Source: Zymoseptoria tritici IPO323 (lineage: Eukaryota; Ascomycota; Dothideomycetes; Mycosphaerellales; Mycosphaerellaceae). From it: 64,000 nt of DNA. The stretch spans positions 372,001-436,000 of the forward strand of contig NC_018205.1 in the NCBI RefSeq assembly GCF_000219625.1, given 5' to 3'. Position 1 is the first letter of the stretch, and the number at the start of each line of letters is the position of its first letter. Shown piece by piece: positions 1 through 64,000 of this stretch. The notes under the pieces were generated by a model. It worked only from the letters and a program-made list of their open reading frames with translations. It did not search any database and was not told the origin of the DNA. A program made the position numbers and the translations under genes.

Positions 1-39
1 TTCGTATTCGCCTTCACTGCATTGACTAATATCTCTGAT

Positions 40-390
40 CTAGGATGTTAAGCCTAATACTGTTGTTGCTGGCAACCCTGCAAAGCCCATCCGTAGGAGA
101 AAGATCGAGTCTGGTCCGAAGCCGATAGGCATAGTGACGAGGTTGAGAACCAAAATCAAGAAATGTTGCGCAAGCTGCAGAATGGTGAAGTCATACCCAA
201 GGATGACTGATGTAGCGGGAACTGAACGTATATGTTCACTGTACCGTACACAATTGAGATATGCACGCCCACTACTTCGACATCTCTGCATGAATTGGCG
301 GATGACGACCGGTCTGCTGGCAGCAACGTAACATAGCTTCCAACAAATGAGCTCAATTTGGGCGACACTTTCAGTCGTCACGACGTCCAT
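40..390 (-). other. possible membrane-protein remnant
   Basis: An open frame of 116 codons. Its second half, after an in-frame Leu-Gly-Tyr-Asp stretch, is hydrophobic (about 25 residues rich in Leu/Ile/Val) and could be a membrane segment. A GT..AG pair inside it (donor after the Met-Gln-Arg codons, acceptor before a Leu-Ala-Gln segment) would make a two-exon fragment. I do not recognise the family. It may be a gene truncated by the window edge, or chance; other frames of similar length overlap it. Confidence 0.2.
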
Positions 391-626
391 CTGACCGGTG
401 ATTTTGAAACTCTTCCACTGCGCGTTCTGACGAGGACTGCTGCAACCCGTGGTGAGCGAGAATGTTCCGCACTGATTTTAGCTGGTTCCGTACTACTGGC
501 TGGTTTGGCAGTAGCACTAGCAGGCTTATCGTACAGATTTGCACTTCGAGGTAAGCGATGGGTCTGTGCGTTGACTCTTGAGGACGCGTTCGCAGTACGA
601 CATCTTGAGATGTATTGTATGCCGTC

Positions 627-866
627 CTAGTACCAGTACATTGTCCCGTTTACCGCACGCTCCAGGTATAGGCCTTGGTTTGATAAGCCTTTCTGTGCAA
701 TAATGCCCGGATGCTTGCCTACTGTAGTGAGTATTTGGTGCTCGATTTCTAGTCGGGTTCTATCGCCGCCTAGCTCGTGAGTGTATTTGAGTACGGTCGA
801 GTTATTAACGAGTCCGATGAACGCACTGCTTCCTGATGCCAGAATTCGACGTACTCCTGGCGGCAA
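627..866 (-). pseudogene. fungal protein-kinase-like N-lobe fragment
   Basis: The 79-codon frame reads like the first third of the short kinase-like (aminoglycoside-phosphotransferase-like) proteins that are expanded in filamentous ascomycetes. It has a Gly-containing turn near residue 12, a Val-Leu-Lys-Tyr segment near 25-28 where the ATP-binding lysine sits, an acidic Glu-Ile-Glu helix near 40, a Val-Gly-Lys-His-Pro segment near 48-52 and a Gly-Leu-Tyr-Leu-Glu-Arg-Ala hinge near 64-70. It stops right after the hinge. The catalytic loop and DFG region are missing and I see no continuation downstream on this strand, so it is most likely a truncated pseudogene. The family assignment is from memory of its motif order. 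Confidence 0.5.
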
Positions 867-996
867 ATAATGATGGTACTCGACTATCTCATAATCCGTT
901 ATAGCGATCTTTGTTCAAAAATATGTCTCCGATCACTTTGTTGTTGTGTCGTGTTGTGTTGCACGAAAACATGACTGAGCGGGAGAGTTTTGTCAC

Positions 997-1952
997 GTGA
1001 ACGTTCAGGATCACAAGCTTTCTCGCAGCCACGAATCTACCAGCCACAGCTGCGTCACTAGCGCCGCTTACGAGATGTCTAGAATACAGCTCGATAACAT
1101 GAGCGAGTCGACGACGCTAGCCGGAAACGTAAATACTGCCATACCAGGTACCGGCAGGCGTTGCAACCTCGCACAGATCATCAATGGCATCTTTTGCACT
1201 ACTTGCGAGATCACGCTGGACAGGAAGACGAAGAAGGTTTTCATCAAATTGATGTTCAAGATAGTCGTGGGTCTGCGAAAACGGCGCACTATCAGTCAGT
1301 GTGTGGCCTGGTTTTGGGAACCGGAGGATGGCCTTTGGTCATCCATCGTTGAACCTCACGGAGATGCAGAGATTGGAAGAGCCTTTCAGATATCCATCAA
1401 ATTCCCCTTCAGGACATCCTGGGAGGCGGGTCGATACAAAGGCTATGATTTCTTCCTTCGCGCCAAGAGCCTCGACCGATCAAGCTCTGCACTCGTCATC
1501 GGCGTTGTTTGCAGGTGCTCTGCTGATTCTCTTCCCCGCTACGCACATGTACTCCATATCAGCTGGAGGCGCTCGGCTGCAACCACAACTCGCGGCTAGT
1601 CGCTGCAGCTCTTGGACATCACTTCAACTTCTGCGACTCCACTACCCAATGACCATTGCAAGTTGTCACTTCGGGGCCGATCTGGACTAGATGTGCAGGT
1701 GCAGATTGTTCGCCCTACCTCGACCCTCAGATCACCGCATTTTTCATCTCTGCACGCCTGCTGCACCTGTGTGGCATACCCGAGTTGCACAGGTATATGC
1801 TCCGAGCAGTTCAGCGATGCATAGAATACACTACACACGGTCAAGTACTGGTCAAGCGACTCTCCGGGGACAAAACCCACGAGTGGTCGTATGTCGTCCA
1901 GCACTTGCGACCTGGGTTCTTGACGGCGCTTCTATGTGCGCCTATGCTGTGA
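997..1952 (+). other. overlapping open frames, possible broken gene
   Basis: Three plus-strand frames overlap here (997-1599, 1301-1690, 1656-1952) and none is recognisable from end to end. The 3' piece, 1656-1952, has a helical pattern (Ala-Arg-Leu-Leu-His-Leu-Cys-Gly-Ile-Pro-Glu-Leu) resembling the helical region after a fungal BTB domain (a cytosolic protein-interaction domain). The frame changes between pieces suggest either unspliced introns or a decayed gene. Calling it BTB-related is a weak guess. From about 1967 to 2276 I see no gene. Confidence 0.2.
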
Positions 1953-2276
1953 CAAGCAGGGAATAGGTGGGGGACATACAGGCCTGTAAACAGTATGATT
2001 TAGAGGATGATTATATAGCAATATCGTAAGCTCAGCTCAAGTACCGTGCAGCATATCAACTCGTCATTGATGTGACGCGGGTCAAAGTGGTATGCCATGC
2101 ACTAGAGAGCCGTGACCAATGTATAAAACACTACACGTGCTATTTTATAAGATATTCGTTGACGTAGAAGCAGAGACCGTAGCAATTGTGTTGACACAAC
2201 CGATCAGATCGTGCGGATTGGCAGCAAACGGTCGTTTCTGCGCCGAATCAGCACCCTCTGCCCGACAGACTGCCGT

Positions 2277-2822
2277 CTACGTGTCTGTGTACATTACTGG
2301 CAACCTATCTGCCTTGTTGTAGTCACGATTCGGATGCTTCTTATGCCATTGCTGCACAATCATCTCATGTCGAACGGACGCTCGTAACGGACCGCTTCCG
2401 CCAGTTCCGCGCCTCCTACCAGCGCCACCACCGAGCGCTGTCCGCAGTGGCTTCACCCACTGCCAGCCAGACCTGTTCGTGTTGTTGCGAGCGTAGTCAT
2501 CCGGTAGCGGTGGCTGGATGATATCTCGACAATTCGGTGGCAGCACACCGTACCGATAGTACAAGACAACCTTCCGTCCAACTTCAACTGGATAAGCATA
2601 CACCTTCACGTCGTGGGTGCGGCCTCGCCTGTCTGGAACTTCCGCAACGGCAACCTGAATCTTGATCGGATTAACACTGCACAACTTGGCAACCAGATTA
2701 CTCACACCTGCCGGTCGCATTCGGCGTGTTCTAACGTATATGACACTGGCGTCACTGTCTTGTGCAGGATCGTTGTCCTGCGTGAGGTCGACTTCTTTGC
2801 GAGATACTATGGCTGATGACAT
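2277..2822 (-). CDS. hypothetical protein, 181 aa
   Basis: The open frame can extend upstream to 3062, but the ATG at 2822 is the likelier start: from there the composition becomes that of a soluble protein, with an acidic Asp-rich patch near residues 10-25. The middle (about 35-110) alternates beta-like Val/Ile/Tyr segments with charged turns, including a run Lys-Val-Val-Leu-Tyr-Tyr-Arg-Tyr. Two Pro-Pro turns and an Asn-rich stretch follow. Near 140-150 there is a Gly/Arg-rich linker, and the C terminus is basic with a His-Pro-Asn-Arg-Asp motif. No domain is recognised. It shows no RIP-type stops and its codon use matches the arsenic-cluster genes, so it is probably a real lineage-specific host gene. 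Confidence 0.5.
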   Translation of the reverse strand: MSSAIVSRKEVDLTQDNDPAQDSDASVIYVRTRRMRPAGVSNLVAKLCSVNPIKIQVAVAEVPDRRGRTHDVKVYAYPVEVGRKVVLYYRYGVLPPNCRDIIQPPLPDDYARNNTNRSGWQWVKPLRTALGGGAGRRRGTGGSGPLRASVRHEMIVQQWHKKHPNRDYNKADRLPVMYTDT

Positions 2823-3062
2823 GGTTACTGTGATCGGAAACGACGAGAAGCTTGCAAAGTGCGGACAACTGGCTTTTATGCCATCGCCGCGGTAGAGGAT
2901 TGTCCAAATATGCAAATGTTGCCTTTTGCAAAATTGTATGTGTTTTACACCACAGTCTGCAAGAGATAACATATGGTCGAGTGGAGCTTCCCCTCTCTTA
3001 ATCATGTCGACATATGATACAGTAGACAGTGGAGCTCTGCCATCTGCAAGGATCATGGCCAA

Positions 3063-4034
3063 TGCGGACCCGCAGCATCAGCTCGTGCCCTGTCGGTGGG
3101 TGAACGACAATTCCATGCTTGCTGCATCTTATGGTGCGAAGCTACTCAGCTCGGAGCTGTTAACCGTAGCATCATGCTACCGACGCTGGCTTTCCAAGAG
3201 GCGCGGGTATCATTGTTCAAGCTAGAAATAAGCTTCGAATGCTCGCGCTGCGCTCAATAGAAGGATCCACATCAGAGGAGGGCGGAGACTGATCCTGGCA
3301 TATCCCAGTGGCGGGGGCCATGACTGCGTCAGATGCTGCTGAGCGATGTTGGGCCGCAGGGACTGGCCGGTCAGCATCAGAACTAGTAGTCGTGTGCTGA
3401 AAGCTTGATGTGTGGTCGCTTCGAGCCCTCGCTTGATGAACCTGTATTCCCATATCACATTGCCCTCGCGAACGGTCACAAGCACGGGCACGACCGGCAG
3501 CGCAGTCCGCATTACGGTGTAGAAGTACACAAAGTAATGCGCTTGAACTAAGCGGGTGCGGGGTCAGAATGGCCTTCGCAGGCGCGATACAGGTATGGGG
3601 CTTGGAAGCCAGATGTTTCTTCCCTTTCTGGTCAGACAGGTGCTGTATCTAGGGCACAACACCCGTGCGGCGCGTCGAGCTGTGTGGTCACGGCCTCATG
3701 TCCAACCCGATCGGATACTGCACAGCGCTGCATGATCTTAGCGCCAGGAGCGGCCAGTTGTGGGTCGAACAAGGGTTCAAGCGACTCATGGCTGTTTACA
3801 GCCTGCTATCCGCTTCGTGGGCGGCCAGGGCGCTCAATGAAGTACAGCGAATGCCCTCAAACTGACCCCGGGTGAAAGTGATTAAGTTGCAACAAGTACA
3901 GAACAAGAACAATGGTCGTCGCTTGATTGAAAATGGGCTCGAAGATATTGTTGTCGTGCAGTACTGTGAGCCTTCGAGTGTGATACAGCTTCGTAGCTAT
4001 AGTACCACGCACCACATCTTATAGCCCACAGTGC
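3063..4034. other. no convincing gene
   Basis: Several frames of 60-100 codons overlap on both strands (for example 3222-3530 minus and 3665-3865 plus). None carries a family signature, a credible intron pair or an advantage over its competitors. GC content is host-like and there is no sign of RIP. It is probably intergenic or decayed sequence. Confidence 0.4.
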
Positions 4035-4577
4035 TCAAGGTGATTCTTTTGACATTCGCTCTGCCATCCAGCGATCAGTCTCGAGCTCGTGCAACGCATC
4101 TGTTGGTGGCCCTGAATCTGATATGAAGCCTGTGAGAACACATGAGTATTTGGTCAGTCCAAGGATCGGATACTCACTTGATTCAACGACGTTGCAATTG
4201 CCTTTGTCTTCTGCTGCGTTGGCACAGCGCCTGACTTCCACCTGTCGCTGTGTTTTGATTGATTCACCTTGTAGATTGCGAGTCGTTAGGAATTCAGTCG
4301 CTTGATCTGTGCCATGAGTGTCCTCTTCTGATGGGGCAGAATGGATTAAACACCATTCAAAGTGATGAGAAAGCGAAGGACGACTTCGCGCAGCGCTTTC
4401 GGCAGGATATTCCTGGACTAGTCCGGTTATCAGAAGTTTGACCTGCGAGTGATAAATCGCGAGAAGAGCTCACCAGTCGTACTTCTCTCCATACGCTTCG
4501 ATGTCATCGAGTGTCCTTTCCAGCTCTTCTCTCTCTTCTTCCATTTGCTCGATTATTGCCTCTTTCAGATCGAACAT
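4035..4577 (-). pseudogene. small acidic hypothetical gene, possibly broken by one TGA
   Basis: From the ATG at 4577 the frame encodes a strongly acidic helix (Glu/Lys/Arg-rich, about residues 5-34, coiled-coil like). A TGA follows a Tyr-Asp-Trp triplet. Past that TGA the same frame stays open for more than 80 codons. It then meets a clean fungal intron at 4177-4130 (GTGAGT...CTCACAG, 48 nt), after which a Ser/Asp/Glu-rich C terminus ends with TGA at 4035. The intron and the long matching frame argue that this is a real gene. The TGA could be a nonsense mutation (CGA or TGG origin). A short intron starting at GTGAGC beside it is the alternative, but the phases I tried do not join. The TIR element inserted 81 bp upstream of the ATG. 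No family recognised. Confidence 0.45.
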
Positions 4578-4658
4578 TTTGCGTGCGAGAGTCGGTAATA
4601 ACAAATAATGCTTGCAGCTGATTCAGTCTCGACATTCAAAGTGTCTCTAAGCTGAAAC

Positions 4659-4694
4659 GATGGCGGCCCATAGTGACATTTAGGCGGATTCATC
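4659..4694 (+). repeat. left terminal inverted repeat
   Basis: This is 36 bp starting GATGGCGGCC and ending TTCATC, the exact reverse complement of 10023-10058. It is preceded by AAAC. Confidence 0.9.
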
Positions 4695-4798
4695 GATTCT
4701 GAAAAACCTCGTTTATCGATGTTAAGGCTTACTAAGCGCTCGCAACGTCTACCTCTCTTGCTCGCAATAGCGTTCTTCTTCTTTAAACCCTTACCACC

Positions 4799-4800
<2 letters not shown>

Positions 4801-4830
<30 letters not shown>
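4801..4830 (+). repeat. (GTCGCC)n microsatellite
   Basis: About five 6-bp units lie just inside the element, upstream of the transposase ATG at 4856. Confidence 0.85.
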
Positions 4831-4855
4831 GACCCTCGCCCTTACTACCTTCGAC

Positions 4856-6352
4856 ATGCTACGCCCTCGCATCGATATCGACCACCTTCGAGAGGAGATC
4901 GAGCTCCTTCTTAGAGTTTCCGAGTGGACGCAGGACGCCGTTATCTAATGGCTAAAGGACGAGAAGGGCGTGTTAATTAGCCTACGAACATTCCGCGAGA
5001 AGCTCTAGGTATAGGGCATATTAACACAGCCAAAGGTCTGCAAAGATGTGGAATATAGAGCACTGCTGTATGCAAGGATTAAGGAGCTCTTCTAGAAATG
5101 GGACTCGAAGGATAAGAGGCTGCTAAGGAACTTAAAGAAGGACGGCTTTAAGCTCTTATTAAGGCAGTTAAGAACGATCCGGAAGGAGCTGGGCTTGTAT
5201 CGATCAACTCTAAGGGCCGATTAGCCGGAGCACGATAAGATTATACGGATAGCGTTAGAGGGGACGATTGCAAGCGGTGCTCTAGATAACTATAGATATA
5301 AGCGGTTAGCAAGGCACCTGCGGAAGGAATTCTACCTAATAGGAAGGTCTGTATATACACTCGCAAGCACGCTCGTAGGCTGGATTCGTCCGCTCGCAAG
5401 CACGCTCGCAGGCTGGATTCGTCCGCTCGCAAGTACGCTCGTAGGCTAGATTCGTCCGCTCGTAAACCCTAATTTACGCTGCTTCCCTTGCTCGTAAACT
5501 CCCCCGCCTGGCTCGCACGCTAACGCTCGTCTGCTCGTAGGAATCGTATATCTTACATCGCGTATTCCCTTAATCCTGCAGGTTATAATGCACGCCGCCG
5601 GAAGGGTGGTAAGGAGGATGTTAAGCGCGGTCGTCCAAAGGCTAAGGGCCCTAATTATATATAGTCGGTAGATGCCTACTACAAGTTCGAGAGCTTTAGT
5701 ATCTGCTTCTACGCCTGTATTAATGTATATATACGGAAGATTATTTGGATCTACGTAGGCACTATAGCTAAGACAGTCTTCTCGGTCTCCAAGCAGTATT
5801 TGGATATAGTCCGAGAACTTGGCTTTACACCAAAGGTGGGCTCGCAACCGGTTGTGCTGTGCTCGCAGCTCTGCAGCCAGCTCTGCTAACTCTATTTATA
5901 CATAGATTATGCGGGCGGATTATAGCGTAGAGACTCCTATAATAGCTAATATACACCTCTTCTGCTGTGAACTTTAGGAGGGTTAGAGCATTAAGTTCCG
6001 TGATAGCTTCTAGTATACAACGAGCAAGGGCAATTAAACGATCGAGCGCTTCTAGGGTCTTAGTGCAACCGTAGTATGGAATCGATAGCGTAATCTCTTC
6101 TACCGGCTTCGCGATAGAGGCTTTTATAGCGAGGATAATAGGGCTGACCGTGTAGCGTTCCTTGCTGTCTACGTTCCAATCCTCCGGTTTACGGTCGAGC
6201 TGTTTATTAACAGCTATAACGACTACGCTATTCGGAAGTAGGCTAAAGTCGAAGGGCACTTAAAGGGAATCCCTGCTAAGAACTACGAGTACCCTCCTAA
6301 TAGCGTGGAGGATCGTGGAATCTACCTTGACACAGAGTATCCGCGTATCTAG
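4856..6352 (+). pseudogene. integrase-core (DDE) transposase, RIP-inactivated
   Basis: The frame starts at ATG 4856 and opens with a helical, Arg/Glu/Leu-rich N-terminal region that looks like a DNA-binding helix-turn-helix block (a Leu-Arg-Thr-Phe-Arg-Glu-Lys-Leu element, then a Lys-Asp-Gly-Phe stretch). From about 5560 a basic linker (Arg-Arg-Arg-Lys-Gly-Gly-Lys) leads into an integrase fold: the strand around Val-Asp-Ala-Tyr-Tyr-Lys-Phe (first Asp), a Cys-Ile-Asn-Val-Tyr strand, a Glu-Thr segment near 5925 (second acidic position) and Thr-Ile-Glu-Arg-Phe near 6030 (catalytic Glu). The C terminus has Phe-Ile-Asn-Ser-Tyr-Asn-Asp-Tyr and Gly-Ile-Pro. At least ten TAG/TAA codons interrupt it, mostly at Gln-like positions. 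Tandem repeats at 5360-5458 and neighbouring GCTCGC insertions disturb the frame between the two domains. Confidence 0.65.
5360..5458 (+). repeat. 33-bp tandem repeat, three copies
   Basis: Three head-to-tail units (5360-5392, 5393-5425, 5426-5458) begin CTCGCAAGCACGCTCG and end GATTCGTCCG. They differ only by C/T changes. They lie inside the transposase region and are built from the GCTCGC word that recurs across the element. Confidence 0.9.
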
Positions 6353-6589
6353 CGGATGGCGGATTAGCATGCTCAATTCGGTTAGTATCCCCTACGTACA
6401 AGCGGCTGCGAGCGGCTGCGAGCGGTTGCGAGACGACTGGGGTTAAGGAGCGGTGTAGGGATTGCAAGCTTGTAGGCTAGCTTCTCGCCCTGCTAGCGTT
6501 GCGAGCGTTTTGCGAGTAGTAGCGAGCGCTAACTATTTACAGATCTTGTTGCATACCTTCCTCCGCCGACTCTACTATAGGCTTCCGAG

Positions 6590-8585
6590 ATGCTAGTAGC
6601 TAGTAGCTATCCGGAGACGCTAGATAGTCGCGAGCTGGACGCTAACGAGGATAAGATCTATGTAGAAGCATATCTGTACCTCCGCGATGCTGCTGCTCGT
6701 TACCTTGCCGCTAGCAATAACCTCGTAGAGTTTTAGACCCCTCCGAAGGGCGCTAAGTTATAGCCGCGTAACCGCATAAGGGACTTCTTCCGTGCTAATA
6801 GCTTTGCATTCGACTGAACGATATACAAGGGCCAGCCCTCCTGCTCTTCCTCTTCCTCTTCCTCTTGCTTATTATAGCTACCTCTTAATTCTGCCGCAAT
6901 CCTGCGGCTCTACCCTACACCTCTTATGCTTCCCTCGGCGATGAGAACTGTAGCTTCTGCGGCTGCCCTCCACCCTCGCGAGCGGCTCTAGCGAGTAACG
7001 ACGGCGAGCCTGCGAGCGACTACGAGCGCCAGCCTACCCCTCCTAGCTCCGGTGCTCGCGAAGGCTTCTTCATTCCGTAGAGCCGTGCGAACGCTAAGAT
7101 AAAGAAGGCAGCTAAGACGAAGGCCCGTAAGTTACCTAACGCTGCTGCCAACTTATTAAAGGAGGCTAAGAGGGCTAAGCGTTTGAGGGAGGTATTAGCT
7201 AACAGTAAGGGTGCGAGGAGAGGTAGTGCCTAGGACAATAAGGACAAGCTACTGCTGCTGTTTACTGCTAAGTGCTTCCTTTATACCGTTACCCTTACAG
7301 ATCCGGAGCCTCCTGTAGACGGCGAGGACGCTAACGATAATGCAACGCTAGTCTACTCCGACAAACGTAATAAGATCTTATAGCAAGCATAAGGCGTTGT
7401 TGCCGAGATAGACACTATTCTCTAAAACGCTTAGAGGCATAACCGTGGACGGCTCTTCTTAGAGTATCTAATAAACGAGAGCGTAGCTGCGAAGTAGCGG
7501 CGAGACAAGAGGCCCTACTACGACATCTATTTAACGAAGGAGTATAGTAGGAATTAGCCTATTAAGCTCGGCGCTAACAACGTAGCCGCTACGAATACTA
7601 CGATTAGGATAATACAGCTGTTCAATCTAAAGATAACCGGCAAGGCCCCCTTAGCGACCGTTCGGATTACTTACGTTATCTACTCTAGCGGCTGGAAGAA
7701 TTACGACGATAGCTGGGTATATATGGACTTAAAACGCTCTATAAAGAAGGACGGCGAGCCTACATTCTAGTATGTAATTAGCTACGACGTGCAGACTGAT
7801 AGTACTGTCCTGCACCCTGACGGGCGTGTATTTAAGGACAAGGACGGCGTTATTCACTATCCGTTTATATAGACTAACAGCTACACTAGCGTCGATAGTA
7901 AGAAAGTCCTCGTAGGCCAGAGTTACCTGCTCGTAAGCCAGCTCGCACTGGAAGCACGCTACCTTGCAATAGACGTAGGCCCGTCCGGCAGCAACATCAA
8001 GGCGCTCGCAGATTAGTCTGTAGGGCTCGCAAGCCGTTCTCGTGTAGCTCGCACTGCCCTTGGCTCCTCGTAGGCGGAGCGTTCTAGCCCTCAGCCTTAG
8101 TAGCGCTCCAGCTCTAAACGCCCTGCTAGCCGCGACCTCTAATTATCGCTGGTAAGCTAGCATAACGACTATATTCTGCTCGACCCTAACACGGACAGCT
8201 TGGACGATATAGTAAGGGCTAAGGAAGCCATCGCGAACCGAGCTAAGGAGAACAGTGCTTCTTCGACGATTACCTCCGCAGCAGCTAGTGCGCTAGCGAT
8301 CCCTTCGGACTCGACGATGCCCTCTTCGTCAGCGACAACGACAATGCCAACGCCTCAGTCAAAGTCGAAGGCCCCTAGCACTGCTGCTAGCACTGCTAAT
8401 TAAGGGGGTTTAGAGATGCCGGAGGAGGTCGCCGAGCCGGTCGTTAAGCAGGTAGTTAAGCCGATCGTTCAGCAGTAGAAGATAAAGAAGAAGAAGAAGG
8501 TTAACGAGCCGGTGGCTGTTAGCACTAGACAGAGCGAGCAGACTATTAAGCTTACCGAGAAGGGTAGGGCTAACCAGAAGGACTA
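6590..8585 (+). pseudogene. second ORF of the TIR element, unknown function
   Basis: After the transposase, plus-strand coding potential resumes at ATG 6590. A Tyr-Leu-Tyr-Leu-Arg-Asp-Ala-Ala-Ala-Arg segment is followed by a frame change. A Lys/Ala-rich helix lies at about 7080-7220, and at about 7360-7870 there is a long mixed alpha/beta region with a Ser-Gly-Trp-Lys-Asn-Tyr-Asp-Asp-Ser-Trp motif, interrupted only by TAG/TAA codons. The 3' end (8200-8403) is a low-complexity Ser/Thr/Ala/Pro tail, followed by a Lys-rich end. I do not recognise the protein. Its position suggests an accessory element gene rather than a captured host gene. Confidence 0.4.
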
Positions 8586-8739
8586 ATATATACGAATCTA
8601 ATAAATATACGCTACCGACGACTCGCTCGTTGCGTACTCGCGGACTGAACGGACTAGCTCGTAGCTAGAAGGAGCAATAAACGTTTATCTTATATCTTAA
8701 TAGCTTAATATCTTAATATCTTAATTCTCTTCCTTAAAA

Positions 8740-8905
8740 ACGGCTCGCGGCGTGCTCGTAGGCCAAAACGGCTTGCTCGTAAGCGTGAAAACGAGGGATT
8801 TAAGCGTGAAAACGAGGGATTTAAGGAGATATATAGCAACTAACGCATTTATTTAGGTATTAACGTGCAGGCTCGCAAGGCTCGCGGAGAGCTCGTAGGC
8901 CAAAT
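8740..8905. repeat. GCTCGYAGGC word cluster with a 21-bp direct repeat
   Basis: Between the second ORF and the antisense ORF, GCTCG(T/C)(A/G)(A/G)GC words recur several times, and a 21-bp unit starting AAGCGTGAAAACG is repeated back to back at 8781-8801 and 8802-8822. I see no coding potential here. It probably separates the two convergent element genes. Confidence 0.7.
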
Positions 8906-8913
8906 CGATCTAT

Positions 8914-9742
8914 CTATTGATCTATTACGCCTAGTCTGCCGAACTTCTCGTTAACAGCACGCTGATACTATAACACCGACTGCTTAATCTTAGCAATAGC
9001 AGCCTTTAACTTGCTCCGCACGTTATTAACCTCGTCTATAATCTCCTTAATCAGCTCCTCCTTTAGCTAACCTTTTAAGCCCCTTAAACTGCTAATCTTA
9101 CGCTTTAAATCCGATACCTCCGACTCTAACGTAGCGATCTTGTCCTGCGCCTTATTTATCTCACCTCGCATGCTGCTAACTGCCTTCTTTAATATAGACT
9201 TCTTTTCTACCGGCTCCTTCTTAATCTTAACCTAATCTCTAGCAAAACACGGAGGCTTGCCCTTATAATAGTAGTAGGCGTAGGCAGGGAGAGTCGTAGA
9301 AGTCTTGTACTCGAGTCCGCGATCCTTGCACTAGCCGCACTCGGTAACTGCCGGAATGCCTGTTTTTTTTTATTAGCCTACGAGCCTTACTAAGAGCCGT
9401 ACGAGCTATATTACCTTCGTCCGTCTCTATAACTCTACGTATATAATCGTATCTTATAAGCATCTAACGTCTGCTCTTCTTAGTGTTTTTATTGCTGCTC
9501 TATGCTCTAACGAGGGCATCGTTCTATTAGAGGTCGGAGATGTACTAGAAGTCTTTAGAGGTGGCTGTAGTAGGCTTGTCGTAGACGAGAAGGTCGGCAG
9601 GCAGCTAAGGAGCAGGAGCGATAGCTGTAGTAGATATGGTCGCTAGCTTATCGTCGTTGTCGTCGGAGAGAGAGAGTCCGCGCAGGCGATTGGGGTCGCG
9701 AGCCTTACTAAGTTCCGTATTAAGTAGTATCTAACCAGCCAT
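8914..9742 (-). pseudogene. antisense accessory ORF with Cys cluster and coiled coil
   Basis: Reading the minus strand from ATG 9742, the frame carries TAG/TAA stops at Gln-like positions. It then has an open basic segment (Ile-Arg-Tyr-Asp-Tyr-Ile-Arg-Arg, about 9460-9380), and a run of nine A residues at about 9363-9371 where the frame must shift by one. After the shift comes a small Cys cluster (Glu-Cys-Gly-x-Cys-Lys-Asp, later a Pro-Pro-Cys) that could bind zinc. A heptad-like Lys/Glu/Leu coiled coil follows (about 9240-9000). It ends near 8914. The change of frame in a homopolymer suggests either a one-base indel or slippage. No named family fits. Confidence 0.45.
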
Positions 9743-10022
9743 TTTCACGTGCGCGCGCGGTGCGATGTTGCGAGATGTGTGTATTGTATAGCGAGCGCGC
9801 TGCGAGCGACGACGAGAGGTGGTGGAAGTAGTAGTGTTAATAAGAGGTTTAAGAGTCGAAGAAAATGACACTTATCTGACCAAACGGCGTATTGGCGCGC
9901 ACTTACATGTGATTGTTAATGATTAGAGTGACTAGCGTAGTGACTAGCGCAGCTGTATGGCGACAATACAAGCAATTGGCGACAATAGTAGTGGTAGTGG
10001 TGTTATTGTAAAGTTGAAAATT

Positions 10023-10058
10023 GATGAATCCGCCTAAATGTCACTATGGGCCGCCATC
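10023..10058 (-). repeat. right terminal inverted repeat
   Basis: Exact inverted copy of 4659-4694. It is followed by AAAC, matching the sequence before the left repeat. Confidence 0.9.
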
Positions 10059-10869
10059 AAACAAGCGACCTTTTCGCTCCAAGTACGTCATGCTAAGGCG
10101 GAGCTGCATCGATCAACGCCGAGTCGCGTGATCTCGCACATGAGAAATACCAAACCACCTTCGTGCAGCTTCGCTCCTGTCCAGCACAATGTATCGATCG
10201 TGGGAGAGGAGTTGCGGCTATCGGCGCGATCTGTTCCGCGACGGTCGGATGTCGATCGGCGGAATGCAGAGATCGTGACCATCTGCCAGCGGATTGGCGC
10301 GACGGTCCCAGGAAGGACTACGAACCGACGGCAGAGCCGTCCGTGCCAGAGCCACCCGATGACGACACGGGCATTGCGGGCAGCTTCCGGCTCTACAAAC
10401 GAGCCGCCCGCGCGTCGCTGGAGAACGGGCCCCTCCTGCCTACACAGACCGCACAACTGCAGGGCCTCTCCGATTCCACTCCCCCGAGTCGGGACAATTT
10501 CCGCTCCGGCAAAGACGTCGACATGTTCTCCGCCTGATGAAATCGCTCGGTGCGACTGCGTTCGTTCAGCTGCTCACGACGCTATACAACTCGTGCGTTC
10601 GCCAAAAAAACCGCGCAGCTGGAATAGTACCGGCTTTGACGGCGGGGGCTGGGCGAGTTTCCGGCCGATATAGGCGGGCTTCGAGCTACTTAGGCGCAGG
10701 CTTCGTTCGCCGCAAGACACGATCAAATGTACCGCGCAGCGGAGTCACAGCAATCACATCACAAGGAAAAAGTCTTTTACCGAATCACATGGCGCTGCAA
10801 ACGATCTTCCAATGCAGGTTGCAGTGAATCGATCAACACCCAGAATGGCGATTAAGAGACATGAGTCGA
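10059..10869. other. GC-rich host DNA, no sure gene
   Basis: The best candidate is a plus-strand frame at 10163-10537 whose second half is a plausible acidic Pro/Glu/Asp stretch (Pro-Glu-Pro-Pro-Asp-Asp-Asp) followed by a Ser/Arg/Asp-rich end. Competing frames of equal length exist on both strands. The frame beginning at 10038 starts inside the transposon end, so it cannot be a native start. No RIP signs. Confidence 0.25.
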
Positions 10870-11631
10870 TCAGAAAACACAATGACGCCGTGACGACTTT
10901 CCTCCCGGCGACCAGACGGCATCGCTGTGGGAAAGAAGCAGCAGATCGCTACAGTCTCCTGCTACGGTGGATGTTACAGCAAGTTCCGTCTGTCGCGCTC
11001 GAGCAAAGCTCGCTGAACAGCGCCAAGGTAGCCATAAATCAACGAGACAGCAGCAGGGGACTAGAGCGCGCCCATAGTCAACCGCCTGATGATGCGCAGG
11101 AATTCCGAAAGTGCAGACGTATAGCAGCCGAGCGGCAGCGTATTCCAAGCCATGAACTACCTGCAGTCTCCCCAATATCGTACGGCACGCCCCTCTCACA
11201 TCAGGCAGCGAGGATTCCATTAAGCGCGCGGAGAAATCTGCGGCGGCACCCACCTGCGATGCATTTCCACCAATTGTCGACCCGAAGACCTCGCCTTCCC
11301 TGTGCTGCTCGAAAATGCCCGTCCATTTCGAATACCGCTCCACAGGCCAGTCAAGCACGTGGTCATATTCTGCTTCTTCTTCGCTCGCAAGTCCTCGAAA
11401 GATCCGCCTCAGCATAGCGTAGTCGGGCATTCGCCTGTACACAACGGAGATCGCAGTGAGTTCGCATACTGCGGATTCGATACTGCGTCGGATGATGGAT
11501 GTGAACCTTATAAGGGACGCTATTATGGCCTGGCTCTTACTAATGGATACCGTTAGTCTTATTATTAGCACTAGGATCAGATTTAATGCTAAGGACATGG
11601 ACAAGTATACTAATCTGTTCAAATACATCAT
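10870..11631 (-). CDS. hypothetical protein, probably partial
   Basis: The frame has two different parts. The first about 40 codons (11631-11510) are hydrophobic, Ile/Leu/Ser-rich and AT-rich, and look like degraded non-coding sequence fused by chance. From about 11490 it reads as an ordinary soluble protein: a Met-Pro-Asp-Tyr-Ala-Met-Leu-Arg-Arg helix, a Glu-Glu-Glu-Ala-Glu-Tyr acidic segment, Trp-Pro-Val-Glu-Arg, then a long Ala/Leu/Arg-rich region with a Cys-Cys-Cys triplet near residue 200. The internal Met at 11430 is a credible start. I do not recognise the family. An upstream exon may have been lost at the AT-rich junction. Confidence 0.35.
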   Translation of the reverse strand: MMYLNRLVYLSMSLALNLILVLIIRLTVSISKSQAIIASLIRFTSIIRRSIESAVCELTAISVVYRRMPDYAMLRRIFRGLASEEEAEYDHVLDWPVERYSKWTGIFEQHREGEVFGSTIGGNASQVGAAADFSARLMESSLPDVRGACRTILGRLQVVHGLEYAAARLLYVCTFGIPAHHQAVDYGRALVPCCCLVDLWLPWRCSASFARARQTELAVTSTVAGDCSDLLLLSHSDAVWSPGGKSSRRHCVF

Positions 11632-11867
11632 CCCGAACAGACGTCGGCTTATACAGAAAATGCAGGAGGGTTACTCTTTCACGGTTGTGAGCAAGTCGCA
11701 CCCCAGATTGTTAAAACCAACGTAGGATTGATAGGATACGTGATCAGCTCGAAGGAGGAGCTGTGGAGCCGGCCCGACGAGGCTCAGGGCAGCGAGGCAA
11801 CCCGGTTCCATAGTCCCGGGGCCTACGCGCCTCGACACGTGGAGATCGAGTGAAATGCACCACCAAT

Positions 11868-12170
11868 TCACTTCAGCGACGTGATCATCTGTGTTGCTGT
11901 CGCGAGCGCCTTTCGCCCTCTACATACATGGCCCAGAAATGACGAGAACTTGGCCAGTGGGCAGCGAATGGTAACGCAAGGGCACCTTGGAAGCGATTGA
12001 TCAGGGTGACCCTCGATGGCATGCGAGGCGCCCGCATGTGTATCGACCAAGACGTGGCGGATTGTTGGTGTGCTAGCTAATAGGAAGAATGGTATTCGCC
12101 GTAAACACCATTCTTCGGGCGAGGCCGTCTCTTCATCAGGCACAGCCATGTCGATTCTGAAAATGCTCAC
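11868..12170 (-). CDS. small hypothetical ORF
   Basis: A 100-codon frame with a mixed composition (Asp/Glu-rich near residues 10-25, then several His, Cys and Arg). No motif, intron pair or partner supports it beyond its length, and it could be an exon of a larger gene. Nothing recognisable lies between 11632 and 11867 or between 12171 and 12327. Confidence 0.22.
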   Translation of the reverse strand: MSIFRIDMAVPDEETASPEEWCLRRIPFFLLASTPTIRHVLVDTHAGASHAIEGHPDQSLPRCPCVTIRCPLAKFSSFLGHVCRGRKALATATQMITSLK

Positions 12171-12327
12171 TTATGGCATTCTGAGAATAGCCTAGGACGC
12201 CAGGCATGATATCTGAGCGTGTAGTGGCTGATCAATTTGGGCCTGTTGAAACTGCCTGCTTACTCATCGTATAGAACATATAGATGAATCCTCTGTAGTG
12301 ACAAGACTAAGCTTCGCGGCCGACCCG

Positions 12328-13233
12328 TTAACAACATCCTAGTCGACACCTGCCGGCGAGCCACGATAAGAAACCACATTCGGTCCTCCGTTGAGACCTC
12401 ACAGATGTACAGCGACGGCTATTGCGTAGTGCGGGCGGGCAACATTGCTGCTGCATATCCTCTAGCCTTTGCGACATCTGGCGTTGCGCTTCGCGTCGCT
12501 GGCGGAGCTCTTCCTCCTGCGCCTCTCGCTGCTGCCTAATTCCATTGCGAAACTCGACGGCTATCTCCTCCATACGGGCGGTGTGCTGATCGTGGGCATT
12601 CCGAAACGTGCGTAGTAAGTCATCCCTCTCGTTCGTCTGTTGTCGGTGGTCTTGGTCGCGTCTGTCGACTTCTATTCGGTGATCCTGCTGCATGTCTCGG
12701 TGCAAATGCCGGTATTGTTCCAGCATCGCCCGGCTATCTCGGACTCCTGACCGGCCAGCTTGGCAAATTCGCCTACGCTCTACCTCAAGCCTTCCGATCT
12801 CGTGCCTGAGGCTCGAGTGCCCCCACTCAGAAGCGCTGCAGTCCGTCCAATCTGAGTAGCAACTGTGCGGCAGCCGCTTACATCTCCCTCTTTTCGCGCA
12901 AGGAGCCTTGTCCTGCTGCCGTTCGCTTGCATCCTCGGCTTCGCTGAGTTGGTCGTCATCGGCGCATTCTTCTGTGTCTTCCTTAGACGTGTTCCGTTGG
13001 TCTGGACTGGCAATGGCACATCTGGCCTTCTTGACGTATTGAGTAGGCTGACGCGTGCAGCAGACGGATGCAACTGGTACCGCACACCGCAGGAAGGTTG
13101 TGTGAGCAGGCTGTGCGCACGACTGTGGCACTGACAGGCAGGAGAGGGGCTGGTAGCAATAGTTGGGCCCAGTGCGCGTACAAGGTGGGCCTTGTCCTGC
13201 GTGGCAACTCCGCCCTGAGGGATCATTGCACAT
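12328..13233 (-). CDS. coiled-coil hypothetical protein, about 300 aa
   Basis: The N-terminal 65 codons are Cys/Ser/Pro-rich and low in confidence. From about residue 80 the protein turns acidic (Lys-Glu-Asp-Thr-Glu-Glu, Asp-Asp-Asp). A Cys-containing basic patch follows (Lys-Arg-Gly-Arg-Cys-Lys-Arg). Residues about 140-270 form a very charged Glu/Arg/Gln helix (repeats such as Arg-Arg-Glu-Ala-Gln), a long coiled coil. An alternative minus frame at 12780-13271 overlaps the N-terminal half and could be the true upstream exon. No intron pair is clear. The role is unknown; long Gln/Glu/Arg coils occur in fungal scaffolding and nuclear proteins. Confidence 0.4.
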   Translation of the reverse strand: MCNDPSGRSCHAGQGPPCTRTGPNYCYQPLSCLSVPQSCAQPAHTTFLRCAVPVASVCCTRQPTQYVKKARCAIASPDQRNTSKEDTEECADDDQLSEAEDASERQQDKAPCAKRGRCKRLPHSCYSDWTDCSASEWGHSSLRHEIGRLEVERRRICQAGRSGVRDSRAMLEQYRHLHRDMQQDHRIEVDRRDQDHRQQTNERDDLLRTFRNAHDQHTARMEEIAVEFRNGIRQQREAQEEELRQRREAQRQMSQRLEDMQQQCCPPALRNSRRCTSVRSQRRTECGFLSWLAGRCRLGCC

Positions 13234-13271
13234 CGTGGCCGCTGTCTCGTCTGAGCTGAACCCAGGATCAT

Positions 13272-14326
13272 AAAAGGTATATTTTGCTATGAACAGGAAT
13301 AGCCTCCCGTGGCGAAGAAGCCGTAACAGGAGAAGCCTATATAGTACAGCTCACAAATGTTATGACCATGCGCGCGAGGTCGTAAGGATATTCGTCGACA
13401 AAGTCCGGCATTGTGTACAGCGCGAAACAGGCGTAAGGCGGCTAGCGATAGGTAACGGTGTCTGTTGGAATGCAGTACGCATAAGCAGGTGCTTACCGTT
13501 CGGACTGTGAGCACCATCGGCCTCCCTCCTTTCCCGAAGCGCTCTGGGCAGTTTATGCACGAACGTTAGATTCTTCACACAGACACAACGTCGAGCCGCT
13601 CAAGTCTGCCGGAGTCTGAAGTTCTTGTTGTGCGATGGCTGAACATGCTTTGACTGCTGGGACCCTAGCGAGTGACATGTGTTGTGAACGTCTGCGTCAT
13701 TGAAACACTAGTGCTGGCGTGGCACGCAGTCACTAGGCATGGAACTGCGACACTGCAGTGTCTGCACACCCTCGCAAACTCGCCGCCGGGTCCCAAGTAT
13801 CTTCCCACTTGTCTCTATAGAAGACTCTCCCATTTTTCCGGGCACACTTGATGACACGGTCGATAGCCCAAGTAGGTTGCCCCTACAGCTCAGATGGCAC
13901 AGGGACGACGCGAATTTCAGACAGGTCAGGGCTGCTGGTACGTCCTCTAGAACAGCATTATATACCTGACACCTCTACGGTCGTGTGGGACGTGAATGAG
14001 GCGGGCTGATCAGGGTGCATGGTAGACGCCATTGCGGCAGTATCTGCGGGTGTCGTAATGCTTCGCTTTGTTTGCCAAAATCAACGACAGACTACAATAC
14101 GTGCCTGGAGCTGAGCAATTATTGATAACGCTGACTTGTTTGCCGCTCAACTGTCCAGCCACCCGTATGCACGATCTTCAATTCTGGGAGAAATGGATTC
14201 TCGTGTGTATAGCTTCTCCGTTCGCTTCGAATATGCCATCAAGTCGTCGATCGATAGTAAACAACGAAGCACCAATCCACCTTTCGCTATAGTGCATACT
14301 ACGCCACAGACGTGGTTACGGTGTAT
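13272..14326. other. host intergenic, short overlapping frames only
   Basis: There are frames of 60-76 codons on both strands (13287-13517 minus, 13289-13510 plus, 13739-13969 plus, 14068-14292 plus). None has a recognisable motif and they mutually overlap. I make no gene call. Confidence 0.4.
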
Positions 14327-14740
14327 CTAGACAGGAGATATATCGTCTTGTAACAGCTCTGCTGCTATGGTATGGCCTATCTGTTGCGCCCGTTCGTATG
14401 GCAGACGCCCATACGTATCCCTTACAGATTTATCAGCCCCATTGTCTAGCAGCAATTTGATAACTTCTAGATGACCAGCTGCTGCTGCCTTATGGAGCGG
14501 AATGCCAATTCTGGAAAACTCACAGTCTACGAAGGGCTCCCGATAGTTGCGATACATTAACGTATTCATGTCTGCACCTAGCCGTAAGGTGTACTTGACC
14601 ATAGTCAAGTGATTAGCTTGCTCTCGCCATATAGCACTACAGTCGCCGTAACGTGCATCCTGCCATAGCGAACAGCCGGGTATGGGGAAACGTAGTGGCG
14701 TCCGGTGCCAGAAACTATTATGTTTCTTACTACACTTGGG
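14327..14740 (-). pseudogene. ankyrin-repeat protein, C-terminal remnant
   Basis: The open part of this frame contains a textbook ankyrin repeat: Ile-Pro-Leu-His-Lys-Ala-Ala-Ala-Ala-Gly-His-Leu-Glu, then Leu-Leu-Leu-Asp-Asn-Gly-Ala-Asp. A degenerate repeat precedes it (Leu-Trp-x-x-Ala-Arg-Tyr-Gly-Asp ... Leu-Arg-Leu-Gly-Ala-Asp) and a C-terminal helix follows. It ends with a stop at 14327. Upstream, at 14741-14743, the frame hits TAG and no earlier repeats are readable. It is the tail of a larger ankyrin protein whose 5' part is missing or mutated. Ankyrin repeats mediate protein binding; the partner cannot be told. From 14741 to 15126 I see no gene. Confidence 0.6.
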
Positions 14741-15126
14741 CTATAATATCTTGGGACTCCGTAGGCTACAAGCATATACTTCCTTCTTCCTTAGTCCGAG
14801 CTTTCCATGCCTATAGCAGCAGGCTGGTGCACGTAATTGCCAGAAAGGAGTGATTCCCTTAGACTATACAGTTTCCCGCCCGAGCGAAGGCGTAGCTCTA
14901 CAGGACTACATATTGCTTATATCTACGCCAAAATCTGGTGGCACGTGCCGAAGTAGCCCTGCTACAAGTGCGCAATTATTTGTGTGTATTGGAGGAGGAC
15001 AGAGATAACTTGCAGGGATGTGAAGTCAAAGAGACAGGCTGAGACAGCTGGGCTTGAGAGATCATCCACTTCCTGTACGGCGCACTACTGCTCAGCTACG
15101 GAGTACTATAGTCAGCTATCCGACAG

Positions 15127-15131
15127 ACTAC
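15127..15131 (+). repeat. target-site duplication ACTAC (left)
   Basis: Matches ACTAC at 21489-21493, immediately outside the two LTRs of copia copy 1. Confidence 0.9.
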
Positions 15132-15302
15132 TGTTGTGGATCATCAGACTGACTATTAGTGAAGTGCACGTAACTAGTACTAAGGTATTTACACACACAG
15201 ATAGCTAAAGTGAGAATCTTATACTTAAGATTCTCTCTGCATAATAATATATACCTGCTAATTAGAGGTCTTCTTTTACTTAGCTTAAGTCTAATTATAA
15301 CA
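15132..15302 (+). repeat. copia copy 1 5' LTR
   Basis: 171 bp, starts TGTTGTGG and ends ATAACA. It aligns to 21318-21488 with C/T and G/A differences. Confidence 0.92.
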
Positions 15303-15318
15303 GGTTATAAGCCCGGCG
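15303..15318 (+). promoter_or_regulatory. primer-binding site, half initiator-tRNA type
   Basis: GGTTATAAGCCCGGCG directly follows the LTR. It resembles the complement of the anticodon stem-loop of fungal initiator tRNA-Met (GGTTATGAGCCC), the internal half-tRNA priming known for copia-type elements, with one RIP-like G to A change. The same site follows the 5' LTR of copy 2 at 27445. Confidence 0.6.
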
Positions 15319-15479
15319 TAACTACTGCATACTTAAGGAAGAATTATCTGTTCTAAGCGTAGCTACTAGAACCTTACTATATACTATTTAGACAGTTAAC
15401 TAGCGAGCCGAGAAAGAGCTAGTTATAATAACAGCCGTAATATAGGCTAATAAGTTTAAGACTACGAAAGAGAATAAAG

Positions 15480-18400
15480 TCCTAAGAAAGGGAAGTAACT
15501 TCTTAGACTAGTTAAGGATACTTAAAGCAGCCCTTATAGATAAGGAGGTGTTAGGCTATGTCTTTTATAACATTTCCTAATGCCCTGCCTAACTAAAGCT
15601 AGGAATTAAAGTTAGATATCCCTCTCTACTAACTAAGGAGAGTACTACTTTATCCTCCTAGGCTCTAACTCCTTCCTAAAAAGAAGAAGGGGATACTCTA
15701 GTAATAGAACCTATTCTAACTAGTAGACTAAGACTAACTCCTTTCTAAGTCTAGTATAAGTATAACCTAATTATATATAGGATTATTAGCAAAAGGATTA
15801 ACTAATCTCTAAGGCCTAACTTTAGGGATATAGAGAAGATAGCTAAGGAACTATATAATACTATTATAGCTACCTATAGGCCTGTTATAATTATAAATAT
15901 TTATAATAGCCTAAGGATTCTTAGAATTAGTAATATTAAGATCTAAGGAATAAATACTTAGAAGTACTATAAGGACTTCTAGAAGTAGTATTATAAGTAC
16001 ATCTCTATAATAGAATAATACTCTAGGTCTAAGAACATTTTAGTCTTAAAGCTTACCTTTAGTAATAAGCAGATTAGGCTATTCTTTATCTAGGGCCTCT
16101 ACTATCTAGAATACCTAAGAAGCTAGAGATAATCCTATTATATTAAGAATATAACTCTTAAAGAGCTAATTACCTTATTAATTAAGGAACCTCCTTTATA
16201 GATATAGAGGATAGTAGGAGGATTTAGGGGTACTATAGTAGATAATAATTAGTATACTAAGTGTACCTATTATATCTACATAAATATAGATTGCTTTAAG
16301 AAGTACCCTAATAAGGCCCTAAAGTCCTAGGTATATAAAGGAAAAGGAGGATCTAATAAGGACAAAAAGAAGTCCTAAGATAAGAGTAAGAGATATAATA
16401 AGAAGGGAGGAAAGGGTACTATAACAATTAAGCCTATCTCCTCTTCTAATATAGGCTTAGGCTCTAATTTAGATAGCTTATTTATAGGAGTAGCAATTAC
16501 TGCCGCTAGAATACAAAGGAGTAATACTATTATCTAAGATTCTAGTATATTATACTACTTCTTTAATAATAAGTCCTAGTTCTTAGACCTTAAACCCCTA
16601 GAAACCCTAATTAGGTTCTCTTAAGCTATTAGACAAAGCATAGTTATATACTTAGGAAGTATAAGGATTATAATAAAGTATAAGGGGAATAAGTTAAACA
16701 TTACCTTACAAGATGTGTTATACTCTCCTAACTCTAATTACAACCTTATCTTAGTAGAGACTCTCTAGCTAAAGTATAAGGTCTACCTAGATAGGCTATC
16801 TTTATATATTCTAAGGAATAATAAGAAAATAGGCAAGGTTTAGTCTACTTATAATATTCTAATCCTCTAGAATGTAATTATATCTCTCCCTAAGGGAAGT
16901 ACTAAAGTTGCTTCTACAACTAATAGGAATATGTCCTATCTAGCCTTTATTATACCTAAGGCTAATATAATAAGATAGCACTAGAGACTAGGCTATATAG
17001 GGAACAAGATTCTTAGTATAATAAAGGCTTAAGTCTAAGGACTTAAGTAGATTAATATATTTATACTTAAGTACTATAAGCTATGCAAGCTTATAAGGTT
17101 ATAAAGAGTAGTATTAAGAACTCTAAGACTAATACCTTAATCCTTATTAGATAAGGTCTATACTAATATTATAGAACTAATCTTTCTACTAGACATCTTT
17201 AGATATAAATACATCCTTATAATTACTAATACAAAGTTAAGAAGGAGATAGGCTATCTTCTGTAAGCTTAAATTACAAGCTGCACAAATTATTAAGAAAT
17301 AGACTACTAAGATATTTAACTAGTATAAAAAGATAGTTAAGATCTAGTTCTTAGATAGAGGAGGAGAGTTTAATAATAATAATCTAATTACATTTATAGA
17401 GAATAAGGGACTAAGATAGGATTTCTTAGCTCCCTATACTCCTAAGTAGAATAGAATTGTAGAATTATCTAACAAGGTTATCCTTAATAAGGCAAGAGCA
17501 ATAATAATTAACTCTAGCCTACTTCTCCCTCTTTAGAGTTTTGTAGTTACATATACAATCTTCCTTACTAACAGGCTAGTATGCCTATTAACTAATAAGA
17601 TTCCTCTTTAGGAATTTAATTAAGATCTTAATACTAGAACTTTATATATTAATCTAATAAAGATTAGGAGATTTAGATGTAGAGCATATTTATATAATTA
17701 GGGGAGACCTAATTTATAGAAGTTCTATCCTAGAGTAGAGAAATACTAGAATCTAGGATTCTAAGAGAATACTTTAACTAACTATATAGTTTAAAAGTTT
17801 GAACTATCTACCCTTGCTAGGTTTTAGTATAAGATTATAACCTCTCTTTATATAATATATAATAAGGATAAGGTATATAGTATAATACCTGCTGCCTTAG
17901 ACTTTTAGGGGGAGAGTTTCCTACAACTAATACAACCTATTACTATAGAATAGGAAGTCTATACTATCTATATTAAGGATTAAGATTAGGGCTAGGATGC
18001 CTAAGGGCAAGATGCCTAACCTCTTACTACTTCTTATCTTTAAGAAGTAGAGAATATGTTTAATACTATATAAAGAGAGAGAAACTAAGCCTTTTTTTTA
18101 ATATTTTAAGGGGAGCAAATATTAGGTTAGGACATATAGTCCTAGGATAATTAATATAAGTAATCTAAGCCTAATTAGCTAGAGGCTATTAAGTATAAAG
18201 AAGCCTCCTAGCTAGCTTAGGGGGAGTATGTTTTTAAGGAAACAGGAAGTCCTAAGGGATTCTAAGGAAGTCCTAAGGGATTCTAGGAGTAGGCTAATAC
18301 CTTATTAATATAGCTATAACATTAAGTATTAGCAGAGAATTGCCCTAAAAGGGAAGACCTCTAAGATTATACTATAACTCCCTTCTTAGATATTTATATT

Positions 18401-20095
18401 ATAGGAAAGAGGAAAATAGGGAGAAGCCTTAAAAGACCTAAGAAATTAGGCAATAAAGCAAGTCCTAAAAGCTTAGGCATATTTAGACTCTTAAGAAGTA
18501 GAAGATTAGTTATAAGAAAAGACTATAGTAAGATCTAGAAGATAGGATTTAAAGTAACAAATCCTAATCTATCTAATCCTAAGATAGTTAAGGAAGCTCT
18601 CTCTAGATCTAACTATAAGGAATAGGAGAAAGCTATTATTAAGGAAGCTAAGTTACTTAAGTCTATAGGATGCCTTAAATAGAAACTTATTAGCACCCTC
18701 CCTAAGGGGAGAGTCCCTCTTATAAGGAAATAGGTCTTTAAGATTAAGGTACTCCTAAATAGAACTGTAGAGAAGTATAAGGCTAGATAAACAGCTAGGG
18801 GATTTATATAAAGGAAGGGACTTAACTATATTAATACCTTTGCTCCTACCCTAAGAGCTGTAATAGGGAGAATACTTCTATCCCTCTTAGTTAACTTTAG
18901 CTAGAAGAGGAGATAAGTTAATATTAAGATTATATTCTTAAATCTAAACCTAGATAAGCAGATCTTTATTAAGCTACTAGAGGGAGCTTATCTCTTTAAG
19001 AAAGATGCCTACAAGTATATTATATATATTAAGAAAGGACTATATAGGCTTAAGTAGGCAGCTGCTCTTTAATACTACGATACTATAGATACTCTCTAAA
19101 AGCTTAGTCTAACAAGAACTGTTAGCGATACTTGCCTCTTTTAAGGGAAAGGCATCCTTGTTCTCCTTTATATAAATAACTTCTAGATCTTTAGATAGTT
19201 AGACTATAAGATTAACAAGCTAATTAAGGGATTAGAGCAGAAGTACATAATTAAGGTTATTAATACTAATGTCTTTCTTAGACTTTACCTAAAGGAAGGG
19301 AAAGATAGCTCTATGTCTATCTCTTAGGAACACTATTTTAAAGACAAACTTTAAGGATATAGTCTTAGTAATGTAAAGAGTGTTAAGTACCCCCTTAATA
19401 CCCTCCTTAAACCCCTCTAGGATAAAGGAACAAAGGAGGACTATAATCTCTTTAACAAGATTATTAGGGAACTGCAACATCTGTTAAACTATACTAGACT
19501 AGATATTAGTTTTGCTATTAACTATTATGCAAGGTTCCTTTAGAACCTAGGACCTTTGCATATTTAGGTAGTTAAATATATCTAGAGATATATTATAAGC
19601 ATAATTAATAAGTGCCTTATATATAGGAAAACTAAGGAGCAAATTTAGATTAAAGCATTCTTAGACTCTAACTTTGCTAATAATCTTAGTATATCTAGGT
19701 CTACCTTAGGAATACTCTTTAAAATTGTAGGGGGCCTAGTTATCTAGAGATCTTAACTATAGAAAGAAGTAATGCTATCTAGTATTAAGGCAGAGTACCT
19801 CTCTCTTACTAAGGTAATAAGAGAAGTAAATTAGGTAAGGAATCTTATTAATAAGCTCTAGCCCTTTACTTAGGCTAAAAGCATTTCTACTATCCTTATT
19901 AAAGTAGATAATTAATTAGCTATTAGCCTTGTAGAAAACTATGCTAACTCTAAAAGATTAAGACATATCTCTCTTAGGAACTATTACTATAGAGAATAAT
20001 ATAATAAGGGGAGTATTAAGGTAGAGTTTATAAGGATAGATATACAGCTTGCAGACTATCTAACAAAACTAAAATCCCTAAATACTATCCTCTAA
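15480..20095 (+). pseudogene. copia gag-pol polyprotein, RIP-inactivated
   Basis: One reading frame can be followed through TAG/TAA codons to the stop at 20093-20095. In order: a Gag-like helical region; a degenerate zinc knuckle near 16270-16310; a protease Asp-Ser segment near 16540; the pre-integrase His-x-x-Leu-Gly-His-like motif at 16979-17000 (His now Tyr); the integrase core (Leu-Asp-Ile-Phe at about 17195, Asp-Arg-Gly-Gly-Glu-Phe at about 17355); an RT with Phe-Ala-Pro-Thr-Leu and Leu-Tyr-Ile-Asn-Asn where Tyr-Val-Asp-Asp is expected; and an RNase H with Lys-Ala-Glu-Tyr near 19790. The RT catalytic acidic pair is lost. No part can make a full protein. Confidence 0.92.
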
Positions 20096-20169
20096 TATAT
20101 AGATCTATAAATCTAGTAAAAAGATACTTATGTATCTATATTAGGCAGCTAATATAAACATATAAGAGA

Positions 20170-20240
20170 GGCTAATATAGGAATTAAACTTATAACCTTC
20201 TAATTTATAGTTAGAAATTATACTACTAGACTAACTAGCC
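20170..20240 (-). other. tRNA-Cys-like cloverleaf inside copia copy 1
   Basis: On the minus strand a 71-nt segment folds as a tRNA: a 7-bp acceptor (GGCTAGT with ATTAGCC, one G-T), a D arm with GTCTAGTAGTAT, a 5-bp anticodon stem (TCTAA/TTAGA) with the 7-nt loop CTATAAA, a 5-base variable region, and a T stem with loop TTTAATT. The anticodon reads ATA here but ACA in copia copy 2, so the parent loop was probably CTGCAAA, anticodon GCA (Cys), before RIP. The T-loop TTC has become TTT, so it is unlikely to work now. It sits between the pol stop and the antisense ORF. Confidence 0.6.
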
Positions 20241-21200
20241 CTTAATAAGAAGAGGGAAATTACTCTTAAATTTATGCCTTAATACCTACATTCCTACCTA
20301 AGAAGGATTCCCTCCCTAGAATTATACTATTTTATTTATTATAAAACTAAGAAGTATAATACTTAGAATACTTATTTTATTCTTATCTATATAAAGGAAA
20401 GGAGGCAACTATATACCTCTATAAAGGCATCTAAGAAACTATAAGAAAAACACCTAGCTAAAGGAAAACTTTTCTATAAAAACCTAAAAGTATTAGAGTA
20501 TGTCCTAGAACCTGCAGCCTACCCCCTCTAAAACTACTACTAAAAGACTAAGCTAATTCCCCTAGAATCTTAACTTAAAGCCTAAGAGAATATTAGTTTC
20601 TATTAGAAAAAAAAGGATTTTAAGGAGAATATATATAGGATGCTATATTACTAACTATTACTTTATCTCTACCTTATTAGAGCTTAATATCTAGCTAAGA
20701 GGAGTCTAGTTATAGTATAATATAAATCCCTAAGGATTAGGAGTTATTAGACTAGGGTAGTTTTCTATTAGGAAGGCCTACTCCCTTAGGTTATACAGCT
20801 CCTCTATTACTATATTAATAAGGTTTGTAGTAAGGAGATCCTTATTAAGCTTAGCTATAAACCTATTAAAGCAAGCTATAAAAGAGAAGGGACCCTAAGC
20901 CCTAATATTTACTCTATTATAGTGTTTATTTATCTCTCCTCTAATAAGTTAATATATAGTCTAATATACTATAGAACTATCTTTATAGATCTATAGGAGA
21001 TCTCTACTATTAATAGCTCTTGCTTTATTAATAACTTACTAGAAGGTTTTCCTAGGGATAGAGAAAGCTGCTCTTCTTCTAGAAGCTATAGCTAGTAATA
21101 TAGATTATATTATTAATAGCTATAAGGGATAAATAATAGATTAGCTAATAAATTAGCTAAATAGATAAGAGGTATAGATTATAAAGTAGAGGAATAAAAA
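20241..21200 (-). pseudogene. antisense accessory ORF in copia copy 1
   Basis: Reading the minus strand between the 3' LTR and pol, one frame stays readable for about 320 codons with only TAG/TAA interruptions at Gln-like positions. It has protein-like complexity: Ala-Arg-Ala-Ile, Tyr-Lys-Asp-Ser-Ser, a Leu-Ile-Arg-Gly-Glu-Ile-Asn helix, Gly-Pro-Phe-Ser-Phe, then Leu-Leu-Thr-Thr-Asn-Leu-Ile-Asn-Ile. The same frame is kept in copy 2 (about 32383-33342). No start is certain and no family is recognised. It is convergent to pol. It could be chance in such AT-rich DNA, but one frame running that far with only Gln-type stops is suggestive. Confidence 0.4.
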
Positions 21201-21317
21201 AGCTAGAAGAAGATGCTTTTTAATAAGCTAAAGCCGAGCATTAGCTACGTAGTAGGTAAATACCTGCTATATTTAGGTAACAGATAGCTTATAATAATGC
21301 AGCTGCTAATAGGGGAG

Positions 21318-21488
21318 TGTTATAGATTATTAGACTAACTATTAGTAAAGTGCACGTAACTAGTACTAAGGCATTTACACATATAGATAGCTAAAGTAAG
21401 AATCTTACACTTAAGATTCTCTCTGTATAACAATATATACCTGCCAATCAGAGGTCTTCTTCTACTCAGCTTAAGTCCAATTACAACA
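21318..21488 (+). repeat. copia copy 1 3' LTR
   Basis: 171 bp, starts TGTTATAG (RIP-altered TGTTGTGG) and ends TACAACA. It is preceded by a purine-rich tract (AGGGGAG) and followed by ACTAC. Confidence 0.92.
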
Positions 21489-21539
21489 ACTACGGCGCGT
21501 CCCGCTGTCCCTCTGCCAGAATCTTATGACTCACCAGCC

Positions 21540-21821
21540 TTGAAACGTGACGACGCGTTGGAGACGCGGCTCGCACCCAGTCTCTGGACACCAACTTCCG
21601 TTTCCCGGATATCAAATCGAAGGAAACACGTCGCGATAATGCAGCGCGTTCGAGTCCGACATCCGGGATACAACCACCCGAACATCCTGTTCATGTTTCC
21701 AGCGAGCGATGGCGCGCGTCGAGATCATGCGCACTATGGTACCATATGGATGGCGTGCTCGATTTTCATCGACAACCGGCAAGATCACTGGCTGTCCAGC
21801 TCGACGAGTGGTGAACCATGA
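21540..21821 (+). pseudogene. possible HNH-family protein N-terminal fragment
   Basis: The second half of this 93-codon frame (Arg-His-Pro-Gly-Tyr, Ile-Leu-Phe-Met-Phe-Pro, then a Trp-Met-Ala-Cys-Ser-Ile and Asp-His-Trp-Leu-Ser block) resembles the conserved N-terminal region of fungal hypothetical proteins that carry a C-terminal HNH nuclease domain. That is a resemblance from memory. The HNH part itself is not visible downstream. The copia element ends only 52 bp upstream, so the 5' part may have been displaced. Alternatively it is a chance frame; a minus-strand frame overlaps it. Confidence 0.25.
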
Positions 21822-21831
21822 TTGAGCGACG

Positions 21832-22110
21832 ATGCAGATGGCCTTATACACGCTGGCGACCACTTTCTCCGTGTGCCTGATAGCGACACGGATAGTGCCT
21901 GACCTTGGTGCCTGGCCATATCTCTATATCAGCCTCTTACCTCTATGGGCTGCATCAACACTGGCATCGTCAAAAGCTGGATTCGCTTGCTGGTCGGCCG
22001 CCACAGTATTTGCTTGCGCGCTTTGCCTGGGATATTTTCCACAAATTCCATCCATTCCTTCAGGCAGAACAGGAGCGCCAACAACTCTAAATCGTCGTTG
22101 TTATATGTAG
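21832..22110 (+). other. hydrophobic ORF, possible membrane protein
   Basis: A 92-codon frame with two or three hydrophobic stretches (about residues 2-22, 28-48 and 50-70) rich in Ala/Leu/Cys. It is compatible with membrane helices, but no motif identifies a family. It lies upstream of the bZIP gene on the same strand and could be an exon of a larger gene. From 22111 to 22465 nothing else is recognisable; this stretch probably holds the bZIP promoter. Confidence 0.25.
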
Positions 22111-22465
22111 GCCGCTTGTAAGCCCGTATACGATCGAAATCTGCTTATATAGACCAGTCGACACATAGAGTGTAAGCACCAATCGGCACTAAAGACGCTG
22201 TACACGACAATAGAAACGATCGAGTGGTATGTCGCTACAGACAGTGGATCCCGGAAAAGTCGGTTATGAGCTAGCCCAGGTAGTCGGGGAAAACGGTCAT
22301 AATGAGGTAAGTGGCTGCTCATTCGCCCACATACTCTCATTCCTCTGCACCATCAAATATGAGAATGTCGAACAGATCATTAGCAACGAATCTCAGATAT
22401 CCTACTTGAAAAGGTTCTGGTACCTGTAACGCTGCCACGAGATATCCTCTGCGGCGCTATTGGTC

Positions 22466-23278
22466 ATGGCAATGCCAAACGGTAATCAAAGACACATCCG
22501 ACCATCGCCAGCTCCGATCGACAAAGTATCAGAACGAATACGAAATCGAGAAAACCAACGTCGTCTTCGGGAGCGGCGCAGAGAGTACACTCAGGATTTG
22601 GAGGAAAGACTACAACAATTTGAGAAAAAGGGCATCGAGGCGACAATACTCGTACAGAGAGCGGCGCGTACAGTAGCCCGGGAGAATCGACTACTACGGG
22701 AGCTACTGCACAGTAAGGGGATCTCGGAAGCAGAAATTAACCAGCATGTCAATTACATGATCAGACCTGCAGCTATGAAGGAAGAGCGTATGATGGACAG
22801 ACAGATCGCAAACTCGCCGCCTGCACACGAGGAAGCCTTAGGGCATACTGCTCAGAAAGAGATGCATACCACAAACAGAAGTAACAGTGCGGAGCAGGAC
22901 GGTCAGTTGTTACCACAACCCGACCCTCCACTATCCCACTGTTTTCTGAATGCTGTGCGGTCAGCTGAGAGTAGTTGTGGCATAATCCAGCCAGATTTGG
23001 AAGATGTCTCAACCCTTTGCCTTGCTTCACTTGAGCACATTAAAGTCGACGCTCAGGATCAGAGCTACTATCCTTCCAGAAACACTTCCCCGATTGCATC
23101 ACCATTCCCGACGTCCGGAAGGTCAAATAACGACGAGATGGATTGTGAAGAGGCTGCACGAGTCATCACTTCTTTACGTGGCAAAGTAGACCCCGAAGCA
23201 CTGTGGCCACAACTTGGCTGTAGCACAGCGAGAAGGACTCGTGTGAAAAATTCAGTGCTCATGACACTAGCGCTCTGA
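22466..23278 (+). CDS. AP-1-like bZIP transcription factor of the arsenic cluster
   Basis: 270 aa from the ATG at 22466. Residues 24-41 form a basic region (Arg-Asn-Arg-Glu-Asn-Gln-Arg-Arg-Leu-Arg-Glu-Arg-Arg-Arg), continuing into a leucine-zipper-like coil at about 44-85 (Leu-Glu-Glu-Arg-Leu, Glu-Asn-Arg-Leu-Leu-Arg). The C-terminal half is Ser/Pro-rich with scattered Cys, including Ser-Ser-Cys-Gly and Met-Asp-Cys-Glu-Glu-Ala-Ala. In yeast Yap8/Arr1 and related AP-1 factors conserved cysteines sense arsenite; whether these do is inference. It would bind DNA in the nucleus and is likely to control ACR3 and the reductase next door. The gene is convergent with ACR3, 128 bp between stops, and has no RIP stops, so it looks functional. 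Confidence 0.85.
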   Translation: MAMPNGNQRHIRPSPAPIDKVSERIRNRENQRRLRERRREYTQDLEERLQQFEKKGIEATILVQRAARTVARENRLLRELLHSKGISEAEINQHVNYMIRPAAMKEERMMDRQIANSPPAHEEALGHTAQKEMHTTNRSNSAEQDGQLLPQPDPPLSHCFLNAVRSAESSCGIIQPDLEDVSTLCLASLEHIKVDAQDQSYYPSRNTSPIASPFPTSGRSNNDEMDCEEAARVITSLRGKVDPEALWPQLGCSTARRTRVKNSVLMTLAL

Positions 23279-23406
23279 GATCGGCCTGTATTCGATACTA
23301 CGGACAACCACGCTTTAGCATGATTCTTCAACTCTTCGATCCAATGTCTCGCACGTAGCGACCTCTCTGACTATTACGCTACCTCTTAAGCTACCGATCG
23401 ACTTGC

Positions 23407-24705
23407 TCAGTCTTCCCACTGCCTCCGTCTTGCAACCCATTTGACGAAATACACAAGAGCCAGCAACACGGGCACCTCAACAAGCGGCCCAACTGTGGTT
23501 GCGAGTGCTTGATCAGAGTTTGGGCCATACGTCGCCACAGCTATGGCGATCGCCAACTCGAAGTTGTTGCTTGCAGCAGTAAAACTCTGGGTTGCCGCGA
23601 GCTTGTATCCGAATCCAAGCTTGTGCGTCACGAATAGAGTAAAAGTGAAAATGGCGAAGAAGTAGACAATAAGGGGAGCGGCAACGCGAACGACCGACAC
23701 AATCTGGTGCACGACGTTGCGGCCCTGCGATGCGAAGAGGACCAGAATGGTATATAGGAGTCCAATGAGGGACCAGGGTGCGATCCACTTGAGGAAGACA
23801 TCTTGGTACCATCGTGCGTTGATTGCGCGTATGGCAAAGCGCGTGACAATTGCAGCTCCAAGCGGTATTCCCAAAAATACGCCGACGCTGGTGGCAACGA
23901 CGCTATACTGGATCTGGATGGTTGTGGTCGAGCCCGAAATGACTCTCAGAAAGAATATGGCCAGTGGCGCTGTCAATACCATTTGGAGGATTGAGTTAAC
24001 AGCAACAAGGATTGCGCAGTACTCCTCATCCGCGCCTGCAAGACCAGTCCAGATGAGTACCTTGAACAATTTAGCATGTAATAGTACGCATCCAACTTAT
24101 TTTATCGTACCATAGCAATACAGCGCGCCAGTCCGACAAGGACGAGACCTTCGCGTAGGCCTGGTTCATCTGGCAGAAATGCCCAGGCAAGGGCGAGCAT
24201 CAGGAAAGGTGCAATAATCCAGTTCATTAGAATACTGAAGCCCAACTGGATCCATACTGCGCGCTTTGAAAACACGAGGTGCAGTGTCTCATATTGAACT
24301 TTGCACAAGATGGGATACATCATTACAAGCAACCCAACAGCTGTTCCCATATTTAGCATCTTGTTGTTGAAGCGTTTCTAACATTTACTGACCAATTGGC
24401 ACGGACACCTGCACGAATTTCCCTTTTTGCAGAGCTTCTTCAATGCCGTCCACGTAGTTACCCATCAGGATCCCAACAACAATGGCCAGGAGGATCCAGA
24501 GCGCCAACAGGCGGTCCAGCCAGCCAAGACCTTTGTAAACAGATTCTTTCGCTCCAGAGTGGGCACAGTCGGCTTGATGTCCTTTGGAATCATTCGTGTG
24601 ATCTGGTGACAAACCTTTCTCGGGATCCACAGCAGATTTGGATAATGGTTGCTCGAATGAATGGTCCTGCTTGATAGGGTCAGGGCTAGGTTGTAGAGAA
24701 GCCAT
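23407..24705 (-). CDS. ACR3: ACR3 arsenite efflux transporter
   Basis: Three exons (24705-24393, 24340-24111, 24060-23407) with introns of 52 and 50 nt join in frame to give 398 aa, the usual size for this family. ACR3 is a plasma-membrane carrier of the BART superfamily that exports arsenite. About ten hydrophobic segments follow a hydrophilic N terminus (residues 1-60). The family hallmarks are visible: Met-Met-Tyr-Pro-Ile-Leu-Cys-Lys near 111-118, Asn-Trp-Ile-Ile-Ala-Pro-Phe near 144-150, the conserved Cys178 in Gly-Leu-Ala-Arg-Cys-Ile-Ala-Met, and Glu349 in Ser-Asn-Asn-Phe-Glu-Leu-Ala. The exon 1/2 joint gives Val-Pro-Ile-Ala, as expected. It is divergent from the reductase and convergent with the bZIP gene. 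No damage seen. Confidence 0.95.
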
Positions 24706-25253
24706 GCCTTGCGAATTTATTATCCAATAATCGATTGAGAGTGGCGGCAAAATGTCGCGAATGCAGTTACATGTACAGTTGTCCAGTCGCGACACTTGTG
24801 GTTATGTACATCGCAGTGTGTTCAATGATGTGTCACTAATGTTTGCGAACTCAGTCTGCCAAAAGCTTGATGGTAGTCACGGGCGGCACATGATTGGCTG
24901 AGAAATGATGTGCAGATCGGTCTCGAAGCTCGACGCCCGCAGCTAAGTTATTGCCGTCATCACATTGATCACATAGCCACGCGATTGGTGCTCCCGCCCA
25001 CGTGGTCAGACCTCAGTAGACTTTGATCCTATGTCACAGACCCCATCTGCCAAAATTTAGTGCGGACCGGTGACTACCCACAGGGCGCTCATTGGTGCAG
25101 TCACTGAGCATGGCCAATGTTCAATATCAAGCATTGAAAATCGAACTACATGTACTGTATTCTCTGAAATAATTGATCGAGTGCTGGAGCTTCTGATTGT
25201 CACTTTCGTAGCGGTCGATTCTATCATTTGACTCTTCTCTCAGTCGTTACGAT
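24706..25253. promoter_or_regulatory. divergent promoter between ACR3 and the arsenate reductase
   Basis: 548 bp separate the two ATGs. About 20 bp before the ACR3 start lies ATTATCCAATAAT, an imperfect palindrome. It recalls, without matching, the TGATTAATAATCA site of yeast Yap8. CCAAT-type boxes also occur. A shared promoter would let one regulator switch both genes. The layout is seen; the binding is inferred. Confidence 0.5.
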
Positions 25254-25852
25254 ATGTCTTCCAAGGCGCAACCCGATACTGAGAAGCCATGGCATGCCAG
25301 TTTCCCTCCTCCTCGGTCGAATGCCGGCACGATGTCGCCGGAGCAGTTACTAGAGCTGCTTCAAGACGAGAGGAAGCTGCCTGGCCGTGATTTTCTACTT
25401 ATAGACCTGCGGCGTTCTGATCACAAGGTACGAAATACATTCCTCGATCGCCTCAGATTGAGATGATCTGTTGTTGTACCTGCAAAGAGCTGAAATTTCT
25501 TACAGGGCAGTACTATTCGCGGCTCTCTGAACCTACCAGCGCAGTCGCTATGGTACAGTCTGGATTCCTTGTATGAGCTTTGTCAAGCTGCAGGCGTATC
25601 CACTGTGGCATTCTACTGCGGTGCGTTGGCATTTCGCCATTCTATTGATGGGCTGACACGAAGGACTGGGCTGACTCCTGGACAGGGTCATCACGAGGAC
25701 GGGGGAACAGAGCAGCTTGCTGGTTTCAAGACGTTTTAGCCCGTCGCGGCGAAACTAACATGAAGTCTTTCGTTTTAGCTGGGGGCATTGATGGATGGTT
25801 CGAGGCGGGGGGGAACTACGCAAACTTTGTCGACGGGAAATCGATAGAATAG
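25254..25852 (+). CDS. ACR2: rhodanese/Cdc25-type arsenate reductase (ACR2-like)
   Basis: Three exons (25254-25427, 25506-25620, 25686-25852) with introns of 78 and 65 nt give 151 aa. The fold is a single rhodanese/Cdc25 domain: Leu-Leu-Ile-Asp-Leu-Arg near 48-53, Gly-Ser-Leu-Asn-Leu-Pro near 64-69, and the catalytic loop Tyr-Cys-Gly-Ser-Ser-Arg-Gly-Arg with Cys96 and Arg102 (C-x5-R, as in yeast Acr2). A Gly-Gly-Ile-Asp-Gly-Trp C-terminal motif follows near 129-134. It would reduce arsenate to arsenite in the cytosol for export by ACR3. The length matches Acr2/Cdc25-like proteins. A general phosphatase or rhodanese role cannot be excluded from sequence, but the neighbours favour arsenate. Confidence 0.88.
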
Positions 25853-27268
25853 GAACAGCAAATTATAAGTCAGCGATGACATGTCCCTAGTCCGACGTTC
25901 GTGCTAGAAGAGCGTGAAAGCTTGGGCAATTCGAAATTAGGCTAAAGCCAGGCCTGGCGCCTTAAATTGCAGGCACCAACGCGCGGAAACGGGCGCATAC
26001 TCGCAGAGCTTCCAAAAGAACATTTGCAGGTGGTCTACCAATCGATGATGACCAATCTGCCTCGCATCATACGTGTTCGTCAATTGACGACGGCGCCTAT
26101 TCGTCTTTAGTATAATTGGACATGTCATTGACAGCTATGCCACCTACTGTCGAAGACGAGCAGGCCAACGCAACGCCGCCAGACGGTGGCTATGCCTGGG
26201 TGTGTGTCGCCTCATTATTCTTGATTAATTTTTCTACATGGGGCGCGGTCGCTGTACGCGCACTTTTCACATACTTGGGAAACTCCGAAAGCATCACTGA
26301 CTGCTAGACCTAGTCCTTTGGCGTATACCTCTCGTACTACTTGCACACAGAACGGTACCCTGACGCATCGGAGTTCGAGTATGCACTCGTTGGTGGCTTC
26401 AACTTCGCCTTCGCGATGATTGCGGCCCCCATCGTCACGAGACTTACCCACCACTTTGGAAAGTTCTTGGTGATGGCGATTGGTGTTGCGCTACAGACCA
26501 CCGGCTACGTTGCGGCCGGCTTCGTGAGTCGTATCTGGCAGCTCATACTCACCCAGGGAATCCTCGTCGGCCTTGGTATCGGCTTCATCTACGTTCCTAG
26601 CCTGCCTATCCTCTCTCAATGGTTTGAAGCTCGTCGGAGCCTAGCGAACGGGATTGCCAGTGCCGGCTCTGGATTCGGGGGAGCGTTGTTCGCCTGGACG
26701 ACGGGTGCAATCGTTGATGCTTTCGGACTACAATGGGCTCTATGCGTCACAGGCCTTATCACCTTCATCCTTACTGCAATTGCGATAAGCCTGCTCCGCG
26801 ATCGCAATAGGTACATACAGCCTCCACAGCTAGCTTTCGATACGTCGTTACTCGTGAGATATGAGGTTCAACTTCTACTTGCGTGGTCCTTCGTAAGCAT
26901 GCTAGGCTACATTACGCTCCTATTTTCGCTGTCTGACTTTGCGCTTGCGATGGGGATCTCACCACAGCGGGCAACCAATATCGTCGGCTTCCTCAACGTT
27001 GGTACTGCTGTCGGGCGTCCACTTATCGGTATTGCGAGCGACAAGTCTGACCGCATCGACGTGGCAAGCGCTTTAACCCTCATTTGCGGCATATTATGCT
27101 TCGCGATCTGGATACCCGCTCAGTCTTACGGGCTCTTAGTACTATTTTCGCTTCTAGCGGGTGCCACTCTGGGGGTATTCTGGATGGTAAGCGTGGCGAT
27201 CGAAGCGAGCATGAGTGTCTCTGAGCCGCTTATCACTTGCTGACTACGGCATGCGTAGACAATAGGGC

Positions 27269-27273
27269 CCCTC
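27269..27273 (+). repeat. target-site duplication CCCTC (left)
   Basis: Repeated at 33630-33634, directly outside the copia copy 2 LTRs and within exon 3 of the MFS gene. Confidence 0.9.
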
Positions 27274-27444
27274 TGTTGTGGATTATCAGACTGACTATTA
27301 GTGAAGTGCACGTGACTAGTGCTAAGGCATTCCTACATATAGATAGCTAAAGTAAGAATCTTACACTTAAGATTCTCTCTGCATAACAATATATACCTGC
27401 TAATTAGAGGTCTTCTTCTACTTAGCTTAAGTCTAATTATAACA
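27274..27444 (+). repeat. copia copy 2 5' LTR
   Basis: 171 bp, starts TGTTGTGG and ends TATAACA. Followed by the GGTTATAAGCCCGG primer site. Confidence 0.92.
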
Positions 27445-27621
27445 GGTTATAAGCCCGGCGTAACTACTGCATACTTAAGGAAGAATTATCTGTTCTAAGC
27501 GTAGCTACTAGAACCTTACTATATACTATTTAGACAGTTAACTAGCGAGCCGAGAAAGAGCTAGTTATAATAACAGCCGTAATATAGGCTAATAAGTTTA
27601 AGACTACGAAAGAGAATAAAG

Positions 27622-30600
27622 TCCTAAGAAAGGGAAGTAACTTCTTAGACTAGTTAAGGATACTTAAAGCAGCCCTTATAGATAAGGAGGTGTTAGGCTA
27701 TGTCTTTTATAACATTTCCTAATGCCCTGCCTAACTAAAGCTAGGAATTAAAGTTAGATATCCCTCTCTACTAACTAAGGAGAGTACTGCTTTATCCTCC
27801 TAGGCTCTAACTCCTTCCTAAAAAGAAGAAGGGGATACTCTAGTAATAGAACCTATTCTAACTAGTAGACTAAGACTAACTCCTTTCTAAGTTTAGTATA
27901 AGTATAACCTAATTATATATAGGATTATTAGCAAAAGGATTAACTAATCTCTAAGGCCTAACTTTAGGGATATAGAGAAGATAGCTAAGGAACTATATAA
28001 TACTATTATAGCTACCTATAGGCCTGTTATAATTATAAATATTTATAATAGCCTAAGGATTCTTAGAATTAGCAATATTAAGATCTAAGGAACAAATACT
28101 TAGAAGTACTATAAGGACTTCTAGAAGTAGTATTACAAGTATATCTTTATAATAGAATAATACTCTAGGTCTAAAAATATTCTAGTCTTAAAGCTTACCT
28201 TTAGTAATAAGTAGATTAGGCTATTCTTTATCTAGGGCCTCTACTATCTAGAATACCTAAGAAGCTAGAGATAATCCTATTATATTAAAAATACAACTCT
28301 TAAAGAGCTAATTACCTTATTAATTAAGGAACCTCCTTTATAGATATAGAGGATAGTAGGAGGATTTAGGGGTATTATAGTAGATAATAATTAGTATACT
28401 AAATATACTTATTATATCTATATAAATGTAGATTGCTTTAAGAAGTACCCTAATAAGGCCTTAAAGTCTTAAGTATATAAAGAAAAAGGAGGATCTAATA
28501 AGGATAAGAAGAAGTCCTAAGATAAGAGCAAGAGATATAATAAGAAGGGAGGAAAGGGTACTATAGTAATTAAGCCTATCTCCTCTTCTAATGTAGGCTT
28601 AGGCTCTAATTTAGATAGCTTATTTATAGGAGCAGTAATTGCTGCTACTAGAATATAAAGGAGTAATACTATTATCTAGGATTCTAGTATATTATACTAC
28701 TTCTTTAATAATAAGTCCTAGTTCTTAGACCTTAAACCCCTAGAAACCCTAATTAGGTTCTCTTAAGCTATTAGACAAAGTATAGTTATATACTTAGGAA
28801 GTATAAGGATTATAATAAAGTATAAGGGGAATAAGTTAAATATTACCTTGTAAGATATGTTATACTTTCCTAACTCTAATTATAACTTTATCTTAGTAGA
28901 GACTCTCTAGCTAAAGTATAAGATCTACCTAGATAAGCTATCTTTATGCATTCTAAGGAATAATAAGAAGATAGGCAAGGTTTAGTTTACTTATAATGTT
29001 CTAATCCTCTAGAATATAACTGTCTCTTTCCCTAAGGGGAGTACTAAAGTTACTTCTATAACTAATAGGAATATGTCCTATTTAGCCTTTACTATGCCTA
29101 AGGCTAATATAACAAGATAGCACTAGAGACTAGGCTATATAGGGAACAAGATTCTTAGTATAATAAAGGCTTAAGTCTAAGGACTTAAGCAGATTAACAT
29201 ATCTATACTTAAGTACTATAAGCTATATAAGCTTGTAAGGTTATAGAGAGTAGTATTAAGAACTCTAAGACTAATACCTTAATCCTTATTAGATAAGGTC
29301 TATATTAATATTATAGGACTAATCTTTCTACTAGACATCTTTAGATATAAGTATATCCTTATAATTACTAATACAAAGTTAAGAAGGAGATAGGCTATCT
29401 TCTATAAGCTTAAATTACAAGCTGTATAAATTATTAAGAAATAGACTACTAAGACATTTAACTAGTACAAAAAGATAGTTAAGATCTAATTCTTAGATAG
29501 AGGAGGAGAGTTTAATAATAATAATCTAATTATATTTATAAAGAATAAGGGACTAAGATAGGATTTCTTAGCTCCCTATACTCCTAAGTAGAATAGAATT
29601 GTAGAATTATCTAATAAGGTTATCCTTAATAAGGTAAGAGTAATAATAATTAACTCTAGCCTACCTCTCCCTCTCTAGAGTTTTATAGTTATATATATAA
29701 TCTTCCTTACTAATAGGCTAGTATGCCTATTAACTAACAAGATTCCTCTTTAGGAATTTAATTAAGATCTTAATACTAGAACTCTATATATTAATCTAAC
29801 AAAGGTTAGGAGATTTAGATATAGAGTATATCTATATAATTAGGGGAGACCTAATTTATAGAAGTTCTATCCTAGAGTAGAGAAATACTAGAATCTAGGA
29901 TTCTAGGAGAATACTTTAACTAACTATATAGTTTAGAAGTTTAAACTATCTGCCCTTACTAGGTTTTAGTACAAGATTATAACCTCTCCTTATATAACAT
30001 ATAATAAGGATAAGGTATATAATATAATACCTACTGCCCTAGACTTCTAAGGGGAGAGTTTCCTATAACTAATGTAACTTATTACTATAGAATAGGAAGT
30101 CTATACTATCTATACTAAGGATTAAGATTAGGGCTAGGATGCCTAAGGGCAAAATGCCTAACCTCTTACTACTTCTTATCTTTAAGAAGTAGAGAATATA
30201 TTTAATACTATGTAGAGAGAGAGAAACTAAGCCTCCCTTTTAATATCTTAGGGGGAGCAAATATTAGGTTAGGATATATAATCCTAGGATAACTAATACA
30301 AGCAGTCTAAGCCTAATTAGCTAAAGGCTACTAAGTATAAAGAAGCCTCCTAGCTAGCTTAGGGGGAGTATATTTCTAAGGAAATAGGAAGTCCTAAGGG
30401 ATTTTAAGGAAGTCCTAAGGGACTCTAGGAGCAGGCTAATACTTTATTAATATAGCTATAATATTAAGTATTAGTAGAGAATTGCCCTAAAAGGGAAGAC
30501 CTTTAAGATTATACTATAACTCCCTTCCTAGATATTTATATTATAAGAAAGAGGAAAGTAGGGAGAAGCCCTAAGAGACCTAAGAAATTAAGTAATAAAG

Positions 30601-32237
30601 TAAGTCCTAAAAGCTTAGGTATATTTAGATTCTTAAGAAGTAGAAGATTAGTTATAAGAAAAGACTATAGCAAGATCTAGAAGATAGGACTTAAAGTAAC
30701 AAATCCTAATCTGTCTAATCCTAAGATAGTTAAGGAAGCTCTCTCTAGATCTAACTATAAGGAATAGGAGAAAGCTATTATTAAGAAAGCTAAGTTACTT
30801 AAGTCTATAAGATACCTTAAATAGAAACTTATTAGCACCTTCCCTAAGGGAAGAGTCCCTTTTATAGGGAAATAGATCTTTAAGATTAAGGTACTCTTAG
30901 ATAAAACTATAGAGAAGTATAAGGCTAGATAGACAGCTAGGGGATTTATATAAAGGAAGGGACTTAACTATATTAATACCTTTGCTCCTACCCTAAGAGC
31001 TATAATAGGGAGAATACTTCTGTCCCTTTTAGTTAACTTTAGCTAGAAGAGGAGATAAGTTAATATTAAGACTATATTCCTAAATTTAAACCTAGATAAG
31101 CAGATCTTTATTAAGCTACTAGAGGGAGCTTATCTCTTTAAGAAAGATGCTTATAAGTATATTATATATATTAAGAAAGGACTATATAGGCTTAAGTAGG
31201 CAGCTGCTCTCTAGTACTACAATACTATAGATACTCTCTAAAAGCTTAGTCTAACAAGAACTGTTAGCGATGCTTACCTCTTTTAAGAGAAAGGCATCCT
31301 TGTTCTCCTTTATATAGATAACTTCTAGATCTTTAGATAGTTAGACTATAAGATTAATAAGCTAATTAAGGGATTAGAGCAAAAGTATATAATTAAGGTT
31401 ATTAATACTAATGTCTTTCTTAGACTTTACCTAAAGGAAGGGAAAGATAGCTCTATATCTGTCTCTTAGGAATACTATTCTAGAGACAAACTTTAAGGAT
31501 ATAATCTTAGTAATGCAAAGAGTGTTAAGTACCCCTTTAACACTCTCCTTAAACCCCTCTAGGATAAGGGAATAAAGGAGGACTATAATCTCTTTAATAA
31601 GATTATTAGGGAACTGCAATATCTGTTAAACTATACTAGACTAGATATTAGTTTTACTATTAACTATTATATAAGGTTCCTTTAGAACCTAGGACCTTTG
31701 CATATTTAGGTAGCTAAATATATCTAGAGATATGTTGCAGGTATAATTAATAAGTGCCTTATATATAAGAAAACTAAGGAGCAAATTTAGATTAAAGCAT
31801 TCTTAGACTCTAACTTTACTAGTAATCTTAGTATATCTAGGTCTACCTTAGGAATGCTCTTTAAAATTATAGGAGGCCTAGTTATCTAGAGATCTTAACT
31901 ATAGAAAGAAGTAATACTATCTAGCACTAAGGTAGAGTACCTCTCTCTTACTAAGGTAATAAGAGAAGTAAATTAGGTAAGGAATCTTATTAATAAGCTC
32001 TAGCCCTTTACCTAGGCTAAAAGCATTTCTACTATCTTTATTAAAGTAGACAATTAATTAGCTATTAGCCTTGTAGAAAACTATACTAACTCTAAAAGAT
32101 TAAGATATGTCTCTCTTAGGAACTATTACTATAGAAAATAACATAATAAGGGGAGTATTAAGGTAGAGTTTGTAAGGACAGATATATAGCTTGCAGACTG
32201 TCTAACAAAACTAAAATCCCTAAATACTATCCTCTAA
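27622..32237 (+). pseudogene. copia gag-pol of copy 2, RIP-inactivated
   Basis: Same frame and domain order as the copy 1 polyprotein, ending at the stop 32235-32237. The integrase Asp-Arg-Gly-Gly-Glu motif is at about 29497. The RT catalytic Tyr-x-Asp-Asp-like site reads Tyr-Ile-Asp-Asn here but Tyr-Ile-Asn-Asn in copy 1, so the two copies were mutated separately. Stops are TAG/TAA only, at Gln- or Trp-like codons. Confidence 0.9.
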
Positions 32238-32311
32238 TATATAGATCTATAAATCTAGCAAAAAGATACTTATATATCTATATTAGGCAGCTAATATAGA
32301 CACATAAGAGA

Positions 32312-32382
32312 GGCTAATATAGGAATTAAACCTATAACCTTCTAATTTGTAGTTAGAAATTATACTACTAGACTAACTAGCC
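32312..32382 (-). other. tRNA-Cys-like cloverleaf inside copia copy 2
   Basis: The counterpart of 20170-20240 with the same stems. The anticodon loop is CTACAAA, and a G to A change at position 34 explains it as former GCA (Cys). The T stem (ATAGG/CCTAT) is perfect. Confidence 0.6.
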
Positions 32383-33342
32383 CTTAATAAGAAGAGGGAA
32401 ATTGCTCTTAAATTTATGTCTTAATACCTATATTCCTACCTAAGAAGGATTCCCTTCCTAGAATTATACTATTTTATTTATTATAAAACTAAGAAGCATA
32501 ATACTTAGAACACTTATTTTATTCTTATCTATATAAAGGAAAGGAGGTAACTATATACCTCTACAAAAGTATCTAAGAAACTATAAGAAAAATACCTAGC
32601 TAAAGGAAAACTTTTCTATAAAAACCTAAAAGTATTAGAGTATGTCCTAGAACCTATAGCCTACCCCCCTAAAACTACTACTAAAAGACTAAGTTAATTC
32701 CCCTAGAATCTTAACTTAAAGCCTAGGAGAATATTAGTTTCTATTAGGGAAGAAGGGATTTTAAGGAGAATATATACAGGATGCTATATTACTAACTACT
32801 ACTTTATCTCTGCCTTATTAGAGCTTAACATTTAGCTAAGAGGAGTCTAGTTATAGTATAACACAAATCCCTAAGGATTAGGAGTTATTAGACTAGGGTA
32901 GTTTTCTATTAAGAAGGCCTACTCCCTTAGGTTATACAGCTCCTCTATTACTATATTAATAAGGTCTGTAGTAAGGAGATCCTTATTAAGCTTAGCTATA
33001 AACCTATTAAAGTAAGCTATAAAAGAGAAGGGACCCTAAGCCTTAATATTTACTTTGTTATAGTGTCTATTTATCTCTCCTCTAATAAGTTAATATATAG
33101 TCTAATATGCTATAGAACTATCTTTATAGATCTATAGGAGATCTCTACTACTAATAGTTCTTGCTTTATCGATAACTTACTAGAAGGTTTTCCTAGGGAT
33201 AGAGAAAGCTGCTCTTCTTCTAGAAGCTATAGCTAGTAATATAGATTATATTATTAATAGCTATAAGGGATAGATAATAGATTAGCTAATAAATTAGCTA
33301 AATAAATAAGAGGTGTAGATTATAAAGTAGAGGAATAAAAAA
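32383..33342 (-). pseudogene. antisense accessory ORF in copia copy 2
   Basis: Same position and frame as the antisense ORF of copy 1 (about 20241-21200), again interrupted only by TAG/TAA. It shares the Tyr-Lys-Asp-Ser-Ser and Gly-Pro-Phe-Ser-Phe segments. Function unknown. Confidence 0.38.
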
Positions 33343-33458
33343 GCTAGAAGAAGATGCTTTTTAATAAGCTAAAGCTAAGTATTAGCTACGTAATAGGTAA
33401 ATACCTGCTATATTTAGGTAACAAACAGCTCGTAATAATGCAGCTGCTAATAAGGGAG

Positions 33459-33629
33459 TGTTATAGATTATTAGACTAACTATTAGTAAAGTGCACGTAA
33501 CTAGTGCTAAGGCATTCCTATACATAGATAGCTAAAGTAAGAATCTTACACTTAAGATTCTCTCTGTATAACAATATATACCTGCTAATCAGAGGTCTTC
33601 TTCTACTTAGCTTAAGTCCAATCACAACA
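33459..33629 (+). repeat. copia copy 2 3' LTR
   Basis: 171 bp, starts TGTTATAG, ends TCACAACA, then CCCTC. Preceded by a purine-rich tract (AAGGGAG). Confidence 0.92.
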
Positions 33630-33912
33630 CCCTCTGCGTCGAAGTCGCAGGTCTGAAACACCTGCAGTCCTTACTCTGTCTATCATGGATGACTATCATC
33701 CTGCCAACTACGTGTGAGTACAAGCTGGTTTTAACGGATACCTACTGACTTTCCAAGTCTCCCAAGTCATTGCGCTTAAGATACGGCGATCGAGCTCCGC
33801 GAGACCATACTTGTACCCACAGCTGTTTGTCGGCATTTCATATTTAAGTGCTGCTTTGATTATGTTGGAGCTGCGACGCATCAAGCGCAGAAACTCAGAA
33901 GTACGAAGATGA

Positions 33913-34491
33913 TGTGACGGAGAGAAATGTGATTTTCTGCTTTATGTCGTTAGGACGTCAACGAGTTGTAATGTCCAGCAGATCAATGAACTAAGGAGCG
34001 TCATCCAACCAAAACTAATGGCGCATCCTTTGAGATCAAATGCGAGAAAGCCCGAGAGTACCTGCCACAGGGCCTGATTACGTTCTTGCAAATACTTCAG
34101 TTGTCAACCCTCTGAGCACCCTCGACTATCCGGCTTTTAAACATCCTTTGAGTACCAGACTCAACATAGTGGCACTTGAATGTTGTTCGAGGTCGTCTGC
34201 CAGCTATGCCTTTCCGCGATGTTTTTATACAGCCCAGCCTAGAATTGAGGAGGATGTATTCATAAGTAAGCAGATGATTCCATACGAATTTCTCGCCTGA
34301 GACTTCACTAGGAGTTATACAAGGGCGGAAATTCTGGCCGACAGTGCATGTTTTGGCAATCCTTTGTTGACCTTCGGAACATGTCATTGTAGCACGCGGA
34401 TTGGCTACTAGGACGAGCTGAAGAAGTCCGCCGCCGGCTGTATGCCGGATTTAGACATAGAATTATTCCACGCAAGCCTGTCTTAACTAAG
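33913..34491. other. 3' flank of the MFS gene, no sure gene
   Basis: Short frames overlap on both strands (34040-34300 plus, 34097-34387 minus) without motifs. It probably holds the MFS 3' UTR and intergenic DNA up to the Fot1-type element. I could not find that element's terminal repeats. Confidence 0.35.
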
Positions 34492-36288
34492 TTAATACAT
34501 GCGTGCCACTGGCGCTTGCCACCGTATCATCTCGGTAGAACCTCCCACTGGCCACGCATCACTACTATTCGGCGTATTCCCCGAGCCGTCGCCCTCGAAG
34601 GCACGCGATGCCACGATCGCTTGATCTGACATACGCGTGTTTGGCTCTTGAGTCAAGATCGAACAGTATGCAGACAGCCCTGCTCCCTCGATCTCCTGCA
34701 GTCCTTCCTCGGCCTCGCCAGCGGCCGTATACTCCCTTTTCTTCGCCTGCCGCTTGCTCACCTTAGGAGCCTTTTTTCTTATAGCTTTCTCCTTCTTCTC
34801 GGCATCCTTATGAGCTCGTACCCTTACTGCTTCGACGATATCTTTATAGCTTATTACCTTTGCATCGCCGATCTTCTTCTCTTTGACGTACTGTCGTGTT
34901 TTTTTCTCGTTGTTCTACTAGATCAACTTCTGATTTTCGTCCTCTAAGAGCTTTCGCTGTGCATCCGCTTGCTCTCGCCCGTCCAGAGCTTGCTTCGCTG
35001 CGTTTAGTAGCTTTTGCAAATACGGATCGATACCCGTTACATTCCCTGGTCTCTCCTCTAGTTTCCGCTATAGCGCCTCGAGACCTATTGTATTGGTCGG
35101 TGTCCTGACCGATAATGGGGAAAGCAAAGGCTGCATAGGAATAGAGGGTTCCGCGACCACGCATGTATCTACTACCACGTCTTGCATATCGTCTAGAACC
35201 TTGGACGGATTGAACGGATAGAGGCTAGTTTTTAACTAACCGGACCGGACGTTGCGGGGTGTTATCGCGATCTCGCGAGCGCGACTATATAGGAACGCGA
35301 AGTGAGCTTTGTTGACCGCGCCTGCTCCGTTGCGATATAGTTGTTCTACCTGTTTACGATACGCCGTTTTTAGCGGCGAGAACACTCCGACATCGTATGG
35401 CTACAACTTATGTATTGCGTGTGAAGGTTGTCGGCATATGATAATATTGTTCTCGAAACAGAAAGTTAGTACGTCTAAGGATTCATGAGTGCTGAATCTA
35501 TCGATGATTAGTATGCGAGGTTTGCTATCAGCTCGCGTTCGTGTGGCCTTGTCGAATATATTCCTAACCCAATACAAATTAAGCTCCGAGTTCATGTAGC
35601 TACTATCGCTGCAGGCATAGTGCCAATTAGGTGTCTTGTGCGATAGCCACGTGCTGCGTAAAGTCTTAGCAGGAAAGATGACGAGGGGTGGTAGACACCG
35701 GCCATCGGCGGAAATGCATTCGATAGTAGTGATCTAGATACGTTTCAGGCCCACGCTACGACGTTTGTCTTTGTCATCGCGAGCGATGAGCACTTTCACG
35801 GTGTTAAGGTTACTAAGGAGTACGCCCGTCTTATCCATATTATATACGTTCTCTTACAAGACCCCGCATTCGTTAAGTTGCGTATTTATAATGTCGAACT
35901 AGCGCTCTACTTTAGCACGAATGTTCCTCGTGTGCCTCTGCCAATTAATAGCCTTTAGCCTTACGGCTTGTACTTCTAGGTGACGCTTGTAAAACGCCTA
36001 TAGCTAGTCCTTACTAGGCAGGCATAGACTACGCTAGCTATCGGTTCTGACGCGCTACCGAAGTAGTATTCTCGCGAAGTCCCGAAGATGTTTAACGCGG
36101 GCCGGATAGCCGTTCCGGTATAGGCGTAGTATATATTCTATAAGGGCCTTCTCTTTAGGTTATATAAGCAACTGCTATTGTACAGCTCGTTAGCGCCGAG
36201 TCTGGCGCCCGTAGGCTCGGTGCTATTAAGTAGAGACAGGGATATCGACTTCGTCGTTAGTAATACACGTATCGAGAGTAAGGTGCAT
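34492..36288 (-). pseudogene. Fot1/Pogo (Tc1-mariner) transposase, RIP-inactivated
   Basis: One frame runs from the ATG at 36288 to the stop at 34492 (599 codons) with TAG interruptions. N-terminal: a Tyr-Gly-Arg-Gln-Thr-Arg-Arg motif typical of the psq/CENP-B helix-turn-helix, then Leu-Tyr-Arg-Asn-Gly-Tyr-Pro-Ala-Arg. Central DDE_1 domain: Asn-Met-Asp-Lys-Thr-Gly-Val (first Asp), Ile-Ile-Asp-Arg-Phe-Ser-Thr-His-Glu (second Asp, in 35401-35595), and Pro-Ser-His-Ala-Ile-His-Lys-Leu followed by Tyr-Asp-Val-Gly-Val-Phe (third Asp). The C terminus is a Lys/Glu-rich coil. Length and order match fungal Fot1-like elements. It would have moved DNA by cut-and-paste in the nucleus. I did not find its terminal inverted repeats. 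Confidence 0.82.
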
Positions 36289-37360
36289 GTTTATAAGTAA
36301 CACGTGTGTATACTGTCGAGGAGCGAGGAGGAGAGCTAAGGAAGGTCGGAGAGTTCGAGAGATAGGGGTGCTCTTACTCCCTAGTCGCAGGCTGTTTCTA
36401 TTCCTAGAGCGTTCCTAAAACGCGTAACGGGGCGTGCCGCCTAACCTCCTAGCTGTAAGTTATAGTATACCGTAGTATAGCTATCGCTTGCCGTTCGTAA
36501 CTCTAGAGAGCGCGGAAGCTAGCCTATCTCGACTATTAACAATAGCTTTGCATCCCTACAAGTCTATTAACATCTGCCCTAGACCTATTAATAAGGATAC
36601 GAATCGATTACTAAGCCGGTCTAAGGTTATTATACCGATTTGAAGTACGACTAACTCTCGACATAATTGTAGGAACGAGCGCGAATAGGCGGAGCGAAAA
36701 TGTAGGCTTTAAGACTAGCATACTAAGTAGCACGCGTATCCGCGCATACTACTACAAACATTTTCGAAATATTAAGACAAAGGAGAGGACGACGAACCGA
36801 CCCTTTAGATAATTTCTTAATAGATTTAACTATATGTGTAGCTTAATATACAAAGATCTCTAGCGTTAGTTACCGAGAGATTTCCCTGTACCCGGCTATT
36901 CGCTATAGTAGGATGTACATTACCTCGAATCTTTCTTATCGATATGTCTTAGGGTTACCGGTCCTATCCTAGGTTATTTTGTATGTTTTAAAGCAAGATA
37001 GCGGGCAGGATCGCTATAGGACTTAGGTCGCACCCGTCTAGCTAATTTTAGCCTACTATGGTTGTAGCGATCTATAGATCCTTTTGTCGATTTAATTATA
37101 CTTATAATCTGCTAGTATGTGCCTTATAGGTCTTATCCTAGGACTGTGTATAGTATGTCCGTATTAGGCCTAGGAATAAACAAGTTGTAGGGGTACAAAG
37201 CAAGAGAATAGTAATTGTAAGTTGCAGTAGAAGAAGGTCCCGGCTAAGAGTACGGCGCGGTATATCTTAGTCTAGGCAGCCGTTAACGGCAAGCGCCGTG
37301 CCGTGTACTAGGAACTAGCTCCCTGTTTGGACTAGCGACCATACTAGCGTGTAATTAAGG
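36289..37360. other. unassigned RIP-affected sequence
   Basis: About 1.07 kb of TA-rich sequence with many CTA/TAG words and no readable frame on either strand. It lies between the Fot1-type transposase and copia C. It may be the transposon's other end plus the copia C LTR and flank, or an older repeat. The frame at 37362-37577 falls in the putative LTR of copia C and is not called as a gene. Confidence 0.4.
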
Positions 37361-37534
37361 AGTGATCAGCGAGACGCTAGTAGTTCAGAACCGACTCTAT
37401 AACGCGCCTATTAAGAGGCAGAGGGGGGTAGGTACCCACCTCTCTATCTACTACAGAATGCTAAGGAATAAAACTCTTCCTTGCTATAAACCCTGTAAGT
37501 TGATTACAAGCTACCTATGTCACATGGTCGCAAC

Positions 37535-39610
37535 ATACCTCCCTCAGCTTGATTACCTAAGAAAGCTGATATATTAAAAACATAGTGGCCAATTCACCTA
37601 ATTCCAAGGCTCGCTCTGAACGTATGGAATGGCTGCTTAGGCAGGTTCTTAGTGAATCCATTAGCTCGTTGCTGGGCAGTTAGAATCCATTCCACCTCCA
37701 GCCTTCCGGCCATTGTCTCTTGGCGGATCCAGTGTTGGTAAATATCCACATGGCGCAGAGCTGTGTGGAGTGACCCCTGCCTATTATTGGCAATATTAAC
37801 TGCCCTCTGGTTGTCGCAATAAACCTTAGTTGGTTCAGCACTTGTAGTGTTAACTGCCTCTAATAGAAACACCTTCTTAATCTCTAATAGAAGCCTTGAC
37901 TACTAATAACCACTGCTAGCAATGGCAGACAATGCTAAGAGCTTAGCCTCTGCAGTTGATTTAGTGACAGTCTTCTGCTTATTGGCCTGCTAATCTACTG
38001 CGGCCCCATACATTATTATTAAGAACCCCTAAGAACTCTTCCTGTCGGGGTAATTACCAAAGGAGGCATCCACATAGAGCTCCTTTTGTAGTTTGTCCTT
38101 ATAGAACCACATCTTCAAATGCCTAGTTCTATAGAGATAGACAATTAAGTAATTAGCTGCCTCTATATGTTGCTTGCTTGGATTCTGCAAGAACTGTAAG
38201 AGAGTTGCATATGCCTTGGCCACATTAGGCCTAGCTAGCACTGCAGTATAGCTAATAGAACTAACTCTTATCTGATAGGCCTTAGTGAACTTAGGCCTAG
38301 CTATATCCTCTGCCGGAACTAGCTTGGTTGTAGGTAGTAGAATGTCTGGAAACCTGGCTCTCTTATAGGCATTGAACTTGATTCTAATGCGTGTTAAGTA
38401 GGCAGTTTGACTGATGCTAAGGCCCTGTTCAGATTCCTTAATCTCTATGCCTAGGAAGAAGTTAGTTAGCTTCTGAGTAACCTTAAAATTGCTAGTTAGG
38501 TAATTGTAGAACAGGTTAGCCTGTTTACTATCCTTGTAAATCAGCCTAATGTTATCTACATAGAAGATTAGGATTAACTGCAGAGCTTAATTAACTATTA
38601 GACACTCTATGCCTGGTGCCAGTTTAAACCTATAGTCTTCCATTCTGATTACAAACAGGTCGTACTAAAGTCGTGGTAACTCTGCTAATCTATAGAGTGC
38701 CTTCTACAGGAGAAGACAAGCGTTGTTGCTAAGGCCAAGTTGATCCATACCCTCCGGAAGTGAGTAGTACACTGTATAAGGGATCACTGCGTTTGGAAAC
38801 GCATTAACAACATCCCATTGCCTTGTCTGTAGGTTCTTGGCGTAAGCGAATGTAGTAATTGCCCTGAACACCTTATAGCCAAGTGTAGCTGCGTAGGTTT
38901 TATGCGTAGATAGAAGCTGCAGATCGCCTCTTACACAGAGACGTGCCTTGAACCTTGTTACTTCACCGGTCGTTAGATTAGTTTTGTAGGTAAAGACCTA
39001 TTTCAGAGGCACCTTATGGCCTGCGTGGCTATAGACTACCCTATAGGTCCCCTTGGCTCTAAGTTTCTCAAACTCCTCTATTGCAGCCTAAGTAAACTGC
39101 TGCCTATGTTGATGCCTCTAGAGTTCCTTCTAGTTAGCAGGTGGTAATAGAGAGCTCGTGTCTTAATGTGGTTCTTAAATAATAGGAGGATTGTAAGCCT
39201 GGAGAGAGATTGCAGCTGCAGAAGCCAGCTTATTCTCTACCTCTATGTTCTCCACCTCTATGTTCTCTACCTCCCCATCTTTGGCAGGGGTCTCTGGTGG
39301 AGTTAGATAGGCATTATCTAGCTTGTTACCTCCCTGCTGTTTACCTCCCTAAGGTTGAACAGCAAACACAGGCACACTATCTGCAAGATATAGGTTATCT
39401 ATGTTGTCTTGTGGCTCCTCGGGCATTAAGATTAACTTAATTACAGTCTGATAAATAGCTGCTGGAACTAGTTCACCCAGAGTCTGACTATTAATATCTA
39501 GTAGATTATAACGTTCGGAATCCTTGAACATTACATCTCTTGTTCTGACTACCTTGTCAAGTACTGGAATCCAAATCTAGAAGATGTTAGTTAAGCAGTA
39601 GCCTATTAAG
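37535..39610 (-). mobile_element. copia C, downstream half (RT and RNase H)
   Basis: The minus strand encodes Ty1/copia RT and RNase H. 37594-37872 has the RNase H end (Tyr-Cys-Asp-Asn-Gln-Arg-Ala, then Arg-His-Val-Asp-Ile-Tyr-Gln-His-Trp-Ile). 38029-38241 has the Ala-Arg-Pro-Asn segment and Tyr-Val-Asp-Ala-Ser-Phe. Left of it, GCTGAGGGAGG (minus strand) looks like a polypurine tract followed by TGTTGCGACC, a probable 3' LTR start at 37535; the LTR's far end is unclear. The element is cut at 39610 by Gypsy A and resumes at 61897. It carries fewer stops than the copia pair, so it is less RIP-damaged. It is a different copia family from copies 1 and 2. Confidence 0.8.
39606..39610 (+). repeat. 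target-site duplication TTAAG (left of Gypsy A)
   Basis: Matches TTAAG at 61897-61901. Confidence 0.88.
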
Positions 39611-39912
39611 TGTGAAAGGCGCCAAGGCTGAACGTAGGCGGACCGCAGGGACCTTTAGGTCGTTGCGAAGTCCCTGCGGTATCGTTGCGGTGTGCACATG
39701 CGGGTGCGAGTCAGATGTCGCGCAGCGAGTCGTAGGCGTACCGCACCTAGTCCGCACCGACTCGTGTCCATCTCTCGAGGGTTAAATAGGTAGCCGCCGT
39801 AGGCGGATCGAAAGGGCAAGAATTACTCTTGCACCAGATAGTACGGTATCCTTACACTGTTGCACACCCGAGTAGTACGCTTGTTTATACATCCCTACTA
39901 CTTATTATTATA
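39611..39912 (+). repeat. Gypsy A 5' LTR
   Basis: 302 bp. Matches 61595-61896. It contains repeated TTGCGG/TGCGGGTGCGAG words. Confidence 0.92.
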
Positions 39913-39957
39913 TAGTAATTCTTCCTTAACCTTTACTATAAGGGTAACAGTCCGAGG

Positions 39958-41340
39958 ATGCTACCTAAGCGAACTACTAGGGTCGCTACAGGAAGAGACG
40001 AGCTACTTATAAGTAGCGCTATGCCCGATGAACAGGGCATTGCTGCCGAAGCTGCTGCCGATGCGGGTCGCATTAAGGAAGTCGTTAATAACGACTAAGA
40101 TAACCTTATTGCCGACTAAGAGGAAGGTAACGATATTACCTCGACCCTCTCTAAGGAAGAGTACGCAACTACTCCGCCAGCGGATCCTGCCGAGGGAAAC
40201 GAAGACAACAATGCCGAAATCGACGAAATAGTCGACCTCTAGGCTGCCGTCGCCGCGGAAGAGGCACTTGCTAAAGCTTTCCTTCGGAAAAAGCTTAGAA
40301 AGATGAAGGAACTTAATAAGAACCTGGCGGACGATATCGCCTACGGTCGCGTAACCGGGCATAAAAGGGTGCGGTCCGATAAAGAGTTTGCCGGAGTCGG
40401 AAGAGCTAAGATCGATATTAAGAAGCCTTTCGACCTTAAGGGCAAGAGTATAAAGGAGCTGCGTAACTAGCGCTTCGAATGCGAGCTTGCATTTGCTAAT
40501 ACACCGCAGTCGTTCCGTAGTAATTCTTAGAAGGTTATATAGTCTATGCAATACCTAGCTTACTCTTACGATCCGAGAGAACGCTAGTACAGCTAGTAGG
40601 CTAATAACCCTAACCTGCGTACCGTAGTAACTTAGGTAGGATTTATGGAATTCCTTAATAACCTGCTAGACGATCCGGACGCTCGTAAGCTCGAGTCCTT
40701 TAAAAAGCATCGCGTCGCGGTGTAAGGCAAGGATCAGTCTGCACGCTCGTTCCTTACATACTTAGAAAGCATCGAAGCTTAGCTTCTACTATTGCCTTCG
40801 GAGGAATGGTCGCTATACATGTTTTATGTGCGACTTCGTAAGGATGTTCGCATTAAGATTATAGATTATAATGTAATACTAACTACTCGCATAGAGCTTG
40901 TGGACCTTGCGTCTCGCATAGAGAAGAACATTAAGGATGCAAAAGCTCCCTCTGCGAGCACTAGTTAGAGACCTCTAGAACCTTCTAAGACGCTAGCGCC
41001 TCGCAACCGCGAGCTAAGGAATAACAGCTAGGGCCGAAACTCTAATAGGAATAACCGTAGAGGAGGCCAGAGAGGCAACGGTAACAATCGTAGTAGAGGA
41101 AATCGTAGGGGCTTTAGAGGAGGCTCTAATCTCCCTTCGCGCCCCGCCGATTTATCCTCTACTATTAGCTGCTAGACATGCGGAAAGGCTAGTTATGTCT
41201 TAACTACTTGTCCCTAGAAAGGACAGGGAGGTGGAAATCCAAACTAAGCTCTAATCGGTTCGGGAAAAGGATAGGCTTCGTCGCAACCGCACAAAGTGTA
41301 ACGAAGCCGAAATCAGTGCGGCCTGTCGAAGCTAGATAGG
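39958..41340 (+). pseudogene. Gypsy A Gag
   Basis: The frame starts at ATG 39958. An acidic Ala/Asp/Glu-rich N terminus (about 40020-40250) is followed by a Lys-rich helix, a capsid-like helical domain (about 40400-40900), and an Arg/Gly/Asn-rich basic tail (41000-41140). Near 41170 comes a zinc knuckle (Cys-x2-Cys-Gly-Lys-Ala ... Cys) whose His has become Tyr through a CAT to TAT change. Interruptions are TAG/TAA. Pol lies in the -1 frame relative to this one. Confidence 0.75.
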
Positions 41341-44300
41341 TTATTACTCGATAGGTCGATATTATATTGTCGCAGGGACATCGCATAGTCTCCGCTACGT
41401 TTAATACAGGGTCGCAAATCACCCTAATCGACCAGAAGTTTGTAGTTCGCTACGACCTCGCAACGGTCGAGGCCGAACTCCTATCTCTAGTTTAGCTTTA
41501 AGATCAAAGTATAACCTGTTATAGCGCGTATAATGTTCCTGTTCGGATAATGGACGACAATAGTATCGTCAAAGAACACACTATACTTATGTATAGGGTA
41601 GACAAGGATAGACTAGAGATCCTCTTTAGACAACATACTATGACGACGAAAGGAATTAACATCTAGGTCGGTGCGGGAACCTGGCGATAGGGTCTAGGGA
41701 CCGAAACTATTAGCAGGATCTCGTACAAAAGATTAAAGAAAGAGTCGAGGAACGACAAGACTCCGCTTGTTGTCGTCGGGTGGATTACAGTGACACCTGC
41801 GGGATCCATGCGCCTCGCATATACCGTCGGCTTAGCTGAAGTAAAGGTGGTTGAAATCCCTACGGCTCTCTTAGACTACACCGACGTATTTAACTCTAAC
41901 TCCGCTTCTGCGTTGCTAACGTATCGAGCTACCGACTATGCTATTAACTTAGTCGAGGGCCGGGAACTACTATATAGCTCCCTATACAACCTCTCGGAGA
42001 AAGAGTTAGGTATCCTTCGGGATTACCTAGAAAAGGAGTTAGCCTCGGGTCGTATATAACACAGTATTAGCCCTGCGGGTGCACTAGTTATCTTTGTTCT
42101 AAAGAAGGGCGGCGAGCTGCGTTTGTGCGTCGACTACCGAGCACTCAACTCTATTACTATTAAAGACAGATGCCCTCTGCCTTTAATTAATAAAACCTTG
42201 GATCGCCTAATAGGTGCGAAGTTCTTTACTACCCTCGATCTTAAGGAAGCATATCATCGCATCCGCATTCGTAAAGGCGATGAATAGAAGACTGCGTTCC
42301 GTACGCGGTATGGCTATTACGAGTATAAGGTTATGCCCTTCGGCTTGACTAATGCTCTAGCCACATTCTAGGCCTATATTAACTGTGCCCTAGCAGGCCT
42401 TCTCGATAACCTTTGTGTAGTGTACCTCGACGACATATTAATTTACACCTACAGTAAGGACATCGAAGACTATTAGGCTGCAGTCCGCAAGGTCCTGGAC
42501 CGCTTGCGTATCGTAGAATTGTACGTTAATCTTAAGAAGTGTACCTTCGCGGCACAGGAGGTTTCGTACTTAGGGTTCCGTGTTACGACTAAAGGTGTAA
42601 CTACCGACCCTAAAAAGATCGCAACGATCTAGGAATAGCCGCAACCGAATAGCGTCCACGACGTTTAGGTCTTCCTAGGTTTTGCAAACTTCTACCGACG
42701 CTTCGTGTTAGGATTTGTAAAGATTAGCAGCCCGATTACTAACCTGCTCTAGAAAGACAAGGAGTTCGTGTAGGGCAGGGAAGCTAACGCGGCTTTTAGA
42801 AAGCTAAAGGAGGTGTTTACTAGCGATATTGTTCTTAGGCACTTCGATCCGAAACTGAAGATCAAGCTAGAAACGGATGCCTCTAACTATAGTATCTTAG
42901 GTATTATGTCGCAGCTGTATCCAGATGGTAAATAGCACCCCGTGGCGTTTACGTCTCGAAAGATGCAGCCTGCGGAGCGCAACTACTAGACGTATAATTA
43001 GGAGTTGTTAGTAATAGTGCACTGCTTTAAGGTGTAGAGGCACTATTTTAGTAGTTCGGAAAACCCGGTCTAGGTTTATACGGACTACAATAATCTAAAA
43101 GGCATTTAGACTGTCCAGAAGTTGAATGCGAGGCAAGCGTAGTACGCACTGTACCTAGGCTTATTCGACTTCGAGATTTTCTATTAAGTAGGGAAATCAA
43201 ACCTAGTAGACGGACTATCTCGCAGACCGGATTACTAGACTAAAAATTCGGCTGTAAACGAACTACTTCTAACTCTGTAGAACAAGCTGAAGTTGGCAAG
43301 TTAGAGCGTAAGGGTTGCGTTCGCTAGAATCGCAACCGAAAAGGATTAGGGACCCGATTGCGGTAACATACCGTAGGGAGATCGTAACGACCTCCCGGAC
43401 TAAAGCAATGTAGTCTTTGCAAAATCCCCCGTCGCTGGCACTTCTGAATGCATGCAGATCGTGCTACGCTGTATAGCAAAAGTCCTGCTTACTAGCGCAA
43501 CCGCATCTTCGGAAGATTCAAAACCTTTCCTTAAGCTAGTATCTTCGCTATAGGATCGCGACGACTTTGTCAAGCGATAGAGATCTGGCGAAGAGGTATA
43601 GATAGAGAGTCGGAAGAAGCGCGGGAGTTAAGCATAGAGCTTGGGAGACGACAACTTGCTCCGTAGGTACGGCAAGTTGTATGTACTAAATAAACCGGCT
43701 GTAAGAAACGAAGTTATAGCGGTTTACTACGACTCTAAGCTTGTAGGACATTTCGGCCCCGATAAGACTATTAAGCTTATTGCGAGGTCCTTATACTAGC
43801 CCGAACTAGACGCGGATGTTAAGCACTTCGTAAAGACATGTAATGTCTGCTAACGAATAAAGGCTCCGAGATTGTTGCCCTTAGGCAAATTGTCTAGCCT
43901 GCTAATTCTAGGAAAGAATTAGGAAGAAATCACCCTAGATTTTATTATAAAGTTGCCGCCGTCGAAGCGTAACGATAATGTATTCGATTCTATACTTATA
44001 ATCGTAGACAGACGATTAAAGATAGTATTGTATATTCTAGGAAAAGAAACTTAGAAAGCTTTAGACTTCGCTAAAGTATTTATAGATCGAGTAGCGTCTA
44101 AGTTTAGTTTCCCTAAAGGCATTATGTCCGACTATAGTACACTCTTTATATCTGCATTTTAGAGAGAGCTGTGTTTTTAATGCTAGATAAGAAGAAGACT
44201 AAGTACCGCGTACTATCCGTAAACAGATAGTTAAACTAAGCGTTAGAACCAGACGCTAGAAGGATTCCTAAGAGCATTCTATAATAAGAAACAGAATAAC

Positions 44301-45152
44301 TGGGCCAAGTTGTTGCTATACGCTAAATTCGCTTACAACAACTCGGACTATTTAAGTACTAGGAAAACACCTTTTTTCCTAGTATATAGAGAGAATCCGC
44401 GATAGAACGATATAAACGAGGCCGTTTATTATAAAGGGGAGGCGCCGGTAGCAATTAAGCGGTTCGAGGAGATGTAAAGCGCATGCGAATCGGCTGCGAA
44501 GAAGCTTAAGACCTCTTAGAAGTACTAGCAAAGGGCGTACGACAAGAAGCATCGCAACTATGCGTTCCGTAGGGGCGACTTAGTATTACTAAGTGCGAAA
44601 AATCTAAAGTTAAAGAAGCTAAGCCGGAAGCTATTACCCAGGTTCGTAGGACCTTTCCGAGTAGACGATGTAATTAGAGAGAAGGCGCAGGCGTACCGCC
44701 TAGTGCTGCCTTCGTTATAGCAGATCTATAACGTCTTCTATATCTTACTGCTGCAACTATACTATATCAGACCCGGCTTCGAGCTAAAGAATGTTAAGCT
44801 ACCGGATGTTACTACGGATAGCAACGAGGTATACGAGGTCGAAAGAATTATAGACTAGCGGACTCGCGATAGCGAGATATAGTATCGATTAAGATAGAAA
44901 GACTACGATAAGACTTGTAATATATAGCAAACCGCCGATGACTTTGAAGACATAAACGAGCTGTTAAAAGAATAGGAAGTTACTACGAAGTTACAGCGAA
45001 AGACTAGGAAAACATAGATTACGATTAAACATATTAGTATTGTCGAACTACCAAGTCGGTGTCGTCCTATACGTATCGCATTCGAGACTCTAATCTAACT
45101 AATTGCCCGCGCCCGGAAAATGCGCTATGTTAAAGAAGAGAAGTTATTATAG
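41341..45152 (+). pseudogene. Gypsy A Pol with chromodomain
   Basis: In order: a protease region (about 41400-41560); reverse transcriptase (about 42060-42660) with [16 protein letters not shown] and an intact Tyr-Leu-Asp-Asp active site at 42423-42434; RNase H (about 42860-43230, with Thr-Asp-Ala-Ser and Glu-Arg-Asn-Tyr); an integrase with His-Phe-Gly ... Cys-Asn-Val-Cys zinc finger (43740-43850), core (43930-44400) and a GPF-type C-terminal motif (Gly-Pro-Phe-Arg-Val near 44650); and a chromodomain (Glu-Val-Glu-Arg-Ile-Ile-Asp, about 44822-44980). The chromodomain would direct integration to histone-marked chromatin. TAG/TAA stops throughout disable it. Pol occupies the -1 frame relative to Gag. 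Confidence 0.92.
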
Positions 45153-46536
45153 TAGTAACTGCGAGTTGTAGTTACGATAATAAGTCGTTGCGAGATGGGT
45201 GCGGAGTTGGTACGGAGATCTACTCTTCATAGAGCGTCGTTCTTACGCGCTAGATCCTCTAGGTAATCCGCTAGACAAGCCTGTATAATTTAATTGCGGT
45301 AGTTGGGATTAGTAGGGAACTAAAGGTACACCTCCTCTCGAACAGAGCGAGGCAGCAGGTTGGGGTTTGCTGCCGTCGGGTCGCTACGAGTCCCAGGAGT
45401 CTGAAGACCTTTAAGGATATAGTTGCTACTTAGCGGAGTGCCTACGGGTGCGTTGCGGTTAGCCTTAACACGAAGAACTGCATTAGCGATAGTAGCACAG
45501 GTGATCTCGCGGGACTCCTCCTCCGCTATACAGGCCTGCTCCTCTTGTGCTTAGCGCTAGTCGCGCTCGCGCTAGATTATGGCGGTGCGCTTAATCTTAC
45601 GCTGGCGAGCCTCTTGGACTTGCTCCTTACGAATGCGCTGGCGCTCGCGAAGGAGGATGAGACGAGCAGATTAGGGAGTTAATGCAGAGTTGGTGCGAGC
45701 CGTAGGCGTAGTAAGGTTTAAAGGTGGATTAGCCGAGCTAGCGTTAAATAGAGTAGCGGGACGGCTACCGGCGGTACTATTAAATATTCCAGCCTTACGA
45801 TCAAGGTCCTCTTAGGTGCGCTCCGCAAGCTGTTAATTAAGGCGCAGAGCTTTAGCTTAGTTGTCGGCGATCTGGCGGCGAAGACGGTCCTGCTTAGTCC
45901 CCGAGTTTGGAAGAGCGCTACTTATTATTGCGGGATCGATCTCGGCGAGAGGTTAGCGACCGCGGTTGTCGCGAGTGGGAGTACCCTCCGGGCTGCCTGG
46001 AAGGGTGTTCTTATCGAAGGTTATGCGGTTAATAGAGCGGTTGCGGATAAAGTCGTCACCGGCGGCACCGGTGCGGCTGCCTTACGCAGTAGGAACAGAA
46101 ACACCTCCGCTACGAGAGCGGTTGCGCTTGTTAGCCGAGCGGATGGTACGGCGCTGCTTATTATAACGGGCACGCTACTCCTGGCGAGCCGCCTTGCGCG
46201 CTGCTTTCGTACGCGTCTCCTTCGCGAGGCGGAGAGCACTGCCGCCCTTGCGAGGCGACTTGCTCTTTGGCACGCGGCTACCAGAAGCCCTACTGTTGTT
46301 AGAGGAGCCGCGACGGCGACTACGGCGGACCGCGGGGGAGTATACAATATCGTCCTCTTCTTCGTCCTTAGACGATTCCTCGGTGTCGGAGATCTCGCTT
46401 AAGCTAGCGTCCTTATTGTAGTCTCTATCGCCCTTATCCTCCGAGTCGCTACTAGCCGCCGCGGTTGCGCTAGAGGCGCTACGGTCGTTAACGCGAGTCG
46501 AGGGGGTGCTGGGGGCCTTACGGTTGGATAGGAGAC
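45144..46536 (-). pseudogene. Gypsy A antisense gene, 3' part
   Basis: The minus strand carries a long frame with only TAG-type interruptions. It begins with a Ser/Asp/Glu-rich acidic region (about 46480-46350), then a very basic Ser/Arg/Lys region (Arg-Arg-Ser-Arg-Arg-Arg), a mixed Asn/Arg part, and an Arg/Gln/Glu coiled coil (about 45690-45540). It ends convergently with pol near 45144. The 5' part is at 60363-61210, beyond Gypsy B, and the two parts are in the same frame when Gypsy B and one AGAC are discounted. No family recognised; the acidic/basic/coil layout suggests a nucleic-acid or chromatin-binding protein. Confidence 0.6.
46533..46536 (+). repeat. target-site duplication AGAC (left of Gypsy B)
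   Basis: Matches AGAC at 60359-60362. A 4-bp size is supported because it keeps the Gypsy A antisense gene in frame. Confidence 0.8.
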
Positions 46537-46809
46537 TGTAGTGGGGAATATCGCACTGTCACGTGCGGTCTGTATCTAGCTTCAGCTTCGTGTGTAGGTC
46601 GGAGGATCATAAAGACACCGACCTAGAGAGACACGACCCCACGCACACGAGGCCTAACAGTACAGAGCTCTTAATACTACCTCCTTTGCCCCCCTACCTT
46701 TTACTCTAATTGTACAGTTTACCGCCCTTTTTGCCCCCTATGCTACTCTATACGTCCGCACTGCTACTATCCGCGGGAGATCGGAACCTTTGGAAGTTCC
46801 CCCCTTACA
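46537..46809 (+). repeat. Gypsy B 5' LTR
   Basis: 273 bp, nearly identical to 60086-60358 with a few transitions. A frame crossing its end (46790-47002) is not called. Confidence 0.92.
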
Positions 46810-47328
46810 TTTTAGTGGACGATGTAAGACTCCTTCCTTCGCGAAAGCGGAGAAGGAGGATATACAAAGGGTAGGCAGCAGTGCGGAAGTGCGGAGTAGC
46901 TACGACCTCGACAACAGCGCCGGTCGCCTTTCGAGTACTTACGACGTATACGACGAATACCCTCCCTCGAAGAAAGGATTACGATATACCTCTGCCCCTT
47001 AGCTAGGGCAGTAGGCTTAAGTACCTAAGTTTAAAGTCCAAGTTCAAAATACAAAGTACCTTAATGTACAAATCGCTGTGTGCACATTGCTGGATCTACT
47101 ACCGAATACACCCCAAATACACGAACACACGAATACACACACATATTCCCTATACCCTACCGAGCTGTACACCCTACGCCAAGCAGCTCGTCGATACAGC
47201 CTAAGAAGGAGAAGGAAGAAAGCGAGGGAGCAAAAGAGTACATAAAAAAGGGACACTAACATCGCATAGAGGCTCGGTATAAAGCGCTCTCGCACTAATG
47301 TATGCAACCGCGCTACCGGACTCGGATG

Positions 47329-47985
47329 CACGCCCTTAAAGCGCGACGCTATAGCGGAGAGCATATCGACCACAATAGACGCGATTTAGGGCGTAAAGAA
47401 GCCTCCTAGGCCCAAAATCGTACTGCTATAGCTTTTCCTACACCCGACTACCTGCCGGTGAAGGTAAGCGAGACGAGCAGCGACCGCACCTGCCGAGGCA
47501 GGTACGCTAGGCGTGCGGTAAACCCCATACGAGGCGCTCGTGAAGAAAAGAAAGAGAAACAGGGTGGAAAAAGAGCCCTTAAGTACCTGGAAAACTTTAC
47601 CGGTCGCGGTAAAAGTTATAATAGATATAATAGACATCGGAGATTATCGCTCCTACACCTGTACGAGCGACTACGCTACCGAGCTTAGCTGCACGCCTTT
47701 GAAACGCGACACTGCTACGGAGATAATATCGACTCTAGCGGATGCAAAATGGGGTGAAAACAAGCCTCCTAGGGCCAAAATTGTACTGCTATAGCTTTTC
47801 CTATGCCCGACTACCTGCCGAGGCAGGTAGGCTAGGCGTGCAGCACAGCCTATGCGTGGCGTTCGTAAAGAAAAGAAAGAGAAATAGGGTAGAAAAAGAG
47901 CCCTTAAGTACCTGGAAAACTTTACTAACCGCCGTAGTAGCTATAATAGATATGCTAGATATTGGAGAATACTCGGTTACGTAAG
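47329..47985 (+). repeat. 362-bp tandem duplication in the Gypsy B leader
   Basis: Unit 1 (47329-47690) and unit 2 (47691 to about 47985) share landmarks in the same order: GCACGCC, GCCTCCTAGG, ACTGCTATAGCTTTTCC, a CTACCTGCCG segment, then AAGAAAAGAAAGAGAAA and a segment starting CCCTTAAGTACCTGG. They have diverged by transitions and small indels. The leader (46810-48639) otherwise shows no gene. Confidence 0.85.
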
Positions 47986-48285
47986 CCGTCCCGTGCTCTT
48001 AATAGAATAGCTATAAGAAACGAGACTAACCAGCTATTATGGCGTAGGCGTCGCGAATACCCTGAGAAACGTCGCCCTATCGCACCGATCGTCCGACCGC
48101 TCCTCGGTGTTGCTTTCCGAGGCAATAGCAGATGATATCGCTACGAACCCGGCACTAGAACTAGGGAGCACATAAGCCCTGCCTAGATCTACCGACACTA
48201 GGTTCTCGGTACGAGAATGCAATGTATAGTTCTCGGCTCTAGCTAGCTAGAATAGTCTAAGAGGTGCGACCTTTCGAGGATGGGA

Positions 48286-48324
48286 TGTTTCCTAGACTAA
48301 ATTAGGAAGAGGGTCTAGTAAACA
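48286..48324. repeat. TGTTTCCTAGAC hairpin, copy 1
   Basis: TGTTTCCTAGAC at the left arm and GTCTAGTAAACA at the right, about 15 bases between. Upstream of gag. Confidence 0.7.
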
Positions 48325-48560
48325 AATGATACCGAGCTACAGACCCTAGACGCATCCCTAGTCCTTATTTCCCTACCCTAGATTCTTCTATACCGCACGA
48401 GGAGCGATCCTGCCTTATTCTCGAGTTTCTGGATACTCAGCCGTCCTACGTGCCCGGAATGTACGATTACACCCTGCCCGCACTAAGGAGACTATCGAAT
48501 ATAGCCCCGGACTATGTGTAAACGGCATAATCAGCTGTAGTGCACTACTAGCAGCAACAA

Positions 48561-48588
48561 TGTTTCTTAGACTAATAGTCTGGCAAAC
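48561..48588. repeat. TGTTTCCTAGAC hairpin, copy 2
   Basis: TGTTTCTTAGAC, a 5-base loop, then GTCTGGCAAAC. It lies 52 bp before the first gag frame. Confidence 0.75.
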
Positions 48589-48639
48589 CCTTAAGAGCTT
48601 TAAATAGCCTACTCCCGCCGCCCCGGTATTAACGACGAC

Positions 48640-51600
48640 TTGCTAACCTTTTCCTATACGCCTTCTGAACACATATCTGCACTCCTTACTTCCTATTTCC
48701 CTATTTGTAATACTAATCTGCACATCGCTATTACGATGTCTCCTAATAACACTCCTAACAACGGCCCGGACGGACCTTCCCGTCGTGGCTATCTTAATAC
48801 TCCCTCGGAGATTCTCCGCAATACCCTAAGCACCGGCGAGGCTTCCGGAACTAATAGCCCTATCTGGGCACCTTCCGATGCACGCGCCTTCCGCGATAGC
48901 AATAGGATTCTATTAGCTCGCTTTGCGACTAATTCGACTAAAGGGTCGACTAATAAGGCTCTCCCTTAAGCCGAAGGGATTACTGCTGCAGCGACCTATA
49001 GTACAGTTCCCGCTCCCTAGCCTGCTAACATAAACATCGCAGATCTTGTTACTGCCCTTACCGCGGCTACTCGCAATAACAGAGCCCCTGCTTACCGTAG
49101 TCGCGTACCCTTCCCTAGAGAGCCTGGTGCTCTATCCTTCGACGGTAAGGATGCCTCGACTTTCTTTTAGACTATAGCCGACTTCTTCGATTTGTACTTT
49201 GAAGGATTACGCACTCCTAATAGGGAAAGGATCCGACTTGCTGCTCGACACTCGGTGCCGGATATTCGAGCTTAGCTCGAGAGTCTTTTAGGCTTTAACA
49301 GCGATAACTACGAAGCTTTTAAGGAAGAGGCTCTTTCCTACTATCGGTGCTATAATAGCCAGGTGTATAAGTATAGCCTCCCTTTCCTCGAGGAGCTGTG
49401 CGCAAAGGAAAGAGTCTGGGATGTCTCCGGACAGAAGGATAACCTGCGTTAGTACGTTATAACTTTCAAAGCGGTCTCGAAAAGGATACCTCTTAAACAG
49501 TGCAACGAAGTTGCTCGATACTACCTCTTCCTTAAAGGCTTGCCCTCCGAGGTAGGATAGGAAATTATGAACAAGCTCGAAGTAGACGTCTCGAACCTAG
49601 CCTCCTGTACTTAGCTTCCTCTATTGTACGATGCGACACTTAAGTACGTTACAAGCCGCATAGCTTACTAGGAGTTGTACGGTAAGGGTAAGAGCCAGGT
49701 TACTAGCTAGCTTGTTAACTAGACTAAGAAGAGGTATCCGAAGCTGGATGCATCGAACGATAGAGTCTGGTTGTTACGCGTACTAAAAGAGAAGCTGCCG
49801 GACATAGAGGACCTGTCTAAAAAGCTTTCTAAGATAACTATTACTAAGATTAAGCGTGCGAGAGCTAAGAGAAGTGTACGTGTAGCTGTTAATCTACCTG
49901 GAGACTTTCCGAAGTCTTATATGGCTACGCTGCATACAGATAACACCCCTAATTCTCCAGAGTACTACTCGTACAATGTCGCTGGACCTGGACTAGTGCC
50001 CTATTAGTCGTCTAGCAGCTCGAACCCCTTCTACTAGGAAGCCTCTAAGTATACATGCTTTTATTGCTTTAAACCCGGTCATGGTGTTCACGAATGCAAG
50101 TATATAAACTACCTCCTAAGTGCGGGCTAGACACACCGCGACAGTAAAAAGAAGTAGTATATCGGACGAGAAGGTAATATTAACAGACGAAAGGTGCAGT
50201 TCAGGAACTAGCCGGATTAGCCTAAGCTCCGGATAATAGCTCCCGCTATCGAGAAAGCATAGGGAAGGGCTATCACCTGGCCTGCCGATGCGAATATCGA
50301 GGATGCTAAGAAGTACTAGCTAGCTTATAAACTACCTGCAGCTGCCTTTGCTCCTCGGACATATATACCGAGTACACCTCTTAACCCGGCACTTGTTCCT
50401 AGCCCTGTTCCACCGACCTCGAAATCTGCACCCTCGTTACTAGCTTAACCTAGTCACCTAGGCTAAGGCTTAGGTTCCCCTGCAGGACCCGCACTAGCGA
50501 CGAACATAAATAGAAACTAGTGCAACATCGTCGCTAGAAGTACGGTTCCTAAGGATCTGGTGTACATTAATAAGCGAGACCCCCGTGCCCCCTATGTAAA
50601 TCAGATCCGTACTAACTCTCTGTCTGCGAACGCTGCGACTAGGCTAACAAGCACGACTAAGGGAAAGGAGCCAGCCGCCAAGCCGAGTAATAATACCAGC
50701 CGTGTTGTGAAGCTAAAGAAGACAGTGTCTATTAAGATCGATGCCCGCAAGATCCCTAATACGGAAGAGTACATAAAGGTAGTCGAAGAAGGCTCGCAGT
50801 CGACACAGGGCACTCTTACTAGTAATAGTGCATTTGACACCGGTAACTAGCCGTAGTCCGCAAACGACAGCTAAACCCAGGACCCTACTAGAAGCATAGA
50901 TCTAGATCCTACCCCTCCTTCTTAGGGCTTCGTTAACCCCCCGCTGCTGAAGAAAAAGAAGAACCAGAAGCCTGCTACGACTAGAAAGGGTGCTTAGAGA
51001 AGGGACATTTACCTTCGAGAGCGACTTAATATAGAAAAGGTGCTGCTCGACAGGATACTAGCGCAGCCGTCTAATATCCCTATTAGGGAGCTTCTCGCTG
51101 CCTCGCCTGCTGTAGCTAGGGGACTTCTTAAGCGCTGTGCTCGGAACTAAGAAGACTTCGCAATAGCTGCTAAGGAAGCCGGGCTGTCGATTATTGTCAA
51201 GGAGGACAACATTGCTGCTACTGTAGTATACTAGTACGATATGGATAAGCCGCTTCGTTCTTACGGGGTGCGAGTCGAGTTTGAACTTAGCAGTGCTACG
51301 GCTAAGCACATCCTGCCCTCTGGATTTTATGTACGCAATAGGTTCGTAGAAGAGATAGAAGACGATAACCCTGCTTTCCTCGGTCCTATAATTAAGGAGC
51401 TATATGTTACAATGCCCCCGAGACTAATGTAGGACCTGTACGAAGACCCTAAGGACGCGAGGTTGTCCTTTAACGACCGAGACTATGTTATTGTACCCTT
51501 ACCCGTTGTAGAATGCATTGTCGGTCCGAAACGGCACAGGGAGCGTCGTACCATAATTAACGAGGGATCTAAAGGGAACATTATAAGCTAGTCTACGGTA

Positions 51601-51960
51601 AAGCGAGCGGGTGTTAGCATACGCACCTGCCGGCCAATACAGATAAATACGGTTAGTAGCTGTGCGGATTTCCTGGGTATTGCAGAGCGGGTACCGATCG
51701 AGGTTATAGGAGTCCTTACCTACTCGTCGTTTCTTGTTGCACGGACTGCACCTTTCCTTCTTGGCCGACCATGGACTAGATAGGTGCGGCTTAGATCTAT
51801 AAACTGCGACGACGGGTCCCTCGAGTGTACAATCGCGACACCGGATAGAACAACGATTACCTTTACTAGAGTTAAGGGATATAGAGATAGGTACAGTCCG
51901 ACCGAGGCATTCTATACGACCAAGCCCGAGGAGTCGGGAAACGAGTAGGCTGCCGACACC
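48640..51960 (+). pseudogene. Gypsy B Gag and protease region
   Basis: One frame from 48640 to about 51960 with TAG/TAA stops; the ATG at 48736 is an alternative start. An N-terminal Asn/Pro/Ser-rich region leads to a capsid-like region with Pro-Phe-Pro-Arg-Glu-Pro-Gly-Ala and Phe-Asp-Gly-Lys-Asp-Ala (about 49110-49160), a Tyr-Tyr-Leu-Phe-Leu-Lys-Gly-Leu helix, and a zinc knuckle (Cys-Phe-Tyr-Cys-Phe-Lys-Pro-Gly-His ... Cys, about 50050-50100) that is still intact. A long Pro/Ala/Lys linker follows (50300-51000). About 51240-51930 has beta-rich segments typical of a retropepsin-like domain. The pol frame is -1 relative to this one, the switch falling near 51960. Confidence 0.75.
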
Positions 51961-54900
51961 CCGGTAACGCGGTAGCATTATTTAACTATCCGGAGGATTA
52001 CTTGTAGTCGTCCGGAACGAGACTGCTAGTCGAAGTCGACCTAAAACCTTTCCTAGACCCCGGGTCTAGCAAACATTTCCTCAGCACCTAGGATAAAGTA
52101 AGGGCTTGGGACGAGTTCCGGACTATTACCTCGACAAAATATACTATTAATCCCTCGGATATAGTCTGGGAAACTACCTTATAAGCTCGAGTAGCGTCGC
52201 TAATTATTAAGTAGGCGGATATTCTCTAGTTAGATTACCTCTAGCGAAAAACGGAATGGGAGGCAGGATCCGCTCCGAATGCATACACTATGTACAAACG
52301 CAAGGCGGACAAGATCAGACCCGTTGATAGTAGTATTCACGACACTAGCAGCAAGCCCCCTAGTAGTACTTTCAACTAGCGGCAGAGATGTCTTAAAAAT
52401 GAGGCCAAACTCACGCCGAGTACGCACCCCTGGGACAACAAGTACCTTATCCCTAAGTTTTCCGACATCGAGAAGGGTTCGAGACTTACCCCTGAACGCA
52501 TAAACAGCTTTAAGACTACGATCGAACTAAGGCCGAAAGAGCTCGAGCTTTTCTATGCCTGTCTCTTCCGACGAGAGAAGTCTCTTACTTGGGATTTCTT
52601 ATATGTTAGTCGCCTTAACGAGGATGTTTCCCTACTAGTAGAGATCCGTACGATTCCGTATAAGGCCTAGTAGTGCAAGAACTTCCCTATCCCCGCAGCC
52701 CTCGAGAAGGTAGTAATACAGATAGTTAGTAAGCGAGCCCGCAATAGAGTGATCGAGCTATCCTGTGGTGCATACCGGAACCCCTGGTTTATCGTACAAA
52801 AGAAGCTAGACAACCTAAAGCTACTAAAAGCTAAGGACCCTATGCCGGAAGGGGAGCGTGTCTAGGAAAAGAAGGAGGAGAAGAAGTACCGACTTATTAA
52901 CTTAGCTACAGAAGTGAACCGTGTCACGCTAAGGGATGCTAATATGCCACCGGACGCAGACTCCTTTTCCGCAGACTTCGTAGGGTGCACTACTACCTCG
53001 CTTATAGACCTCTTCTCTAGATACGACCAAATACCCCTGGCCGAGCACTGTCGGGACCTTACCTCCTTCCACACACCGCTCGGGCTGTTTAGGCACACAG
53101 GGATTCCTATAGGCGGAACGAATTCGGTCGCTTAGTTCCAAAGGATCATAACTACTATCCTTTAGGAGCACATGAATTACCGAGCTCGCCCCTTTCTGGA
53201 CGACATTAGAGTTAAAGGTCTACGCACTACGTACGATAACGAGGAAACCGAGCCCGGCATCCGACGTTGGGTTACGGAACATGTTACGAACCTTGACGTA
53301 GTCCTTGCCGACATTAAGAGAGCCGGACTTACTATATTAGCTCTTAAGTCGCGATGGTTCTCGACAGGGGTACTAATTGTCGGGTACGTTTGTGATGTGC
53401 ATAGCCGTCACCCTAATAAAGCACGAGTCGTTAAGATCACCGAGTGGCCTGCTCCAGACAACCCTAAGGAGGTTCGAGTATTCCTAGGCGTGGTCGTGTA
53501 CTTCCGGATCTAGATTAAGAAGTATGCATAGGTGTTAGCTCCGCTATACAATCTACTAAAGCCTAATGTGTGCTAGTGTTAGACCGCCGAGTATAACGCA
53601 TCGATGGAGAAATTAAAGAAGGCTCTCGTTACTGCACCGGCTCTTAAGACTATAGACTACGTTTCGGGAGGACAGATCATCCTTGCTGTTAATGCATCCG
53701 GGGATAGGTTCGGAGTAGTCCTTATGCAACGAGATGTCGACAACTACAAGACAAGACACCTATCTCGGTATGAAAGTAGCATCTGGAAGCCGAACAAGCG
53801 AAAGTTCGATGCTAGGAAACTTGAGTGTCTCGGTGTTTTAAAGGCATTAAAAAAGCTAAAGCACCATCTCTACGGTGTTTACTTCCTGCTTAAGCTAGAT
53901 GCGAATACTCTAGTCCATTAGTTGAACCGACTACCGACCGACTTACCTAACGTAGTAATAACAAGGTGGCTTTTATGGATACGACTGTTTGATTTCGATG
54001 TGAAGCATGTTCCCGGCCGACTGCACACTGCTGTAGATGCGCTGTCTCGACGACCGCGTACTTAGTCCGATAACATTAACGAGGAGCATAAGCAGGACTA
54101 CGAAGAAATAATTGACAGTACGCTGTATGCAGTGTACGCGAATCGTGTTAAGGCCGAAGAGATTACCCCTGCTCTAGAAGAGGAGCTTGTTCGGAGCAGC
54201 ATTAACAGCTTCCTCTCGGACTTCTACCGCGATATAGCATACTACCTCCTAACCCTTCGACGACTAGTAGGAGTAAACAGGAACAGCTGGTATGCCTTTA
54301 AGAAACGGGCATCTCGCTACCTAGTTAGGGAACGCTGCCTGTAGTATTAGAAAAGAATTAACAAGCCGCTGTGCAGAGTTATGGACAAGGAGTCTAAGCA
54401 GAAGTCGATTATCCGTACCCTCTATAGGGACCCTACCTCCGGCTATAGAGGGCGTAAAGGGACCTACATAAAGATTGCTTGTCGGTATTACTGGCAGGGC
54501 CTGTATAAGCAGGTCCGAGATTTCGTCGGAAAGTGCCCCGAGTGTCTTCTTCGATCGTCCGGACTAGCAAGTGTGTCGGAACTGCACCTAAGATACAACA
54601 GCTATGTTAGCGAGTCGTAGCATGTAGACGTCGTTTATGTCGATAGCTCCGGAAGCATTATTATAGCTAGGGAGTCTCTCTCTAGATGGCCGGAAGGAAG
54701 GATCGTAAACAAGGGGCAGAATTAAGGTGTGAGCTTAAGGCAGGTCGCGAAGTTTCTTTTTGAAGACGTCTTTTTACGCACTGGAGCCTGTAACCGGATC
54801 TTCTTTAATAGAGGGCCTAAGAACTACAGCGATGTGCCTCAGCTGCTAGCTTAAATAGATACAAACCTTAGTTGTGTGTCCGCCTACTACCCTAAAGCGA

Positions 54901-55700
54901 ACGGTCTAGTCGAGCGTAGACATCCCAACATCCTAGACGTCCTCTTAAAGTGCACGTAGGGCAAGCTAAAGGGCTGGAGATCCTTTTTCCACGCAGCACT
55001 ATAGGCAGACCGCACTACTGTTCGCAGGTCTACGGGATGTACGCCGGCAAGTCTTTTCTATGCATTTAATGTCGTCCTACCTATTGAGCTGCGGTACGAC
55101 ACTTGGAAAACGATTAACTGGAAGATAGTGCGTACGACCAAAGACTTGCTAGCTGCTCGAGTAAGGCAGATCTTCTGCTCTAAGAAGGATGTTAGAGAAG
55201 TTACCGCCCTGCAGCGCAGGCTACGAGATGCCTAGAAGGAGTACTAGGATATAAACTATAATGTCGACAACAAGCCGCTTAAGAAGGGGCAGCTCGTGCT
55301 GTTAAAAAGAGGCGAGCGAAAGTCTACCTACAAGAAGCTGTCCTTTTAATAGAAGGGGCCCTACCGAGTAACAAGTGTAAGCCTAGACACTAGTACCTAC
55401 AAGATTGCAGAACTAGACGAGGCAGAGCTCTAAGGCACATAGTCTAGGGACATGCTTCGGGTAGTCCCTGCAGACTACCTCGAGCATGTTAATAAGCTCG
55501 AAGAGCTGACACGCGGCGACTTAAACCCTAAATAGTTTGCAAGTGTTAAGAGTGAGGATAAAGAGCCGGCATTACCTTAGGGCGACGACCCTGCCGCTGA
55601 ACAGTACAGAGAACCTGCTCCCGGACCTCCGAACATCGTGCAGGGGGTAAGGGAATCCTCGCTGTCCCCGGAAGAACGATTATAGTACCTAAGAATCTAA
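51961..55700 (+). pseudogene. Gypsy B Pol (RT, RNase H, integrase)
   Basis: After the frame change the RT N-terminal region is at 52480-52880 and its core follows (Phe-Ser-Arg-Tyr-Asp-Gln-Ile-Pro-Leu, then Thr-Pro-Leu-Gly-Leu-Phe, about 53010-53100). The expected Tyr-x-Asp-Asp block reads Phe-Leu-Asp-Asp at about 53191. RNase H follows (about 53600-54050, ending Asp-Ala-Leu-Ser-Arg-Arg-Pro). The integrase has a His/Cys zinc finger (Cys-Pro-Glu-Cys near 54535) and a core with Tyr-Tyr-Pro-Lys-Ala-Asn-Gly-Leu-Val-Glu-Arg (about 54890), which carries the catalytic Glu. No chromodomain is visible, unlike Gypsy A. TAG/TAA stops inactivate it. Confidence 0.88.
52048..52074. repeat. TGTTTCCTAGAC-type hairpin inside pol
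   Basis: CTTTCCTAGAC, centre CCCGG, then GTCTAGCAAACA. It is the only copy inside an ORF. Confidence 0.6.
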
Positions 55701-55724
55701 GTGCGGCCATAATTCGTATTAAAA

Positions 55725-55753
55725 TGTTTCCTAGACTAAGGGTCTGGCAAACA
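55725..55753. repeat. TGTTTCCTAGAC hairpin after pol
   Basis: TGTTTCCTAGAC, 5-base loop, GTCTGGCAAACA: nearly perfect arms, just behind the pol end. Confidence 0.8.
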
Positions 55754-55783
55754 TAGCGACGGATGCTCTCGGCTTACTATAGT

Positions 55784-55810
55784 TGTTTCCTAGACTAGTA
55801 GTCTGGCAGA
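55784..55810. repeat. TGTTTCCTAGAC hairpin, degenerate
   Basis: TGTTTCCTAGAC, short loop, GTCTGGCAGA. The right arm is damaged. 30 bp after the previous copy. Confidence 0.6.
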
Positions 55811-56109
55811 GGCTCCGCTCGCTCTCTCGGGCAAACATTATTATTACCCAAAGAGACACACACATTTCTTTATGTTAAAGTGAGCTCTTTCGCTTACAAC
55901 AAGACCCCCGGCACGACCTTATCTCCGTCCTCGCCGCTATCTATCTAATAGACCGACACCGCCAAACTCTTCCGCACTACAATCACTAGCGCATTTACGA
56001 AGAACAATTACGAGCAAATTCACGCACACAATCACGAGCGAGCAGCTGTTGTTGTTGCCTCCTGCCGGCGGACATCTTTTAAAGGCTAGTGCTGCCGGAT
56101 AGGCCCAGT

Positions 56110-56148
56110 TGTTTGCCAGACTATTTAGGGAAAGGGGTCTAGTAAACA
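56110..56148. repeat. TGTTTGCCAGAC hairpin in the spacer
   Basis: TGTTTGCCAGAC, about 15 bases, GTCTAGTAAACA. Here the two arm variants are swapped relative to the other copies. Confidence 0.7.
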
Positions 56149-56375
56149 TTTGCGAAGGATAGGACATTGCCTAGGTGTCTCTGCTGGCTACGACTAATCC
56201 ACTATTGTTCAGAGCGTACTAAACACACGTTCTCTACCCTAAAGGGGAGGGAGTTACAATTTACGAAGCTTGGTCACCCTCTCGGATATTTAGGGGCTAG
56301 GCTGCCTTTTTCTGGACAATTATGTACATTCTGCTACAATTACGAGACTGCTAATGCGAAACATTCACCGACATA

Positions 56376-56580
56376 ACAATTACCGACACAACAATTACAG
56401 GCCTTTCCTGATAATTACGAGCTCTTCTAACAATTACGAGTACAAGCACGCATATAATTTACGAACTAACAATTACTAACACAACAATTACCGACATAAC
56501 AATTACAGGCCTTTCCTAACAATTACAAGCTCTTCTAACAATTACGAGCACGAGCACGCACACAATTCACGAACAAGCAA
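56376..56580 (+). repeat. 108-bp tandem duplication rich in CAATTAC
   Basis: Two units about 108 bp apart share ACAATTACAGGCC, TTTCCT and GCTCTTCTAACAATTAC landmarks. The CAATTAC(G/A) word also recurs at 55975-56040. Non-coding spacer between pol and the extra ORF (55701-56965). Confidence 0.75.
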
Positions 56581-56796
56581 GGGACCCGCTTTCTGCCTGC
56601 TCGCCCTACTTAAAAGCCTTAATCTTCTCTACACCTCCGACTTCCCTACAACATCTACTATATCTTCTTTCTTTCCTATCTCCTTGCACCCCCCCTAACG
56701 ACTCCTTTTCCTCCTAGACGAACCTTATCTGCGTCCTCGTAGACCTTCGACCTGATTAAACACTATCTACGAGCCCCCCCTCGACATACTCACCAA

Positions 56797-56895
56797 CCGA
56801 GCGCATCAGCGCATACAATACACATACTAACCGAGCGCATTAGCGCATACAACACACATACCAACCGAGCGCATTAGCGCAAAAACAGCTTCGAA
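56797..56895 (+). repeat. 34-bp tandem repeat
   Basis: CCGAGCGCAT(C/T)AGCGCA recurs at 56797, 56831 and 56865 with a 34-bp period. About 70 bp upstream of the extra ORF's ATG, so possibly its 5' leader. Confidence 0.8.
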
Positions 56896-56965
56896 ACGAT
56901 ACGAGCGCACCGAGCGCATACAACACACCTTAACAACGAGCGTAACTGCGCATACTACTACCGAC

Positions 56966-59719
56966 ATGGACAACATCCTGGCTCGCCTCCGGAGCGCACC
57001 CTTAACAAACAATGAAGAAATGCGTGTAGCCTTCTCGACTGCGTAGAACACTAGAGAGCTGGGAAAACTTAAGAGTCTCCTTAAGAGTATGCCAGATGCG
57101 GACCGCGAGCGAGTAGTGTTAGACATCGTTAATACCTTGGAATTAGGATTGGAAAAAGCAGTAGAGTTTGCAGTAGGCATGTGGGATTTCGTGCGGATAA
57201 ACCGGGTCCCTATTACCTTAGGAACCGGGAGGATTACTAGACAGGATAGTATTGTAGCTACTTATCCGAGGCTGGTAGCGGCAGCTACGGATGGCAGGAG
57301 GACCCGCAACCGCAAGAAGGGCATTTACGACGCCCTTACAAAAGAATAGGGATAGGACGTAATGGATGTAAACCCGGAACTAAGGTAATACGTGTACAAA
57401 TCCGAGAACATAGCAAAAGAGATTCGAAAGCTGTCTTCGAAGTACAAGACGTAGTCCGATAAGGGTACGACAGTAGCTATGCTTGTTTTACGAGAATACA
57501 TTCGTCAGTACAGTTAGGGTGCTAGACAGGGATATGTGGATCCGAGAGGGACTAAGTATACTACCAAGGACTTCTTTATAGTCGCTAAACTAGGAGGAAT
57601 CGATCGCCCTACGTAGGAGCAGATTAACATCGTGCGCAATACGTACAACCGGCACATGGATAGTCGTAGGTAGATAGTGCCCTACAAGCCTAAGGGAAAG
57701 GAGAAGGAAATTGCGTCTGGATCTAACACTTAGAAGCAGATCGAAGCACCTCCCGCTATAAGCACGCGGTCCAAAACTAAGGAAAAGCCAGCTAATCTCG
57801 GCAGTCTTCCTATCCGCGGTACTCCTTCCGAGAGTGGCTCCGGCCGCCCCCAAATACTATACTCCGGCAGATCCATTTCTAGCCCTAGTCTCGGAGGGAG
57901 TATCTACGCGTCTCCTATTGTTCGTACTATAGGAAGGGCTCGTTCGGTAAGTTAGGCAGTAACTGAAACATAGATCGCTCTCGGCATGCCTATTACGGAA
58001 CCTACGAACACGACCTGTGATTGCAAGAACGCCTTACCTTAAATCATCGCTACGATTAATAGCCTAAGGAGGCTTCCGCTTTCGCAACGCCTTGCTACCC
58101 CGAACTAGCTGTTTCGATGCCTGCAGCTGCTGTATCCGGACAGTACGAAGCCAAAGGATAAGTGCACGTTCCTGTGCTACAACTATGCGAGGGACCTGCT
58201 TCGGTACTTCGGAATTAAGGTAAAGACCGGGAATGTAATAGCAAAGAATAACACGCTCTTTAAACTTACTACCCTTAAGTACGATACGTATAAGCTTAGC
58301 TAGCTAAAGACAGGTTCCGAGACGTATAAGATGTGGTTTAAGGATGCTCGTCCGTCTCGACTATCGGACTTCCTTAGGCCGTACCGCTTCGACAATAACG
58401 TTCCACGTAGAGAACTCGGCTAGCTTAACTTTGACGGCTTCTTTAACAAGGCTCGCCAAGCGATGTACTTGACGGCCGGTTAGGAGAACGAGTTTAAGAG
58501 AAATGGCACGCTTAACATTCCCCTCTTCGCGTAGATCGGACAGGACAAGGCCCTTTGCAAGATTATTAATAAGGAAATAGATATGTACTTGTGGCATTAG
58601 CGCGAAATTAATGGCTAGCCTAACTACGGATGGCTTCGCACGATGTGCTACTCTTAGATCTAGCAGCTTATCCGCTAGGACATCTTATACTAGCTGCTAT
58701 ATGTTCTTCTGCGAGGTGACTATAAGCACCGGCTGGTGTCGTACCTATACTACGCCAAAAGCACTAAGAAGGGCGACAACACTACCTTTAAGCACATCGA
58801 CCTTACGGTCAGCCGTATAGTCGAGGAGAATTGCGGTATTAACCAGATTTAAGGTACGGTCTCCTTAACAGACGAGGGCAAGAAGGACTGTACGGTGCTC
58901 GTTAAGAGGATGCACGAGAAGGAGATCTTTTAGGAATAGTACTAGTAGATGAGGGCTAACAACTGCGTAGACGGAGTAGTACAGAAGATTAATAATACAG
59001 TGCTGCCGTAACACTTCCTGGATCGCCATGAGCTTAAGTAGGAACACGTTCCTTGCAAGGCATTTGATGTTCGCATTATAGTTCCGCATCTGCTACATAG
59101 TGTCGACACTAAGGTAGAGACCGAACGTCGAACGATTCTTCCCTAGTTCGTAGCTGTGTATGTAGATGGTTCTCTCGAGTGTGCCGAAGCTGGTGACTAG
59201 GAGATGCTGCGCAAAGCTTACATAGACCTGACCGCCCCCGACAAGACACCCTCCGGTCTTATTAACAAGTACGGCAAGATTCCTTACGCCTTCCCTGCGG
59301 CTGTGTCTTTAATACCTAACAACTACATCGCTGCTGCACTTGTTGCTTACGAGAAGTAGGAGAGCCCTGGAGTCGTCGTCGAACTAGAGAAGCTTATACG
59401 CCTTAATGTTGTCGATCTAAGGGCATAGATTAAGAAGCAGCGGGATGCGACTGTAGCTCGAGTGAAGGCAAACTATAAGGACATTAAGTACGCGGAGAGG
59501 AATACGTTCGGTAACCGATCGTACTACAACGCTAAGGACAAGCACCCGACCGACTTCTAGAAGCACTAACCTCTACTAGCTAAAGTCGCTCCTAACGATG
59601 CAGACGACAGGGAGCATAAGCTGCTTAGGCAGGGAGATACGGACATCGCAGTACCCCAGGAAGTCCCCGACTTACTTATCGGCAAGGATAGCAAGCGCGT
59701 ACCTGGACGCGACATGTAG
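56966..59719 (+). pseudogene. Gypsy B extra ORF, putative Fe(II)/2OG dioxygenase-like protein
   Basis: One frame of 918 codons runs from ATG 56966 to TAG 59717-59719 and keeps its register throughout; internal stops are TAG/TAA at Gln-like codons. The N-terminal 120 residues are helical and charged. A basic Ser/Pro/Lys linker follows (about 230-330), then a helical domain with Leu-Cys-Tyr-Asn-Tyr-Ala-Arg-Asp. Residues 608-612 read Phe-Lys-His-Ile-Asp (HxD at 610/612). Pro-His-Leu-Leu-His-Ser-Val gives a distal His711 (or 708), and Arg721-Arg722 follow about ten residues later, the HxD...H...R order of Fe(II)/2-oxoglutarate dioxygenases. The function is inferred from that pattern and a remembered resemblance to fungal hypothetical proteins. 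It sits between pol and the 3' LTR, in pol orientation. Confidence 0.5.
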
Positions 59720-59751
59720 TAGGAGGATAGTACTTAGCGATAGGTTTACAA

Positions 59752-59790
59752 TGTTTCCTAGACCAAAATCCGCATCGGGTCTGGGAAACA
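59752..59790. repeat. TGTTTCCTAGAC hairpin after the extra ORF
   Basis: TGTTTCCTAGAC, 15 bases, GTCTGGGAAACA, 32 bp behind the extra ORF's stop. Confidence 0.75.
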
Positions 59791-60085
59791 TTTAGTGCGA
59801 ACAGGACATAAGGAGCGGCTGTTTTCTGCACTAGCGCTTGTTTTAAGGTTCTTTTTTTCTTTTTGTTGTTTCTTTTGTTTTGTTTCTTTTGTTTTGGATG
59901 CGATGCATGCGATAGACATACGTAGTAGGTACAAAACCCGAGGATGGGGACAGTCTACGTTAGCAACAAGTTGAAAAGGACGACGCTAGTGCTAGATCTG
60001 GAGGGTTTTTACGCTATAAGCGTACACAATGGTATGGTTTGGGTTCTTGCAGTGTCTGGGTTAGACACTACAGGAGGGGGACGGA
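59791..60085. other. pre-LTR segment of Gypsy B
   Basis: T-rich run (TTTTTTTCTTTTTG near 59850), then AGGAGGGGGACGGA directly before the 3' LTR, a likely polypurine tract. No gene. Confidence 0.55.
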
Positions 60086-60358
60086 TGTAGTGGGGAATAT
60101 CGCACTGTCACGTGCGGTCTGTATCTAGCTTCAGCTTCGTGTGTAGGTCGGAGGATCATAAAGACACCGACCTAGAGAGATACGACCCTACGCACACGAG
60201 GCCTAACAGTACAGAGCTCTTAATACTACCTCCTTTGCCCCCCTACCTTTCACTCTAATTGTACAGTTTACCGCCCTTTTTGCCCCCTATGCTACTCCAT
60301 ACGTCCGCACTGCTACTATCCGCAGGAGATCGGAACCTTTGGAAGTTCCCCCCTCACA
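60086..60358 (+). repeat. Gypsy B 3' LTR
   Basis: 273 bp, starts TGTAGTGGGG, ends CCTCACA, followed by AGAC. Confidence 0.92.
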
Positions 60359-60362
60359 AGAC

Positions 60363-61210
60363 GCATGTCGGTAGGGCCGGAGCTAAAGGTAATCGCACCC
60401 TGTTCGTTGGAGGCGAAAGGGCGTACGGCAAGATGTAGTTCGATTACTCCATTGGAGCGGGGAGTCTGAAGAAAGCAAAAGTTAGGGAAAGGTCGTTGCG
60501 GTATAGTTGCGGGACAACATACGCGCGACGCGCTAGAAGAAAACATGCCAGCCACCTGCGAGGCGTGTGTGCTATTAAGGCGCGTAGCGGCCTCGTTAGC
60601 GAGGAGAGTAGCCTCTATATTAGAACGAGGCTTCGAAGTTGGGCCGAATAACTAGTGTCCCTAGCGAGACGCATTCGCCTCTATCTGCTAGATCTCGGAG
60701 TTATGCGTCTTTGCAGCTAGAGATAGGTTAAGGCCGGCCGTAAAAGCTACGTCATCCTCGCGGACATACTCCTCCAAGTTATCTAATAGGATGCCCTCCT
60801 CCTCTATTTCGCGGCAGACGCAGTTAATTTCCTTATAGTAGATATTAAAGAGGGAATGGATCTTGTTAACTCTACCCTGCATACCGCCGAGCACCTGCGA
60901 TGTAGTTAGTTAAAGTCTACAAGTTATAGCGAAGCGCATACGTACCTAATAGCAACCTTTACGGTTGTTAGATTTGCAAAACTTGCAAGCCTTATTTAGC
61001 GGCTTATTGTATTCCCTGCCAACCGCAATGGACTTTGCGCACCTATAGCAATCGATCTGGGTAGCAGGAGCATCCGGAGCTATGTCGTCTGCGCTTTACT
61101 TATAGACAGCTTCCTCTAGTAGATTAGTTAGATATACGAAGTCCGCTATAGCGCCCTTCTAGTAGCCTATAGCTGTGGAGGCGTACGGCACGCTTGCGTG
61201 CGGGTGATAA
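60363..61210 (-). pseudogene. Gypsy A antisense gene, 5' part
   Basis: On the minus strand, from about 61200, the frame has a helical start (Ala-Ile-Ala-Asp-Phe-Val-Tyr-Leu), then a Cys cluster at about 61060-60950: Asp-Cys-Tyr-Arg-Cys-Ala-Lys, about 18 residues later Cys-Lys-Phe-Cys-Lys, and Lys-Gly-Cys. This spacing could bind zinc. An acidic coil follows (Glu-Ile-Glu-Glu-Glu-Gly, 60894-60688), then a Ser/Pro/Ala-rich part up to the Gypsy B insertion. The frame continues at 46536 on the far side of Gypsy B (241 codons from the GTG at 60894 to 46345, exactly in phase). No start Met is certain. TAG/TAA stops only. Confidence 0.6.
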
Positions 61211-61594
61211 TGTTAATTAGTAATATTAGTTGTAGATCGGTTGCGGTTTGGTTGCGAATGCGGTGTGGAAAGAAGAAGTCCTATCGAGGAAAAGTCGTTC
61301 GTAAGGAAAATATTTACGGCATGGATTCGCGGGCGTTCCGCCGAGGATTAACTAGAGTGTTAATAAAAATTCGGAATAACAACGCGGGGCTGCGCCCAGC
61401 GACCGTCGCTACGTAGACGCTCCGCAACGACTAAACTAAGACGACTAGAAGTACGTGAACCGTGGCGGATCGTAAGGGATCCGAGAGGAGTAAGAAATGA
61501 ATACCAAGAGAGTTAGGACTATAGAGCGCAAGGAGGCGTAGGCGGATAGCCAGGACCTCTGCTACTAAGGATATCAGCACAAGGAGGAGGCGTG

Positions 61595-61896
61595 TGTGAA
61601 AGGCGCCAAGGCTGAACGTAGGCGGACCGTAGGGACCTTTAGGTTGTTGCGAAGTCCCTGCGGTATCGTTACGGTGTGCACATGCGGGTGCGAGTTAGAT
61701 GTCGCGCAGCGAGTCGCAGGCGTACCGCACCTAGTCCGCACCGACTCGTGTCCATCTCTCGAGGGTTAAATAGGTAGCCGCCGTAGGCGGATCGAAAGGG
61801 TAAGAATTACTCTTGTACCAGATAGTACGGTATCCTCACACTGTTGCACACCCGAGTAGTACGCTTGTTCATACATCCCTACCACTCATTATTACA
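61595..61896 (+). repeat. Gypsy A 3' LTR
   Basis: 302 bp, preceded by AAGGAGGAGG (polypurine tract), ends ATTACA, then TTAAG. Confidence 0.92.
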
Positions 61897-64000
61897 TTAA
61901 GTAGCCAATGTAGGCTCTAGCTTCTATCTTATCCCGCCTTGCAATGTCTCTTCTTAAGGCATAAGCCTTGCAGCCTATTAGATGGAGATGGGCTAGGAAT
62001 GGCTTCTTTGTTGTTACCCTCTTAAATAGGGTTATCTATTGCAGTTTAGCTGTAGGTGTCCTGTTTAGAAGGTACATAGCTGAATCTAATAGCTATGGCT
62101 ATAGCTTCTTTGGCAGATGGCTATTAATTCTGAGGGTTCTTGCCTTTGTTACAATCTCCCTGCCTGCCACTTTACTAGCACTATTCTAAGCAGGAGTCTC
62201 TGCTGCAGTTGGCAGTATTGTCAGGCTAAGTTTGGCAGCAGCCTTGCCTGCGTCCTTGCTAATTATAGGCTCTATATTAGACCTAAACAAGATTGTCTTA
62301 GCCTGCAGAGTTACTTCTATCTTCTTAAAATAGCCTGCAATCTTGGCCACTGCCTAAGGCTTGGTTGCTACTGGTTTACCTGTATAGAAGGCCTTATTGT
62401 CGTAGTAGAAGTAACTATAGAACTTGTAAACTACTCTGTTTAGGCCTGGAAGTAATAGCTCTATCTTAATTAAATCCTATGAACATACTGCTATCTAAGC
62501 ATGTTCTGCCTAAGGCAGCACTTCCCTATGCTTCTCAGAACGTCTGGAAATCACTGCCTTAGCCTTAGCTAGCAGGCATGTGTTACATATAACTCTATTT
62601 AGAGGTTCCTCCCCTGTCTCTGTATCAATTACTCTGCAGCTATCTGTCGATAGCTCTAAGTGCTTAATAGCCCTAATAGAAGGATAACCAAGCAACTAAT
62701 GCTACTAGTTAGCAGTTGCAGCGAGTGCAGGAAGTAGTGCAGTAGATAAGAGAACTACTACAGTGCTGGAATTAAGAGCTGTAGTCTTAATTATGTCAGC
62801 TTCTCTATATGGAGAATCCGGGGACCCCTTGCTTATGTCAGCAGCCCCTAACACTTCAGCCATTAAATTCTGAAAACTATCACATTGTCGTAATAGTGCA
62901 AAACCTGCATAACTCGCGCAGTTTGCAGAACCATCACATATGCGTAATGGTGCAGAGGCCGTTGCCTTAGATTTGGTCGGGCCCCGGGTGCCTAACGGCT
63001 TAGAAACTGCGGCTATTCCAGCTACACTGTCTTCTGGCAGTTTCTCAATGATCTAATAGCTACTTCTGCCATTAGAGTGTTCCGGTGTAAGGAGGGCCTA
63101 GAGCTTAGGGAATTTATGTGCCTCTCCTTTAATTAGCCTGTTAGGCTAGTTCCTTGTGTTATGATAGATACCCTTCTTGTTTAGTATCTGAAGAGATACT
63201 AAACTAGTAAAGAACTCTGGAATTAACCTGGCTTCTAGCAGGGTAAGCTTCCTTGTGATTCTATCTGCTATTGTAAGTATAACTACTGCATCTACAATAG
63301 CTTCTAGGAAGTATTTCTTGTCCCCTGAGATTACATAGTTAAAAGGCCCAGGTAGCCTTAACTTGACGATTCTTGGCCTTATAGCGTCGTTTACAATGTG
63401 AACATTGGCTCCTCTATTAAGGATAGCTATCCTATGCAGCCTGCCATCCTAACTAAGGGAACTAACACTTGGTTTAAAGGAAGTTGTAGTCGCTGTAGCT
63501 GCTGTGTCTTGCGTATCTAACACTATTCCAGAAGAGTCCTTAACCTGTTAATAAGCTTAAATAATCTTGTTAACCCTCTCCTTTAGGCCCTTATCCTCTC
63601 TGAACCGCTTCTTAATCCTGTCTTTAATGTCCTTCCTTAGCTTCTAGTTGTTAGGCCTTAGAAAGTCTGGATTTAGGTAGAAATACACCCTGTAGCGGTA
63701 TAGCTTGCTACAGAGACACAATAACTTTAGCTTGTCAGAACTAGCTTTACCTAAAGCCGTAGCTATTGCAGTTCCAGCAACAGAGGCCTTGTGAACCTTG
63801 CCCCTGAACTTGGTCTCCCTATTGTGTTAGAAGTAGGCTTCCTATACAGTTAATTCTAAGTGCAGAGCAGTAACTGCACCTGTTTCTTGCTTATTAAGCA
63901 ACTTGCCAGTTCTTGTAGCTACATAGTTAGAGTAGAGTGGGGTTATGGAAGTTAACTATGCTTGTGTCGATTTATTGTCTGTCTAAGCCCCTAAGGCATC
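61897..64000 (-). mobile_element. copia C, upstream half (gag and integrase), runs off the window
   Basis: The minus strand resumes the copia interrupted at 39610. 62695-62510 has the pre-integrase and zinc-finger region (His-Leu-Glu-Leu, then Cys-Asn-Thr-Cys-Leu-Leu-Ala-Lys-Ala). Towards 62000 the integrase end is readable (Ala-Met-Tyr-Leu-Leu-Asn-Arg-Thr-Pro, then Gly-Cys-Lys-Ala-Tyr). Protease and Gag would lie upstream, at 62.8-64 kb, where only short pieces are readable. TAG stops occur but are sparser than in copia 1 and 2. The 5' LTR must be beyond 64000. Confidence 0.75.

What the first reader, a model, noticed from the sequence alone, without database searches (positions are those of the whole stretch)
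56966..59719. A retrotransposon carries a large dioxygenase-like ORF behind pol
Seen: 918 codons in one register with only TAG/TAA breaks, between pol and the 3' LTR of Gypsy B, with H610-x-D612, His711 and Arg721/722. Known: HxD...H...R is the metal and 2-oxoglutarate binding pattern of Fe(II)/2OG dioxygenases, and TET/JBP enzymes of this fold are linked to transposons in other fungi. Inferred: the element may encode an enzyme acting on nucleic acid or chromatin, possibly to counter silencing. A captured host gene is the alternative.
Basis: partly seen in the sequence, partly recalled or inferred. Interest (0 to 1): 0.8.

Follow-up and report, generated by a model that had tools for sequence, protein, structure and literature searches.

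The report
Dioxygenase gene carried by fungal retrotransposon
A fungal Gypsy retrotransposon carries, behind its replication genes, the mutated remains of an iron- and 2-oxoglutarate-dependent oxygenase gene; a second retrotransposon family in the same genome carries a distant cousin in the same place, so it looks like a long-kept part of the elements rather than a recent stowaway.

The parts
46537..46809 (+). 5' LTR of the Gypsy element (273 nt)
   Evidence: Direct repeat 98% identical to 60086-60358; 6 differences, all transitions; AGAC on both flanks
49138..51588 (+). gag-like frame with a CCHC zinc knuckle (50056-50097) and a protease-like stretch (51553-51588), RIP-damaged
   Evidence: Read by eye from the frame of window:46810; no Pfam match, so the gag and protease labels rest on motif recall
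52872..54557 (+). pol: RVT_1 52872-53387, RNase H 53586-53981, Integrase_H2C2 54390-54557
   Evidence: Pfam scan, frame of window:51003
55905..56965 (+). spacer between pol and ORF, with a tandem 108-nt repeat and no codon-position bias
   Evidence: Transversions 13/16/16 by phase and 609 gap bases in 20 copies; repeats
56966..59719 (+). RIP-damaged dioxygenase ORF, 918 codons with 36 internal stops
58016..58183 (+). CxC (residues 351-353) and C404: part of a conserved Cys/His site ahead of the DSBH, possibly metal-binding
   Evidence: C366, C368, C409 and H412 of P0020 are nearly invariant (90% or more) in the alignment of 26 homologues; window positions; metal binding is inference
58787..58801 (+). 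FKHID: H610-x-D612, first two metal ligands
   Evidence: H and D in 19 of 20 homologues and in 26 of 26 without P0027
59090..59131 (+). H711 (third ligand) and R721/R722 (2OG side)
   Evidence: H-to-R spacing 10 in 24 and 9 in 2 of 26 homologues; in the second family R721 is kept and R722 replaced by I
60071..60085 (+). purine-rich tract before the 3' LTR
   Evidence: Sequence, by eye
60086..60358 (+). 3' LTR

Best explanation
The ORF is the remnant of a gene that belongs to this Gypsy lineage and encodes a Fe(II)/2-oxoglutarate oxygenase of the PhyH/DUF1479-like branch, with (from a homologue) an N-terminal helical domain, a disordered linker and a C-terminal catalytic double-stranded beta-helix. 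Shown: reading frame, coding constraint, RIP damage, fold of two homologues, conservation of ligand residues, and position behind pol in two Gypsy families. Inferred: when undamaged, the protein was made alongside Gag-Pol and oxidised a host or element substrate to the element's benefit. The likeliest benefit is loosening of silencing (oxidation of a methylated base in DNA or RNA, or of a chromatin or repair protein), which I put at about 0.35. In this genome all 51 matches of the ORF carry stops, so it is not active here now.
Against: No copy here is intact: all 51 matches have stops, and 9 of 36 internal stop sites are stops in all 16 full-length copies as well as the window, so present function is not shown. 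The window ORF itself gave no Pfam match, and of the 9 homologues scanned only P0012 passes the PhyH cut-off. Divergent copies have lost ligands (H to Y, D to N in L029; H to Y in L032). In the tree the two Gypsy families do not form one group (2 changes; long branches), so one shared capture is not shown. Of 11 partial pol rows left out of the main count, 2 have no ORF within 40 kb. Contexts of the homologues outside this genome are unknown but for one indirect hint. Nothing tests the substrate.
Confidence: 0.8

Rival explanations
1. It is an element-borne oxygenase, but its substrate is a protein or small molecule unrelated to silencing (for example translation, stress or metabolite hydroxylation), helping the element through host physiology.
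For: Nearest folds are DUF1479, PhyH, EctD and proline or antibiotic-pathway hydroxylases, most of which act on small molecules or amino acids (recalled).
Against: Fold neighbours do not fix a substrate; the homologues are large, with an N-terminal helical domain and a Cys/His site outside the part aligned to those enzymes.
Confidence: 0.35
2. Recent capture of a host gene by one Gypsy family (passenger).
For: Intact homologues sit on long contigs (P0020 of Rhinocladiella mackenziei on 4.46 Mb, P0008 on 3.74 Mb) and could be host genes; their surroundings were not seen.
Against: All 52 and 56 matches of two intact homologues to this genome overlap places found in the two Gypsy families and all carry stops; codon constraint across copies; a second family carries it too.
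Confidence: 0.08
3. It is a TET/JBP enzyme like those on fungal DNA transposons.
For: Same superfamily, same HxD...H logic, and the same kind of carrier (a transposon in a fungus with RIP).
Against: No TET/JBP Pfam match in the window ORF or 26 homologues; nearest folds are DUF1479/PhyH. The fold lists show only the best 50 rows, so this is not exclusion.
Confidence: 0.05
4. Chance open frame in RIP-rewritten DNA.
For: 37 stops break it.
Against: E values to 1e-82 to intact proteins, constraint, fold of homologues.
Confidence: 0.01

Closest known systems
Orchid (Phalaenopsis) Ty3/Gypsy elements with an AlkB m6A demethylase ORF (PMC9289625; abstract, passages and section 13 read)
   Same: Large Gypsy element with an extra ORF carrying a Fe(II)/2OG oxygenase domain at its C-terminus
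   Different: Plant host, 25.5 kb with 6.4-kb LTRs, AlkB type with measured m6A activity; here a fungal 13.8-kb element with 273-nt LTRs and a PhyH/DUF1479-like domain, activity untested
TET/JBP genes on fungal DNA transposons (Kojima 2025, PMC12730594; abstract, passages and sections 21, 23, 26 read)
   Same: Fungal transposon that carries a gene of the same oxygenase superfamily; counter-silencing proposed there too
   Different: Those are DNA transposons and TET/JBP; [quoted passage not shown] Here it is an LTR retrotransposon with an oxygenase that shows no TET/JBP match
DUF1479 / GIG2 / YbiU and PhyH oxygenases (7twe, 6akz, 4rgk, 2a1x)
   Different: Sequence identity 12-14%; no transposon link known to me; the N-terminal helical domain lies outside the aligned part
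Additional ORFs of plant and fungal Gypsy elements (PMC7264820, search listing only; PMC2864245, two passages)
   Same: Extra ORF added to gag-pol
   Different: In PMC2864245 the added ORF is of unknown function, and 'dioxygenase' occurs 0 times in its main text

Membership tests
Ty3/Gypsy LTR retrotransposon | Paired LTRs with short target repeat | tested here: met
   273-nt LTRs 98% identical; AGAC on both flanks
Ty3/Gypsy LTR retrotransposon | pol order RT, RNase H, integrase | tested here: met
   RVT_1, RT_RNaseH, Integrase_H2C2 in that order in one frame; the rve integrase core gave no match
Fe(II)/2OG oxygenase superfamily | Double-stranded beta-helix fold | tested here: met
   Models of two homologues (36% identical to a sister copy of the ORF), not of the window ORF itself
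Fe(II)/2OG oxygenase superfamily | HxD...H metal triad and downstream Arg | tested here: met
   Present in the window; 19 of 20 homologues, 26 of 26 without P0027
Fe(II)/2OG oxygenase superfamily | Fe(II)- and 2OG-dependent catalysis | not testable with these tools
   Needs protein
PhyH (PF05721) | Pfam match over the curated cut-off | tested here: inconclusive
   9 of 26 homologues match at E <= 1; of the 9 whose scores were shown only P0012 passes (24.0 against 22 bits); window ORF none
DUF1479 / GIG2 | Fold similarity | tested here: met
DUF1479 / GIG2 | Sequence-profile match | tested here: inconclusive
   No DUF1479 family among the Pfam matches at E <= 1; identity 12-14% only
TET/JBP | Pfam TET/JBP match | tested here: not met
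   None in the window ORF at E <= 10 or in 26 homologues at E <= 1
TET/JBP | Nearest structural neighbour is a TET | tested here: inconclusive
   None among the 50 rows shown; absence is not exclusion
AlkB | Pfam AlkB-type 2OG match | tested here: not met
   None in the window ORF or in 26 homologues at E <= 1

The most novel reading that the evidence does not exclude
A lineage of fungal Gypsy retrotransposons, old enough to have split into families with pol only about 46% identical, keeps a PhyH/DUF1479-like oxygenase as a third gene that counters host silencing in RIP-capable fungi: a retrotransposon-borne counterpart, from a different enzyme branch, of the TET genes on fungal DNA transposons.
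Probability: 0.3. Interest if true: 0.85.

Novelty: new variant of a known kind. Interest (0 to 1): 0.62.

Why it matters
Accessory genes kept by retrotransposons point to what limits them. Oxygenase genes have been reported in orchid Gypsy elements (AlkB) and in fungal DNA transposons (TET/JBP), and the fungal study remarks that no retrotransposon was found with TET/JBP. A different oxygenase branch kept behind pol in two Gypsy families would suggest that oxidative chemistry has been recruited repeatedly by mobile elements, and gives a concrete protein family, with no functional name in its sources beyond one PhyH label, to assay. In this host species the methylation defence is known to vary: functional dim2 promotes C to T at CA sites, likely adding to transposon inactivation (PMC8016269, abstract read).

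Tried and rejected
First protein search with the whole damaged ORF gave nothing, probably because search words come from the first 500 residues; a search with residues 350-917 of another copy gave 27 (only the 7993 candidates sharing most words were scored). Viral and prokaryotic genome collections gave no relative confirmed by tblastn (24 and 19 pattern matches, none confirmed). Solved-structure searches by sequence gave no oxygenase (one chain at E 0.95; six unrelated chains at 0.095-0.86; none). TET and AlkB do not appear among the 50 fold rows shown. The sigma-70 scan is not suited to a fungus and was at chance. Chance frame and recent capture were rejected as told above. The idea that the two Gypsy families' ORFs form one clade is not supported by the tree (2 changes, 3% of bootstrap trees with one; long branches and odd letter make-up in RIP-damaged rows). 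Contig-length matching between dioxygenase and pol proteins gave one exact same-source pair, P0011 and P0124, both on an 11,007-base contig, with about 0.04 by chance (26 of 27 dioxygenase hits had a length; 120 of 288 pol hits were listed): suggestive only. A first linkage count pooled both ORF families and so gave 9 of 11 within 12 kb for the second family, one of them being an ORF of the first family; the recount by family gives 8 of 11.

Paper searches. No title or abstract start listed there names a fungal LTR element with a PhyH/DUF1479-like gene. Three Zymoseptoria transposon papers were seen as passages only (PMC9970103, PMC8445621, PMC8759822; the last has 0 occurrences of 'oxygenase'). 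Most subscription journals, preprints and supplementary files were not searched.

Full report
Where it is. The window is C14:372001-436000 of a 39,686,251-base genome in 21 contigs. Size, contig count and contig lengths fit Zymoseptoria tritici IPO323 chromosome 14, from recall; a paper passage confirms 21 complete chromosomes for IPO323 (PMC4502367, passages read). It is a wheat pathogen; the gene studied here is a transposon gene, and nothing seen ties it to virulence.

The element. Direct repeats of 273 nt at 46537-46809 and 60086-60358 are 98% identical, begin TGTAG, end (C/T)ACA, differ by six transitions, and have AGAC on both flanks. Between them lie a leader with repeats, a gag-like frame with a CCHC knuckle at 50056-50097 and a protease-like stretch (read by eye; no Pfam match), then pol: RVT_1, RNase H and Integrase_H2C2 in one frame. 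Then comes a spacer of about 1 kb with a tandem 108-nt repeat, the ORF, and the 3' LTR. Total 13,822 bases.

The ORF. The frame 56966-59719 has 32 TAG, 5 TAA and no TGA; the neighbouring frames have 47 and 73 stops with TGA among them. CA-type RIP turns CAG, CAA and TGG into TAG or TAA but does not make TGA, which fits. RIP indices of the ORF are TA/AT 1.66 and (CA+TG)/(AC+GT) 0.70, against 1.08 and 1.05 for window bases 1-14000. In 16 full-length copies (of 20 fetched and compared) all 599 internal stops are TAG or TAA (its printed label says 17 copies, the code used 16). At the 23 stop sites past residue 400, homologous proteins carry W in 25.5% and Q in 14.7% of letters, against 1.4% and 3.2% at other positions. 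So the stops are damage to a former gene.

It was a gene under selection. Across 20 copies, transversions, which RIP does not make, fall 12/8/32 on codon positions 1/2/3 in the ORF (p 3e-5), 13/6/29 in pol, and 13/16/16 in the spacer; gap bases number 3, 0 and 609. The stretch after the ORF gives 5/10/14 and 198 gap bases (p 0.07). A copy with 65% protein identity (L029) aligns without a gap, with 50/33/70 transversions; L030 gives 8/8/34 with 6 gap bases. Of 36 internal stop sites, 27 read as sense in at least one of the 16 copies and 9 are stops in all.

Homologues. A search with residues 350-917 of another copy found 27 proteins, best E 1e-82, identity 30-40%. Of these, 24 are 823-1057 aa long; one names its organism, the fungus Rhinocladiella mackenziei; one is called PhyH by its source. 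H610, D612, H711, R721 and R722 are each matched in 19 of 20 homologues in one alignment and in 26 of 26 in another without P0027. The distance from HxD to the distal H is 98-103, and from that H to R is 10 in 24 and 9 in 2 of 26. C-x-C and C-x2-H ahead of the catalytic domain are nearly invariant.

Linkage. tblastn of the ORF gives 51 matches in this genome, 49 of them this family (best candidates only, so a lower bound). Of 52 pol matches I used 30 of this family that cover at least 730 of 892 residues and 11 of a second family at 44-48% identity, and set aside 11 partial rows. The family's own ORF lies downstream on the same strand of 30 of 30 (28 within 3 kb, 30 within 12 kb). In the second family its own ORF follows 8 of 11 within 3 kb and 11 of 11 within 40 kb; the three long gaps fit insertions, one being a copy of the first family between 3243873 and 3258821 on C2. 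Of the 11 partial rows, 4 have the ORF within 3 kb, 8 within 12 kb, 9 within 40 kb and 2 not at all. Read the other way, 43 of 49 ORF pieces of the first family have its pol within 12 kb upstream. Among 137 other Integrase_H2C2 sites (of 150 listed), 4 have an ORF match within 12 kb; random placement on eight contigs gives 1%.

The second family. Its ORF (1,060 codons with X at stops) has 28 pieces in the genome. It is 37-39% identical to the first over 173-180 residues, and 27-38% in the reverse search. On C21 it lies within 384549-397253: LTRs of 251 nt, 96.8% identical, pol with RNase H, Integrase_H2C2 and an RVT_1 match below its cut-off, then the ORF. A C9 copy has LTRs 95.1% identical. 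Transversions between two copies fall 2/3/22. One copy (L031) keeps H, D, H and the first R but has I in place of the second R.

Host gene? Two intact homologues searched against this genome give 52 and 56 matches; all 52 and all 56 overlap places already in the two families, and every row carries stops. So no intact free-standing gene of this family was found here. Only the best 50 of 57 and 49 of 61 candidates were scored, but an intact gene should rank first.

Elsewhere. A pol search lists 120 of 288 matches, three of them with fungal names (Paecilomyces, two Penicillium). In the tree the first family groups with P0002, P0003 and P0026 (91/97) and the second sits on a 3.5-long branch; the two do not form one group. 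One old capture, repeated captures, or mostly element-borne homologues all remain open.

How it most likely works. Enzyme class is well supported. That it served the element is a fair inference from its keeping and position. What it oxidises is unknown. Counter-silencing is the most economical guess, since Dim2 and RIP act on such repeats (PMC8016269, abstract) and other transposons carry demethylase-like oxygenases (PMC9289625, PMC12730594), but the nearest folds are mostly enzymes of small molecules and amino acids, which weighs against it. I give counter-silencing 0.35.

Noticed in passing
window 15131-21488 and 27273-33629: Two 6.36-kb copies (95% identical) of a very AT-rich element with 171-nt terminal repeats; each carries a tRNA-like sequence on the minus strand (20168-20240 anticodon ATA, 32310-32382 anticodon ACA; 71 of 73 bases equal)
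   Followed up: partly
window 48285-59791: Motif GTCTGGCAAACAT and its inverse: 10 matches with up to 2 mismatches against 0.77 expected, all inside this Gypsy element, partly as inverted pairs before and after the ORF (55724/55742, 56109/56137, 59751/59779)
   Followed up: no
G000 C2:3241372-3262000: A copy of the first Gypsy family inserted between pol and the oxygenase ORF of a second-family copy: nested insertion
   Followed up: partly
window 43695-43865: Another Gypsy integrase site (C14:415695-415865) just upstream of the element, with no oxygenase match within 12 kb on its strand
   Followed up: no
window 38029-38586: Fragment of a Copia reverse transcriptase on the minus strand (RVT_2, just under its cut-off)
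   Followed up: no
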